Of a DNA stretch of 42,905 bases, positions 1 to 42,905 are shown in pieces. Position numbers and translations under genes: made by a program. Within the stretch, counting starts at the first letter, position 1; each line of letters opens with the position of its first letter. This stretch comes from a virus: positions 1 through 42,905 of IMG/VR virus record IMGVR_UViG_3300036860_000398, one strand, 5' to 3'. The notes under the pieces were generated by a model. The model was given only the letters and a program-made list of their open reading frames with translations, had not been told where the DNA came from and searched no databases.

Positions 1-127
1 GCATTGAAACTCGTCTGGATCAGATGCGTCGGCATCAGCCACCCCTCAGGGAGCCGTGGCGGTGGTCACGGCGCGGACTCATCAGACAAACCAGCCGGTC
101 TGCGGGGCGCCCTGGTCTTCCACTAAG
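1..127. repeat. terminal direct repeat, left copy
   Basis: Identical to positions 42779-42905. It holds the first 35 bases of the tail tubular B gene (start codon at 33-35 on the minus strand) and the 3' end of the preceding tail gene. The exact length of 127 bp matches a common maximum assembly k-mer, so the simplest reading is overlap of a circular contig. It does not by itself show a physical terminal redundancy. Confidence 0.95.
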
Positions 128-1377
128 AGCGCCATATGCGGGATAGACGTGGTGTCGTCGTTGCTCCAGTTCGTCGTGCCGTTCGCGATGGCGTAGTGGG
201 AGCCGGAGCCGAAGAGCCGCGCCTCGCTGACGTCCGTGAATCCATTCAGCGTCCCCGTGCTGTACGCTTGGGGGCCGGTGCTGGCGCCGGAGAATGTCAC
301 CACAATCCGATAGGGCGTCGCGCGTTGCAGGGTGTAGGGTGCGGACAGCATGTAGCCGATGGCGGTTGTCGTTCCAAGCTGCATCGTCCCGTTGATTAAA
401 AAGGTCCCGGGGGCCGCCGTATCCGCACTGATCTCGACGCCCGAGGTGGTCAGCGCCAAGGCCGTGCTGACGGCATAGACTCTGAGGCTGTCGGTCAGGC
501 CCGGGAGGCGCCACCCTTTGCGGTTGGTGTTCGACGCCGGGGTGACCAGCGTGACACAGCCGACGCCAAACACGGCGCCATCATTGAACTTCAGCACGAG
601 CCCCGGCCAGGCCAGCAGCGCCGTCATATTGACCGTGGTGTTGTTGATGGCCGTCGCGGTATAGGCGTCGTAGCCGCCACGATTGAGCACGGGCGCGCTA
701 ATCGATTCCCCAATGCCGACCGCGACCGTAACGTTATTGCTGCCGGGCGTGCCCGTGGTATTGCCGAGAATGATCCACTGGGTCTCCACCACCGGTGAGT
801 ACGCCGTCGGCACCAATTGATGCCAGGCGACCATGGTGGCGTCGGCCGTGGGATCATCCGTGCCACTCGTGCGAATGGTCGTCGTGGCGCGCGGATTCGT
901 CAGGGTGGCGTCCGTCGTGGTGACTTCGGCATAGATGCTCGTCGGGGAGCCCGCCGAGGCCGTGACGTAATAGTAAATGGCGTCGAGATTGCCGTGGGCG
1001 ACCGCCAAGAAGAGCCGCGCACACGCCGAGGTCGCAACGGTGTTGTTCGCGTAGGTGTTACTGAGCGCGAGCGCCGTCTGCGCCAAGGCGGCGGTGCCGG
1101 AGAATCCCAGGATCATCTTGGGGGCCTGACGACTGCCTTGTATCCCCGTGGCGTACACCGGCACCCAGCGCTCGCTCCGCACCCCCCGCGCCAGCGCGGC
1201 GATCTCCGCCCGGCGCTGCTCACGGCGATCGCGCTGGTCGGCCCACTCGTGGGTTCCCTCGTAGGGCGCCAGCGTCGCCGTGTGGCGGTCCAGAATGAAC
1301 GGCCGACTGTAGCCGCGCACCGCGTGCAGCCACCGCACGCGCTCGTAGCGGCCCAGCATCCGCCCGGCCCGCGTCAT
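82..1377 (-). CDS. beta-rich virion protein, probably tail-associated
   Basis: The protein has 431 residues. The ATG at 1377 overlaps the stop of the upstream gene (ATGA), which argues against longer in-frame starts. The first 60 residues are basic and rich in Arg and Trp. The rest is rich in Thr, Ala, Ser, Val and Asn with alternating hydrophobic residues, typical of beta-sandwich or beta-helix virion proteins. It lies between tail tubular A and, across the circle junction, tail tubular B, so it is probably a tail or fibre component. I recognise no specific family. It has two Cys residues, one in the context GCVTL. Confidence 0.6.
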   Translation of the reverse strand: MTRAGRMLGRYERVRWLHAVRGYSRPFILDRHTATLAPYEGTHEWADQRDRREQRRAEIAALARGVRSERWVPVYATGIQGSRQAPKMILGFSGTAALAQTALALSNTYANNTVATSACARLFLAVAHGNLDAIYYYVTASAGSPTSIYAEVTTTDATLTNPRATTTIRTSGTDDPTADATMVAWHQLVPTAYSPVVETQWIILGNTTGTPGSNNVTVAVGIGESISAPVLNRGGYDAYTATAINNTTVNMTALLAWPGLVLKFNDGAVFGVGCVTLVTPASNTNRKGWRLPGLTDSLRVYAVSTALALTTSGVEISADTAAPGTFLINGTMQLGTTTAIGYMLSAPYTLQRATPYRIVVTFSGASTGPQAYSTGTLNGFTDVSEARLFGSGSHYAIANGTTNWSNDDTTSIPHMALLVEDQGAPQTGWFV

Positions 1378-1805
1378 CAGGCAAAGCCTCGGGTCCAGAT
1401 GGCGAAGTACGAGGTGCCGTCGTACTTGAGCGAGACGGCATCCTTCGCGGCGGCCGTGGTGGACAGCATCACGGCACAGCCGCCCGGCCATAGCGTGCCC
1501 GCCGGCCACATCACCAGGCCGGTCCCGGTCGCGCTCTGCACCACGGTCAGATGATAGGTGCCCCCACTGGTGGCATTGGTCGGCGCGCCGAGCACCGTGG
1601 TGGTGGCATCCGTGAGCGTGAACTGATGCCACGCGCTACAGGCCCAGTCGAGCGTGAGGGCCGCGCCCACCGTGCCGTTGTTGAAGACGGCGCAGAGGCC
1701 GGCCGCCCCGCCGGCCGCCCCGCCGGCCGTGGAGATGAGTTCTCCCCGCGTGGTGCGAAGTTCCTGATCGCGCCAGCTCACCCGCCGTAAAACCCGCGTG
1801 CGCAT
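1377..1805 (-). CDS. small beta-sandwich tail protein
   Basis: The 142-residue protein starts one base after the tail tubular A stop codon. The central part (WHQFTLTDATTTVLG, then TYHLTVVQSATG and a WPAGTLWPGG turn, then KYDGTSYFAIW) resembles the small beta-sandwich module common in phage tail fibre and minor tail proteins. A Gly/Ala hinge near residue 28 is encoded by a direct repeat of gccggccgcccc-type sequence. Three Cys occur in the contexts LCAVF, ACSAW and GCAVM. The exact function is not known. Confidence 0.65.
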   Translation of the reverse strand: MRTRVLRRVSWRDQELRTTRGELISTAGGAAGGAAGLCAVFNNGTVGAALTLDWACSAWHQFTLTDATTTVLGAPTNATSGGTYHLTVVQSATGTGLVMWPAGTLWPGGCAVMLSTTAAAKDAVSLKYDGTSYFAIWTRGFA

Positions 1806-1806
1806 G

Positions 1807-2658
1807 CTAGCGCCACCACCACGGCTTGAGACTCGTCGAGCCCTCGTAGCGCACGTCGATGAGCTCGCGCGAGATGATTTTCTCGGGGGTCCCCTCCTGC
1901 CCGTCCCACGTCCGCGCCTTTTTCAGCTCGTCCTGATACTTCGCCCAGAAACGGTCAAACTTCGCCGCTTGTCCCGTGATGGCCTCGGAGAGACTGGCCG
2001 CGAGGTGATAGACGACCGCCATCACGAAGTTGGGCGGCCACAGCGTCGTGTTGGTGATCTGCCGGATGTAGCGCAGGTTGAGGCTATCGGCGTCGCTGAC
2101 AATGAAGCCTTCTTCCACCTGATAGCGTTCGCGGTCTTCCACCCGCCAGACGCGGAGCGCGTCCGTGGGATACGTGATGGAGCGCGCGTAGTCGAAAGCG
2201 GGGGCTTTGTTGTAGAGCCGCCACTGCCCGCACGGGATGGTGGCCAGCGTCGAGAACGGCGTCGTGATGTCGCCAATCGCGAACACCGTGCAGGAAACAA
2301 GGGTGATGGTGGCTTTGCCGGTGAAGTGACTGGTACAGGTCACATCCGGCTCGATCGTTTTCCCCACATCCGCGTCCGTGAAGAGCCCGCACGACACGGT
2401 GAAGGTCACGCAGGTGCCGGTGGTGGCCCCCGCCTGCAACGTGGTCACCGGCTCGCAGAACGAGTCGAGCGTGACCCGGCGCATCGCGAAGTTCCAGGGA
2501 TGGCCCTGCAAGGTCGCGTCCCGCACGGTGATGTAGTGGCGATTCACGAGGATGCCGCGACGAGTATTCAGAAGATCCGCCGCGATCACGGGCGTCTCCC
2601 CGAGCAGGCTCAACGCCTGATTCATGATGTCCAGCTCGGTCAGCGTGGAGGTGGCCAT
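1807..2658 (-). CDS. tail tubular protein A-like (T7 gp11-like adaptor)
   Basis: The 283-residue protein likely forms the ring joining portal to nozzle. Its N-terminus (ELDIMNQALSLLGETPV, then RDATLQGHPWNFA near residue 50) matches the tail tubular A pattern of an NxALxLLG helix followed by R-D-x-L-x-x-HPWNFA. The C-terminal half has the expected helical segments (MAVVYHLAASLSEAITGQ, FWAKYQDELKKAR). Residues about 65-140 form a beta-rich insertion with six Cys, including GTCVTF, SCGLF, SCTVF and PCGQW. The TAATG overlap with the upstream gene suggests coupling. Confidence 0.88.
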   Translation of the reverse strand: MATSTLTELDIMNQALSLLGETPVIAADLLNTRRGILVNRHYITVRDATLQGHPWNFAMRRVTLDSFCEPVTTLQAGATTGTCVTFTVSCGLFTDADVGKTIEPDVTCTSHFTGKATITLVSCTVFAIGDITTPFSTLATIPCGQWRLYNKAPAFDYARSITYPTDALRVWRVEDRERYQVEEGFIVSDADSLNLRYIRQITNTTLWPPNFVMAVVYHLAASLSEAITGQAAKFDRFWAKYQDELKKARTWDGQEGTPEKIISRELIDVRYEGSTSLKPWWWR

Positions 2659-3263
2659 TAGCCGCTATAGCTCGACGGACTGGCCGTGATCGCGGTGCGG
2701 TTGCTCGAGGTGTCGATGGTGGCGACAATCCGGGTGGTGCACGCATCGGGCGTCTTGCGCGTCGTGCCGCCCCCGCTACTCGCCCCCGCCGTGGCCGACA
2801 AGATCAGACTGGTCGCCTGCTGCAAGGTGTAACTGCCACACGTCTCCACGACTTGGCGAACCGTGCAGGACGCGATGGCTTGGTAGGTCGGCAAGGCGTA
2901 GGTCTGCTCGAAGAGCCCGCAGGATGACGTGACCGTGAGCTTCACCCAGTCGGCCGCGGCAAAGAGCATGGCGTTGGGCACATCCAGGCGATAGAGCCCA
3001 CACATGTTCACGGAGTCGACTTCCGCCCAGTTCCCCGATCCGTACGCGGCGCCCAGCGTGGCCGCCGACAAGGTGATGGCCGTCGGTCCGCCTGACCCCT
3101 GGCGCCAGTAGCGCGCCGTCGCCTTGTCGATGGTCACGCAGGAGATTCCCGCACTGCCGGCATTGCCCGCCGTGCCATCCACCACGCGCCGGATCAGCAC
3201 CGGCACCGTGACCGAAGTGGCGTCAGCCTTGATCGCGGATTCGGAAAGGAAATTATCCGCCAC
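2658..3263 (-). CDS. beta-rich virion protein, baseplate or fibre-associated type
   Basis: The 201-residue protein starts at GTG. It resembles a widespread uncharacterised phage family: an early strand with ARYWRQGSGG, then ITLSAATLG, WAEVDSVNM, YRLDVPNAML and WVKLTVTS. In relatives I remember, the segment after NM is usually PGxYELxxP; here it reads NMCGLYRLDVP. The six Cys include SCGLF and MCGLY. The C-terminal third is low-complexity Ser/Thr/Gly. Its place beside tail tubular A and the fibre genes suggests an adaptor or fibre-attachment role, which is inference. Confidence 0.6.
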   Translation of the reverse strand: MADNFLSESAIKADATSVTVPVLIRRVVDGTAGNAGSAGISCVTIDKATARYWRQGSGGPTAITLSAATLGAAYGSGNWAEVDSVNMCGLYRLDVPNAMLFAAADWVKLTVTSSCGLFEQTYALPTYQAIASCTVRQVVETCGSYTLQQATSLILSATAGASSGGGTTRKTPDACTTRIVATIDTSSNRTAITASPSSYSG

Positions 3264-3393
3264 GTGATTTCTCCACGGGTTCGGTCAAGGGCTGGGGAAG
3301 TCTCGTGCGCAGCTCGGCGTTTTCCAAGCGCGCGGCCTCGAGCTGATAGGTCAGACGGCCGATGATGAGATAGACGAGCTCTTCGTTGGTCAT
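3253..3393 (-). CDS. small coiled-coil protein (46 aa)
   Basis: It begins with MTNEELVYLIIGRLTYQLEA and continues with a charged, heptad-like helix rich in Leu, Glu and Arg. The ATG overlaps the stop of the upstream fibre gene (ATGA), and the 3' end overlaps the next GTG start by 11 nt, so it fits the translationally coupled operon exactly. It is probably a short helical oligomerisation or chaperone-like protein. No function is recognised. Confidence 0.6.
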   Translation of the reverse strand: MTNEELVYLIIGRLTYQLEAARLENAELRTRLPQPLTEPVEKSRGG

Positions 3394-4046
3394 GCGATCC
3401 TCAGGTAGCCGTTGCAGCTCCAGATTTCACCGGCCGGAAGTCCGTTCGGACTGGTCGGCCACGCCGTATTGCGGACATGGCCGCGGAAGGTCGTGCACTG
3501 CCGACTGTCGATCGTCAGCGCCAAGGTTTCCACCCCGCCGCTCGTGACCGTGAGAATCTGGACACACCCCGGAACTTGGGCCGCGCCCACGGTGCCATCC
3601 ACGGCGACGCGAAGACGCGCACTCGTCTGATAGGCGGCCCCGTCGTAGCCGGCGTAAAACGTCTCGCCGATCACGTCGTCCTTGAGGGCGGCCGTGGGAC
3701 TGGCCGGGGTGCCCCGACTCCGCGCAAAGGTCATCCAGGAGTCGCCCACATCGGGCGTGGCGCTCCCACTGACGAGGTGAATGCCTGCCGCAACGGTCGT
3801 ACTCGAGATGATGAGCTGGTCGGTGGTCCCTGACCACGTGCTCGTGAACGCCGTGGACGGCCCGAGCACCGAGCCCGGCCCGCCGTAGAAGAGGCTGCAC
3901 GAGCCCGTGACGTAGGTCGTGCAGTGGAACAGCACCGTCCCTTCGCCGAGGCCGCTCAGCCGGTGATCCTGATTCCAGTACGACACCTTGATGTGAGCGG
4001 TGGCGTTGTCGGGCACCGTGCCGGTGAAGGCGTGTTTCAGAGGCAT
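3390..4046 (-). CDS. tail fibre-like protein
   Basis: The protein has 218 residues. The N-terminus MPLKHAFTGTVPDNATAHIK and the following YWNQDHRLSG resemble the start of many short phage fibres that attach near the tail. The section with MTFARSRGTPASPTAALKDD, a GETFYAGYDG turn and LRVAVDGTVG matches the repeat-rich fibre domain often preceding a chaperone or knob. It has five Cys, including HCTTY, SCSLF and QCTTF. No intramolecular chaperone domain is visible. Confidence 0.68.
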   Translation of the reverse strand: MPLKHAFTGTVPDNATAHIKVSYWNQDHRLSGLGEGTVLFHCTTYVTGSCSLFYGGPGSVLGPSTAFTSTWSGTTDQLIISSTTVAAGIHLVSGSATPDVGDSWMTFARSRGTPASPTAALKDDVIGETFYAGYDGAAYQTSARLRVAVDGTVGAAQVPGCVQILTVTSGGVETLALTIDSRQCTTFRGHVRNTAWPTSPNGLPAGEIWSCNGYLRIA

Positions 4047-5537
4047 CTAGGCCGCCGTGCAGAGTTGCGAGGCGAAGTTGTTGGTGAAGGCCGCGCCACA
4101 GACCCGGGAGATGCCGAGGGCCCCGCTTCCCGCACTCGAGCCGCCTTGATAGCCCAGCGCTTCAGGCTTCTGAAAGCCATCCGCCCCGAATCCGATGCCT
4201 TGGTAGCCGTCCGCGTCGAAGCTGGTAGCGACCGCCCCCGTAATGAGATTCAGTGCGGAAGAAGCGGGATCGGTGGGGCAGACCTGGGGACAGGGATTCG
4301 GGATGAACGCGGTGCCGCACACGAGCGATGCCCCCAAGACACCAGACAGGAGACCCGGCGTCACCGCCCCGATGCGCACCACGCCCATGAACCCACAGCC
4401 GTTCGGGGTCGTAGTGTCCATGCGATGCGACCGAGTCCACGCGATGGTGGCGCCCGACACCACGCCGCGCCACGCCTCGAAGGCGAAGCCGCCCAGGTTG
4501 AAGAGCACCCCGGTCACGCTGCCGTCGTCGGCGAGGGCGAGCTGGGTGGCGATCATGTAGTTGATTCCCAGCACGAGATCGACGCCAGGCTGGAGGTTGT
4601 AAGTCCCCTCCGTGGGAAAGGTCACCCCGCCGTCGGTGGACATCCGAAACGGCTTCATGTTGGTGGGGGCGTTCGGTGGGCCTTCCACGGTCAGGATCAG
4701 CGTGGTGGCATTCAGGGCGATGACGTCGTTGACCTGCTGACCGTCCTGTCCCACCGGCAGCGAGATCCCGGCCGTGACGTCTGTCCAGCTCGCGCCGCCG
4801 TTCGTCGACCGCACCAGATAGCGCCCGCTGCCGAGGGTGCGCCCCCCTGCGACGAGAGTGCCGGGGCTCGGCTCGCAGATGGACGTGATCGAGAAGAATT
4901 GCCCGGCCACCCAGCCTGGAGGCGCAGGAAGGGGCGTCTGGGTGAAGCTCACCCCGCCGTTCGTGGAGGTCCAGATATTCGGCACGGCATAGCCGGCGTC
5001 GGCGGGGCCGAGCCAGAGCGTCCCCGCACTGTCCTTGAAGCCCCGGTAGATCGCGATCGGGGCCGGCGCTAGGGCGACGGGCGTGTTGAACGTCAGCCCG
5101 CCATCCGAGGACTTGAGAATATGATAGCCGCTGACCCCCTGGACCTTGAAGAGTCCGAGCGCCCAGATGTCGGTCGCGGTCAGCGCGAACACATGGCGCG
5201 TCGTCCAGGTATCACTCTGGGGCGGCGTGGCCTTGAAGACCGAGAGCGGAACCACGCCAGACCAGGACACGGCTTGATTGGTGCTCCGGGCGACGCAGTA
5301 GGGCAACGTGACGGTGGTGGTGAAAAACGGTCCCCCCAATGGCGCAAAAACAGCGCCGGAGACGGGATCGATGCTGGCCCAGAAGTAGTCCGTGTGCCCG
5401 AGCTCGTCCACGCTCGTGAGATCGGCTTGCTGGGTCCAGCTCTGGCCGTTGTCGTCCGAGGTGAAGATGTGATTCGGCTGGGCGCCGGGCGTGCCCGCGT
5501 TCTGGTCTTCGATCTCCCAGACCAGCCGGTTAGCCAC
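4047..5537 (-). CDS. Asp-box (BNR) beta-propeller tail protein
   Basis: The 496-residue protein starts at GTG. It carries five sialidase-type Asp-boxes of the form S-x-D/N-x-G-x-x-W/F at about residues 27-34, 143-150, 191-198, 244-251 and 300-307, plus a degenerate one near 85-92. Asp-boxes mark beta-propellers in sialidases and other glycan-processing or glycan-binding proteins. The catalytic arginine triad of true sialidases cannot be assigned by eye, so binding is as likely as hydrolysis. The last 100 residues carry paired Cys motifs (VCGTAF, PCPQVCP, VCGAAF, LCTAA). It is probably a receptor-binding spike. Confidence 0.72.
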   Translation of the reverse strand: MANRLVWEIEDQNAGTPGAQPNHIFTSDDNGQSWTQQADLTSVDELGHTDYFWASIDPVSGAVFAPLGGPFFTTTVTLPYCVARSTNQAVSWSGVVPLSVFKATPPQSDTWTTRHVFALTATDIWALGLFKVQGVSGYHILKSSDGGLTFNTPVALAPAPIAIYRGFKDSAGTLWLGPADAGYAVPNIWTSTNGGVSFTQTPLPAPPGWVAGQFFSITSICEPSPGTLVAGGRTLGSGRYLVRSTNGGASWTDVTAGISLPVGQDGQQVNDVIALNATTLILTVEGPPNAPTNMKPFRMSTDGGVTFPTEGTYNLQPGVDLVLGINYMIATQLALADDGSVTGVLFNLGGFAFEAWRGVVSGATIAWTRSHRMDTTTPNGCGFMGVVRIGAVTPGLLSGVLGASLVCGTAFIPNPCPQVCPTDPASSALNLITGAVATSFDADGYQGIGFGADGFQKPEALGYQGGSSAGSGALGISRVCGAAFTNNFASQLCTAA

Positions 5538-5667
5538 GTTCCCGCACCTCGAGGAAGAGGGCGGCGCGCCACACGAGCTCGGCGTCCTCGGCCGTGTCCA
5601 CGTGGATCTGCGGCTTGCGGAGCTGACCCACGGCGCCCGCGGCCCGCGCGAGCGAGAGGACCGTCAT
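5530..5667 (-). CDS. small protein (45 aa), unknown
   Basis: The predicted protein starts MTVLSLARAAGAVGQL and ends with an acidic helix (TAEDAELVWRAALFLEV). It sits immediately after the preceding small gene and overlaps the propeller gene start by 8 nt. No family is recognised. Support comes from its fit in the chain of overlapping genes. Confidence 0.45.
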   Translation of the reverse strand: MTVLSLARAAGAVGQLRKPQIHVDTAEDAELVWRAALFLEVRERG

Positions 5668-5781
5668 TCAGTTCACCGTCCGGCCGCGCGCGTCTTCGTA
5701 GGGGCCAAAGACTCGGCGCGCCCGCACGTCGGCGACGAGACTCGCCGGCACCTCAGGCAGCAGTGCGGAAACACGGTTCAT
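5668..5781 (-). CDS. small protein (37 aa), unknown
   Basis: It starts MNRVSALLPEVPASLVADV, with an ATGA overlap to the upstream membrane-protein stop. It has a mixed hydrophobic and charged composition and no recognised family. It could be a short virion or regulatory peptide. Confidence 0.4.
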   Translation of the reverse strand: MNRVSALLPEVPASLVADVRARRVFGPYEDARGRTVN

Positions 5782-5879
5782 GGGCGGCGCCAGAGCAGCA
5801 GCGCCCAGGTGCCAAGAATGGCCACCGTCCAGAAGAGGTAGTAGGGCCAGTTGGCGACGACGTAGCTCTGGAGGTTCAG
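5778..5879 (-). CDS. tiny single-span membrane protein with likely CTG start (33 aa)
   Basis: The frame encodes LNLQSYVVANWPYYLFWT, then a hydrophobic stretch to the end (VAILGTWALLLW) and RRP, giving one membrane span with a basic C-terminus. No ATG or GTG exists in frame. The first plausible codon is CTG at 5877-5879, which overlaps the upstream stop as CTGA, the same layout as the ATGA and GTGA junctions elsewhere. A GGAGG lies about 6 nt upstream of it. A holin or antiholin role is possible but not shown. Confidence 0.45.
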   Translation of the reverse strand: MNLQSYVVANWPYYLFWTVAILGTWALLLWRRP

Positions 5880-6118
5880 ACGACACCTCCCAGCACGGTT
5901 ACGGTGTCCGCGATATCGACCGTGATGCCCAAGCCCTGCGCCGCGGCCTTGGCCGCCGCCACGATGGCGGCATTGGCGAGGGTGGCCGACGGACTCACGG
6001 GCAGCACCGCGCCCGATGAGAACTCTTGGCCGGTGGAGGCCACCACGGTAAACTGCGCCACCGCTTGCCCGTTGCCCGCGTTCGCACACCCGGTGACACA
6101 GACGATGAGATTCGCCAT
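5876..6118 (-). CDS. small beta-type protein (80 aa), unknown
   Basis: It begins MANLIVCVTGCANAGNGQ and has an AAG GAGG-type ribosome-binding site just upstream. An Ala-rich helix (about residues 44-62) is followed by a Val/Thr-rich end. It lies directly behind the lectin-like fibre gene and may be a small fibre-associated protein. No family is recognised. Confidence 0.5.
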   Translation of the reverse strand: MANLIVCVTGCANAGNGQAVAQFTVVASTGQEFSSGAVLPVSPSATLANAAIVAAAKAAAQGLGITVDIADTVTVLGGVV

Positions 6119-6128
6119 TAGCCCTCCT

Positions 6129-7406
6129 TTAGCGATTCACCCGTTGCGTCGCATAGGAGAAAAAATCCACCACGAACGAGCGGAGCGTCCCGGCGGTATT
6201 GGTCACCATCAGCGCCATGGGCGCGAGCGCTTGCGTGGTGATCCGGGCCCGGACGGTATCGCCCCCAGAGGTCGCCTTCGTGAACACTTTTTCGGTCACG
6301 AACACGCCGCAGCCCTGGCCATCGGATAACGTGAACAGGACGCGGTTGCCGCAGTCCTGCCGAATGCGCAGCTTGTACCAGGCGCTCGCGGAGGGCGCCC
6401 ACCCCGTGCTCATCTGGCTGCAGAGCGAGGCTTCGCGCGTCTCGAAATAAAACAGGCAATCCTGGAAGCCATTCTCCTTGTCAAAGCGGAGCCAGAACCC
6501 GTCGGTCGGCTGCACGGTGGTCATGCCCCCGGAGTTGAAGCCCAAACCGATGCGGAACCGATTGCCGGCCAGGGAGTTGCCGGTCTGAAAGATCCACGTG
6601 GCATCCCAGTTGCCCAGCGCGGCCAGGTTGCCCAAGGGGCCCACGCCGGAACTATCCAAGGTGATGCCGCCGCCCTGGCTTAGGGTGGTCGTGGTCTGGA
6701 TCTGGAGTTGCCCGAAGTTGGGGGTGGCACCCGCGAGATACGCCGCCGTCGGCGCCGCCCCGATGCTGCGCAGGACCCAGTTGTAGTTGCCGATGCCCGA
6801 GGACGCCGTATTGCCCCCCGTAAAATCATCGCGAATGGTCACGAAGCCCGGATCGCGCTCCATCTGAGGGCCGTTGACCGTCCCGTCCGACACCGTGAGC
6901 GTGCCGCAGTCATTCCAGACCGCGCCAAGCTGGGTGGGATCGCGGACGGCCATGTTCGCGACGTTCATGGCCGACAGGACGGCGCAGCCGGTCAGTTGAA
7001 GCGCATTACAGGTCGTGTCGAAGATGAAGGCACTACAGCCGGCGAAGCTGGTCCCGCTCGCAAACTGCACGGACTGATCGGGACTCGCGGCCGAGCCGCC
7101 CGTGGCCGCGATGGTCAAGGCGTGATTGGCCGCGTTCGGCGTCAGGGTGATGTTGCTTCCGGCCGTGAGCACTTGCGAATTGGTGGGCGGATCGCCCGTC
7201 ATGTCCACCATCACGTAGGTGCCGCAGGCCCCCACGGTGGCCACATGGGTGCCCACGTTGCGCGACAGGAAGGTGCCGCAGCCGGCCGTCAGCGTCGAGT
7301 AATTAAACGGCGGCGTGCCGGTCGCGTCCGCCGTGAAGAAGGTCGCGCACTCGCCCGTGAAGGTGGTACAGCCGCCCCCACCCCCGCCCCCGAAAAAACT
7401 ACTCAT
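6129..7406 (-). CDS. Cys-rich tail fibre with lectin-like C-terminal domain
   Basis: The 425-residue protein opens with a Gly hinge (MSSFFGGGGGGG). A fibre-like region with turns such as TYVMVDMTGDPP and VLTAGSNITLTPN follows. The last 230 residues (RDDFTGGNT, then WVLRSIGAA, ATWIFQTGN, FRIGLGFNS, DGFWLRFDKENG, WYKLRIRQ) look like a concanavalin-A-like jelly-roll. It has twelve Cys, most in C-x-x-aromatic or aliphatic settings (CTTF, CATF, CGTF, CGTY, CSAF, CGVF). It is probably a receptor-binding fibre. Confidence 0.65.
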   Translation of the reverse strand: MSSFFGGGGGGGCTTFTGECATFFTADATGTPPFNYSTLTAGCGTFLSRNVGTHVATVGACGTYVMVDMTGDPPTNSQVLTAGSNITLTPNAANHALTIAATGGSAASPDQSVQFASGTSFAGCSAFIFDTTCNALQLTGCAVLSAMNVANMAVRDPTQLGAVWNDCGTLTVSDGTVNGPQMERDPGFVTIRDDFTGGNTASSGIGNYNWVLRSIGAAPTAAYLAGATPNFGQLQIQTTTTLSQGGGITLDSSGVGPLGNLAALGNWDATWIFQTGNSLAGNRFRIGLGFNSGGMTTVQPTDGFWLRFDKENGFQDCLFYFETREASLCSQMSTGWAPSASAWYKLRIRQDCGNRVLFTLSDGQGCGVFVTEKVFTKATSGGDTVRARITTQALAPMALMVTNTAGTLRSFVVDFFSYATQRVNR

Positions 7407-7735
7407 CCGGGAATGCGCGTGTAGGTCACCCAGCCCGTGACCGCTACGCCCGCGGAGAGGTTAATCACGAAATCGTTTCCTGCCCCCAACTTGATGAGTG
7501 GGCGGCTGATCCCTTCCAGACAGTGCGCGCCCTGGCCGGCGCCCGCGAAGTTGAACCCGGCGCCATTGATCGACGTGGTGCCGTCTTTGTAGATCACGGT
7601 CACCGCCGCCGTGGGCCAGAGGACGAGCTGCCAGATGCGCGTCCGCTGATTCGCCTGGCCGGCGATAACCGTGGTATCGCCCCCGCTCGAGACGTTGATC
7701 TCGGCGCGGAGCTCTTCGTTGAGGTCGCCGAACAT
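7403..7735 (-). CDS. small beta-rich virion protein (110 aa)
   Basis: The start at ATG 7735 (MFGDLNEELRAEINVSSGGD) is preferred because the upstream in-frame part is the shadow of the membrane-protein gene. The sequence is beta-rich (RIWQLVLWPTAAVTVIYKDG, FVINLSAGVAVTGWVTYT), consistent with a small fibre-tip or spike-cap protein. Its stop overlaps the fibre gene start (ATGA). No specific family is recognised. Confidence 0.55.
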   Translation of the reverse strand: MFGDLNEELRAEINVSSGGDTTVIAGQANQRTRIWQLVLWPTAAVTVIYKDGTTSINGAGFNFAGAGQGAHCLEGISRPLIKLGAGNDFVINLSAGVAVTGWVTYTRIPG

Positions 7736-7748
7736 CAGCGGACCGGCA

Positions 7749-7931
7749 TCATCCTTTGATCGGGAACCCGAAGGCGTGCCAGCCGAGGAGGAAGAGGAGA
7801 ATCCAGAGCAGCAGGCTACCGCCGAGCGGCGCCCAGGCCGGCCCCGTGCCTGCCCCCGGCCAGTGCGGCCAGAAGACGCCAAAGAAGAGCCAGAGCACCA
7901 TGAGCAGCCAGAACAGGAAACCGATAGTCAT
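7749..7931 (-). CDS. small membrane protein with two spans, holin candidate
   Basis: The 60-residue protein starts MTIGFLFWLLMVLWLFFG. A Pro/Gly/Trp loop and a second span (LLLWILLFLLGWHAFG) follow, ending in a Lys. Size and topology fit small phage holins, and it lies beside the lipoprotein-like gene. Alternatively it is one of the Trp-rich membrane proteins often found with tail genes. No endolysin gene is adjacent. Confidence 0.5.
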   Translation of the reverse strand: MTIGFLFWLLMVLWLFFGVFWPHWPGAGTGPAWAPLGGSLLLWILLFLLGWHAFGFPIKG

Positions 7932-8208
7932 GGCCGCACCTCGACTGGGGTCACTTTCAGGTTGACCGGGACGCTCACCGCTTCACTCTTCACGCTGAGC
8001 CCGTCTCCGGAGCAGGTCACGTTGCCATTGACGATGTTCGTGCGGGCGACGCGGGCCGTCCCGTAGATCGTATTGACTTGCACACACACGCTGGCCGGAT
8101 CGTCATGGCCTGGATGAGCTCGCTGATGTTCGTCGATGAACACCCACCGAAAAGCGCTAGTGCAAGAAAAAGACCGAAGCCGCGCACTGTCCGCACCAGC
8201 AGGCGCAT
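7928..8208 (-). pseudogene. lipoprotein-like gene split by an apparent -1 frameshift
   Basis: From ATG 8208 the frame gives a signal peptide and lipobox (MRLLVRTVRGFGLFLALALF, then GGCSS) and NISELIQAM, but it then runs into unrelated sequence to a stop at 8017. The frame one base back continues naturally with DPASVCVQVNTIYGTARV, then NVTCSGDGLSVKSE, to the stop at 7928. Together the parts resemble one small phage lipoprotein. The join lies near 8098-8106. A one-base deletion, an assembly error or ribosomal slippage could explain it; I see no classic slippery heptamer. An upstream GTG at 8307, overlapping the previous stop, offers a longer N-terminus with a CIGC motif. Confidence 0.5.
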
Positions 8209-8303
8209 GATGACGTGCAAGGCGTGGTCCTTGGCTTGGAGTTCCAGCTCTTTGAGGCGGCAGCCGATGCACGCCACGGGCGGAAGCGCGAAGGGGGTGC
8301 GCC

Positions 8304-8540
8304 TCACGGAATCACCTCGAGCCACCGACAGGCCGCCCGATAGAGGGCATCGCCGAGATTCACCCCGTGGTTCACGAAGTCCTGCCCCTGACCGCGCGTG
8401 GAGACGCGCCATTCCGCGTGACCTTTCCGTTTGTTCCAGCCCAGCCGTACCAAGACATAGCCCCCTTCCGAGCGGGCGGTAAGAATGAGCAGGAGCCGCC
8501 CGATCTCGTCGGACATGGCCCGCGTGAGCCGCGGCTCCAC
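8304..8540 (-). CDS. small protein (78 aa), unknown
   Basis: The GTG at 8540 has a GGAG about 5 nt upstream. An ATG eight codons later (MSDEIGRLLLILTARSEGGY) is the alternative start. The protein looks alpha/beta (YVLVRLGWNKRKGHAEWRV, then ALYRAACRWLEVIP). No family is recognised. It follows the tailspike gene and precedes the lipoprotein-like gene. Confidence 0.5.
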   Translation of the reverse strand: MEPRLTRAMSDEIGRLLLILTARSEGGYVLVRLGWNKRKGHAEWRVSTRGQGQDFVNHGVNLGDALYRAACRWLEVIP

Positions 8541-8553
8541 CCCGTCTCCATGG

Positions 8554-10653
8554 TCAACTGACGGTGACCGTGGGTGGCGTCCCTACCGGCACGGGCTGGG
8601 GATCGGCCGGCACCATCACGGTCGTACTCGCTTCGACGAGCACCGTGCCGGCGCTATCCTTCAGCCCCACATACGCGGTGGTCGCATTGCTGCCGACGTT
8701 GGTAAACGTGCCGTTCACGAGCACGGTCTTGGGCACAGTCGCCTCCAGGGTCAAGAGTTTCGCTTCGTAGGGCGCGTAGGTCTCCGTGAGCGTGCGGCCA
8801 TCGGGCCGCGTGAAGATGGCCGTCACGGTGGCATTGAGGTAATTGCAGGTGAACACCTGCCCCGTCGTCTTGGCGAGCCAATGAATCGCCGGGCTGCTCA
8901 CGCTCTGAATCAGCGGCGCCGCCTCGGCGATCAGCGCGGGTTCTACCTGGGCGAGTTCATTGACCAGGGTTTTGAATCGGTTCATATACTCGAGCCGATT
9001 CGCGTCCCAGACGTTGGACGGCCCGGCCCCATTGTTGCTGGCCCACGCCAGGGCGTTCGTGCCCAGCGACCACCAGAAGAGGCCCCGGGCCCCTTCGATG
9101 ATGGCCATGTAGGCATGCGTGCGCATCTGCGCGAGGGTCGGCCACGGACTACCGGAGAAGCTGAAGAACTGGAGAACGGCAATCGTGGGCCGGGCATTCT
9201 GCACGGCGGCGACGGAGGCCCGCGTATCCGTGGCCACCTTCTCGTGCGTGTACCCCCCCGTGGGCGCCGGCCCGAACATGGGATAGCTGTCGATGCCGGG
9301 AAGATCACAGACGTCGCGCCACAAGCTGAGGTGATTGAGATTGATGGCGAGCGTCGCGCCCGCGGGATTGAGCGTCAGCAACCGCTGCCGGCGGGTGAAC
9401 GTCGCGGGCACTGTCTCGGGGAACGCTTCGTCTGCGACGTAGTAGCCGGCGAAACCCGGATGCGCGGCGTTGTCCTTGACGTCCTGATCGCTCAGATCGG
9501 TGATGAAAGCGGGGGGCGAGGTGGTGCCGGTCGGATAGGAGCCGTTGAAGACGTTGGCCGTCTGGAAGTAGACGACCCCTCGCGCAAACAACGAGTCCAT
9601 CATGACGCGCATGATCGACGCCGGGGTCGCGCCGAAGAAGTAGTTCAGGTAGGCGTTGAAGTGCGTACCGTCGAGGTGGCGTCCGGCGTTGTCCGTGAGG
9701 CTCCAGAGTTTCGACTCCCAGAACGACGCGGCGCTGCTCGTATCCAGGCCAGAGTCGTAGGCCCCCAGCAGGAACCGGGGCGTCCCGTGGAGCACGATGC
9801 AGTTGTGTTCGTCGCAGGCGACATTCATCAGCGCCTTTTGCGATCCTGGGACGCGGGCCACCCGATACGCCGGCGCGGTATAGGCGCCGGCGGTCACCGT
9901 GACGGTGTGGACCGTCCAGGGCACCATCGCGCTCGCGTCGAGCGTGATCTCCCCATTCATGGCCGGGGCGGTGACGGTGCTCACGACGCCCCCGGCACTG
10001 TCCACGAGTTGCGCCGCGAGCGTGCCCGTCGCCCCGGCCGGCACCGTCACGCCGGCACGAATGGTGAGTGGCTGATCGTCGAAGAGCAGCCCGCGCCAGT
10101 TGGGATAGCGCAGGAAGACGTCGACGGGCAGATCGACCATGCGCTCGAGGGCCACGTCGTCGAACCAAGCGATCCCGCCGGCCGGCATGTGGTACGCCTC
10201 CAAGCTCACCCGATGCTCGGCCGGCGCCGTCACCTCCAGGGCCGGAATGATGACCTGGGTCCATGGGACGGAGGCGCCCGTGATGACCGGGGAGGCGGCC
10301 ACGACGGTGCTGCCCCGGAGCACGGTGACCCGCACCCCGTAGGTCACCCCCGGCAGCGGCGCCGGGGACACCAAGCCCGTGCCGGTGATCCAGACGGTGA
10401 GCCGCCACGTGCCCGCGGCGAGCGTGCACTTCTGAGTGGCCGAGGGCACGAAGGTGGGGGCGTTATACGTCAGCCGCAGACTCTGCGTGCCGCTGTGGGC
10501 CACGGCGGGGTCGAGGGCGAATTGATTGGCCGGCAAGACCGTCCACGCGGTGAGCCCGCTCTCGAAGCCCCCGTTCAGGAGGAGGGACGGGGCAAAGGTG
10601 CGTGCGGGGAGCGCCGTGAGGCCCAGGGGCATGAGATCCGTCAGCGTGGGCAC
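8554..10653 (-). CDS. tailspike with carbohydrate-binding and glycoside-hydrolase-like TIM-barrel domains
   Basis: The GTG at 10653 is preferred because it has a GAGGGG site and avoids overlapping the upstream gene; this gives 699 residues. Residues about 20-172 look like a carbohydrate-binding jelly-roll (LLLNGGFESGLTAW, then SGTQSLRLTY, then GIAWFDDVALE). A beta linker follows. From about 290 to 540 the pattern fits a retaining-type TIM-barrel hydrolase: HFNAYLNYFF, a strand ending YYVADEAFPE with candidate catalytic Glu409, GIDSYPMFGP, and GLFWWSLGTNA. A beta-sandwich ends the protein. It probably cleaves a host capsule or exopolysaccharide. The substrate is unknown. Confidence 0.72.
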   Translation of the reverse strand: MPTLTDLMPLGLTALPARTFAPSLLLNGGFESGLTAWTVLPANQFALDPAVAHSGTQSLRLTYNAPTFVPSATQKCTLAAGTWRLTVWITGTGLVSPAPLPGVTYGVRVTVLRGSTVVAASPVITGASVPWTQVIIPALEVTAPAEHRVSLEAYHMPAGGIAWFDDVALERMVDLPVDVFLRYPNWRGLLFDDQPLTIRAGVTVPAGATGTLAAQLVDSAGGVVSTVTAPAMNGEITLDASAMVPWTVHTVTVTAGAYTAPAYRVARVPGSQKALMNVACDEHNCIVLHGTPRFLLGAYDSGLDTSSAASFWESKLWSLTDNAGRHLDGTHFNAYLNYFFGATPASIMRVMMDSLFARGVVYFQTANVFNGSYPTGTTSPPAFITDLSDQDVKDNAAHPGFAGYYVADEAFPETVPATFTRRQRLLTLNPAGATLAINLNHLSLWRDVCDLPGIDSYPMFGPAPTGGYTHEKVATDTRASVAAVQNARPTIAVLQFFSFSGSPWPTLAQMRTHAYMAIIEGARGLFWWSLGTNALAWASNNGAGPSNVWDANRLEYMNRFKTLVNELAQVEPALIAEAAPLIQSVSSPAIHWLAKTTGQVFTCNYLNATVTAIFTRPDGRTLTETYAPYEAKLLTLEATVPKTVLVNGTFTNVGSNATTAYVGLKDSAGTVLVEASTTVMVPADPQPVPVGTPPTVTVS

Positions 10654-10666
10654 GGATGCAAGCCCC

Positions 10667-11107
10667 TCATTCGGGTTTCCGATTGAGCAAGCGATCGCTC
10701 TTCTCATTCAGCAAGACGAGGGCCCGGTCGATGCGATCCAAGCGCTGCTCGGTCATGGTGCTGCGCACTTCCACCTTGGCCAGCTCCAGGCGGGCCGCGT
10801 TGGCCGTCTCGGCCATGGAATGAATGCGCTCCCGCACGATGTCCACCTGTTCATCCAGGTGCTCGCGCATCGTGGCGTCCCCGCTGGTCTGGGCCTTTCC
10901 CAGCTCGTGGTGGCCCTTCTCCAGCGCGTCAAGCCGGACCGTGTTGGCCTGGTGCAAGAGCAGCACTTGGTTCATGGAGGCTTTCAGATTGGCCTCGTGG
11001 GTGGCCGAGATCCGGCCATACTTGTAGATCCCCCACGCGAGCGTGCCGGCATATAAAAGGGCCTGCGCGACGTCCCGAATGGATACCGACCAATCAATCC
11101 CATTCAC
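10667..11107 (-). CDS. membrane-anchored coiled-coil protein
   Basis: The 146-residue protein starts at a GTG overlapping the upstream stop (GTGA). One N-terminal span (VAQALLYAGTLAWGIYKYG) is followed by about 110 residues of charged coiled coil with heptad Leu/Val/Ile. Topology resembles an inner-membrane spanin or a holin-associated coiled-coil protein, but no partner outer-membrane spanin is obvious. It could also assist tailspike assembly. Confidence 0.55.
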   Translation of the reverse strand: MNGIDWSVSIRDVAQALLYAGTLAWGIYKYGRISATHEANLKASMNQVLLLHQANTVRLDALEKGHHELGKAQTSGDATMREHLDEQVDIVRERIHSMAETANAARLELAKVEVRSTMTEQRLDRIDRALVLLNEKSDRLLNRKPE

Positions 11108-11565
11108 GCGAGCCGAGCTTTGATGGCGTCAATGGCCGTCCGCAGGTCGTCCCGATGCGCCGTCAGCGTGGCGATCTCGACGTCAAGCTGATGCTTGGTC
11201 GCCGCGGCGTCGGCTTCCCGCGCTTTCATCTCGTCCGCTTGTCGCCGCTCGGCATCGCTGATCGCCGCATCGGCTTCCGCCTGCGCCTGCGCCGCCGTGG
11301 CCTGCATCTGCTCGATTTGCTTCGTCACGTCCTCCCGCACCGCCGCCGCCTGCTGCGCGGCCGTGCTCAGACTTTCCTGCTCCGCCTGTCGCTGCGCCTG
11401 GAGCTCGGCGATCTCCCGCTCCAGCCGCGCTTGTTGCTCTCCCAGCTCCTTCACGTGGGCGGTGGCGGCGTCGGCCAGGTCGAGCGCCTCGAGTGCTCGC
11501 GTGATCGGGTCGGCGAGATGGACCTTGGCGAAGTACAACGCCTCGCGCGCTTCGTGACTCTCCAT
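11104..11565 (-). CDS. long coiled-coil protein (153 aa)
   Basis: After about 30 residues (ALYFAKVHLADPITRALEAL) the protein is an almost continuous coiled coil of Ala, Glu, Gln and Arg (about residues 40-150) with no Cys. It could be a minor structural or chaperone-like protein. Its function is unknown. It lies between the capsid block and the membrane coiled-coil gene. Confidence 0.6.
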   Translation of the reverse strand: MESHEAREALYFAKVHLADPITRALEALDLADAATAHVKELGEQQARLEREIAELQAQRQAEQESLSTAAQQAAAVREDVTKQIEQMQATAAQAQAEADAAISDAERRQADEMKAREADAAATKHQLDVEIATLTAHRDDLRTAIDAIKARLA

Positions 11566-11871
11566 TCAGCCCTCCCGATACAGCACGGTCACTTTTTCGG
11601 CGCCCACGCCCTTCACGTCGCGGACGTTCAGCATCGCCACCCGGGCCGGGATCGCATGCAGCCCCCGGAGGCCCTGGACAGGAACTCCTGAGACCAGGGC
11701 AAGCACATCGAAATGCACGCCGTCCAGGGAGCCGACCAGCGTGGCGGTACCGTCCAGGATGTGGACGGTGAGCGGGCCCGTGACCACACGGGGCACGAAG
11801 GTGTCGCCGCTCACTCCGCTCCAGGCCCAGCACTCGGTATTCACGACGCGTTCGGCCTTGACTTCGGCCAT
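11566..11871 (-). CDS. small beta-rich protein near capsid genes (101 aa)
   Basis: It starts MAEVKAERVVNTECWAWSGV and consists mainly of predicted strands (LTVHILDGTATLVGSLDG, HFDVLALVSG, RVAMLNVRDV, KVTVLY). It resembles the small beta-barrel proteins found downstream of capsid genes. A hairpin lies between it and the upstream capsid-associated gene. Exact role unknown. Confidence 0.5.
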   Translation of the reverse strand: MAEVKAERVVNTECWAWSGVSGDTFVPRVVTGPLTVHILDGTATLVGSLDGVHFDVLALVSGVPVQGLRGLHAIPARVAMLNVRDVKGVGAEKVTVLYREG

Positions 11872-11882
11872 GAAGACTCCGT

Positions 11883-11914
11883 GGCTGGGGACCCAGCGAC
11901 CTAGGCCCCCAGCC
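11883..11914 (-). terminator. strong hairpin downstream of capsid-associated gene
   Basis: The arms ggctgggg (11883-11890) and ccccagcc (11907-11914) are perfectly complementary, separated by 16 nt. The hairpin sits in the only spacer between the capsid block and the tail block. No U-tract follows on the minus-strand transcript, so it may weaken rather than stop transcription, lowering tail gene expression relative to capsid. Confidence 0.45.
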
Positions 11915-11927
11915 GGTGACGAACGGT

Positions 11928-12410
11928 TTACGCCCCCGGACGCAAGAACTCCGCGGCCAGCACGATCTTGCTAACGCCGCTGCCCATCGACACGTTGTTG
12001 GTGCGGATCACGATGTCCGACTGCACGGGCACCGGCCACCCGCACGCCGTCATGTTGAAGAGCCCGCACGTCGAGCCGGTGGTGTTCGCCGCCGCCAGGT
12101 TGAGCGTGCCGGTGAAGAGTGAACAGTTGGTGACGGCCCCCGTGGCCGCCGAGTTGACCGGCACGATGCCGACGGTGGCCGTGAGGTTCGCCACCGCGTA
12201 CTCCCAGAACACGCGTCCGTTGAGGATGATGTCGCCTTTCTCGAGACGCACCATGTGGATCTCTTGATCCGCGAAGGCCACGGCACTGCTGCCTTCGAAG
12301 ACCGCGCACGAGCCCATCTGCCGCCCCGGCCAGGGAACGGGAGGCTTGATCGACGGCGTGAGATTGATATTTGTGAGCTCGATCCCGTATACCGCGCTGC
12401 TGACTGGCAT
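11928..12410 (-). CDS. capsid-associated structural protein
   Basis: The 160-residue protein follows the major capsid gene after an AGGAGG site. Features of the family that often accompanies this capsid type are visible: a middle segment IHMVRLEKGDIILNGRVFWE, then GIVPVNSAATG, and a final KIVLAAEFLRPG strand. Four Cys occur as SCAVF, NCSLF, TCGLF and ACGWP. A role in capsid decoration or stabilisation is likely but not proven. Confidence 0.6.
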   Translation of the reverse strand: MPVSSAVYGIELTNINLTPSIKPPVPWPGRQMGSCAVFEGSSAVAFADQEIHMVRLEKGDIILNGRVFWEYAVANLTATVGIVPVNSAATGAVTNCSLFTGTLNLAAANTTGSTCGLFNMTACGWPVPVQSDIVIRTNNVSMGSGVSKIVLAAEFLRPGA

Positions 12411-12431
12411 GGTCTCCCTCCTTTCCCGGCC

Positions 12432-13346
12432 TTAGGCCGATTCGTCGATGCCGATGCTGACCACCGCTTCGTCTTCTACCCGCACCGCGCCCTGCACAAA
12501 TTTCACGATGATCCGGAGGTTGTTCCACTTCCCCGGATCGCGCACCATCTCCGTGTTGAAGTCCCGCGCGAGATTCGCCGTCACGGCATCCCGCTGCCAG
12601 GCAATGCACGTGCGGATGTTGCCGCTCTTGGGCAGGATCGGCGAGGCCATGGTGGTCCCACCGCCGAGGGCATCCGTGACTTTCAGCCACTGGAAGCCCA
12701 TGTAGATTGCGCCCTCTTTGATCGTCCCCGTCATCAGGGCTTGCAGACTGGAAAAGTCCGCGCTGGTGACTTGTGAGTCCGACAGTAGCTTTTCGATGGC
12801 GAATGGCGACACCGCGATGTGGCGCCCTTCCGTGCGCACGCCGTTGACGTCCAGGATTCGGTACGCTTGGCGCAATTTCGCGATGGTCATGTTGGTGCCG
12901 CCGTTGGCGATGGCCTGGCCGCTCGGCAAGGCCACACTCGTCACTGCATCCGCCGCGGAGACCGACAGCGCGGAGCCCAGCATGGCGGTAGTGATGGTCA
13001 GGGCGGTTTGCCGGTTGTACGCATACGCGAAGTTGCGCGCGTAGTCGTTCTCCGGCGAAATCAGCATTTTCACTTCGTCGATATCGTCGATCATCTCGCT
13101 CAGACCGAAGTCCGCGAGCGTCAACCGACGACGGGTATGGATGAACGGGGTCAGATCGGTGTCGGCGTGCCGGCTAAGGATCTGCACGGCTTCGACACCT
13201 TGCAACCGCTCCACGTTGAAGGTCTTGCCCTTGATGCCACTGCGAATCCGCACGGCGGATCGCCACATCTCGCCCATCTCCTGGGACAAGGTGTAAATCG
13301 TGGCCTCGAAGGCATGGACAAACGCGACGTCCACTGTCCAGGCCAT
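12432..13346 (-). CDS. major capsid protein
   Basis: The 304-residue protein lies in the expected position after scaffold. Its features fit an HK97-fold capsid of podovirus type: an N-terminal helix (HAFEATIYTLSQEMGEMW), an E-loop-like stretch (KGKTFNVERLQG), RRRLTLADFG, a long helix (FAYAYNRQTALTITTAML), and P-domain strands (RHIAVSPFAIEKLL, SADFSSLQALMTGTIKEGAI). It has one Cys. The start has an AGGGAGTCC site. Confidence 0.85.
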   Translation of the reverse strand: MAWTVDVAFVHAFEATIYTLSQEMGEMWRSAVRIRSGIKGKTFNVERLQGVEAVQILSRHADTDLTPFIHTRRRLTLADFGLSEMIDDIDEVKMLISPENDYARNFAYAYNRQTALTITTAMLGSALSVSAADAVTSVALPSGQAIANGGTNMTIAKLRQAYRILDVNGVRTEGRHIAVSPFAIEKLLSDSQVTSADFSSLQALMTGTIKEGAIYMGFQWLKVTDALGGGTTMASPILPKSGNIRTCIAWQRDAVTANLARDFNTEMVRDPGKWNNLRIIVKFVQGAVRVEDEAVVSIGIDESA

Positions 13347-13461
13347 GAAGGACTCCCTCTGCGCTCACGTCGGTGTCTTGACGTCGCGGGAAGTAGTCGC
13401 CCTCGGCGGCTTCCCTCACGGCTGTGTCGTCGCCGTTCCACCCGCTGGTCTGTCCCAGCGT

Positions 13462-13490
13462 CGCCCGGGCTCTCGCGAGCTAATCGGGCG
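13462..13490. other. nested inverted repeat in the spacer upstream of the capsid gene
   Basis: Outer arms cgcccg (13462-13467) and cgggcg (13485-13490) enclose a second stem gctc/gagc (13469-13472 and 13477-13480) with a 4-nt loop. It lies in the 167-nt gene-free spacer 13347-13513 between the small decoration-like gene and the capsid gene. It may be an attenuator, an RNA-processing site or a 5'-UTR stabiliser for the capsid mRNA. I see no convincing sigma70 promoter there. Confidence 0.35.
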
Positions 13491-13513
13491 TTGTTCTGCT
13501 CTGTCGGCGCTCC

Positions 13514-13753
13514 TTACCCCGCCACGTTGGCGCGGTCGATCGTCACGATGTAGGTATTGCCGCACGTGGTCGCATTCGTGGCCCAGAACTCGCTCGGGGC
13601 GGTACTGGCGACGGTGTACAAGATCAGGCAGTTGATGGCCAGATGGTTCGGGCGCCCCTCCAGAAAGCTGATGCGCTCGAGCACCACGGCGTTGGCGCCG
13701 CCTCCCACACTGCCCACGCTGCGCAGGAACATCTGCTGGACGATTTCGGCCAT
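13514..13753 (-). CDS. small protein between scaffold and capsid (79 aa)
   Basis: It begins MAEIVQQMFLRSVGSVGGG and is probably a small beta-barrel (VVLERISFLEGRPNHLAINC, then NTYIVTIDRANVAG). Its place between scaffold and major capsid suggests a head decoration or capsid-assembly protein. The two Cys include TTCGNTY. No family is recognised with certainty. Confidence 0.55.
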   Translation of the reverse strand: MAEIVQQMFLRSVGSVGGGANAVVLERISFLEGRPNHLAINCLILYTVASTAPSEFWATNATTCGNTYIVTIDRANVAG

Positions 13754-14668
13754 CTAGCCCTCCGGAATCGTGATGGTGCGCGTCAACGCATCCACGCCGC
13801 GACCACCGCGGGCGATGCCGATCAGTGCATGGAATTTTTCCAGCGCTTGCACGTGGCCGGGATGCGAGCCGTTCCAATACGGGCCCTTCTTGTCGGCCAG
13901 CAACGCCGCGATCTGCGCTTCCGCGTCCTCGCGGCTGACTTCGCCGGGAATGTCGCCCGTGATCTCGCCGTCCTCCAGCATGGCCCCGCCGATCCACGCC
14001 AAAAGCTTCACCATCGCGGGACTGTTGCCTGACTCTTGCTCAATGAGATGGGCGATTCGAGGATCGCCAGTTTTCTCCGCCGCCACTCGAGCGGCCTCAC
14101 GAGCAAGAGCCAGGTTCCGCGAATACAGAGGCGAGTTCTTCGGGCCCCAGGACTTCACGAGATCCGCCTCGGCCTCGCGCCGCTCCGTAGCATCTCGGGC
14201 CGTCACCTGATCGGCGCCCTTGATGGCCAGCTCGGCGAAAAGGTCGATGGCGGCCTGCGCCTGCTTCGGGGTGTAGCCCGCACTGTGCAAGCGCGTCAGC
14301 GCGTGGCCCTGGAGCACCGGGTCCCACGTCTTGCCGGGCACCTCCGGCCACGTCACCGGGTACTTGTCGGGCGACTCCGGCACCCCCAGCTTGCCGTGGA
14401 AGGCTTTCCACTCGTCCGGCGTCGCGCCCTCTTTCGGCACCCGAATGGCGTCGCCCACCATGCGCTTGGTTTCCGTGTACGACTTGGCGAGGGCGGCGAT
14501 GTCCTTGAAGGACTCCAGCGACTTGTCGGCGCGCAGGTCCTCGGGCAGCACATTCCGCCACGTGAGATTGACCAGCTCGGCATCGGACAGCTTCTCCCAA
14601 TCGGGTTCGCTGGGAGCGCCGTTCGTCTCGTGGGCGACGGTTGGGGCTGTGACGACTTCATCCGCCAC
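13754..14668 (-). CDS. scaffolding protein
   Basis: The 304-residue, acidic, mostly helical, Cys-free protein lies directly between portal and capsid. The conserved-looking centre (LPEDLRADKSLESFKDIAAL, AKSYTETKRMVGDAI, PDEWKAFHGKLGVP, ESPDKYPV) matches phage scaffold proteins of this group. The C-terminal region (EDAEAQIAALLADKKGPYWN, then HPGHVQALEKFHAL) is the usual capsid-interacting helical end. It would assemble the procapsid and then leave. Confidence 0.85.
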   Translation of the reverse strand: MADEVVTAPTVAHETNGAPSEPDWEKLSDAELVNLTWRNVLPEDLRADKSLESFKDIAALAKSYTETKRMVGDAIRVPKEGATPDEWKAFHGKLGVPESPDKYPVTWPEVPGKTWDPVLQGHALTRLHSAGYTPKQAQAAIDLFAELAIKGADQVTARDATERREAEADLVKSWGPKNSPLYSRNLALAREAARVAAEKTGDPRIAHLIEQESGNSPAMVKLLAWIGGAMLEDGEITGDIPGEVSREDAEAQIAALLADKKGPYWNGSHPGHVQALEKFHALIGIARGGRGVDALTRTITIPEG

Positions 14669-14891
14669 TGTGCATTCTCCTCAAGCCGAGATCGACGACC
14701 TTGGCGCCCGTCAGCATCAGCCACGCGAGAAATGCGGGGAACGAATCGTCCGCCGGCAAGTGATCCGTCATGACCGGCGGCATAGTGTCGCGCTCCCAGC
14801 GCAGCGCGTGCTTCAACTCGCGCCAGCGGCCCTCGAGCATGTCGGCGGCCTTGGAATCCATCTCCACCATGAGATAGCGGGTGGCGTTCAT
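14658..14891 (-). CDS. small protein (77 aa), unknown
   Basis: It starts MNATRYLMVEMDSKAADMLE with an ATGA overlap to the upstream zinc-motif gene, and overlaps the scaffold start by 11 nt. It is a mixed alpha/beta sequence. No family is recognised. It belongs to the head gene operon. Confidence 0.5.
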   Translation of the reverse strand: MNATRYLMVEMDSKAADMLEGRWRELKHALRWERDTMPPVMTDHLPADDSFPAFLAWLMLTGAKVVDLGLRRMHSGG

Positions 14892-15013
14892 CGACAGCTA
14901 CAACAACCGCGTCGCGTGCGCTCTATCACACGTCGGCAACGGCGACAGTAGATCGTGACGCGGGGGCCCCGGTCGGTCTGCACGACAATCGCGTAGGTGC
15001 TAATGGGCTTCAC
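14888..15013 (-). CDS. zinc-binding mini-protein (41 aa), paralogue of 16851-17024
   Basis: GTG at 15013 overlaps the upstream stop (GTGA). After a short beta-like segment the protein has CRRC and CCSC separated by ten residues, a four-Cys zinc site. The layout (Tyr, about ten residues, G-x-RV, C-R-x-C, then CC-x-C) matches the mini-protein on the other side of the portal gene. Possible roles are nucleic-acid or protein binding. Confidence 0.55.
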   Translation of the reverse strand: MKPISTYAIVVQTDRGPRVTIYCRRCRRVIERTRRGCCSCR

Positions 15014-15171
15014 TTCCGCCCCCGCAACTGGATCATCCGCGCCAGCACTTCCCCCGCGTTCTTCTGCGCGTTGACCAAGCGCGCGATGTCCTCCAAGACG
15101 ATGTGATCGATGTCCCGATAGGCGCGCACGAGCGCCGCCTGCTCGGTCTCTTGCTGTTCCTTCGTCTTCAC
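15010..15171 (-). CDS. small helical protein after portal (53 aa)
   Basis: The predicted protein begins MKTKEQQETEQAALVRAYRD and is amphipathic and charged throughout. GTG at 15171 overlaps the portal stop (GTGA), and its own stop overlaps the next GTG. It could be a portal- or scaffold-associated helical peptide. No family is recognised. Confidence 0.55.
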   Translation of the reverse strand: MKTKEQQETEQAALVRAYRDIDHIVLEDIARLVNAQKNAGEVLARMIQLRGRK

Positions 15172-16850
15172 GCCGCCACCCGCGTTTGTCCGTTGGGCGA
15201 GCCCATGGCTTGTCCCATGTTGGTCAGGGAGTCGAGTGCTGGCGACGCGTTCTTCGCCATCTCGGCCACCTGGCTCGCCTTGTCCATGTCGGCCTGCCGC
15301 TGAGCCGCCTGCTGCCGCTGGGCCCGCATCTGGTCGCGCTGCTGGGGGTCAGCCAGCCACCGCGACGACCACCCGAGATCCAAGGCCAGATCCCGGCCAA
15401 GCTGGTCCGTGTTGAGGTTGTCCAGAATGTCGGGCTTGATCTGGATGAGCGGCAACATGGTCGCGAGCCACGCCTGAAACGCTTCTATATGCTGATGCTT
15501 CTGCGCCTGGGCCAGCGGCCCCTCGTATTCGATGTCCATGTCCTGCCCCTGCAACTCGTCGGGGAGCGGCGGCAAGGCATTCGCGCGGAGCATCAGCCCG
15601 AACACGCGATTGATGATGAGATTGAGGTATTCCGATTCGAGCCGACTCAACCAAGGGGCAAGCAGGCGCAAGATGCGGATGGTGCGCTCGCGCACCTCGG
15701 TCGCCGTCATGGTCTGATCTTGCGGGAGCTGCAATTGCTCGTAGAAGAAAATGTGCTGGATTCTTGCCCGCAGATCCTGCGAGAGCACTTGGGAGACATC
15801 GAAATTCGCGCCGAGCTGAATGGGCTTGATCACCGGCTTGCCGGGACTCATCGAATCGTCGACGGTATTGACGCCATGAGCGCGGAGATCCAAGTCTCCA
15901 ATAACGCCGTCGTTGGGCACTTCGACCGGAGGAGCGACCGAAGCAGCCGCCGATTCGAGTGTGAGCTCCACACAACGATTGAGCGTCCGCACGTCGGGCA
16001 AGGCTGTATGCGCAGGCGAACGGCCGTACATTTCCCCGCTCGTCTTCGACCACCGCGGGACGACGTACGGGAACTCTTCATACCCGCCTTCCCCGAGCAG
16101 CTTGTTGTGCGGCAGCGCGATCCAGAGCGAGTAGATGGCTTTGTTCTTCGCCGTCACCTTCGAGGGGTCGTAGCTGGTCCGCGGACCCACGCAGTGCAGG
16201 ATCTCGTATTCCTGCTCCGGCTTGTCCCGCGCCATGTCCGCGATCAGCTTGCCGTGATCGTTAGGATTCGACCAGCGCTGCACGACGGCCCGCGCGGTCA
16301 GCTTGTGGCTGGTGTAGCACGTATCGACACGCCCATCCGCATCTTCGTCGATCGCGAAGCCCCCCGGCGGAAAGGCACGGAACCGCAGACCCCCGAAGCT
16401 GGTGGCGCCCTCCGTCACCACCTTGTCCTTCTCTTCGATGTACAGACAGCCGATCCCGAACGCGCCGAGGTCGAGATACACCTCGTTGGTCTCGGGATTG
16501 AAGTTCGACTGCTGGAGCGCGAGGTACATCCGCTCTTCGACTTCATCGAGCCAGAGCCGGACATTCGGCATGTCGTTGAATTGTTTCTCGCGCATCTTGA
16601 GGGTGAACCAGCGCGCCTGGGGATTGGTGACCGAGCCGTGAATGTTGGATGCCAGCAGCTCAAGCGCGTGGCCGGGCGTGGCATCGAAGAGTCGGTCGGT
16701 TTGCTTCGCCCCCTCTGGCCGTTTTCGTGTAATGACTGACCGGTACGGGAGCAAAAATTCGGCGACTTCCTGGTTGAGAATGTCAAAGAGCGCACGCTTG
16801 GCCTTGAGGCGCTGGTAGCGGCGCACATGGTATTCGACGTCTGCGGCCAC
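15168..16850 (-). CDS. portal (head-tail connector) protein, T7 gp8-like
   Basis: The 560-residue protein starts at a GTG right after the upstream stop. Hallmarks of podoviral head-tail connectors are present: RRYQRLKAKRALFDILNQEV, AEFLLPYRSVI, DATPGHALELLASNIHGSVT, NPQARWFTL, YLDLGAFGIGCLYIEE, YGRSPAHTALPDVRTLNRCV, and a long C-terminal helical barrel part (MTATEVRERTIRILRLLAPW). The dodecameric ring forms the DNA entry channel. The Gln/Ala-rich end (QRDQMRAQRQQAAQRQAD) is typical. Confidence 0.9.
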   Translation of the reverse strand: MAADVEYHVRRYQRLKAKRALFDILNQEVAEFLLPYRSVITRKRPEGAKQTDRLFDATPGHALELLASNIHGSVTNPQARWFTLKMREKQFNDMPNVRLWLDEVEERMYLALQQSNFNPETNEVYLDLGAFGIGCLYIEEKDKVVTEGATSFGGLRFRAFPPGGFAIDEDADGRVDTCYTSHKLTARAVVQRWSNPNDHGKLIADMARDKPEQEYEILHCVGPRTSYDPSKVTAKNKAIYSLWIALPHNKLLGEGGYEEFPYVVPRWSKTSGEMYGRSPAHTALPDVRTLNRCVELTLESAAASVAPPVEVPNDGVIGDLDLRAHGVNTVDDSMSPGKPVIKPIQLGANFDVSQVLSQDLRARIQHIFFYEQLQLPQDQTMTATEVRERTIRILRLLAPWLSRLESEYLNLIINRVFGLMLRANALPPLPDELQGQDMDIEYEGPLAQAQKHQHIEAFQAWLATMLPLIQIKPDILDNLNTDQLGRDLALDLGWSSRWLADPQQRDQMRAQRQQAAQRQADMDKASQVAEMAKNASPALDSLTNMGQAMGSPNGQTRVAA

Positions 16851-17024
16851 TCAGGGCTCCCTGTGATCCGTGATGACGCACTGACAGCATCGTGAATCAA
16901 GCGCGTTCTGAATCCGCTTCTCACACACCCGACACCACAATTCCACCCGCAGTCCCGCATGGGTGTAGACGCGATAGGAGTCCACGGTCGGTGTTCGTCC
17001 GATAAGCCAGCGGGAGTAGGCCAC
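16851..17024 (-). CDS. zinc-binding mini-protein (57 aa), paralogue of 14888-15013
   Basis: GTG at 17024 follows the upstream stop directly. A beta-like start (YSRWLIGRTPTVDSYRVYT) leads to CRVC and, eleven residues on, CCQC. This four-Cys layout and the preceding G-x-RV-x-x-x-C match the mini-protein downstream of portal. No function is known. The pair brackets the portal gene. Confidence 0.55.
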   Translation of the reverse strand: MAYSRWLIGRTPTVDSYRVYTHAGLRVELWCRVCEKRIQNALDSRCCQCVITDHREP

Positions 17025-17228
17025 TCAGGCTCCCAACGTCGGTTTTCCTGTACTGGCACTCCCGAGGTCGCCGCCTTCGCGACCGGCCACGATCGTGCTC
17101 GCCCGCCCCCGCCGTCGCCGCAACGCCGCCGCCGCTTTCGCCGCGGTCGCTGCCGCATCGCCCGTATCCACCGCCGGGGGTGGAGGCGGGGGAGGAGGAG
17201 ACGGGGGCGCGCCGCCGCCGCCGAACAT
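17025..17228 (-). CDS. conserved phage small protein with Gly/Pro start and Arg-rich middle (67 aa)
   Basis: The start at ATG 17228 (TAATG overlap) gives MFGGGG, a run of prolines, AVDTGDAAATAAKAAAALRR, then RRGRASTIV and a C-terminal GKPTLGA. This composition matches a widespread uncharacterised podovirus protein, encoded near portal and terminase and often ending in a Thr-Leu-Gly tail. It may be a minor head or packaging-associated protein. Confidence 0.6.
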   Translation of the reverse strand: MFGGGGAPPSPPPPPPPPAVDTGDAAATAAKAAAALRRRRGRASTIVAGREGGDLGSASTGKPTLGA

Positions 17229-17656
17229 TACTTCTTCTCCTGCGGCAACGTGATGCGGTAGCCCGCCAGCTCGCCGTCCTGAATCTTGCGCAGCATCGCC
17301 TCGTCCACGATCACGTTGACCCCGCAGTGCTCGCACAAGAGACTCATCGTCCCTGCCTCCGTGAACTTCGCCGGGCCCACGTAGAACTCCCGTTGCGGCG
17401 GCGGCCAGCGCGTCGGCTTCACCTCGTGGCCGTCACCGAGCTCGCACTCCACCGGATCGGCGATCCGATACTTGCGCTCCCGCACCCACGCGCCCTTACC
17501 CCCGACGCCGATGGTCCACAGGCGCCCGTCCTTGTCCTTCCACGGCCGCGCCCCTCGCGGCACCGTATGCACGCCACCCCCGCTCACGATGGGCAGGGCA
17601 GCAATCTCCTTGTCGCTGAAATCCGGCATGACGAGATCGGTCACGCTCGCTGGCAT
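17228..17656 (-). CDS. unknown protein with CxxC motif (142 aa)
   Basis: The N-terminal half is rich in Gly, Trp and Pro (KDKDGRLWTIGVGGKGAWVR). The C-terminal part has LLCEHCGVNVIVDEAMLRKI, a possible half zinc site. It lies between the Acb2-like gene and the Gly/Pro protein gene. No family is recognised. Confidence 0.5.
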   Translation of the reverse strand: MPASVTDLVMPDFSDKEIAALPIVSGGGVHTVPRGARPWKDKDGRLWTIGVGGKGAWVRERKYRIADPVECELGDGHEVKPTRWPPPQREFYVGPAKFTEAGTMSLLCEHCGVNVIVDEAMLRKIQDGELAGYRITLPQEKK

Positions 17657-17875
17657 TTACTTGCCTCCGCAGGCGATGGCGGCGTTGGCGGTCATTACGG
17701 CTTCACGGACCTTGCGGACGGCCGCAGTCTGGTCGGCCGAGGCCGGCGTGCAGTCCACGATGGCTTGCGCCAGCACAAGGCCGGCATTCCGAATGCGGGA
17801 ATACTTCTCGGGCTGACCATCCGTCGGCGCGTGATACGTGAACCAGTTCAGGAGTTCATCGGGACCGATCGGCAT
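17657..17875 (-). CDS. acb2: Acb2-like anti-CBASS cyclic-nucleotide sponge
   Basis: The 72-residue protein has the full pattern I associate with the Acb2 (T4 Vs.4-like) family: LLNWFTYHAPTDGQPEKYSRI near the start, a helix with NAGLVLAQAIVDCTPAS, and the C-terminal signature AAVRKVREAVMTANAAIAC. Known Acb2 proteins form oligomers that sequester cyclic di- and trinucleotides and so block CBASS immunity. The ATG at 17875 overlaps the previous stop (TGATG). It sits among late morphogenesis genes rather than in an early defence island. Assignment is by sequence pattern only. Confidence 0.75.
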   Translation of the reverse strand: MPIGPDELLNWFTYHAPTDGQPEKYSRIRNAGLVLAQAIVDCTPASADQTAAVRKVREAVMTANAAIACGGK

Positions 17876-18033
17876 CACTTGCCTCGCTTGCTCATCATGG
17901 TCTTCCGCTTGTTCTTGGTGGCATAGAACACGCTCTCCCCCTTCTTAGCGCCGTACTCCTTGACCATCGCCGCGTGGGCTTTGGCCGCCCCGCCCTTGCC
18001 GCCGAATTGCGCGTCGTACTTACTCAGGGGCAT
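17875..18033 (-). CDS. conserved small basic phage protein (52 aa)
   Basis: It starts MPLSKYDAQFGGKGGAAKAH and continues with a Lys-rich helix containing EYGAKKGESVFYATKNKRK. This GEKVFYAT-NKR pattern is common in short uncharacterised phage proteins near packaging genes. It is strongly basic, so nucleic-acid binding is possible. It is coupled to the Acb2-like gene by a TGATG overlap. Confidence 0.6.
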   Translation of the reverse strand: MPLSKYDAQFGGKGGAAKAHAAMVKEYGAKKGESVFYATKNKRKTMMSKRGK

Positions 18034-18048
18034 CGCGCACCTCCCGCT

Positions 18049-18132
18049 TCAGGCGATACGGACCGCAGGCTTACGCGCCTTTGTGCGCTCGGCCCGACAG
18101 GCGATGCATTGACACCGCACGCCATGGGGCAT
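18049..18132 (-). CDS. zinc-knuckle-like peptide (27 aa)
   Basis: ATG 18132 overlaps the previous stop (TGATG) and gives MPHGVRCQCIACRAERTKAR. Three Cys in CQCIAC spacing plus a His could bind zinc. The size makes it uncertain as a gene. Confidence 0.35.
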   Translation of the reverse strand: MPHGVRCQCIACRAERTKARKPAVRIA

Positions 18133-18251
18133 CAGTCCACTCTGTTGACCCACCACGTCAGCACCACGAGCGCGATCAGCCCCGTCACGAGTCCGGCGCC
18201 GAACGCCACGAGCAGGACGGCCCACTGCGGAAGATCGCTGAGCCATGTCAC
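18132..18251 (-). CDS. tiny single-span membrane protein (39 aa)
   Basis: GTG 18251 overlaps the previous stop (GTGA). A short amphipathic start (TWLSDLPQW) leads into a Leu/Val/Gly span of about 22 residues and a WWVNRVD end. It is one of four consecutive small membrane proteins (18132-18929) that together look like a lysis or membrane cassette. Confidence 0.5.
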   Translation of the reverse strand: MTWLSDLPQWAVLLVAFGAGLVTGLIALVVLTWWVNRVD

Positions 18252-18667
18252 GCCTCGTCCCCGTTCGTCTGCACGGGCTGAAGTTTCGTCACGCCGTTCA
18301 CGCCGAGCAAATAGCCGGTGTTGTCAGGACGCACGACATAGCCCGAGAGATGGCCGGTGTTCTTCGCGATCTCCCGGAGCAGGGCGAGTTGCTCCGCCGT
18401 GGCCGGGGTGTTATCCCGCTCGCGCTCGAGCTGGGCGTGGATCACCCGCCAGCGCCACACGCCATAGCCGCAGAGGATGGCCAGTGTCGGCCAGAAGAAC
18501 GTAGACGCGAGTCCCAAGAGCAGCGCGCCGCTCTTGCTCATCCCCAGCCAGGCGGCGGCCGCGGTCACGAAGCCTGAGGCTGTGAAGGAGCCGCGGAACA
18601 TCTCGGACCACGACTGGCCGAGATTGCGCCAGTACACCAGCGTGCCGAGGCGGTCGGCCGTGGTCAC
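18248..18667 (-). CDS. membrane protein with two likely spans (139 aa)
   Basis: GTG at 18667 overlaps the upstream stop (GTGA). After YWRNLGQSWSEMFRG come two hydrophobic segments (FVTAAAAWLGM, then ALLLGLASTFFWPTLAILCG) and a cytoplasmic-type charged helix (VIHAQLERERDNTPATAEQL). Topology fits a holin or membrane-anchored regulator. No family is recognised. Confidence 0.5.
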   Translation of the reverse strand: MTTADRLGTLVYWRNLGQSWSEMFRGSFTASGFVTAAAAWLGMSKSGALLLGLASTFFWPTLAILCGYGVWRWRVIHAQLERERDNTPATAEQLALLREIAKNTGHLSGYVVRPDNTGYLLGVNGVTKLQPVQTNGDEA

Positions 18668-18825
18668 TTCACCTGCCGGAAGGCATCGCGCGCCTGCTGC
18701 CACGTCTGGTATTTCTGCACGGCCGTCTCGCGGTCACGCTGATGCGCCTGGAGCACGGCCGCCACCACCACGCACGCCATGGCCGCGCAGCCCGTCACGA
18801 TCAGAGCCAGCCCCAGCCACCACAT
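18664..18825 (-). CDS. small membrane protein (53 aa)
   Basis: ATG 18825 overlaps the previous stop (TGATG). MWWLGLALIVTGCAAMACVV is either one span or a lipoprotein signal with a C at position 13. A charged helix follows (QAHQRDRETAVQKYQTW). It could be a small spanin-like or holin-associated protein. Confidence 0.5.
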   Translation of the reverse strand: MWWLGLALIVTGCAAMACVVVAAVLQAHQRDRETAVQKYQTWQQARDAFRQVK

Positions 18826-18929
18826 CACAAGAGCTCCGCGAGGCCGAGCAGCACGCAGCCCGTCCACGTCACGCCCGCCGCCACCAGCAACGCCAGCGCG
18901 CCCCAATCCGTCCCCTCGCCGTCCTTCAT
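18825..18929 (-). CDS. tiny single-span membrane protein (34 aa)
   Basis: ATG 18929 overlaps the upstream stop (ATGA). After MKDGEGTDWGA the rest is one membrane span (LALLVAAGVTWTGCVLLGLA). It is part of the four-gene membrane cassette. No function is assigned. Confidence 0.5.
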   Translation of the reverse strand: MKDGEGTDWGALALLVAAGVTWTGCVLLGLAELL

Positions 18930-19258
18930 GCCATGGCCTTCAAGCGGCGGCGCCGCTCCCGCTGCTGCGCCAAGCGCCGCTCCCGGTGCCGGTGATGAAA
19001 CGCCCGATGACACGCCCGCTTGTCGGTGTGAATCTTGGGCCGCCCCAAGCGATCGCCCTTCACCCGCCCGGCCCCGCGGCGATTGAGATTCTTGATGTCC
19101 TTGAACTGGCCGGGGACGATCACGTGCACGGGCAGGCCCGGAAGCGTCGGGGCGCCATGCTCCTGCACCAGATGCTCGCCGAGTCTCGCTGAGGGCCCCA
19201 CGATCCCGCAGACCGGACACCGCACCATGGCCCGCTCGTAGTCGCGGATCTCGCTCAT
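18926..19258 (-). CDS. C2H2 zinc-finger protein downstream of terminase (110 aa)
   Basis: A C2H2-like finger is visible near residues 14-35 (CPVCGIVGPSARLGEHLVQEH). The middle is Arg/Gly-rich (NLNRRGAGRVKGDRLG), and the end is very basic with several His (HRAFHHRHRERRLAQQ). It overlaps the terminase stop (ATGA). A DNA-binding role in packaging is a fair guess, not shown. Confidence 0.6.
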   Translation of the reverse strand: MSEIRDYERAMVRCPVCGIVGPSARLGEHLVQEHGAPTLPGLPVHVIVPGQFKDIKNLNRRGAGRVKGDRLGRPKIHTDKRACHRAFHHRHRERRLAQQRERRRRLKAMA

Positions 19259-20688
19259 CCCGGCCAGACTCGCGGCGCCCGCCCGTGATCCAAGGGATTC
19301 CACTGCGTGATGCGCGTCGGCTTGTGCGGCTGATATTGCTCGCTCAGCCGCCCCAGCTTGGAGGGCTGCATGCCGGCGATGAGGTAACAGAACGCATCGC
19401 CGTAGTCCTCGTGCGGATGATTCGGTTTCTTCGGCTCCGCTTTGATGCTCGTCAGCTCGCCTCGAGGCCCGGCGGCGTAATACCAGCCTCCATTAAGAGC
19501 GCGAACAAGTCCTCGGGCTTGGACCGGGTCAATGAGTAGTCCGTCGCGCACGTTGAGCAGTGCAAGTAGAGGGTCCAAGCGTCCTGCCCACGTGGTCGGA
19601 CCAGGCCGGTAGGTACCAGGCAGGAGCTGCCGCAAGACCCGCAAGGGATTGCTGTCGATGTCCCCAGCGTCGTCCGTGTTGAGGGTGGGGTCATAGACGA
19701 CGTGCAGGAAGTCTCGATCTCCATCAATCACCCACGGCATGTGCTCGCTCAGCCACGGAATGAGCCAATCGCGCACGTGCTGGCGCATGCCCGCGTGCTC
19801 GCTCGAGAGCGCAGCCAAGACACGAATCTGCGGCCCCTCGCGCTGGGCGAGGACGCTGGTCGGTGTATGCCCGCCGTCCTGGCCAATCCAGAGCGGCTGC
19901 GCGCGATTGGGCCGCAGTCTCGTCCCGATGGGCGCGTGCACATCTTCGTTGAAGCCGACGGCGACCTGAGGCCCGAGCGCCAACGTCCCCGGATGCCCTT
20001 CAAGCAAACGGCGCAGCATGTCAGGGCGGTTCGCCAGCGCGCGAGACCACTCGGCCCGCTGCGCCGCGGACGCGAGCTCGCCAGGCGGGATGCGAAAGTA
20101 TTTTGTCCCTGGATGCTGCTGGACGACGAACCTTTGCCAGGTCCAGTGTTCTTCGTCGGGATAGTTCAGCGTCATGATGGCGGGGTGGCAGTGCGACGCG
20201 AGCCGCTGCGACGTCAAGCCGAGGCCCCAAGCCGACTCACTGAGACCGGACGACTGCACCAAGACAGACGAGGGGGCGGGCTCTTCGAACCAGAGACCGT
20301 GACATTCGGCTCGGAGCCGGTCCATTCCACTTTGATCTTCGACCCCGAAGAGTCGGAGATGAACAAGATCCACGCCTGCCACGGAGAAGACGGCGAGGTG
20401 GCCTCCGTCGCGAAGCTGCCAGAGCCCGTACCATCCGGGGGCTTGAAGACTGTCGTGGGTTTTGCTGACGTGGGACTGGAAGGTATCGGCCGCCCCGAGC
20501 CATTTCGTGGGGAGTGGGAAGCCGTCGGCGTGGTGCGTTTGCGCATGCGCGATCATCGCGCCAAAGGCGCCCCACGTTTTGCCATCACCCCGCGTGCCAA
20601 ACGCGGCGAGCTCACGCGCCGTCCCCTGTGCCGTCGCTGAGATGAAGGCGGATACCGTCGGCTTGAAGTGGAGATCGAGGGTGTCCAT
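19255..20688 (-). CDS. terminase large subunit
   Basis: The 477-residue protein has the packaging ATPase P-loop GTRGDGKTWG at residues 31-40, a Walker B HGLWFEEP near 131-138, the coupling-type motif MTLNYPDEEHW near 173-183, and a nuclease half with WIGQDGGHTPTS (Asp272 candidate) and HEDYGDAFCYL near the end. It would cut concatemers and drive DNA into the procapsid. Its start overlaps the upstream small-terminase candidate by 77 nt. Confidence 0.88.
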   Translation of the reverse strand: MDTLDLHFKPTVSAFISATAQGTARELAAFGTRGDGKTWGAFGAMIAHAQTHHADGFPLPTKWLGAADTFQSHVSKTHDSLQAPGWYGLWQLRDGGHLAVFSVAGVDLVHLRLFGVEDQSGMDRLRAECHGLWFEEPAPSSVLVQSSGLSESAWGLGLTSQRLASHCHPAIMTLNYPDEEHWTWQRFVVQQHPGTKYFRIPPGELASAAQRAEWSRALANRPDMLRRLLEGHPGTLALGPQVAVGFNEDVHAPIGTRLRPNRAQPLWIGQDGGHTPTSVLAQREGPQIRVLAALSSEHAGMRQHVRDWLIPWLSEHMPWVIDGDRDFLHVVYDPTLNTDDAGDIDSNPLRVLRQLLPGTYRPGPTTWAGRLDPLLALLNVRDGLLIDPVQARGLVRALNGGWYYAAGPRGELTSIKAEPKKPNHPHEDYGDAFCYLIAGMQPSKLGRLSEQYQPHKPTRITQWNPLDHGRAPRVWPG

Positions 20689-20956
20689 TCGTTACCTGCG
20701 CCAGAACGATGTTGACCGCGACAGGACGAGCGGCATCAGCAGCATCAGCAAGCTGGCGAGACGCGCGCAGGCCCACCAGTCCGTGCAAGTGTTCAGCAGC
20801 GCGCAATCGAGTGGAATGATCCACCTGCCCTTCCCCGCGTTCCGCATCCAAGGCTTCGATCACGCGTGTCGTGGCTTTGCGCAGATGGCCCAAGCGCAAG
20901 CCCATGCCATCCAAGAGCAGATCCACTTGCGAGTCGCCGGTGCGCAAGCGTTTCAA
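20612..20956 (-). CDS. candidate terminase small subunit
   Basis: It ends inside the large terminase gene. The best start is TTG at 20956, giving 114 residues. The helical middle (DGMGLRLGHLRKATTRVIEA, HSTRLRAAEHLHGLVGL) followed by a short beta segment (PVAVNIVLAQV) fits small terminases, which bind the packaging site and form rings. The triple GACAGGTCAG-type repeat lies immediately upstream. No obvious HTH is visible, so the call rests on position and general layout. Confidence 0.5.
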   Translation of the reverse strand: MKRLRTGDSQVDLLLDGMGLRLGHLRKATTRVIEALDAERGEGQVDHSTRLRAAEHLHGLVGLRASRQLADAADAARPVAVNIVLAQVTNGHPRSPLQADGIRLHLSDGTGDGA

Positions 20957-20980
20957 TGCCGCGATTCTAAAGCCAGAAAT

Positions 20981-21024
20981 GACAGGTCAGGCGGGGGTCG
21001 GGCAGGTCAGCGTGACAGGTCAGG
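20981..21024. promoter_or_regulatory. three direct repeats of the GACAGGTCAG type upstream of terminase
   Basis: Copies at 20981-20990, 21001-21010 (ggcaggtcag) and 21015-21024, spaced 20 and 14 bp, fill the 73-nt gene-free gap before the terminase genes. The first and third share 13 bp with flanks. Candidates are a terminase-binding pac or cos site, or an operator for the late genes. The adjacent DNA-binding protein (21030-21275) could also be its ligand. Confidence 0.5.
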
Positions 21025-21029
21025 CTTCG

Positions 21030-21275
21030 TCAGTTTCCTCTTGACACCACCTGCACTTCCACCGGGAACAGCGTGCGTAGGATCTCGAGCTGCGAGGCCG
21101 TGACCCAGCGATGCTTGCGGGGATGCGGGCCCACGCGCCAGTAGTAGGCGCAGCCGAAGAGATCCTTACGGAGCGACAGGACATTGCGCACGGTGCGGGG
21201 GTGGCGCCCCAAGGCGAGGGCCACCGTGCGCACGTGAAAGATCGGCTCGGTGACCGGCAAGACAGGACGGGTCAT
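21030..21275 (-). CDS. HTH-type DNA-binding protein (81 aa)
   Basis: Starting at ATG 21275, the sequence has IFHVRTVALALGRHPRTVRN, a helix-turn-helix-like segment, followed by a wing-like part with basic residues (GPHPRKHRWVTASQLEIL). It resembles excisionase/MerR-type small phage DNA binders. Its position beside the triple repeat and terminase suggests control of the late genes or a role in packaging-site recognition. Confidence 0.5.
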   Translation of the reverse strand: MTRPVLPVTEPIFHVRTVALALGRHPRTVRNVLSLRKDLFGCAYYWRVGPHPRKHRWVTASQLEILRTLFPVEVQVVSRGN

Positions 21276-21277
21276 GG

Positions 21278-21376
21278 TCAGGCCTCCCGGCAGCGGCGCA
21301 CCCATTTCAGGATGCGCAAGCGTTGCGCACGTTCGCCCCACGGGGTGAGCGACCAGAGCCAGCGCAGAACGCTCAT
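21278..21376 (-). CDS. tiny basic peptide (32 aa)
   Basis: ATG 21376 overlaps the upstream stop (ATGA). MSVLRWLWSLTPWGERAQRL is Trp-rich and strongly basic, amphipathic in outline. It could be membrane-active or nucleic-acid binding. Low certainty. Confidence 0.35.
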   Translation of the reverse strand: MSVLRWLWSLTPWGERAQRLRILKWVRRCREA

Positions 21377-21633
21377 TGCGGTTTCCCCATCATGGCATTT
21401 TCCAACGCGGGAATCCTGATGCCCCAGGAGTTGGCCACCATCATCCAGGCCACCAGGCCGTTTCTGATAATCGAGTGGGCATCGGCTTCGGTGAGGTGCG
21501 CTTTGGTGATCGAGGTGAGGCAGTTGCCGTCGGCCCGGAAATGAAAAATCACCTCGAGCTTGAGCGGTTCTCCCAGCAGGGAGGGCGGGCGCAGGAGACG
21601 GGTGACGCGGGCGCCGAGGCCGTTGAAGGTCAC
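21373..21633 (-). CDS. unknown protein (86 aa)
   Basis: GTG 21633 overlaps the previous stop (GTGA). The sequence is alpha/beta (EPLKLEVIFHFRADGN, then TKAHLTEADAHSIIRNG) with no recognised family. It follows the frameshifted methyltransferase-like gene. Confidence 0.5.
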   Translation of the reverse strand: MTFNGLGARVTRLLRPPSLLGEPLKLEVIFHFRADGNCLTSITKAHLTEADAHSIIRNGLVAWMMVANSWGIRIPALENAMMGKPQ

Positions 21634-22540
21634 GCCGATGCCGGAGCCGATAGCGGGAGCAGCTGTTGGGCGGCCGCAGTCCCGTTCGTCCTCGTGTAGC
21701 TGGCCTTGATCGCAGCGTGTTTACGACGCAGCGACTCAATCCGTGCCTGCGGACAGTCATATAGCAACGCGGGATCGGGATGTGCCGCCATCACCTCGAA
21801 GTCACCAGCCTCGACTGTCACCGCCGAGATTTGCACGGCTTTTCGCTGAAAGAGCATCGAACACATTGGCATTTCACGGCCCTTATAAACCATGACCGAG
21901 TGTAGCCGACGCAACTCGGTCGCGCCGAAGACAGAGAGAATCCGCCCGGCCAACTCTGGCCAAATGTTTAACTCGGCAAACCAACGCTTGCAGGCGTCGT
22001 CGCTCCGCACAAATACATCGCGGAATATTTCAACGACGTATATGCGCCACCCGACGTCAGAAGTTGGCGATAGGTTGTGACCAACCGCTTCGTGGCGGAA
22101 GATATGTTGCTGCACAAATCAAGGTTGACGATATCGTAGCGTTCCTGCTGCCATAACAGCCTGTTAGGACGACGGGTCTGCCATGTCATTGTTCCAGCAG
22201 GGATGTGTTTTTTTTCTTTTGGGGACCATTCCGTCTTTGGCCGCTCCCACACTTCGTCATAATAATCTGAAAGATCACACTCGAACGCCTCGTCTGCGCC
22301 TGCATCGATGGCAGCCAACACACAGGCCGAATCGCGGTCAACCGCGGTAATGTGGCACTTCGGCATCAGCTCCCGAAGCATACGTATCTCTCCTTGAGGG
22401 GCCAGACCTGCGGTCGTCAAGATTCGCCACGGACGATGGTGTACTCGGTCTCTGACTCGCAGGAGCGTTCGCGCTAGGAGAAATTGCTCGCCTCGCACGA
22501 GCCGCTTTTGGTCGCTGATCGTTTGCTCGCCAAAACTCAT
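21630..22540 (-). pseudogene. methyltransferase-like gene with apparent -1 frameshift
   Basis: Frame one starts at ATG 22540 (ATGA overlap). It shows a Rossmann-type nucleotide-binding region: RILTTAGLAPQGEIRMLREL, CHITAVDRDSACVLAAIDAG, then YDIVNLDLC and a helix to LLTSGG, after which it becomes unrelated and stops at 21968. The frame one base back continues with YVVEIFRDVFVRSDD, KRWFAELNIWPEL, and LHSVMVYKGREMPMCSMLF to 21630. The two halves make one plausible protein joined near 22045-22055. The region is visibly more AT-rich than its surroundings, suggesting recent transfer. The product could modify DNA, RNA or a surface molecule. Confidence 0.5.
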
Positions 22541-23571
22541 CGCGTTAACACCCCCGCGCAGACAGCGAGAAACAGCAAGCCCACCGCCGGATGCCGGATC
22601 GGCCAATGGCCGAGCGACAAGATGCAGCCGCTCACGAACGCCGCCGACCATGCATCCCCCGTGTTCACGTTTTGAACAAGCGGCCACAAGAACAGCAGCG
22701 CCGCCGCGAGCCCGAGCAGCCCGTACTCATACGCAATCTGCCCGAGCTCAAAGTGCGCTTCCCCTGGGGGGAGCAGATGCGAGCGCGGTTCCGTCGTCCG
22801 GATTTCCGTACTCCAGCGCACCATCTGGCGGGGCATGTGGCCCCCGCCGACGCCCGCCAGGGTGAGCCGCGACAGCAGCAGTCGCCACGTCATCCAGCGC
22901 CCGCGCACTGTTCCTGTACTCATCCCTCGAATGGTGTGCGCGTCCAGCCACCGCGTGAGTTTCTTGTCGGGATCGTGATGGCTCGAGTAGCGCTCCGAGA
23001 CAAACACGACCATCCCGAATCCCAGGACAAAAGAAGTCGGCGCCGGCACCAGCAGGAACGACGCGACGCCCACCGCGAGGATGGCCAAGAAGCTGCTCGT
23101 TAACCACAGGCCCCAGGCAAACACCGGCCACAGCCACCACGGCGCGAAGAAGATCGTCAACGCCAGGAAGTTGGCGCTGGTGGGCGGCGAGCCATAGGTG
23201 CCGGGGGGGCGCGCCGTCCCTTTGTGCCACTGCCACGTCAGCAGCGCGACTTGGGCGAGGCCCCACACGACCCAGGCGTAGCTGATCCGCGTAAACGTAT
23301 CGGCATCGAGCTGACGGAGCAGAAACCACGATGCGCCGACGCCGATCCAGCAGACCAGACTCTCAAGGCGCTGGGGCCCGTCCCACCGCCACAGGAACCA
23401 TGCCCCGATCGCGGCTAACCAGTACTCGTGCACATACATCATCGCCACGATCGTCAGGAACAGTGTGCAAAGTAACCAGCGGTCGCGGGCGGTGCGCAAG
23501 TACTCCGGCGCCACGTGGGGCACGAAGTTCGCCGGGGCCAGCGCCGCCGCGAGGCTGATGAGAAAAATCAC
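22537..23571 (-). CDS. O-antigen ligase/polymerase-like membrane protein
   Basis: GTG at 23571 overlaps the methyltransferase stop, giving 344 residues with about nine or ten hydrophobic segments. Family-like features are GTYGSPPTSANFLALTIFF in the middle, a periplasmic loop with GVGGGHM, and HFELGQIAYEYGLLGLAAAL near the C-terminus, equivalent to the conserved H-x-x-Y-L-x-x-x-x-E-x-G-x-x-G of Wzy/WaaL-type enzymes. In a phage it could change the host O-antigen or capsule to block superinfection. The catalytic residues are not certain by eye. Confidence 0.6.
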   Translation of the reverse strand: MIFLISLAAALAPANFVPHVAPEYLRTARDRWLLCTLFLTIVAMMYVHEYWLAAIGAWFLWRWDGPQRLESLVCWIGVGASWFLLRQLDADTFTRISYAWVVWGLAQVALLTWQWHKGTARPPGTYGSPPTSANFLALTIFFAPWWLWPVFAWGLWLTSSFLAILAVGVASFLLVPAPTSFVLGFGMVVFVSERYSSHHDPDKKLTRWLDAHTIRGMSTGTVRGRWMTWRLLLSRLTLAGVGGGHMPRQMVRWSTEIRTTEPRSHLLPPGEAHFELGQIAYEYGLLGLAAALLFLWPLVQNVNTGDAWSAAFVSGCILSLGHWPIRHPAVGLLFLAVCAGVLTR

Positions 23572-24422
23572 ACGGCCTCGACTTCGACGATCACTGCCGA
23601 GCACAAAAACATGCTGCGCCAGTCGTGGGGCTGCTCCAGCGCCACCATGGCTTTCTTGATCTCGGGGTCATCGTGGTTGCCCAGCCATGGCAAGGTCGCG
23701 TGCGCGTGGTAGTAGTGAAATTGCGGCACGCCGAAGCCGCACTCCTTGAGCAGGCCAGGCAGAGACAGCGGATTGTGAAAGCGGCGCGTGGTCGGCTCCG
23801 GCGGGGGTTCGGTGATGCGCAGCATCTCGTTCAGGACGACACCGACGTTCTGCCGGATGTTCGTCTCCCACGCCACGCCGCCCAGCAGCTCATTGACGAT
23901 AAACTCCGCCGTGTAGCGGTTCATGCTGAATAAGCTGAACAGCGCGTTGCGCACCTCGAGGTAGTACACCGTCCCCGGCTGGCCGAGCATGCGCAGATTC
24001 TCTAGCGCCCGACGGTCATCACTCACGTGCGGCAAGACGCCCAAGCAGAGAATCGCGTCGGGCCGCGGCTGCGCTAGCATCGGCGCCAGCGTCGTCGCGT
24101 CCTCCAGGTCCGCCCATCGCAGGTCGCCGTCACGCGCGACGAAATCCTCGGGGATCTGCGCGAGCATCGCGTCGGAGGTATCGCAGCCGCCGAGCACGTG
24201 ATAGCCGGCGCTGTGCAGCAGGCGCAGCACATAGCCATCGCCACACCCGACCTCGTAGACACTGGCGTGGATCGCGATCGGGAAGCGCCGGGCCAGACTG
24301 CGGAGCACCGGCCAGAGGCGCACGTAATTCGAGTGATCCCCCGTGGCATCTGAGGCTTTGGGATACCACGCCTCCCGGTAGTCCTTGGCAATCTCGGCGT
24401 AATACTCGCTCACGGGTTTCAT
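23568..24422 (-). CDS. class I SAM-dependent methyltransferase
   Basis: The 284-residue protein starts at ATG 24422 with an AAAGGA site upstream. Motif I is clear (SVYEVGCGDGYVLRLL, residues 55-70), followed by HVLGGCDTSDAML, a post-I acidic region with DLRWADLED, and ILCLGVLPHVSDD (motif IV-like). The C-terminal part (RNALFSLFSMNRYTAEFIVN, FHNPLSLPGLLKECGF) resembles small-molecule or sugar methyltransferases more than DNA enzymes. Together with the O-antigen-ligase-like gene it suggests surface glycan modification. Confidence 0.75.
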   Translation of the reverse strand: MKPVSEYYAEIAKDYREAWYPKASDATGDHSNYVRLWPVLRSLARRFPIAIHASVYEVGCGDGYVLRLLHSAGYHVLGGCDTSDAMLAQIPEDFVARDGDLRWADLEDATTLAPMLAQPRPDAILCLGVLPHVSDDRRALENLRMLGQPGTVYYLEVRNALFSLFSMNRYTAEFIVNELLGGVAWETNIRQNVGVVLNEMLRITEPPPEPTTRRFHNPLSLPGLLKECGFGVPQFHYYHAHATLPWLGNHDDPEIKKAMVALEQPHDWRSMFLCSAVIVEVEAV

Positions 24423-24433
24423 GCGCGGTCCTT

Positions 24434-24592
24434 TCAGGCGACGCGGCCCAACGGATCGTGGATTTCTTCCAAGCCCCGGCGCTCCGTCTCCTCCTGCAGA
24501 TAGTACGGATTCCAGCCGTAGCCTCTTCTGCTGGGCGGCGGCGGCGCGCCCAGCAGGGCCCACGGGAGCAGGAGTTGCTCAGGATCGCTCAT
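24434..24592 (-). CDS. small protein upstream of the methyltransferase (52 aa)
   Basis: It starts MSDPEQLLLPWALLGAPPPP and has a Tyr/Trp-rich centre (RRGYGWNPYYLQEETERRG). It is 11 nt from the methyltransferase start. It is probably the first gene of the surface-modification block. Its start lies 30 nt from the divergent plus-strand promoter. No family is recognised. Confidence 0.5.
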   Translation of the reverse strand: MSDPEQLLLPWALLGAPPPPSRRGYGWNPYYLQEETERRGLEEIHDPLGRVA

Positions 24593-24621
24593 CGGACGCC
24601 TCGCCTCCGAGAAAATACTTC

Positions 24622-24650
24622 TTGACTAACCCAAGCGCTTCGTTTACTAT
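24622..24650 (+). promoter_or_regulatory. sigma70-type promoter for the plus-strand cassette
   Basis: TTGACT (24622-24627) and TACTAT (24645-24650) are separated by exactly 17 bp, close to consensus. The expected transcription start falls on or next to the ATG at 24657, so a leaderless start is possible. A second ATG at 24672 has a GGAG about 11 nt upstream and would be used if transcription starts a little earlier. Confidence 0.75.
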
Positions 24651-24671
24651 TTGGGCATGGAGAATAAACAC

Positions 24672-24818
24672 ATGCCCAATCAGCAGCCGCACACAAAGCC
24701 TTGCGCGCAGTGTGGTGCCACCGTCCCAGTCGGATTCCTCGTGTGCGCTTCCTGCAATCGAGAGAACACCATCGCCTTCTTCAAGGTGCGTCCTTGGCTC
24801 ACGCCGAGGAAGTTCTGA
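24672..24818 (+). CDS. zinc-ribbon protein on the plus-strand cassette (48 aa)
   Basis: Two CxxC pairs (KPCAQCGATVPVGFLVCASC) 13 residues apart make a classic zinc ribbon. The product is 48 residues from ATG 24672 or 53 from ATG 24657. It has its own promoter and stands alone against a minus-strand block, as expected for an added moron-like gene. It is coupled to the next gene (TGATG). Confidence 0.6.
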   Translation: MPNQQPHTKPCAQCGATVPVGFLVCASCNRENTIAFFKVRPWLTPRKF

Positions 24819-24949
24819 TGAGCAAGAAGAATCCCCACGCCGTCGCACTCGGGAAACGCGGGGGCAAGGCGCGAAGCGAGGCCAAGGCACAAGCCGCACG
24901 AGCGAACGGCAAGCGCGGCGGCCGCCCGCCGAAGGCACCATCAAAGTAG
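24818..24949 (+). CDS. basic Gly/Lys/Ala-rich small protein (43 aa)
   Basis: The sequence MSKKNPHAVALGKRGGKARS, then a run of Ala/Arg/Lys to GRPPKAPSK, matches a short family found widely in phages and bacteria with LGKRGGKAR near the start and GRPRK at the end. It resembles histone-like or AT-hook proteins, so DNA or RNA binding is likely. The gene ends 6 nt before the convergent gene's stop; no terminator is visible. Confidence 0.6.
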   Translation: MSKKNPHAVALGKRGGKARSEAKAQAARANGKRGGRPPKAPSK

Positions 24950-24955
24950 CGCTCA

Positions 24956-25249
24956 TCACCGTGGCCCCTCTGGTTTCGGGCGCCACGTATCACGCTGCGT
25001 AAGAGCTGGGCGCGCTGTCACAATCGCTACGAGAGTCAAGATCAATTGCTTGCGAGCTTCCTCTGGCAGTCGCTTCACCTCGTCATACGTCAGCCAGCGC
25101 GGTTCCCCCTCTCCGAGCTCCAGCGGGGCGCCACAATGTATACAAAGCGACAGGTCGCCGACATGGGGCTGAGGCTCGCCCGTCTCTGCACACGCCAACG
25201 CGCAGCGAGGACAGGCAAAGGTAATGCGCGGCGATTCAGGCTCGCTCAT
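24956..25249 (-). CDS. zinc-ribbon protein (97 aa)
   Basis: ATG at 25249 (MSEPESPRITFACPRCALAC) overlaps the upstream gene by 14 nt. Two Cys pairs, CPRC and CIHC, are about 23 residues apart and form a zinc-ribbon layout. A helical C-terminal half follows (YDEVKRLPEEARKQLILTLV). No specific family is recognised. Confidence 0.55.
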   Translation of the reverse strand: MSEPESPRITFACPRCALACAETGEPQPHVGDLSLCIHCGAPLELGEGEPRWLTYDEVKRLPEEARKQLILTLVAIVTARPALTQRDTWRPKPEGPR

Positions 25250-25379
25250 CAGACGTCTCCTCAATCGGCAGCTCGCGCGCCCGGTCGTCCACCGGAGTGG
25301 CCCGATGCAGGATCGCGTCAAGGGCGTGCTGAATCTCCCGCAGGATGGCCTCGTAGCGGGGACAGACGGGGCAGGTCAC
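25236..25379 (-). CDS. small CxxC protein (47 aa)
   Basis: GTG 25379 overlaps the previous stop (GTGA) and is preceded by a GGAGG inside the repeated junction sequence. The protein has TCPVCPRYEAILREIQHALD at its start, one CxxC, then a helix and an acidic end. It may bind zinc as a dimer. No family is recognised. Confidence 0.5.
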   Translation of the reverse strand: MTCPVCPRYEAILREIQHALDAILHRATPVDDRARELPIEETSDERA

Positions 25380-25401
25380 GCCGGGGCCTCCGGTGGGCGC
25401 G
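25376..25401 (-). repeat. junction repeat, copy 1 (stop/restart module)
   Basis: Matches 25621-25646 at 24 of 26 positions. On the minus strand it encodes the PPEAPA tail, supplies GGAGG as ribosome-binding site, and ends with the GTGA stop/start overlap. Confidence 0.75.
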
Positions 25402-25624
25402 CCGCCGCGCCGAACACGACGGCCATCGGCGATCCCACTAACGGCGCGAGTGTGGCAGCGATCTCGGCGGCGTCGTCGATCGGGTCGGTCCAACCGATGA
25501 CCCCGCTCTCCCGCGTGCCGTCGTCCAATTGGCGCCAGAGACGCAGACTGCGCGGGGTGACGACTTCGACGCCCACGAAGATACCCGCGCGGTCCTGGGC
25601 CGGAATGTACGGCATCGGGCTCAC
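25376..25624 (-). CDS. unknown early protein (82 aa), ends in PPEAPA
   Basis: GTG 25624 overlaps the previous stop. The body is alpha/beta (AGIFVGVEVVTPRSLRLWRQ, DDAAEIAATLAPLVG, PMAVVFGAAA). The last residues, RPPEAPA, are encoded by the junction repeat that also ends the next two upstream genes. Confidence 0.5.
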   Translation of the reverse strand: MSPMPYIPAQDRAGIFVGVEVVTPRSLRLWRQLDDGTRESGVIGWTDPIDDAAEIAATLAPLVGSPMAVVFGAAARPPEAPA

Positions 25625-25646
25625 GCCGGAGCCTCCGGTGGGGGCG
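25621..25646 (-). repeat. junction repeat, copy 2 (stop/restart module)
   Basis: Same layout as copy 1. The core ccggag-c-ctccgg is a near-perfect inverted repeat. It ends with the overlapping GTGA. Confidence 0.75.
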
Positions 25647-25860
25647 GACGCCACTCATCGCCGAGCGAGGGAAAGAATCGCTCGAAGGCGAAGTCATCGA
25701 CGTCCCGCTCAACCCACACGTTGACGCAGGGATCGTCGGGACCAGGAGATGCAAATACGAAGGCGACTCGGCCACGCCGCCAGTCAGACGAACCCTTGCA
25801 ACGGAACTCGATCTCCTGCCCATCGGCGGGCAACCCTTCCAGCCACTCGACGCGACTCAT
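25621..25860 (-). CDS. unknown early protein (79 aa), ends in PPPPEAPA
   Basis: It starts MSRVEWLEGLPADGQEIEFR and seems to be a small beta-rich domain (RRGRVAFVFASPGPDD, then CVNVWVERDVDDFAFERFF). It has an ATGA overlap upstream and GTGA downstream. The C-terminal PPPPEAPA tail comes from the repeat at 25621-25646. Confidence 0.5.
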   Translation of the reverse strand: MSRVEWLEGLPADGQEIEFRCKGSSDWRRGRVAFVFASPGPDDPCVNVWVERDVDDFAFERFFPSLGDEWRPPPPEAPA

Positions 25861-26207
25861 GGAGCCTCCGGTGGGGGCGCCGCCGCGAGGGCGCTCTTGG
25901 CGGCGACGTACATATCGTTCAGCCGATGACCCGAGGCGGTCGGCGCGTCGTCCTCATCGAACTCATCAGTCAACGCGATCCTCATGATGTCCTTGAGCGC
26001 CCCCTCCAGCCGCTGCGCGCGGGCCTCGGCATCCCGGAGCGCCGCCTGACAGCGCACCAGCGCGTTCCAGGTGTCGTCGCTTCGGGTGTCGTCGCGCATA
26101 GCGAACCGCACCGCGCCGCAATCGCACGGATCGCCGTCCTCCACGCCGCCCTTCGCGAGCATCTTCTGGGCGTCCCAGCGGTGATAGGTCGGCGTGCATA
26201 GACTCAT
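25857..26207 (-). CDS. unknown early protein with Cys motif and coiled coil (116 aa)
   Basis: A good GGAGGAG site precedes ATG 26207. The N-terminus has DPCDCGAVRFAMRDD, and the middle is a coiled coil (VRCQAALRDAEARAQRLEGA). The end is AAPPPEAP, from the third junction repeat. This type of helical early protein is common in phages. No function is known. Confidence 0.5.
   Translation of the reverse strand: MSLCTPTYHRWDAQKMLAKGGVEDGDPCDCGAVRFAMRDDTRSDDTWNALVRCQAALRDAEARAQRLEGALKDIMRIALTDEFDEDDAPTASGHRLNDMYVAAKSALAAAPPPEAP
25861..25879 (-). repeat. junction repeat, copy 3
   Basis: Nineteen of nineteen bases match copy 2 (ggagcctccggtgggggcg), here joined to an ATGA overlap instead of GTGA. 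Confidence 0.7.
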
Positions 26208-26275
26208 GACTCCTCCCCCTGCGCACGGAGCTTCGGGTCAAGAGGCTCCCCCGCGCCCGGCGCCGTCCCGCTCAT
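26204..26275 (-). CDS. linking peptide (23 aa)
   Basis: A short frame, MSGTAPGAGEPLDPKLRAQG plus EES, overlaps the stop of the upstream gene and the start of the downstream gene (ATGA at both ends). Its 3' end includes the GGAGGAG site for the next gene, so its translation would carry ribosomes to that start. It may be a leader rather than a functional protein. Confidence 0.4.
   Translation of the reverse strand: MSGTAPGAGEPLDPKLRAQGEES
26255..26267 (-). repeat. start-module repeat, copy 1
   Basis: The 13-mer gcccggcgccgtc occurs inside the first codons of the 23-aa linking peptide. Exact copies lie at 26587-26599 and 27014-27026, and a one-mismatch copy at 26808-26820, each in the first codons of a gene. 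Confidence 0.7.
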
Positions 26276-26601
26276 CGCTGCACTCCGATTGAGATAGGTG
26301 GCAGATAGCCACGACGCCGGTAATACGCCACGCGCGCCGAGACGGCTTGTGGTCTCAGCGTGGTGATCTCCGCGATCTTCTTCGTGTCGAATCCGCGACC
26401 GATCAGGTAAGCAAAGACTGCGACCAACGCCACCCCGTTCTTCTGCAAGCCTCCTGTGGCTTCCGCTCGGCGCCGATGGCGATGCTGACGACAGAACTCA
26501 GAGAGAGCAGCGCGACGAGGGCAAAGGATGCACAATCCGGAACGCCGATGCCGTTCCTGATACGCCATTGCCGCATGAAGATGTACGCCCGGCGCCGTCA
26601 T
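26272..26601 (-). CDS. zinc-finger and helix-turn-helix-like protein (109 aa)
   Basis: An N-terminal Cys/His motif (GLCILCPRRAALSEFCRQHR) resembles short zinc sites that precede HNH or HTH domains. The C-terminal half (YLIGRGFDTKKIAEITTL, then QAVSARVAYYRRRGY) looks like a helix-turn-helix of the resolvase or sigma-like type. It is probably an early DNA-binding protein. It starts in the MTAPG module. Confidence 0.55.
   Translation of the reverse strand: MTAPGVHLHAAMAYQERHRRSGLCILCPRRAALSEFCRQHRHRRRAEATGGLQKNGVALVAVFAYLIGRGFDTKKIAEITTLRPQAVSARVAYYRRRGYLPPISIGVQR
26587..26599 (-). repeat. start-module repeat, copy 2
   Basis: Exact 13-mer copy encoding TAPG directly after the ATG of the zinc-finger/HTH-like gene. 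Confidence 0.7.
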
Positions 26602-26822
26602 CGCGCGCCCAATCGTTGAGCAAGATCGGCGAGCAGGAGCGCTTGATAGTGAGCGCGCTCGCCGGGGATTAGCTGTTCCCAGGTCACACCCTGCGGACGA
26701 TCAAAGAGCGCGGCATAGAACAGCTTGGCCAATGGCGCCAACTCCTTCGGCCGTTGACACCCCGCGCACTGATTACGCTGACCCCTCTCGCACGTGCAGA
26801 TCGAGCGGCCCGGCGACGTCAC
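26598..26822 (-). CDS. small CxC/CxxC protein (74 aa)
   Basis: GTG 26822 overlaps the previous stop (GTGA). The N-terminus CTCERGQRNQCAGC has four Cys arranged as a zinc site. A helical part follows (LAPLAKLFYAALFDRPQGVT, then YQALLLADLAQRLGA). No family is recognised. Confidence 0.5.
   Translation of the reverse strand: MTSPGRSICTCERGQRNQCAGCQRPKELAPLAKLFYAALFDRPQGVTWEQLIPGERAHYQALLLADLAQRLGAR
26808..26820 (-). repeat. start-module repeat, copy 3 (one mismatch)
   Basis: Encodes TSPG after the GTG start of the CxC gene. Confidence 0.6.
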
Positions 26823-27028
26823 CGCGCCCCCACCACGAAATCTTCATGCAAGCGATCTGGCGTGATTCGCCCATCCCAGCAGACATACACGAGTTCTGGG
26901 TCGCGACCGTACCCCGTTACCGTCCCCCGCCTCTCGCTACCATGCCACGCATAGAGATGCACTTGCTTGGCCTTCGGGCTAAGCTCCACGCGCTGGCCTC
27001 TCTCAAAGCGTCGGCCCGGCGCCGTCAT
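26819..27028 (-). CDS. small beta-barrel-like early protein (69 aa)
   Basis: From ATG 27028 it begins MTAPGRRFERGQRVELSPKA. The pattern (RGQRVELSP, GSERRGTVTGYGRDPELVYV, CWDGRITPDRLHEDFV) fits a small SH3- or KOW-like barrel of a kind common in phage early regions. It may bind nucleic acid. Confidence 0.5.
   Translation of the reverse strand: MTAPGRRFERGQRVELSPKAKQVHLYAWHGSERRGTVTGYGRDPELVYVCWDGRITPDRLHEDFVVGAR
27014..27026 (-). repeat. start-module repeat, copy 4
   Basis: Exact 13-mer copy encoding TAPG after the ATG of the beta-barrel-like gene. Confidence 0.7.
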
Positions 27029-27255
27029 GGCTGGGGCTCCGCCGGTAGCGGCAACGATTCGGCCTGATATCGCGCAATCGGTCTCGTGCAGAGCTTTCTC
27101 GTGCCGAGAGGTTCCCGACAACGACGGCACCTATAGAGCGTGCCGTATTGTGTGCGGCGTTCCTCCCAATCGTGGGTCGCTGTCGGGCCAGCCAGAGGAC
27201 AACCGAGTTCATGAGGACTAGGCAGGCGGAGATTCAGACAGCGACAGTAACTCAT
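27025..27255 (-). CDS. zinc-binding early protein (76 aa)
   Basis: It starts MSYCRCLNLRLPSPHELGCP with an ATGA overlap to the nuclease gene. The centre has YGTLYRCRRCREPLG and KLC, which with the N-terminal Cys could form one or two zinc sites. No family is recognised. Confidence 0.5.
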   Translation of the reverse strand: MSYCRCLNLRLPSPHELGCPLAGPTATHDWEERRTQYGTLYRCRRCREPLGTRKLCTRPIARYQAESLPLPAEPQP

Positions 27256-27701
27256 AGCTCTCCCAGCTCCCGGCGCACGTCGTCCACGGAGCGGGCCACG
27301 AAGGCCACGCCGCCATGCGAGCGCACGAGCTCGAGAAAGCTGGCTTGCTCCCGCGTCGGCTCTTGGCCTTCGGCCTTGACTTCGATGGCGAGGAAGCGCG
27401 CGAAAGTGATTAGGACGATGTGCACGCCGTCTGTGCGGGACTCGCGCCGCCAGCCGATGATGTCGGCGCACCCCGGCATGCCGTGAAACTGCACGAAGCG
27501 CCCGCCCTGCTTCAGCACGCCGGAGTTCTGCCGCCACGCCACGACGTCGCGGCGCGTGCGCAGATACGCGAGAATCGCGTGCAGGATCTCGCGCTCCGGG
27601 CGGGGCCGGGGCCTGGTCGACCGTTGACTGTCGCGCTGCAGCTGATTGGCTTCAGCCAGATCGCGCTGGAGCTGGGCGGCCTCGCGCTTGGTCAGATTCA
27701 C
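27252..27701 (-). CDS. VRR-NUC domain nuclease (PD-(D/E)XK family)
   Basis: The 149-residue protein starts at GTG in a GTGA overlap. After a charged N-terminal helix comes ILHAILAYLRTRRDVVAWRQ, then FHGMPGCADIIGWR (metal-binding Asp), FLAIEVKAEG (the E-x-K), and QASFLELVRSHGGVAFVARS. This is the full VRR-NUC core at the usual phage size. Such enzymes often cut branched DNA or act as resolvases in replication and packaging. The gene follows the HNH gene. Confidence 0.82.
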   Translation of the reverse strand: MNLTKREAAQLQRDLAEANQLQRDSQRSTRPRPRPEREILHAILAYLRTRRDVVAWRQNSGVLKQGGRFVQFHGMPGCADIIGWRRESRTDGVHIVLITFARFLAIEVKAEGQEPTREQASFLELVRSHGGVAFVARSVDDVRRELGEL

Positions 27702-28108
27702 AGGGCGATGCTCCCCTCGGCGAGCACCCGGGCGAGCGGGGCTGTCTTCGACTGGCGTACCTCGAGGCGCCAGACAATGCGATGTGGGTCATCGTAGCCG
27801 TCACTGACCGTCTGGAATACGAGCCGCCCCGTGACGTACGGCGCCTCGCACATCTCGTGATGCTTTCTGCACAAATGCACAATGGCCCAGGGCTCATGGA
27901 GGCGGGGACGCTTCACAAGGTGGTGCAGATCACTTGCGCGAGAGCACATCATTGCTGGCGCCATCGTCGGATGAAGTCCGCAGGGATGTATCGCTCCGAC
28001 TTCACACCATCCCCCAGAGCGCGCCTGCACCGCCGCCCGCACCTTCGCCGGCACCGGGTTCCCCCGCCCGCGCCGCCTCGGGCTGCGCACCAGAGCCGTG
28101 CGCTTCAT
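27698..28108 (-). CDS. HNH endonuclease-like protein
   Basis: From ATG 28108 (ATGA overlap) the product has 136 residues. A basic start (MKRTALVRSPRRRGRGNPVP) leads to AKVRAAVQARSGGWCEV, then DLHHLVKRPRLHEPWAIVHL and CRKHHEM, giving the Cys-C-H-H...N/I-H pattern of HNH nucleases with a metal-binding Cys pair. The C-terminal part is beta-rich. It could act in recombination, restriction of competitors or packaging. Confidence 0.75.
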   Translation of the reverse strand: MKRTALVRSPRRRGRGNPVPAKVRAAVQARSGGWCEVGAIHPCGLHPTMAPAMMCSRASDLHHLVKRPRLHEPWAIVHLCRKHHEMCEAPYVTGRLVFQTVSDGYDDPHRIVWRLEVRQSKTAPLARVLAEGSIAL

Positions 28109-28347
28109 GGGCGCTTGGGCAGGCGCGAGGTGAGACGCCGGAACTCGTCCATGTGCTGGCCCACGGTCTGGGTACAGCCCGGCTCCGTACACTTCGTCTC
28201 GCGCGTGGTCCCCGCGGCCCGCGTGCGGAGCTCTTCGACATGGCCCGACGACGCGCTCGCCGCCCGGCGACGGGTGGGCTGCCAGCCACACACCCCGCAG
28301 GTGTCATCGAAGTTCAGGAAGGCCGCGCAGTCCGGACAGGTCTTCAC
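28105..28347 (-). CDS. zinc-ribbon early protein (80 aa)
   Basis: GTG 28347 overlaps the previous stop. KTCPDCAAFLNFDDTCGVCG is a complete four-Cys ribbon near the N-terminus. A second Cys pair (KCTEPGCTQTVGQHMDEF) follows. It resembles small host-takeover or DNA-binding proteins, but no family is certain. Confidence 0.55.
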   Translation of the reverse strand: MKTCPDCAAFLNFDDTCGVCGWQPTRRRAASASSGHVEELRTRAAGTTRETKCTEPGCTQTVGQHMDEFRRLTSRLPKRP

Positions 28348-28532
28348 CGCCGACGCGGGGCCTTCAGCGGCGCCGGTTGCGTCCGCCGCTTCCACGCCTC
28401 GTATTCTTCGGGATAGTCGCGGCGCCAGGCGGCGTAGCCCTCGGGATCGAGGCAACGACCGCATTGGCAGCCGGCGTAGCACGGGCCGCGAGCACCGCAC
28501 CAATAACAGCCGGGATCAGGCGGCACGGCCAT
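28344..28532 (-). CDS. Cys-rich early protein (62 aa)
   Basis: It starts MAVPPDPGCYWCGARGPCYA and continues GCQCGRC, giving seven Cys in the first third. A Trp/Tyr/Arg-rich helix follows (GYAAWRRDYPEEYEAWKRRT). The Cys cluster could bind two metal ions or form a compact knot. It overlaps the antirepressor-like gene end by 17 nt. Confidence 0.5.
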   Translation of the reverse strand: MAVPPDPGCYWCGARGPCYAGCQCGRCLDPEGYAAWRRDYPEEYEAWKRRTQPAPLKAPRRR

Positions 28533-29448
28533 TCTCAGGGAATAGCGTCGGCTGATGAACCGGGCACGGGACCGGGTGGCGCTGCTGCGGCTTCCGCGGC
28601 GGGCCGGGTGGTGTCTCGCAACAGGTGCAGCCATCTGGACGTAAGCGCGGTGGTCGCGGTTTTGGAATGCGAAGGCTCGGCATAGGACCAGCCCCGCCGT
28701 CGCCGCCCTCGCCGTGTCGCGCGCGGAAGTCGCGAACCATTGCCGCGATTTGCCGGAACTCCTCGACGACGAGCGTCCAGATACGGATGGCTGCGCGAAT
28801 CTCAAGCTTGACGTCTTGAGAATCAATCTCGCCCTGCTCGCTGGCGCGCTGCGATTGCACCAGCTGGGCCAGCCCGGCCTGCCAGCTGCCCTTCAGCGCA
28901 TCCAGCTCGGCCCGCACCCCAGCGAGGAGTTCAGCGACATCCGCATAGAACTGCGCCAATGACTTCGCGGTCGGTTCCGGCCTTGGAGGGTCCGTCGCTG
29001 GCGAAGTGAACATCGGCAACGTATAGCCCGTGGCCTCCCCGAAGATGGCGGCCGCGCTCGCTGCGGCACCCTTACGATCCCCACTTCCGAACAATGCTTG
29101 AGTAAGAATCTGAGCGAGATACAGCTGGCACTGCTGGACGAAGTTCCGGCGGACGGGATCTTGAATGCGAGGGCTATCAAGCCGCATCATCGCCCAGCCA
29201 AAACCATCTGCAAGTCGGACACAGAACACCCGGCGGCGCTGTCCTCCGACCTGCACCAGCCTATCCTGGTGCAGATGGTCCGGAAGGCTGGCGCGGACTG
29301 AATTCATCGTGTCATCGCTGAACCCAAGACTCGCAACCGTTGGCGTCCAGACGACCCAGGAGCCTTCGGGCGTCGGGCCCTTGTCGAGCCACTTGTCGGC
29401 GATTTCCTTCGCGAGTTCCTGCATTTGCGTCGCGCCGTCGTTGGTCAT
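28516..29448 (-). CDS. antirepressor-like protein (310 aa)
   Basis: The start at ATG 29448 has an ATGA overlap. Residues about 45-100 (VRASLPDHLHQDRLVQVGG, RRVFCVRLADGFGWAMMRLD, QDPVRRNFVQQCQLYLAQIL) recall the N-terminal domain of P22-type antirepressors. The middle is a helical region (SLAQFYADVAELLAGVRAEL), and the end is Pro/Arg-rich with a TCCET motif. If correct it would counter a repressor during induction. The match is partial. Confidence 0.4.
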   Translation of the reverse strand: MTNDGATQMQELAKEIADKWLDKGPTPEGSWVVWTPTVASLGFSDDTMNSVRASLPDHLHQDRLVQVGGQRRRVFCVRLADGFGWAMMRLDSPRIQDPVRRNFVQQCQLYLAQILTQALFGSGDRKGAAASAAAIFGEATGYTLPMFTSPATDPPRPEPTAKSLAQFYADVAELLAGVRAELDALKGSWQAGLAQLVQSQRASEQGEIDSQDVKLEIRAAIRIWTLVVEEFRQIAAMVRDFRARHGEGGDGGAGPMPSLRIPKPRPPRLRPDGCTCCETPPGPPRKPQQRHPVPCPVHQPTLFPENGRAA

Positions 29449-30146
29449 CGGCCTTCTTCCCTTCCTGCGGGCATCCCTTGTTGGCCGAGATACTGTTCGA
29501 ATTTCAGGCGATTGAAGAGCGTGGCCGGCCGCACGAACTGCACCATCTCGGGGTTGTCGCGCCATTCCCGCCACTTACGGCTGATCACCCCCTTGCAGTC
29601 CTGCACGCTGGCGCCCTCGCGAAGTCTTGACGCGATGAGTTGTAAGTTCGAAGGAACTTCGCGAAAACTGCGACCGGTTTTTAAATTCAGAAATCGCAGA
29701 ACTTGAAGCGAATCTTCTCTAGACTTCCTAACGTCTACTTGTTTCTTCTTCGGAGGCTGTACGTCTGAAGTTGCAGTAGATTCAGGTACTTGAGGTTGTC
29801 CGTTAGAACTAGTACTAGAATCTAGATCTAGATTTTCTAGAAGAAAATCTTTGTCGAGCGTGACGGTTTCGTGACGCTCCGTCACGTTTCCGTGACGGTC
29901 TTCGTGACGTTCGCGTGACGGCTCCCGTGACGGGGCCGTGACGATTTCGTGACGCTTGCGGTCGCGGTACCTCCAGGACCGCTCGGCGGGGGTCCAGGCA
30001 CGCACAGGCTCCGGCTCCGGGAGCCCATACGTCTGGACAAGATCGCGCAGGATCATCTGCTGGTCAGGCGGCGGGAGCGGGTCGAGAAGATGAGCGACAC
30101 GCACGAGCACCTTGGCTCGGCGCTGCAGTGGTTCCGACGAAGACAC
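29445..30146 (-). CDS. replication initiator-like protein carrying the origin within its gene
   Basis: The 233-residue protein starts at GTG 30146 with a GAGGGGGC site. The C-terminal domain (LQVLRFLNLKTGRSFREVPS, NLQLIASRLREGASVQDCKG, WREWRDNPEMVQFVRPATLF, FEQYLG) matches the conserved phage C-terminal domain seen in DnaD-type and O-like replication proteins. The middle (residues about 65-130) is low-complexity and charged because the DNA there is a phased iteron array and an AT-rich palindrome region. This is the layout of lambda gene O. The start is separated from the next gene by a 176-nt spacer. Confidence 0.65.
   Translation of the reverse strand: MSSSEPLQRRAKVLVRVAHLLDPLPPPDQQMILRDLVQTYGLPEPEPVRAWTPAERSWRYRDRKRHEIVTAPSREPSRERHEDRHGNVTERHETVTLDKDFLLENLDLDSSTSSNGQPQVPESTATSDVQPPKKKQVDVRKSREDSLQVLRFLNLKTGRSFREVPSNLQLIASRLREGASVQDCKGVISRKWREWRDNPEMVQFVRPATLFNRLKFEQYLGQQGMPAGREEGR
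29809..29842. other. CTAG-rich palindrome cluster beside the iterons
   Basis: Three palindromes abut: ctagtactag (29809-29818), aatctagatctagatt (29819-29834) and ttctagaa (29835-29842). Five CTAG tetramers occur in about 32 bp. The flanking 29640-29858 is unusually AT-rich for this genome. It probably forms the DNA-unwinding part of the origin, or a protein-binding site. Confidence 0.6.
29859..29954. other. iteron array, probable replication origin core
   Basis: Nine copies of cgtgacg begin at 29859, 29870, 29880 (inverted), 29891, 29903, 29914, 29926, 29937 and 29948. Spacings are 10-12 bp with an average of about 11.1, close to one helical turn, so all would face the same side of the DNA. 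It lies inside the replication-initiator-like gene and next to an AT-rich segment. This is the classic arrangement for initiator binding and origin melting. Confidence 0.8.
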
Positions 30147-30307
30147 GCTGCACGCCCCCTCACTTGGCTGGATGGATAACCCGGGCTCCTGCCGGAGTGA
30201 GGCCAGCCGGACTTACGAGCGGGTGCCCCCACTACCCGAGTTCCCACTGTGGTAGCAACCACCATTAGGCATGTCAACAAATATTCCATCCACCACCTGT
30301 CCACATG

Positions 30308-30344
30308 GTTATCCCCAAAGTTTTATCCACGCCGTGGGGATAAC
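30308..30344. promoter_or_regulatory. ten-base inverted repeat with DnaA-box-like sequences
   Basis: gttatcccca (30308-30317) and tggggataac (30335-30344) are exact complements. Between them ttatccacg (30323-30331) differs from the strict DnaA box at one base. The site spans the 3' end of the upstream gene and the 176-nt spacer 30147-30322 before the replication gene. The spacer itself also has an AT-rich stretch (tcaacaaatattcc). It could be an operator, a terminator-like hairpin or an auxiliary origin element. Confidence 0.5.
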
Positions 30345-30631
30345 TTCCCGCGGGTCGACCAGTGCCCGGCCAAGAAGTCGGCGAGCATAGCCTCGAGCAG
30401 GAGAGCGGGGTTGTCCGTCCCGGACTCCCGTTCCGCCAAGGCCACCGCGTCTTTCCAGAGCTCGCCCAGCACGGGGTCGACGCCGTCCAGGTAATGCCAG
30501 ATGTGCCGGAGCAGGACATCCCCCGGATCTGACGTGCCATGCGTGATCCAGAGGCTCTGTGCGGGCAGAGGAGGCGATTTGCGGGGCCTCCAGGCTTCTG
30601 GTAGTTCCACAGTAGGAGCAACGCGACTCAT
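30323..30631 (-). CDS. unknown early protein (102 aa)
   Basis: It starts MSRVAPTVELPEAWRPRKSP in an ATGA overlap with the recombinase-like gene. The C-terminal half is helical and acidic (LLRHIWHYLDGVDPVLGELW, then NPALLLEAMLADFLAGHW). It lies between a recombination gene and the replication gene. No family is recognised. Confidence 0.5.
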   Translation of the reverse strand: MSRVAPTVELPEAWRPRKSPPLPAQSLWITHGTSDPGDVLLRHIWHYLDGVDPVLGELWKDAVALAERESGTDNPALLLEAMLADFLAGHWSTRGKLSPRRG

Positions 30632-31620
30632 GACTCGGTTTGCGCCCCGGGATGCTTCTTGAGGGCGACCAGCAGATCCGACAGGATTACGAGATCCAGC
30701 CGGGGGTCATCAATGGGCACCCCCTTGGTGAACTGATCCCGGAACGCGGGCCACGTCGACCGGGTCAGCTTCTTCGCCGCCCAGTTCTGCACGTTCTTGA
30801 GCAAGAGGGCGCGCTTGTGGTTGCGGTCGTAGTTCTCCTGCTCCTCCCCCGGCTCGCCGAAGGGCTGATCGATTAGGGCCTTGGTCTCTTCGCTGAGTTC
30901 CGCGGGCGGCTCCGTGGGGTCGGCAGTCATGCGCATCATGGCTTGGAAGGGGTCGGTCGGGTTCGGCATAGCCGCCGTATCCCAGCTCGCGGCGTCCATC
31001 ACGGGCCCAGTCGGTGGGGCGACGGGCGCCCGCTCGCCTGTCTCCTTGTCCAGCTTCTCGAGGATGTGCGGGGGCAGCGGGGTGGTCGGCCGCTTGTACT
31101 GGTACATACTTCCCGCGTGGGCTTGGTCCACCGAGACCACCTTAGCGTCCGGGACGGACGACACCTCGGTCTCGTCGAGGAAGCCGAGGCCGCAGATGGA
31201 GAGCGTGACGCGCCGCTTCGCCTTCGTCTCACACTTCATGATGGCATTCGCCCGCATCTCGCCCTTGAGTTCGCCGAGCGGCACCGCGCCGGTGCCGATG
31301 TCTTCCCGGCCGTCCCGATCCCGCGCCCGCGCGGTCACCACATAGATGCCGTCGTACATCTCCTTGACCAGCTCGAGAATGCTCACGCCATGGATCTTGC
31401 GCAGTTGCTCGGTCGCATCCCGCTTGGCGTAGAGGGTGAGTTTGCCGCTGAGCACGATGTAATCGAACGGGCGCGTGAACGGATTCAGGCCCACCGACTC
31501 ACACACGGCGGTGTAGTACAGCACCCGATCGCTGGGCGTCAGTTTCGCCAAGTCGCCCACGAGGAGCACCCGCTCCATGATGGCCGCCGCCTCGTCCTTC
31601 GGCACCAGCGCCTCACTCAT
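30628..31620 (-). CDS. single-strand-annealing recombinase-like protein
   Basis: The 330-residue protein has a conserved-looking core: YYTAVCESVGLNPFTRPFDY, LSGKLTLYAKRDATEQLRKI, HGVSILELVKEMYDGIYVVT, and MKCETKAKRRVTLSICGLGF followed by LDETE. I know this pattern from phage early regions, where it sits at the place of RecT/Erf/Rad52-like annealing proteins, and the KRDATEQLRKIHG block recalls RecT. It would pair homologous single strands during replication. The C-terminal 100 residues are less conserved in type. Exact family is uncertain. Confidence 0.55.
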   Translation of the reverse strand: MSEALVPKDEAAAIMERVLLVGDLAKLTPSDRVLYYTAVCESVGLNPFTRPFDYIVLSGKLTLYAKRDATEQLRKIHGVSILELVKEMYDGIYVVTARARDRDGREDIGTGAVPLGELKGEMRANAIMKCETKAKRRVTLSICGLGFLDETEVSSVPDAKVVSVDQAHAGSMYQYKRPTTPLPPHILEKLDKETGERAPVAPPTGPVMDAASWDTAAMPNPTDPFQAMMRMTADPTEPPAELSEETKALIDQPFGEPGEEQENYDRNHKRALLLKNVQNWAAKKLTRSTWPAFRDQFTKGVPIDDPRLDLVILSDLLVALKKHPGAQTES

Positions 31621-31795
31621 CGGTGTCCTCCACCCACTGCTCAGCGTCGGGGTGAGTCACCCCGATGAACTCCTTGCGTCGGGAGTGCTCGCGTAGGTAG
31701 TCGCGCCATGCGAGGGCCAACGCGCGATCCTGGAAGGCGCCTTCAAACCGCTCGTAGCCCAGGGGCCCGATGCTCACCACGCGGTACTCACTCAT
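31613..31795 (-). CDS. unknown early protein (60 aa)
   Basis: From ATG 31795 the product begins MSEYRVVSIGPLGYERFEGA. It has a small alpha/beta look with a helix AFQDRALALAWRDYLREHSR. It is coupled by ATGA upstream and overlaps the recombinase-like start. No family is recognised. Confidence 0.45.
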   Translation of the reverse strand: MSEYRVVSIGPLGYERFEGAFQDRALALAWRDYLREHSRRKEFIGVTHPDAEQWVEDTDE

Positions 31796-32109
31796 GGCGC
31801 GTCCTGCCAGAGGAACGACCACGGGATCTCCCGCGACGTTCGGGGCATGTCCCTCCACTTGCGGAGCCGCGACCGGAGCCATGACGTGGCCTCGGGCGAC
31901 TGATCTGCGTACGCCACCTGGAATTCCCGGCCGTCACGGAGACGGACCAGAAGACGAGCGACCGCGTCGCCGTGCGTTCCGAACCGGCCAAAGGCCACGA
32001 CGTCGTCAGCCTCTACGGTGGTCGTCTCTGCCTTGCGGCCCACAGGGACCGGCGCCCCCGCACAGAAGCCGGGGTAGCTTACCAACGAGCGAAGGACCAA
32101 GCGCGTCAT
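31792..32109 (-). CDS. unknown early protein (105 aa)
   Basis: It starts MTRLVLRSLVSYPGFCAGAP. The centre appears to be a small beta barrel (DDVVAFGRFGTHGDAVARLL, REFQVAYADQSPEATSWLRS), and the end is basic with Trp. No family is recognised. Confidence 0.45.
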   Translation of the reverse strand: MTRLVLRSLVSYPGFCAGAPVPVGRKAETTTVEADDVVAFGRFGTHGDAVARLLVRLRDGREFQVAYADQSPEATSWLRSRLRKWRDMPRTSREIPWSFLWQDAP

Positions 32110-32291
32110 TGCTCCTCCCGCTCCTCCCGCGTCTCCGTATCGTCGGAGAACGATTCCGGCCCGTGCTCCGACTCCAGCGCCCCGCAGAGCCAGCAGTGCG
32201 GCTCGAGATCCGCGCACGTTGGCTCATCGCACACGTGCCACGGGTGATAGTCCTTGTAGCGGACGTGGAGGTACGGGTGGAGCTCGCTCAC
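32106..32291 (-). CDS. zinc-binding early protein (61 aa)
   Basis: GTG 32291 overlaps the previous stop (GTGA). HVCDEPTCADLEPHCWLCGA supplies four Cys and nearby His in a compact site, followed by an acidic tail (SEHGPESFSDDTETREEREE). It resembles the second Cys motif of the protein at 28105-28347. Role unknown. Confidence 0.5.
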   Translation of the reverse strand: MSELHPYLHVRYKDYHPWHVCDEPTCADLEPHCWLCGALESEHGPESFSDDTETREEREEQ

Positions 32292-32599
32292 CGAATGTTC
32301 TCCTCGGCCTCGTAGCAGCGATCGCAGATGCCAAAGCGCAGCACGGCGTCCGCGTACTCCGGCTCGGTGTCCCGCACGTAGGGCACGCGGCACCAATGGC
32401 AGGCCAGGCGCAGGCGCACGCAGCCCCGCGGGATCGGCGGTTCGTCGGTGAATTCGTACGGCACGCTGAGTCCGGCGCGCACTTCGGCCAAGGCCTCCAG
32501 CACGCCCTCGACGAATGCCGGTGGAAGCTTCTGCTTACGCGCGAAGTGCAGCGCCACATCGGCCGAGCGCAATTCGTAGGCCCCGGGTCGCTCACTCAT
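32288..32599 (-). CDS. zinc-binding early protein (103 aa)
   Basis: It starts MSERPGAYELRSADVALHFA, with a helix LPPAFVEGVLEALAEVRAGL. Cys pairs CHWC and CDRC are about 24 residues apart, a split zinc-ribbon layout. It is coupled by ATGA and GTGA overlaps at its two ends. Confidence 0.5.
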   Translation of the reverse strand: MSERPGAYELRSADVALHFARKQKLPPAFVEGVLEALAEVRAGLSVPYEFTDEPPIPRGCVRLRLACHWCRVPYVRDTEPEYADAVLRFGICDRCYEAEENIR

Positions 32600-32772
32600 C
32601 CCCGCACCTCTGGGAGTCGCTCCTGCCGCTCGGACGGCAGGGCTGGAGAGTCGTCACACCCGCACACGAGGCAGAGACCGCCCACGGGGCACTCATGGCG
32701 CGGCACGATGGGCTTCTGCGGAAGTCCAGACTGTGGGCCACGGTAGTCGAACCGCCGCACGTTCTTCCTCAT
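32596..32772 (-). CDS. small Cys-rich early protein (58 aa)
   Basis: From ATG 32772 it begins MRKNVRRFDYRGPQSGLPQK and contains CPVGGLCLVCGCD, a four-Cys cluster. A charged tail follows. It is one of the run of zinc-motif proteins just behind the repressor gene. Confidence 0.45.
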   Translation of the reverse strand: MRKNVRRFDYRGPQSGLPQKPIVPRHECPVGGLCLVCGCDDSPALPSERQERLPEVRG

Positions 32773-33026
32773 CGCGTGCTTCCGTCGATCCCGGCGAGCA
32801 GGGCGCGGGCCTCGCTCAGATCCCCGACCGTGAACTCGCCGCGATACGGGCCGTCGGGATCGGTCACCTTGCGAATCCAGGCCGCCATCTCCGGCGCCGT
32901 TGCGTGGATAGAACACAACGCGATACCCGGCCCGATGTCCGTGTAGAAGTGATATCGACAGGCGGTACAGCGTCCGTCAGTCGTCGGTCCCGGTGAGCGT
33001 TGTTCTCGCGTCGTCTCAGTGGTCAT
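32769..33026 (-). CDS. zinc-binding early protein (85 aa)
   Basis: It starts MTTETTREQRSPGPTTDGRC. The site CTACRYHFYTDIGPGIALCS IH-type sequence gives three Cys and a His. The C-terminus (EMAAWIRKVTDPDGPYRGEF) is alpha/beta. It follows the Cro-like gene by an ATGA overlap and is thus the second gene of the early operon. Confidence 0.5.
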   Translation of the reverse strand: MTTETTREQRSPGPTTDGRCTACRYHFYTDIGPGIALCSIHATAPEMAAWIRKVTDPDGPYRGEFTVGDLSEARALLAGIDGSTR

Positions 33027-33229
33027 CGCTCGCCTCCCTCGAAGAACACGGTGATGGGCACGTTGAGCACGGTCGCCAGCGCGGCGATGGTGGTAACGTT
33101 GGGCACGGTCATGCCCCGCGCGAGGAAGTGGACGGTCTGGCGCGCGAGGCCCGCCTGCCGCGCCACCTCCACGATGTCCCGCCCCTGCTCCCGGAGCACC
33201 CGCCGCAACGCCCGCCGGTTGTATTTCAT
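33023..33229 (-). CDS. Cro-like XRE-family repressor (68 aa)
   Basis: The sequence MKYNRRALRRVLREQGRDIV, then EVARQAGLARQTVHFLARG and PNVTTIAALATVLNV, is a typical lambda-repressor-like helix-turn-helix domain with nothing else, as in Cro. It is the first gene of the leftward early operon, with its promoter directly upstream and the expected transcription start at or next to the ATG. It would bind the inverted repeat at 33273-33291 and control both directions. Confidence 0.78.
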   Translation of the reverse strand: MKYNRRALRRVLREQGRDIVEVARQAGLARQTVHFLARGMTVPNVTTIAALATVLNVPITVFFEGGER

Positions 33230-33235
33230 GGCTTC

Positions 33236-33264
33236 GTTCTACAGTAGGAGAAACTGGGTGTCAA
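33236..33264 (-). promoter_or_regulatory. early leftward sigma70-type promoter
   Basis: Read on the minus strand, TTGACA (33259-33264) and TAGAAC (33236-33241) are 17 bp apart. The -35 is perfect consensus. Six bases separate the -10 from the ATG, so the transcript is probably leaderless, as known for lambda cI from PRM. Confidence 0.75.
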
Positions 33265-33272
33265 ATAAAAAA

Positions 33273-33291
33273 CGCAACGGCCTGCGTTGCG
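33273..33291. promoter_or_regulatory. operator-like inverted repeat between divergent genes
   Basis: Arms cgcaacg (33273-33279) and cgttgcg (33285-33291) are complementary around a 5-bp centre. The site ends one base before the rightward -10 hexamer and 8 bp from the leftward -35. A repressor bound here would block rightward transcription directly and could stimulate or repress the leftward promoter. Confidence 0.65.
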
Positions 33292-33292
33292 C

Positions 33293-33298
33293 TATACT
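33293..33298 (+). promoter_or_regulatory. rightward -10 hexamer
   Basis: TATACT lies 23 bp before the start codon at 33321, with AGGAGG in between. No good -35 is present at 17 bp, so the promoter may need an activator or depend on the operator region. Confidence 0.45.
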
Positions 33299-33320
33299 CC
33301 CGTCCCACAGGAGGATGAGG

Positions 33321-33752
33321 ATGGCCGCGCCGCCGAACGTGCGCACACTCAAAGAACTGGTGCGCTGGATCGCGCACGTCCACCACCACGGCTCCGTCAA
33401 CGCCATCACCCAGCGCGTGTCGCTCTCGTCGGCGCTGCTGGGGAAGTACGCGAATGGACGGGTGAAGTATCCCCGCATCGACTCTCTTACTGAGCTCGCA
33501 AAGGCCTACGATCTTGAGCCGGACTTCGTGATCGGCTTGGCCTACCCGAGCCTGCGCCGGCCGGTGGCAGGAGGCAGCGGAACTACCGATAACTTCCCAC
33601 CGGTGGAACCGAAAAAGATGAAGGAACCCACTGACTTACGTGCAGACGAGAAGCATTATGTCAACTGGAAGAAATGGTGGGCCAGCGGGTTGTCAAGTCT
33701 GCGCGGCGATGGTATGGCTAGCGCCCGCGTGGACTGGCTACGCGGCACCTAA
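33321..33752 (+). CDS. CI-like DNA-binding regulator (143 aa)
   Basis: ATG 33321 is preferred over 33315 because AGGAGG is then at ideal distance. The N-terminal half has a helix-turn-helix: LKELVRWIAHVHHHGSVNAI, TQRVSLSSALLGKYANGRVK, PRIDSLTELAKAYDLEPDFV. The C-terminal half is charged and Trp-rich with no LexA-type peptidase motif, so it would not be SOS-cleavable. Divergence from the Cro-like gene around a shared operator supports a repressor or lysis/lysogeny switch role. Confidence 0.65.
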   Translation: MAAPPNVRTLKELVRWIAHVHHHGSVNAITQRVSLSSALLGKYANGRVKYPRIDSLTELAKAYDLEPDFVIGLAYPSLRRPVAGGSGTTDNFPPVEPKKMKEPTDLRADEKHYVNWKKWWASGLSSLRGDGMASARVDWLRGT

Positions 33753-33773
33753 CCGGATCGAGAGACCCCTCCC

Positions 33774-33983
33774 ATGGCCCTGCTGCGCTTTCAAGCCCGC
33801 TTTGGTTCCTGGCACCGCCCGCTCGACGCCATCGAAGTCTGGTCGCTCGAGCACCATCTGCTCGCCGTACTGGACGGCGATCTCCTCTCCACCATCTTGG
33901 AGCACTACATGATGCTGACCGCCCTAGTACGACGCATCGACGACGAGACGACGGAACGGGCCCGCCTTGAGAGTCTGCGATGA
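33774..33983 (+). CDS. small helical protein in repressor operon (69 aa)
   Basis: It starts MALLRFQARFGSWHRPLDAI. The rest is one or two amphipathic helices (SLEHHLLAVLDGDLLSTILE, LTALVRRIDDETTERARLES). It is coupled to the lipoprotein gene by ATGA. Function unknown. Its position suggests expression in the same state as the regulator. Confidence 0.5.
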   Translation: MALLRFQARFGSWHRPLDAIEVWSLEHHLLAVLDGDLLSTILEHYMMLTALVRRIDDETTERARLESLR

Positions 33984-34195
33984 TTCTTCTTGTGCTCCTT
34001 CTCGTGCTCGTGGGCTGCGCAGGTCCTACCTACCTCGGCCAGCCCGACCGCGATTTCCGGCGAGACAACTATGAATGCAAACGCGCATCCGAGACCTTCT
34101 GGGCGGGCAGCGTGATGATGGCGCTGGCGGCGAAGTACGAGGCCAACAAGCGCTACGCCGAATGCATGGAAGTGCGCGGCTACGAGCGGCGCTAG
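33980..34195 (+). CDS. small lipoprotein of the repressor operon (71 aa)
   Basis: MILLVLLLVLVGCAGPTYLG is a short signal peptide with a lipobox ending in Cys13. The mature part has two more Cys (YECKRASETFW, YAECMEVRGYERR) that could form a disulfide. Lipoproteins encoded beside phage repressors often act in superinfection exclusion or host conversion. The fold here is unknown. Its TAG stop overlaps the convergent gene's stop. Confidence 0.65.
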   Translation: MILLVLLLVLVGCAGPTYLGQPDRDFRRDNYECKRASETFWAGSVMMALAAKYEANKRYAECMEVRGYERR

Positions 34196-37100
34196 CGGGT
34201 CAGCGTCCCCGGCGCCACTCCGAAATGCGGACTGCGCGGATTGTCGATGGGGAGTTTCTTCTCCAGTTGCCGCATCTGATGGGCCTTGAGATCCTGGTCG
34301 AGCTCCGGCAACTCCTGCCGCAAACGCAGGAGCGCGATTTCCTTGTAGGTGTTCACCACGGTCTTGATGAGCCCCGCCTTGCCGCCTTCCGACCCCGGGG
34401 ACTGGCGCTGATACTCCGGCGTGCGCATCATGGCCTCGAGCGCTTCGTGGAGGTTCCGCCCGTTGCCGTCCTTCACCTCCTTGCCCATCAGCACGACGTA
34501 GCGGTCATATTCTTGAAGGGTGAGCTCAAGCCCGGGCGCGCGCAGCGGCTGGTAAATCTGCACCCCGCTCGCCGGCTGTGCAGGCCCCGCGACAAACCGA
34601 GAGGGCATTGACAGCGCTACCCGATTCTGCACGATCTCATTGCGGACGGGATCATCCTTGATGGTGGAGGTGTAGATGGGCGAGATCAGGTCTGGCCCCC
34701 ACCCGCCTTGTAGCCGGATCGGTTCGGCGAAGAGGTTCCGCCGCGGGGGCAGCGTCGCCGACCATCCCGGTACCGCCGCTTTGATCTCGTCCAGCAGCGT
34801 CCGCGTCTCGCGCACCGTGGGATCGAGCTGCCGTTCGATCTGGCGTACGAGACCCGGGACGAGGCTTCGGACGAAGCCCTTGGCGTACGTGTGTGCGCCC
34901 TCGTCCGGCTTCTGGATGGCCTCTAGGACATTGCTCAGGCCCTCAAGGTAGGTCTTGCTCACCATGTGCTTCGACACGGCCAAGCCAAGAGCCGACGCGA
35001 TGCTGAGAGCGTCGTCCTCGGGAAGTTGCCCCAGGATTTCCGAAGCATCCGCCGTGATCCCGATCAGGGCGCCCAGCGGATCGAGCCGACTATACGCATA
35101 GTACGTCTCGCCGACGTCGATCGAGTAGGGCTGCCAGCCGGTCTCCCGTAACTCCCGCACGAGATTCTTGTCCTTGGGACCGCCGCCCGTGATGAGGCCT
35201 TGCGCGGCGAGGATGGCCACGGTCGCGGAGGCCATCAGCCCGGCGGAGAACCGCCCCAAGGCCAGATCCCGCTGCGCGCCGGGCGTGGCCAGATCGCTGC
35301 GCATCTTCTCCGAGAGCAGATTCAAGCCCGGGAGCCGCTGCCAGGTGTAATTGAGAATGTTGATCGGCGTCCGCACGAAGGGCATCACAAGGCGCCCGCC
35401 CGGCGTGGAATCCACGAAGCGCATCAGGGCTTGGCCACTCGGGCCCAACGCGTTGTTGAAAGTCTGGATCAGCGCGAATTGCTCGGCCGCGGTCTTGATG
35501 TTCGGCGAAGGATTCCGCTCGAGATCCGCCACCCGACGTCCGAAGGCATCGCCCGTCAATCCCTCCAGGGTGGCCTCCCGCACGGCCTGGGCCTTGAGCT
35601 CCATGCGGTAATTGACGGCCTTGAACATCGCGTCCTCAGCCGTGAGCAGCCGCGTCGGCATGCGCACCACATTGCCGAGGAAGTCAATCGCTCGGCCGAG
35701 CATGGAGTCCGTGGCCACGCCCGCCCCGGAGGCCGTGATGGCCGGCGGACGCTCTACTTTCTCGACGCCAAAGACCGAGACGTCACCTTCCCGGAGCGCC
35801 TTGCCGGTGAGACGCAGCCCATCGCCGAATCCGTCCACCAAGCCGCGCAGCATCGCCGTCGCTTCCCCGCGGACCACGCCGGGGTCGCTGCCGAAGTGGA
35901 GATTCTGGGCGAGCCAGCGTTCGGGAATCGACCACAGCGCCGTCCCCGCATTGCTCAGCGTGTTCGCTGCGTGGGTCTGCGGCCCCGAGAGCAGCGAATT
36001 GATCCAGGCTTCGTAGATCATGTTTTGCCCAGCCCGGAGCCCACTCACCGTCTGCTCGGCGAACATCTCTTTCTGCGCCTTCGTCCGCAACTGCGTCAGG
36101 CGCTCCGCGAGGGTGCCAGGATCGATCTCTGGCGCCGTGGACAGCGTGCGCGAGAGATCTGCGATGTCCCCGAGATTCATGGCGGACCGCTCGGCGGAGG
36201 ACAGAATCTTGCGCGCCTCCAAGCCGCGGGCCACGTTGCGCGCGATCATCTCGTCACGCACGGCGAGCTCGCCGGCCACCGTGAAGGCGTTGACCAGATC
36301 GGCGGACGCCTCGGCATCCCCCTGGATCGTCCGCTTGGCGAGATCGTCCACGTAGGTGGCGGCCTTGTTGTAGTGATCGCGCAACGCCGTCATCTGGGCC
36401 CGGTCCAGCATGGTGCTCTCAGGATCGAGCGACAGGGCGTGCTCGAGCGTCAGCGCTCCCTGGCTCTCAGCCACTGTCTGGGCGTGCGTGACGGGCACCC
36501 GGCTGGGCGCCGTACGCTCGGCCTGGAAGGCGTTGATGTTCTGAATCGTCTTCTTGACGGATGCCGTGGCGTCGATGCGGCCGACGTTGACCCGCGCTTC
36601 GCCGGGCGCCTTGGGCGTGATCGGAGTCCGCCCGGTCGTGGGCTCAGGGGGAAAGCCGATCGAGCCGCGCTCACTCGTCAAGATGGTTTTCAGCTTGGCT
36701 AGCCGCTCCTCGGACGACAGCACCCCCATGGCGCTAGGAGTCGCCAGGACAGCGGCAATCGTGCCGGCCACCGCGGCCACCTTCGTGGCTGTCGGCGTAT
36801 CCAGCCCGAGGCCCTGCGCCGCCCGGTTCGCCACCTCGTGCACGGCCGTCCCGATGGGGTTGCGCACACTCTCCGCCAGTTGCTCGGTCAATTCGGCCGG
36901 CGCCCCCGCGCGCGTGGAGGCGCTGCGCACCAGGGCCTCGCCGACGTTGGCGATCGGCTGATTCAGGCGCAAGGAGACTTTCTCGGGTAGCGTCCCCTCC
37001 TGGACGGCTTTCTCGAGCTCGTCCACGCCATAGCCCGTCATCGTTTTGAGCACGGTACTGAGCCCCTCGCGGAAGGGATTCGCGACCGGGGCCGCTTCGG

Positions 37101-37275
37101 GCACCTTCTCCTTGCCCGTAGGCAGCTTGGCGGCGCCCTCCGCGCTTTTCTGCAAGCCGGCTTCGGAGAGATCGACCGGCACCGTCCCGACGAGGTTCTG
37201 CCACGCCGTCTCGTCTCGGGCGTGCTGGAGCTGCAAGTAGATTTGTCCGACCGGCAGCACATCCTCGCGCGGCAT
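34192..37275 (-). CDS. large internal virion (ejection) protein, T7 gp16-like position
   Basis: The 1027-residue protein is the last and longest gene of the late operon, in the place of T7 gp16. It is mostly helical, with a repeated-type membrane-active region (AWINSLLSGPQTHAANTLSN, AGTALWSIPERWLA) and a hydrophobic segment (FSAGLMASATVAILAAQGLI) near residue 690. I find no Cys at all and no clear transglycosylase motif. Such proteins are ejected ahead of DNA and build a channel across the cell envelope. Stop TAG overlaps the convergent lipoprotein stop. Confidence 0.7.
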   Translation of the reverse strand: MPREDVLPVGQIYLQLQHARDETAWQNLVGTVPVDLSEAGLQKSAEGAAKLPTGKEKVPEAAPVANPFREGLSTVLKTMTGYGVDELEKAVQEGTLPEKVSLRLNQPIANVGEALVRSASTRAGAPAELTEQLAESVRNPIGTAVHEVANRAAQGLGLDTPTATKVAAVAGTIAAVLATPSAMGVLSSEERLAKLKTILTSERGSIGFPPEPTTGRTPITPKAPGEARVNVGRIDATASVKKTIQNINAFQAERTAPSRVPVTHAQTVAESQGALTLEHALSLDPESTMLDRAQMTALRDHYNKAATYVDDLAKRTIQGDAEASADLVNAFTVAGELAVRDEMIARNVARGLEARKILSSAERSAMNLGDIADLSRTLSTAPEIDPGTLAERLTQLRTKAQKEMFAEQTVSGLRAGQNMIYEAWINSLLSGPQTHAANTLSNAGTALWSIPERWLAQNLHFGSDPGVVRGEATAMLRGLVDGFGDGLRLTGKALREGDVSVFGVEKVERPPAITASGAGVATDSMLGRAIDFLGNVVRMPTRLLTAEDAMFKAVNYRMELKAQAVREATLEGLTGDAFGRRVADLERNPSPNIKTAAEQFALIQTFNNALGPSGQALMRFVDSTPGGRLVMPFVRTPINILNYTWQRLPGLNLLSEKMRSDLATPGAQRDLALGRFSAGLMASATVAILAAQGLITGGGPKDKNLVRELRETGWQPYSIDVGETYYAYSRLDPLGALIGITADASEILGQLPEDDALSIASALGLAVSKHMVSKTYLEGLSNVLEAIQKPDEGAHTYAKGFVRSLVPGLVRQIERQLDPTVRETRTLLDEIKAAVPGWSATLPPRRNLFAEPIRLQGGWGPDLISPIYTSTIKDDPVRNEIVQNRVALSMPSRFVAGPAQPASGVQIYQPLRAPGLELTLQEYDRYVVLMGKEVKDGNGRNLHEALEAMMRTPEYQRQSPGSEGGKAGLIKTVVNTYKEIALLRLRQELPELDQDLKAHQMRQLEKKLPIDNPRSPHFGVAPGTLTR

Positions 37276-38900
37276 TAGTCTGTACTCCCTTCCTTGCGTT
37301 TACCGCGTGGGGTTGGCGTCTTCGGCCGGGCGGCCTCGACACGCGCTTCCTCGGCCTGCACTTCGGAGAGCTCCATGTAGAGCTTGCGGAGGTTCTGGTA
37401 CTGGCCAGGATTCAGGCGCGGCCGGGCCTGCTCCACGCTGGCCGGATTCGCCGGATCGAAACCATAGGTCCGAATCAAGCCGCGGAGCTTGTCACCGTTC
37501 ACTCGCGCTTCCGCGCCCAGCATCCCGACGAGGCGCGGCCCCATCTCCTCCAGCACGGCCAAGGGATTCTCCGTGCCGGCAAAGGCATTCGAGCGACGCC
37601 GCAGAGCTTGATAGCCGATCGCGCGGGCCTTTTCCTTCACCGGGTCCAGCTTCTCGTAGAACAGGGGAATCCCGAGCAAGCGGTCAAGTTCCTGTTCGGC
37701 TTGGGCGTGGTTGTAGCGCGCGTCGCTCTTCCCCTCGCCGACTTCGTATTTGCGCGCCGAGGTCACATGGTCGAGCGCTTCCCGCCAGTCCTTGGTGTTG
37801 AGCCCGACGCCGGTGGTGCGGAACTGATCGTGCAGCGCATTGAGTTGGGCCGCGGTCATGGTGGGATGCATGCGCCGGGTGGCCGTGAGTACCCGATCCA
37901 GCGTGGCCGTATCCGAGGCTTTTTCCTTCTCGGCCGGATCGCGCCGCATGATGGCCTTGATCCGCTCCAGCTCCGTTTCATGAAACCGGAGCTGCCCGGC
38001 CACGAGCTCCAGCCGCTCCGTGGTCAACGTGCCCCGATCGGCTTCGATGCTGAGATCCCGAAGGGCGTCCTGCTTCATGTCCTCGGCCACCTGTTTTGTC
38101 ACGGCCTCGTCGCGCCGGCGTTCCGTCTCGAGGCGGTCCATCAGGGTCCGCGCGAGCGCGAAGCGTTCCGTGGGATCGACGTGGCCGAAGCGCTTGGACT
38201 GCGCCGACAGCAACTCATTGAGCGCTTGCTGCCGCGTGGCCGGATTTTGGAACTCCACTTCGGCCGTGCCCTTCTCCGTCTGGACCAGCAGATGCGCGAG
38301 CTTGGTATTCAGCTTGTCGCCCAGCACCCAGGCCAGCCCTTGCGTGCGATCCACCGCCCGCGCGTAGGCGGCTTGGCGCTCCTGCGGCGTGGCCCCATAG
38401 ACGGCAGCGTTAATATCCTCCGCATTCAGGATGTCCATGGCCGCTTCGGCTTGGTTGCCCTTCACCTTGAGCGCTTCGCGGCGCGCCTTGGCGGCTTGCT
38501 CCGTCACGAACGGCATGGCGTGAATCTGAAACTGCTTGGCCGTCTCGGGATATTTCAGCGCGCCCATGGTCTGGGTCATGCGCTGCCCCAGTGCGTTCAT
38601 CACGAGCTCGGGATAGACATCGGGGTGGACCGCCGTGCTCGGGTCCATCTGGCGGGCTTCGAGCGCGGCCTGATCTTTGCCGAATCCTTGCTTGAGCTGG
38701 CCGAGCTTGAGTTCAAGGTCGAGCTTCTGATCGTCCGCCGTCAGCCTCCGCTGAACTTGCAAGTAGGCATTCGCGGCCCCAGCCAGATGCGAGAGGGGCC
38801 CCAGCAGATCCGGTGGCGGACTGGGCGCCATGTGGGCGAGCGGCAGCGGCCCCCCGGTCTGGGGACTGGCGTCCGAGCGGTACACGGGAATACGTGGCAC
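37275..38900 (-). CDS. internal virion protein, T7 gp15-like position
   Basis: The 541-residue, Cys-free, helical protein sits between the gp14-like and gp16-like genes, with a TAATG overlap to each. It starts MPRIPVYRSDASPQTGGPLP, and helices such as TADDQKLDLELKLGQLKQGF and NPATRQQALNELLSAQSKRF follow. A Lys/Arg-rich tail ends it. By position and composition it should be the periplasmic tunnel protein of the ejection complex. Confidence 0.65.
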   Translation of the reverse strand: MPRIPVYRSDASPQTGGPLPLAHMAPSPPPDLLGPLSHLAGAANAYLQVQRRLTADDQKLDLELKLGQLKQGFGKDQAALEARQMDPSTAVHPDVYPELVMNALGQRMTQTMGALKYPETAKQFQIHAMPFVTEQAAKARREALKVKGNQAEAAMDILNAEDINAAVYGATPQERQAAYARAVDRTQGLAWVLGDKLNTKLAHLLVQTEKGTAEVEFQNPATRQQALNELLSAQSKRFGHVDPTERFALARTLMDRLETERRRDEAVTKQVAEDMKQDALRDLSIEADRGTLTTERLELVAGQLRFHETELERIKAIMRRDPAEKEKASDTATLDRVLTATRRMHPTMTAAQLNALHDQFRTTGVGLNTKDWREALDHVTSARKYEVGEGKSDARYNHAQAEQELDRLLGIPLFYEKLDPVKEKARAIGYQALRRRSNAFAGTENPLAVLEEMGPRLVGMLGAEARVNGDKLRGLIRTYGFDPANPASVEQARPRLNPGQYQNLRKLYMELSEVQAEEARVEAARPKTPTPRGKRKEGSTD

Positions 38901-39532
38901 TAATAGCCCGTGGAGCCGCCCAGCAAGGAACTGCCATAACTCCGGTAGCGCGGAATCTTGGTCCCCGCATTCGGGAAGCCGGTGGTCGTGTCCTGCACCG
39001 GCACGCCGTAGCCACCCCCGCCGGCGTAGCCTTGGTCAGCGGTCGGCGGGCCGCCGCCCCGCCCGCCGAAGGTGCCCCCTGCCCCGACGTAGGTGGACAC
39101 CCCGGCCGAGACGCCCTTGAGAATCGTGTCCGACCACTGCGTATTCCGCGCGCGGTCGTGGATGAAGTCGAAATAGCTCTCTTGCTGCTTGTAGCCGTAC
39201 GCCTGGAGCGTGCTCCGATACAACGCCTTCTGCGCGTCGAGTTCCCCTTGGTAAATCGATTCCGAATACAAGGCCAGCGGAGAGCCGGTCGTGAGCTCCG
39301 CCCCCGTGCTGGCAAACGCGGCGATCTGCTGGTGCAAGAACTTTTCTGCATGACGACGCGCTTCCAGCTTCGCTTGCTCGCCCTGTTGTTCCGCGATCTG
39401 GCGATTTCTTTCTGCGAGGCGTTCCTGATAGCGCGCCATCTGCTGCTCTTGCTCGTGCTGCTGATACGTGCTGTATGCGCTAATTCCTGCAGCCACGACG
39501 GCGAGGGCAGCAGCCGCAGCGATGAAGGCCAT
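38900..39532 (-). CDS. internal virion protein, T7 gp14-like
   Basis: The 210-residue protein has an N-terminal hydrophobic helix (FIAAAAALAVVAAGISAYST), a coiled coil (QEQQMARYQERLAERNRQIA), then the characteristic FASTGAELTTGSPLALYSES and a Gly/Tyr-rich tail. This matches the gp14-type ejection proteins that form the outer-membrane pore. It has no Cys. The start has a GAAGGGAG site. Confidence 0.75.
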   Translation of the reverse strand: MAFIAAAAALAVVAAGISAYSTYQQHEQEQQMARYQERLAERNRQIAEQQGEQAKLEARRHAEKFLHQQIAAFASTGAELTTGSPLALYSESIYQGELDAQKALYRSTLQAYGYKQQESYFDFIHDRARNTQWSDTILKGVSAGVSTYVGAGGTFGGRGGGPPTADQGYAGGGGYGVPVQDTTTGFPNAGTKIPRYRSYGSSLLGGSTGY

Positions 39533-39631
39533 GCTAGACTCCCTTCGGCGCCGAGATTTGTCGTGGCGTGCCGTGGTGTGGCGTGGAATGAAGTGGCTTG
39601 GCGTGAGCTGGCGCCGCGACGTGAAGCAGGT

Positions 39632-39660
39632 GGGTGGGGAGCATCAGAGACTCCCCACCC
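39632..39660 (-). terminator. strong hairpin at the end of the GNAT gene
   Basis: Arms gggtggggag (39632-39641) and ctccccaccc (39651-39660) are perfect complements with a 9-nt loop that contains the GNAT stop codon. No U-tract follows. It probably attenuates or processes the transcript before the ejection-protein genes. The rest of the spacer 39533-39643 holds irregular short repeats of a ccacg type. Confidence 0.5.
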
Positions 39661-40093
39661 AGACCCAGCCATCACACGGCGGATCATTGTCCTTGAAGTA
39701 GTGCGGGATGCGTTGGCAGGCGTGATAGCCCGACTTCTGGAAGATCCTCACCATGGCTGTATTCGCCTCCCAGGTCATGCCGATGAAGGTGAGACACCCC
39801 ACGTCTTTGCCCAGCGCCACCCGCGCGGTGTGCAGGAGCGTGCCGAAGCCTTCGCCCTGCACGGTCGGATCGACCACGAGATCCTTGCCATACAGCACAA
39901 AGCCCGTGGCGGGTTGCAGCGTCACCGCGAGCGAGGTGGCCCCCAGAATCTCGCCATCGAAGAGCACAAGGGTGGGATGCGCGATGAACCAGCCCTTGGG
40001 GCGCTCCGGCCAGGTCGGATGACACCGCTGGGTGAGCCGGCGCACGCTGCCCTCTTCGTGGGACTGCATGGGGCGGATTATGCGAAACTCCAT
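39644..40093 (-). CDS. GNAT-fold protein, T7 gp13-like position
   Basis: From ATG 40093 (MEFRIIRPMQSHEEGSVRRL) the product has 149 residues. The GNAT core is visible: VLFDGEILGATSLAV, FVLYGKDLVVDPTVQGEGFG (the V-x-P-x-x-Q/R-G-x-G-x-G/A loop for acetyl-CoA), then LLHTARVALGK and VRIFQKSGY. T7 gp13 occupies this same place between gp12 and gp14 and has been described as GNAT-like. It may assist virion assembly rather than act as an enzyme. Confidence 0.7.
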   Translation of the reverse strand: MEFRIIRPMQSHEEGSVRRLTQRCHPTWPERPKGWFIAHPTLVLFDGEILGATSLAVTLQPATGFVLYGKDLVVDPTVQGEGFGTLLHTARVALGKDVGCLTFIGMTWEANTAMVRIFQKSGYHACQRIPHYFKDNDPPCDGWVWVGSL

Positions 40094-40203
40094 ACTGCGC
40101 GCGGAGTTCTGCTCCAGCGCCCGCACCCGAACAAATCAGTAGGGCCAGAGCGGGCAGACCGGCCGCCCCGTGACGCTGGGGACAACGGGGTACGCGCGCT
40201 CAT
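40078..40203 (-). CDS. possible small basic protein (41 aa)
   Basis: The frame MSARTPLSPASRGGRSARSG continues to WSFA, overlapping the stop of the upstream gene by ATGA and the next start by 16 nt. It fills the only gap between the two GNAT genes. Composition is low-complexity, so it may be a non-functional spacer frame. Confidence 0.3.
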   Translation of the reverse strand: MSARTPLSPASRGGRSARSGPTDLFGCGRWSRTPRAVWSFA

Positions 40204-40523
40204 TTCCACAGCACCCAGTAGTCGTACGCGCTGTCTTCCTGGTACTTCTGGAAGCCCAGTTCTGCACCCAAGCGCATCAGCGGCTTCGCGCGGTCCCACT
40301 CCCGCGGGAGATGAAACACGACATGTGAGGCCCCCCGTTCCCAGGCCATGGCCAGTCCCCGCCGCAAGAGAGGCCGCAGGACGCGCGGGCGCCAGGCAAT
40401 GACGTGCTCGACGTAGATCCCGCCCCGCGCTGTCTCGTAGCCCGTGAGCACGCCCGCCGGCACACCATCCACGGAGTAGGTCAAGACAAGCCGGCCCTCC
40501 ACGAGATGGCTAGAAGCTGTCAC
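40200..40523 (-). CDS. second GNAT-like protein (107 aa)
   Basis: It starts MTASSHLVEGRLVLTYSVDG and has GVLTGYETARGGIYVEHVIA, WRPRVLRPLLRRGLAMAWER, HVVFHLPRE, and RLGAELGFQK, which fit the second half of a GNAT fold with a weak acetyl-CoA loop. It overlaps the tail tubular B gene by 14 nt. Two adjacent GNAT-like genes may reflect duplication of the gp13-type gene. Confidence 0.5.
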   Translation of the reverse strand: MTASSHLVEGRLVLTYSVDGVPAGVLTGYETARGGIYVEHVIAWRPRVLRPLLRRGLAMAWERGASHVVFHLPREWDRAKPLMRLGAELGFQKYQEDSAYDYWVLWK

Positions 40524-42813
40524 TGACTTCCAGCCCCCCGATGAACGCCAACACGGTCAGCGGCTTTGGGTCCACTTGCTGCAACACCAAGGTCTGCTCC
40601 CGCGACCACCCGATGTTGACGTTGCCCTCGAGATCGCCCGTGAACGGCGCCCCCGTCACGTCGGGATCGGTGACCCCTTCGTCGTTGGGATAGACCAGCG
40701 CTTCGCTCTGGAGCTTCGGATGGCCCGAGGTGCAGTAGACCCGCCACACCAGCCGGGTCCAGCTTTTCTTGCGCCCCTGGGCGGTGCCCGTGGCGCCCAT
40801 GTATTCCGGACGCAGTGTCTCCAGCGTGGACACGAACCCCAGGCCCACCTCAGCGCTGGTGGCCGTGACGCCCGCGGGCAACGTCACCACGCCATTCGTG
40901 ACCACCAGATCGTAGAAGGAGCAGCCGGGGCTGGTGATGACCTTGACCGTCTTGCCTTCGAGGTGCCCCGCCCCGGTCAGGCTGGACACCGCGACGCCGG
41001 AGTACAGCAAGCCCGCGTCCGTATTCATCTGCCCATCGAAGACTTCGATCAGCCCGAGCGTGGTGCAGCCGCCTCCGTTAAAGAACTGCGTGTCGAAGAA
41101 TCGATGATCAAAGAAATTGGCGTCCCAGTAGGCGCCCGACGTCAGCGTGCGCCGCGTGGCCGTCCAGAGTTCATCCGAGGTGCCGCAGGCGTTCGGGATG
41201 GCCGCGATGGAGTCGAACAGCCCGCACGTCTCATGCGAGCTCCAGCCGACCACCTCTTGCTCGCGGTCGTAGGCCATGCTGAGTAGCACCCCATCCGGCC
41301 GGAGTGCAAAAACAACGGGATCAGGGGTGATGGCGAAGATCATCTCGGCGATCTGATCCCGCGTCAGGTGCTCGGCCAGGATCGTCACGTCGGGCATCTG
41401 GTACTTGTTGTTCTGGAACACAAACACGTTTTCGCGCACCCGCTGGGCGCCCCGCTGGACAAACAGCGCGACCCCGGAGGCCATCACGGCATCGACGGTG
41501 TAGTCCGATCCGTAATTCGCCTGGCTCTTGATGCGCACGTTCGTCGGGGTGATCGGGGCGTCCGCGCCGCCGTCCAGGGTGAACTCTCCGGCGATGGTCA
41601 TGAGCAGCAGGACTTCGCTGTCGCCCGTCCCGCCTTTCATCGCCCGGATGAGCTGCAATCCGTTCTCGGAAATCGTCAGGTCCAGCCCGTCGTCATCGTT
41701 GGCGCCCCGGCCGAAGTTGCGGAAGTCCCCGACCACGGAGGCCCACACGGAATCGGGGAAGTTGGGCGAGCCGGCGAACCACAGCCGTTGGGCGTAGAGC
41801 GCCACCACGCCCGGCCAGCCGAGATCGTCCGACCACGAGGACGACTCGAGGGTCCAGAGCCCGCTGGTGGCGACGGTGGTGGTCTGCTGCGTGAGCTCCT
41901 TGACGATCACGCCGGTTACGGCTGTCGTTGAGTAGACCTGGGTAATCCGAATCGAGCCGTCGAAGGCGACGAGATATTTCCCGACATCGGTCGAGCGGAA
42001 CGCGGGAAGCGTGGAACTCACAGGCGATGCAGGAATTCCCACCACGAGGCCAATAGGCCGGTACGCTTGGAAGTTCAGGTCGCCGTAGTTGGGCGAGCCG
42101 TCCATCGTCCACGTGCCGGCGAGGAAGGGCCCGGTGCTGGGGAAGGCGTCGATGATATCCACCGTGGCGGACGTTGCCGACGTCACCCCGGTGATACTCG
42201 CCCGCCCCGCGCCGTAGATGAGGTTGCGGCCCCGATCGCCCGCGAGGAAGACATCGCTGCTGGTCGTTGCCGTCACCCCGTTGCCCGTGGCGGCCGACAG
42301 CGTGAGGGTTGCGGCAAAGGTCACCGGCTGCTCGAAGGTCGGCGGGGGGGAGGCGTGAAACTCGTTGAATTGAAACTCGGTCGCCGTCACGCGCACGAGC
42401 TGCTGAGGCGGATGGTGAATGTGAGTGAACCACATGAAGTCCGCCGATTGCGTGAACCGGAGCTCGCGCAACTCGGTCTCGGTGTACGGCGTCACGACTT
42501 CCACGGGAACGTTGAGAGAATCAACGACCAGGCCGCGGGCGGTCCAGAACCGGAAATAGAAGACGCCGGCTTCGATGATATACGCCTGCGAGTTGGAAAA
42601 GATGAACGGGATCAGGCGCACCCGGTGGCTGGGATCTTTCGTCCGCCCCAGGAACATTGTTCCTGCACGGCGGCTGACCCCGCCATGCGGCAGGCAGAGA
42701 AAATTCTTGAGGCAGCGGGCGCCGTTCTTGATCTTGGCGAGATCGACGTGGCCGATCAGGCGATCACTGATCTCGCCCGCATTGAAACTCGTCTGGATCA
42801 GATGCGTCGGCAT
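40510..42813 (-). CDS. tail tubular protein B-like (T7 gp12-like nozzle)
   Basis: The 767-residue protein starts HLIQTSFNAGEISDRLIGHV, a typical gp12-type N-terminus (S-F-x-x-GE-x-S), followed by LKNFLCLPHGGVSRRAGTMF. Further typical parts are VVALYAQRLWFAGSPNFPDS, WASVVGDFRNFG, then DDDGLDLTI, and GVLLSMAYDREQEVVGWSSH with a following DELW. It forms the hexameric nozzle. It carries seven Cys, including TCGLF where related proteins I remember have DGLF, and GCSFY in the C-terminal third. The ATG lies 2.8 kb from 40 kb end and 46 nt after the previous gene across the circle. Confidence 0.88.
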   Translation of the reverse strand: MPTHLIQTSFNAGEISDRLIGHVDLAKIKNGARCLKNFLCLPHGGVSRRAGTMFLGRTKDPSHRVRLIPFIFSNSQAYIIEAGVFYFRFWTARGLVVDSLNVPVEVVTPYTETELRELRFTQSADFMWFTHIHHPPQQLVRVTATEFQFNEFHASPPPTFEQPVTFAATLTLSAATGNGVTATTSSDVFLAGDRGRNLIYGAGRASITGVTSATSATVDIIDAFPSTGPFLAGTWTMDGSPNYGDLNFQAYRPIGLVVGIPASPVSSTLPAFRSTDVGKYLVAFDGSIRITQVYSTTAVTGVIVKELTQQTTTVATSGLWTLESSSWSDDLGWPGVVALYAQRLWFAGSPNFPDSVWASVVGDFRNFGRGANDDDGLDLTISENGLQLIRAMKGGTGDSEVLLLMTIAGEFTLDGGADAPITPTNVRIKSQANYGSDYTVDAVMASGVALFVQRGAQRVRENVFVFQNNKYQMPDVTILAEHLTRDQIAEMIFAITPDPVVFALRPDGVLLSMAYDREQEVVGWSSHETCGLFDSIAAIPNACGTSDELWTATRRTLTSGAYWDANFFDHRFFDTQFFNGGGCTTLGLIEVFDGQMNTDAGLLYSGVAVSSLTGAGHLEGKTVKVITSPGCSFYDLVVTNGVVTLPAGVTATSAEVGLGFVSTLETLRPEYMGATGTAQGRKKSWTRLVWRVYCTSGHPKLQSEALVYPNDEGVTDPDVTGAPFTGDLEGNVNIGWSREQTLVLQQVDPKPLTVLAFIGGLEVSDSF

Positions 42814-42905
42814 CAGCCACCCCTCAGGGAGCCGTGGCGGTGGTCACGGCGCGGACTCATCAGACAAACCAGCCGGTCTGCGGGGCGCCCTGGTCTTCCA
42901 CTAAG
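42779..42905. repeat. terminal direct repeat, right copy
   Basis: Exact copy of positions 1-127. Removing one copy gives a circle of 42,778 bp in which the tail gene ending at 82 is followed, 46 nt later, by the tail tubular B gene. Confidence 0.95.

Follow-up and report, generated by a model that had tools for sequence, protein, structure and literature searches.

A recurrent cysteine-x-x-aromatic motif in predicted outer virion proteins of an uncultured podovirus

One would expect the residues of a virus particle to be acquired separately in each gene. Why, then, should one short cysteine signature recur in many structural genes of a single phage? We address this question with the IMG/VR record IMGVR_UViG_3300036860_000398, which was analyzed over its whole length (the window, 42,905 bases, 65% GC) and has its main genes all on the minus strand. 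Judged by its gene families the phage is an uncultured podovirus with a BPP-1/T7-like particle; the order and families of the portal, scaffold, capsid, cement position, connector and nozzle genes are like those of BPP-1/BcepC6B-type phages and T7-like podovirus tails (PHROGs 394, 376 and 332). The exterior location of virion proteins was assigned from family and synteny. No close sister phages were found, the nearest proteins being about 34-42% identical, and a search for the host in genome contigs via the nozzle and the methyltransferase gave no match.

The motif and its coding

The pattern C-x-x-[F/Y] occurs at 23 sites in seven predicted outer virion proteins (Table 1), mostly in the form C-[GAST]-[TVL]-[FY]. 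The aligned cysteine contexts, read by eye, give the consensus [GSAT]-C-[GTAS]-[TVL]-[FY]; the motif is loose in that +1 is other than Gly, Ala, Ser or Thr at 3 of the 23 sites and +2 is variable. The genome's other genes lack the signal, and within the set of ten exterior genes it is absent from 82-1380, 4047-5537 and 5876-6118. The motifs quoted in an earlier note on this DNA were all recovered, on the minus strand and in the genes it named, as were its cysteine counts for the fibre at 6129-7406 (12), the scaffold (none) and the capsid (one); its figure of at least ten motif-bearing proteins has to be lowered to seven.

Table 1. Predicted virion proteins of the window, with family assignment, cysteine content and motif positions.
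Predicted product	Coordinates	Strand	Length (aa)	Cys	Family match or basis	Motifs and remarks
Tail-fibre-type protein	1377..1805	-	142	3	phrog_9017 tail fiber protein, 1.4e-8	CAVF 1683-1694; also CSAW, CAVM
Tail tubular A / connector	1807..2658	-	283	6	phrog_394, 5e-36	CVTF 2401-2412, CGLF 2380-2391, CTVF 2281-2292, CGQW 2221-2232; mostly in inserted domain of ~85 aa
Predicted virion protein	2658..3263	-	201	6		CGLY 2991-3002, CGLF 2910-2921, CGSY 2829-2840
Tail-fibre-type protein	3390..4046	-	218	5	phrog_18345 tail fiber protein, 6e-7	CTTY 3912-3923, CSLF 3888-3899, CTTF 3486-3497, CNGY 3405-3416
Fibre-like protein	6129..7406	-	425	12	Pfam PF22237 SO2946-like C-terminal domain, 2.4e-7	CTTF 7359-7370, CATF 7338-7349, CGTF 7269-7280, CGTY 7215-7226, CSAF 7026-7037, CLFY 6447-6458, CGVF 6300-6311
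Predicted capsid cement/decoration protein	11928..12410	-	160	4	Synteny only: directly after major capsid gene, as in relatives	CAVF 12297-12308, CSLF 12114-12125, CGLF 12057-12068
Tail tubular B / tail nozzle	40510..42813	-	767	7	phrog_376, 1.6e-154 over residues 1-765	CGLF 41215-41226 (C530), CSFY 40912-40923 (C631); other gained Cys C543, C583, C694
Major capsid protein	12432..13346	-		1	phrog_3437, 1e-58	Without motif
Scaffold	13754..14668	-		0	phrog_3742, 3.8e-41
Internal virion proteins (three genes)	34192..39532	-		0	phrog_6651, 1e-41; phrog_418, 4e-24
Portal				4 (0.71%)	phrog_332	Cys content inside relatives' range

In the ten exterior proteins C[GAST].[FY] was seen 20 times with 1.5 expected (per-protein shuffle, p<=2e-4); the fibre at 6129-7406 alone has seven C..[FY] with 1.0 expected. 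This set overlaps the selection made in the earlier note; a choice-free set, consisting of all long non-overlapping ORFs of the record, still gave 18 against 2.2 expected. The same ten coding sequences contain 1.72% cysteine (55 in 3,203 aa) versus 0.56% in fifteen other genes. An aromatic residue stands at +3 of 25 of the 55 cysteines, as compared with a background of 9%, and no other offset is comparable. When all residue pairs were scanned at offsets 1-10 (4,000 tests), C..F at +3 ranked first (p 1.3e-9, Bonferroni 5e-6); next came C-G at +1 and C-T at +2, each of which fails correction alone.

A DNA repeat, a sequencing artefact or an altered genetic code could in principle mimic cysteine at UGY. 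In favour of such an artefact are three identical 12-mers, TGCGGGCTCTTC, at 2380, 2910 and 12057, the identity of which the earlier note had correctly pointed out. They are accounted for by codon bias, since GGG precedes 26 of 69 other G-L pairs and CTC and TTC are the preferred codons; the fourth CGLF, in tail tubular B, is spelled with CTG. In the motif genes TGY-N6-TWY occurs 23 times in frame versus 3 times out of frame, and the motif cysteines are encoded by both TGC and TGT. The in-frame signal, the synonymous codons and the absence from other genes therefore indicate a pattern at the protein level. A DNA-level repeat or restriction-type site was ruled out, as the signal is in frame only and the codon choice is ordinary. 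A reassigned UGY was also ruled out: capsid C247 aligns with Cys in three relatives (L004, L009 and L013) and portal C135 with Cys in several, so the code is standard and UGY encodes Cys. Together, these results make an artefact highly improbable. A single shared domain or duplication was rejected as the source of all motifs, because a common domain exists in just two of the proteins, connector and nozzle, and is free of Cys in the latter. The motif is a real protein-level pattern, confined to one genome among the loci examined.

Homologues, other viruses and structure models

Wherever an alignment with homologues is possible, the cysteines are gains. Among 92 relatives of the nozzle, the column of C530 contains no Cys (G 53, T 18, D 6, A 6) and neither does that of C631 (A 50, N 20, S 16); the Tyr at +3 of C631 is Pro in 70 of the 92. 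One relative each has Cys at C543 and at C694, and C583 lies within an insertion. The nearest homologue that shares the inserted domain of the connector (L024) has T, G, V, a gap, S and T at the six cysteines. In the protein at 2658-3263 one site reads NMCGLYRLDVPNA in this phage versus NMPGVYRLDVPDA in a homologue (L018), and 71 of 72 homologues have P at C88. Most of these homologues were collected with a pattern requiring P, but the separate scan for the Cys version (below) gave no family member. Relatives of the fibre at 1377-1805 have A, Q, L or T at C56 and Q, V, A or S at C110, and four relatives of the one at 3390-4046 have K, N, G or R at C161. In all, gains were seen in five families, with Gly, Ala, Ser, Thr, Asp, Asn or Pro as the replaced residues. 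The statement in the earlier note that relatives have A-G, D-G or P-G at these places is borne out for the nozzle (G/T/D/A before G) and for 2658-3263 (P-G). Hence homologues do not carry the cysteines at the same rate and the enrichment exceeds expectation, the two points on which that note had let its claim stand or fall.

The fibre at 6129-7406 and the predicted cement protein have no sequence relatives at useful similarity, and the latter had no family match in PHROG and Pfam profile searches. No close relatives of these two proteins or of 2658-3263 were found in the viral contigs; a scan of the contigs for the Cys version of the MPG-Y-R-L-D site gave two DNA matches and no family member.

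The enrichment does not extend to the other viral loci examined. C[GAST].[FY] was seen 79 times with 107 expected in about 169 other viral loci combined, that is 44 versus 65 in the first ~98 (reference phages and, for the most part, loci related through the nozzle) and 35 versus 42 in 71 further loci; even the most enriched loci contain just one or two motifs apiece. Unlike the phage analyzed here, podovirus relatives show no enrichment of C[GAST].[FY], with 0-1 per exterior set (vir555 excepted, with 3 versus 1.3), and lack the gained cysteines at aligned sites. This vir555 (L007, host given as Methanomicrobiales) seemed mildly enriched, its exterior proteins having 11 C..[FYW] versus 4.2, and was rejected because its sites lack the small-residue context. 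The record L024 (IMGVR_UViG_3300005833_000026), which has homologues of the connector, inserted domain included, and of the two large internal proteins, is without the motif; at L024:20656-21639 it encodes a protein made mostly of short GSAHVVAW-type repeats.

An AlphaFold2 model of the nozzle built from 35 sequences (pLDDT 82) has a podovirus nozzle fold, with the nozzle 8ck1_A as best PDB match (TMq 0.74) and T7 gp12 also matched. The model places C530 in a turn that joins strand 521-527 to strand 531-540, and C543 in the loop that follows. C583 is predicted in a disordered loop and C631 in the loop leading into strand 633-637, while strand 682-695 has C694 at its end. These turn, loop and strand-end sites would be compatible with surface thiols. 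C530 and C543 are at opposite ends of one 10-residue strand, which rules out pairing between them within that hairpin. The inserted domain of about 85 aa in the connector (aa 66-148) is related to one in the nozzle (aa 159-237; BLAST 2e-4 to 2e-6); only the connector copy gained cysteines. In the connector's own AlphaFold model this domain has low confidence (pLDDT ~40-50); mapped onto the paralogous domain of the nozzle model, C90, C123 and C143 fall in loops and C83 near a strand start. In most of the modelled motifs the outgoing strand begins at the aromatic residue or close to it.

Possible roles of the cysteines

Seven or more genes that differ in origin share a four-residue signature in this one genome, and relatives do not have it at the sites concerned; this implies a single selective pressure on the particle as a whole. 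The recurrence suggests a chemical feature of the whole particle, such as cross-linking or modification, and the simplest reading is that one pressure acts on many outer proteins. The reading that we favour, with a probability of roughly 0.4, is that surface cysteines cross-link the particle after lysis. Several outer proteins would have independently gained Cys at turn-to-strand junctions of beta-rich domains, and the thiols would be exposed and kept reduced in the host cytoplasm. After lysis they would oxidize to disulfides, mainly between neighbouring subunits, and so stiffen the outer particle, i.e. cement, connector, nozzle and fibres. The +3 aromatic would fix the turn to the outgoing strand and keep the thiol facing outward. 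The excess of Cys in the exterior proteins, its absence from the scaffold and internal proteins, the gains in five families and the modelled positions of the five nozzle cysteines all speak for this reading, as does the precedent of the phages Milano and 7-7-1 (see below). Against it are the single Cys of the capsid protein, the hairpin in which C530 and C543 are unable to pair and the lack of a thiol oxidase or thioredoxin-like gene among the ORFs scanned. Moreover, a small-x-aromatic context after Cys is not something that disulfides require, which argues against a plain disulfide reading.

Since disulfides alone leave the +3 aromatic unexplained, the main rival is a code for modification or ligand binding. 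C-[GAST]-[TVL]-[FY] may be a recognition sequence whose thiol is the target of an enzyme from host or phage, or of a small ligand or cofactor, so that the virion surface becomes decorated (e.g., by thiolation, glycan, lipid or metal). A local context as strong as C..F at +3 is what such a motif should have, and the motif recurs in unrelated proteins with different codons, partly on residues that are non-aromatic in relatives, as at +3 of C631. We nevertheless hold this to be on the unlikely side, because no modifying enzyme was recognized among the ORFs scanned, where the sole transferase-like match is a generic methyltransferase (23568-24563), because the context is loose and because a 'CXXF motif' is named in no paper of the literature searched. 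Neither lipobox, CaaX, CxPxR nor CxxCH fits the aligned contexts by eye, and the literature searched yielded no papers on phage S-glycosylation or surface-exposed virion thiols. A version in which selection spread the motif so that one host or phage activity modifies or couples each thiol, giving a uniform particle surface, seems less likely still.

Free surface thiols might also serve in infection, through thiol-disulfide exchange or through metal-mediated binding to the surface of the host or to habitat particles. The enrichment in tail fibres, nozzle and predicted cement would fit, as would the turn and loop sites predicted for the nozzle. The connector is partly buried in T7-like tails. 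It bears the motif as well, and no precedent was found in the literature searched, so that we regard this role as quite improbable. We are similarly doubtful that the pattern reflects packing without chemistry, with Cys as a neutral or stabilizing small hydrophobic residue before a strand-start aromatic, fixed by drift or local-fold preference. Some relatives do have the aromatic or the x-G-x-aromatic frame (NMPGVY; F/Y in 30 of 92 nozzles; GVTF in the L024 connector). However, no other small or turn residue in the same proteins is associated with an aromatic at +3 (seen/expected: N 0/3.5, D 4/4.1, G 14/9.7, S 8/6.5, A 9/9.5), and the ~169 other viral loci show no such preference.

Comparison with disulfide-reinforced phages

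Among known systems the nearest is the Agrobacterium phage Milano, whose structural proteins contain 2.4% Cys, most of it in disulfides, and whose resistance to sonication and heat is abolished by DTT (PMC10491603); phage 7-7-1 is similar to Milano (PMC12796354). Like these disulfide-reinforced virions and that of OLIVR4, the present phage has high Cys over many structural proteins, as read here from the sequence. In the 19 Milano CDS that we counted, Cys makes up 2.18%, with 3 C..[FYW] versus 9.6 expected and 1 C[GAST].[FY] versus 2.5. Milano, a contractile myophage, has more than one Cys in the major capsid protein, several in fact, and does not show the C-x-x-aromatic motif; unlike Milano, the podovirus has one Cys in its capsid protein, a conserved family Cys, and four in its portal, and its motif is restricted to predicted outer, beta-rich proteins. 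The precedent of Milano does not explain the Cys context, the lack of extra capsid Cys or the non-pairing hairpin positions.

The earlier note had proposed a particle stabilized by surface cysteines or a surface code. What stands is that Cys is enriched in the predicted outer proteins, is absent from aligned homologues and exceeds what composition and codon usage account for; its plain disulfide form is disfavoured by the local context and by Milano, which lacks the motif. If disulfide reinforcement is true, this phage would be a second, differently built case beside Milano; if a modification code is true, phages would have a new means of tailoring their surface. Both readings provide a compact set of sites for testing.

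Some other genes deserve mention. The exterior-set gene 4047-5537 encodes a BNR/Asp-box-repeat protein with eight Cys and no C..[FY]; it has VCGTAF and VCGAAF at its C-terminus, with the aromatic at +4. The 717-aa protein of 8554-10707 has no Pfam, PHROGs or NCBIfam match, and parts of it look glycoside-hydrolase-like by eye. The region 22537-24563 encodes a multi-membrane-span protein, O-antigen-ligase-like by eye (no Pfam/NCBIfam match), beside the methyltransferase (PF08242); these are possibly surface-polysaccharide genes.

Follow-up and report, generated by a model that had tools for sequence, protein, structure and literature searches.

The stretch of viral DNA analysed here, 42,905 nucleotides in length and referred to below as the window, encodes a 72-residue protein that is a member of the Acb2/Tad1 hairpin superfamily, and this membership gives good support to a sponge-type function. 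Taking the analysis as a whole, we consider it quite probable that the protein acts as an Acb2/Tad1-type hairpin multimer that sequesters a host cyclic nucleotide alarm signal, its specificity being putative. By sequence comparison, the branch of the superfamily to which it belongs, that of phrog_1454, is separate from canonical Acb2 and has conserved residues of its own.

Gene, family membership and predicted fold

The open reading frame is read on the minus strand from an ATG at 17875 to a stop at 17657, with an alternative GTG start one codon upstream (17878). Its start codon (ATG) overlaps the stop codon (TGA) of the preceding ORF, and the ATG of the following ORF comes directly after its stop, so that the gene forms part of a tight gene array (Table 1). 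Most differences from four relatives lie at third codon positions (for example, 12/11/32 differences at codon positions 1/2/3 over 63 codons in the comparison with relative L011), and on this comparison the gene is real, coding and under purifying selection. Promoter and Shine-Dalgarno scans gave chance-level signals only and were uninformative on the timing of the gene.

Table 1. Features of the packaging/head region of the window, in the order in which they are read
Feature	Coordinates	Strand	Evidence or remark
Probable terminase large subunit (TerL)	19255..20688	minus	tblastn to BcepC6B TerL, 24.8%, E 9e-6
Small ORF upstream, 52 aa	17875..18033	minus	Stop overlaps hairpin-gene ATG; without family match
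Acb2/Tad1-hairpin gene, 72 aa, phrog_1454 branch	17657..17875	minus	PF24729, phrog_1454, AF2
Codons Tyr14-His15 (ligand-Tyr position of Acb2)	17831..17836	minus	Tyr counts in relatives
Codon Arg29 (position of canonical Acb2 invariant Lys)	17789..17791	minus	Arg 82/82 in branch
ORF directly downstream, 142 aa	17228..17656	minus	Without family match
Portal / head-to-tail connector	15168..16850	minus	PF12236 E 3.1e-126; phrog_332
Capsid protease/scaffold-like protein	13754..14668	minus	phrog_3742 E 3.8e-41; phrog_458 protease E 3e-8
Major capsid protein (MCP)	12432..13346	minus	PF19821 E 9.9e-50; phrog_3437

The first-pass annotation had proposed a family search as a check of its Acb2 assignment, and the search returned a clear match: Pfam PF24729 (Acb2_Tad1_hairpin) scores 46.6 bits (E 3.9e-12) against a curated cut-off of 27 bits, over profile positions 1-58 of 58, so that the lack of a match, named there as grounds for giving up the idea, is not what was found. 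The protein is also matched by phrog_1454 (E 1.9e-16), and none of 14 control genomes gave a family match at the default threshold. PF24729 likewise finds the proven sponges T4 Vs.4 and PaP2 gp26, two Acb2 proteins with solved structures, in their own genomes, with protein-level scores of 71.4 and 66.1 bits, respectively.

By sequence, the link between the branch and canonical Acb2 rests on more than the Pfam match. The phrog_1454 profile reaches T4 Vs.4 at 7e-4 and a Vs.4 relative at 3e-4. A diversified profile (A3), composed of the 72-residue protein, 10 relatives from viral contigs and 13 homologues from named phages, finds PDB entry 9ptq ('Acb2 homolog 43') over the whole hairpin (E 4.4e-6) and gives an end-to-end alignment of 65 columns with 17 canonical Acb2 sequences (E 0.00099); each of the 24 A3 members is itself matched by PF24729. 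Searches closer to the protein itself did not reach as far: phmmer with the 72-residue protein alone found neither solved Acb2 nor solved Tad1 in the PDB, and a narrow profile (A1), built from 68 of the 80 kept relative loci after removal of 11 exact duplicates and of L023, which hardly differs from L018, found no solved Acb2 or Tad1 there and gave no significant profile-profile match to canonical Acb2 profiles. PADLOC and NCBIfam returned nothing for the protein, and the NCBIfam result says little because the Acb2 proteins of T4 and PaP2 have no NCBIfam match either. EscE-type chaperones, HK97 gp5 and a cilia protein, all weak matches of A1 or A3, were rejected as cases of helical or short local similarity.

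The AF2 model (pLDDT 95) places helices at residues 5-11, 21-42 and 47-69, that is, a short helix and two long antiparallel helices in the layout of the Acb2 protomer. It consists of helix 5-11 and the hairpin with no further domain, in agreement with the description of Acb2 in the available part of the source as a short N-terminal helix plus hairpin and nothing more (PMC10419184). The model contains no strands, and only 12 residues precede the profile match. When the model was compared with the PDB by Foldseek, the first three rows were T4 Vs.4 chains (E 0.97 to 1.9), and VIA-align gave Z 6.5 for Vs.4 and Z 6.0 for Acb2 8h2x, values tied with those of unrelated helical chains. When canonical PaP2 Acb2 was modelled as a control, it reached T4 Vs.4 at E 0.003 to 0.012 by Foldseek, which makes the match at 0.97 weaker than one between two proven members; the predicted fold alone would not decide the family assignment. 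In BFVD, 15 of the first 16 rows bear the name Acb2/Tad1 hairpin.

Conserved residues and separation from canonical Acb2

Residues were counted in 69 close sequences (A1), 13 named-phage sequences and 49 canonical sequences, the last group comprising 35 of 80 PaP2-Acb2 loci and 14 of 35 T4-Vs.4 loci (15 of the latter were picked, and L199 was dropped for stop codons). The S-2L sequence used in these counts began upstream of its likely start and was trimmed for the tree described below. Position 14 is Tyr in 64/69 close sequences (His in 5), in 10/13 named-phage sequences (Phe in 3) and in 49/49 canonical ones; it corresponds to Y8 of T4 and Y11 of PaP2, and the available part of one report states that the Y8A substitution in T4 abolishes dinucleotide binding (PMC12657218). 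The T4 residue F82, described in the same excerpt as stacking on the nucleotide base (PMC12657218), has its counterpart in Ala68 of the 72-residue protein, and PaP2 likewise carries Ala there. Fifteen residues after position 14 in all three groups, position 29 is Arg in 69/69 close and 13/13 named-phage sequences and Lys in 49/49 canonical ones. Arg29 thus stands at K23 of T4 and at K26 of PaP2, the latter of which we take to be a ligand contact.

Other positions mark the branch off. Canonical R85 is Arg in 49/49 canonical sequences and in 0/82 branch members, which have Ala or Ser there, and canonical R/K12 is replaced by His (His15) in 81/82. Within A1, D48, R57 and T62 have been gained and fixed, R54 and N64 are present in 68/69 sequences, Arg29 and Arg57 in 69/69, and 7 columns are invariant across the 69. 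The invariant residues of canonical Acb2 are G10, N23, R85 and P90; the 72-residue protein does not carry this signature and is therefore not filed as canonical Acb2. A FastTree analysis of 131 sequences separated the branch from canonical Acb2 with a support of 0.993 and a long internal branch, on an alignment of just 66 columns whose finer branching order is not to be trusted.

These results divide the original reading of the protein as an Acb2-like sponge that follows the Acb2 pattern over its whole length, with FTYHAP near the start and REAVMTANAAIA at the end. The whole-length match stands, since PF24729 covers 58/58 positions, and so does the assignment to a hairpin superfamily; membership of Acb2 in the narrow sense does not, given the branch support and the 0/82 count for the canonical Arg. 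Both FTYHAP and VRKVREAVMTANAAIA are present in the protein, and FTYHAP and REAVMTANAAIA characterize the phrog_1454 branch rather than canonical Acb2. Judged by conserved residues, the nucleotide pockets expected by the first-pass annotation would be retained in part: the ligand Tyr and the basic residue are kept, and the canonical Arg85 is lost.

Genomic setting and spread among viruses

The window begins and ends with an exact 127-base direct repeat (1-127 and 42779-42905). This makes it likely that the record is a complete phage genome of about 42.8 kb, although no completeness estimate is attached to it. Matches to tail proteins, internal virion proteins and a head-tail connector point to a phage of podovirus type, and no tRNA was found in the window. 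The genes are ordered as probable TerL, small ORFs, hairpin gene, small ORFs, portal, protease-like protein and MCP, which agrees with the earlier placement of the hairpin gene in a packaging/head cluster. The probable TerL itself has no Pfam or PHROG match. A methyltransferase-like gene (23568-24563; phrog_4752, E 5.9e-7) lies upstream of the packaging genes. The further claim that conserved head-associated small genes stand on both sides was not borne out: among the flanking small ORFs scanned none rose above the Pfam cut-off, the two immediate neighbours have no PHROGs or NCBIfam match either, and none of the small ORFs between TerL and portal turns up again in the 88 loci holding relatives of the hairpin gene. 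Queries for relatives of the window phage returned none with the portal and two contigs, at 38%, with the MCP.

Two related phages have the same backbone without a hairpin gene: the TerL-portal interval holds four small genes in Pelagibacter phage Baldr and one in Burkholderia phage BcepC6B. These two are the related head modules in which the full interval is visible (L217 and L218), and no hairpin relative was found in them or in two partial relatives (L215 and L216). Conversely, the window portal was found in 1 of the 88 loci with hairpin relatives, and none of the other head genes of the window lies near the relatives in the flanks scanned (at most 5 or 10 kb). Pfam annotation of neighbouring genes (110 of 178 long ORFs, taken from the same strand, with a few skipped, from a list running through L067) identified, among other families, AAA_24 in 6, PDDEXK_1 in 5, AAA_23 in 4, DNA_pol_A in 3 and C5 methylase in 3, together with the structural families SU10 portal (3), Terminase_3 (3) and capsid E (2).

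A sample of 13 named phages is similarly mixed. The homologue lies between TerL and portal in Streptomyces phage BRock, after the portal in ChisanaKitsune, before TerL in OmniCritical, among tail genes in S-2L, near thymidylate synthase, reductase or RecA genes in KimJongPhill, Strosahl, Jenst and Octobien14, in replication regions in Hayley and Halcyone, near helicase and structural genes in phage 1706, and amid genes mostly of unknown function in Tunturi_1 and Phabba. By sequence context, then, the hairpin gene has the distribution pattern of a mobile accessory gene. The earlier idea that late placement times the sponge with lytic assembly is not supported: the gene is accessory and sits elsewhere in early-type or late-type modules, and such mixed neighbourhoods lend no comparative support to late timing. 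In this phage it may well be read with the late genes, which is a guess.

Several annotations of these relatives deserve separate mention. Cyanophage S-2L contains an unannotated hairpin-family ORF between tail genes (L219 ~4001-4201; MW334946.1 ~35214-35414), and a 'tail assembly protein' is annotated as starting before this ORF ends. In the Paenibacillus/Brevibacillus phages Hayley (L213), Jenst (L224) and Halcyone (L226), the hairpin genes are annotated 'phosphomannomutase', a label unsuited to hairpin proteins of 67-71 aa. In Gordonia phage ChisanaKitsune (L211 5989-8253), an RNA ligase gene comes after the hairpin gene, as does one annotated as a VIP2-like ADP-ribosyltransferase toxin; together they may form a cluster that serves host takeover or counter-defence.

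The single-protein search found relatives on at least 145 viral contigs and profile patterns on at least 290; for comparison, the single-protein search gave at least 308 viral contigs for PaP2 Acb2 and at least 36 for T4 Vs.4, all of these counts being lower bounds because exact peptide seeds were needed. The search of named phages gave 126 records with E values up to 1, mainly phages of Paenibacillus, Mycobacterium and Gordonia, and the best match is Tunturi_1 on Tunturiibacter (51.5% identity). Eight MAG contigs also encode relatives, a putative occurrence for which contamination or prophage origin is possible. In one relative (L044, from 5001), the hairpin domain is joined to about 90 further residues in a single 153-aa ORF. 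In PaP2-type Acb2 (L087-L166), the inter-helix loop is very variable, with 35 translated matches spanning 74 to 114 aa.

Proposed function and relation to known systems

The mechanism we infer would begin with a host that makes a cyclic nucleotide alarm signal on infection. The 72-residue protein, a stand-alone helical hairpin that would be multimeric by homology (Acb2 and Tad1 are hexamers), may hold this nucleotide at the protomer interfaces of the oligomer via Tyr14 and Arg29. The signal would be sequestered and not cleaved, as is described for Acb2 and Tad1 in the parts of the sources available (PMC12043709, PMC10449767), and free signal would then fall below the threshold of the suicide effector, which would stay silent. 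Candidate signals are the di- or trinucleotides of CBASS or cyclic ADP-ribose, and the branch's own conserved set (His15, Asp48, Arg54, Arg57 and Asn64) suggests that the protein may favour a different signal from canonical Acb2; the changed pocket calls for care in choosing among the candidates. An accessory, mobile distribution is as expected for a counter-defence gene.

The mention of cyclic ADP-ribose raises the reading of the protein as a Thoeris-type sponge, Tad1-like and aimed mainly at that signal rather than at CBASS nucleotides. Pfam joins Acb2 and Tad1 in PF24729, profile A3 touches Tad1 chains weakly and in the hairpin region only (E 0.29-0.86), the canonical dinucleotide-pocket Arg is missing from the branch, and Tad1 itself binds both kinds of signal according to the available part of one source (PMC12043709). 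We nonetheless regard this reading as unlikely, as the protein consists of 72 residues in helices only, with no N-terminal beta-sheet domain, the structure comparison ranks Acb2 rows (Z 6.5) above those of Tad1 (Z 4.7), and the ligand Tyr of Acb2 is kept.

It is very unlikely that the gene encodes a small head or packaging protein, such as a chaperone or adaptor of the TerL-portal interval, because the related head modules contain no match and the relatives stand beside unrelated, mixed genes; this is so even though the gene adjoins the portal and the probable TerL region, the hairpin has weak similarity to secretion chaperones (E 0.83; Z 5.9), and the BRock homologue occupies the same interval. 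The replacement throughout the branch of two positions that are fixed in canonical Acb2, together with the long internal branch of the tree, could also be accommodated by a hairpin of the same fold whose sponge function was lost or changed, for example into that of a regulator; the Tyr and the invariant Arg residues are, however, kept under strong constraint and resemble a working pocket, not decay, and we consider such a change highly improbable.

Under the preferred sponge reading, the gene of the single phage studied here is unremarkable, a counter-defence gene of a known kind that occupies an accessory slot, and its product is an ordinary member of a known family, so that the interest lies in the branch as a whole. 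Tentatively, and with some doubt, the phrog_1454 branch may be seen as an extensive group of sponges that has escaped notice, with a rebuilt pocket (Tyr/Arg/His, and extra invariant Arg and Asn that stand in for the canonical Arg85) and retuned binding. If so, the branch may suit a signal for which canonical Acb2 and Tad1 have little affinity or, alternatively, may be adapted to avoid decoy nucleotides, for example those of Panoptes; sponges of the Acb2 fold would also be far commoner than is stated in the parts of the literature available, with Acidobacteria and Planctomycetes as possible hosts. Should the branch bind nucleotide signals, signal-based immunity would be widely fought in phyla in which, to our knowledge, CBASS and Thoeris have received hardly any study, and the pocket differences would show one fold retuned to new signals.

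The domain name Acb2/Tad1 hairpin is already present in UniProt protein names, and actinophage homologues have been announced by annotation as Acb2 or CBASS antagonists, as far as the available parts of the sources indicate (PMC13348362, PMC11953737); their assignment to this branch is putative. The literature searched yielded no experiments on the phrog_1454 branch, and 9ptq shows that a homologue has been solved. This entry, the nearest solved structure by profile, is diverged, with FDTHL in place of FTYHAP and KLEEAMFFA in place of KVREAVMTA. The 72-residue protein falls in the subfamily represented by phrog_1454 and by UniProt entries named 'Acb2/Tad1 hairpin domain-containing protein', among them those of Mycobacterium phage Phabba and Tunturiibacter phage Tunturi_1. 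By structure, the Phabba protein matches it at E 1.6e-5; the proteins of Phabba (142 aa) and KimJongPhill (134 aa) have C-terminal extensions, which the window protein lacks.

With the Acb2/Vs.4 proteins (T4 vs.4; Pseudomonas phage PaP2 p26; PaMx33/41), the 72-residue protein shares PF24729, the arrangement of a short helix and two long helices in a small stand-alone phage protein, and a Tyr followed 15 residues later by a basic residue. It differs from Acb2 in having Arg for Lys26, His for R/K12 and Ala for Arg85, a shorter loop (72 aa vs 93 and 88) and its own R54, R57, D48 and N64. With Tad1, its family has the Pfam hairpin domain and the sponge principle in common, whereas the N-terminal beta-sheet domain of Tad1, described in the available part of one source (PMC12043709), has no counterpart in the window protein.
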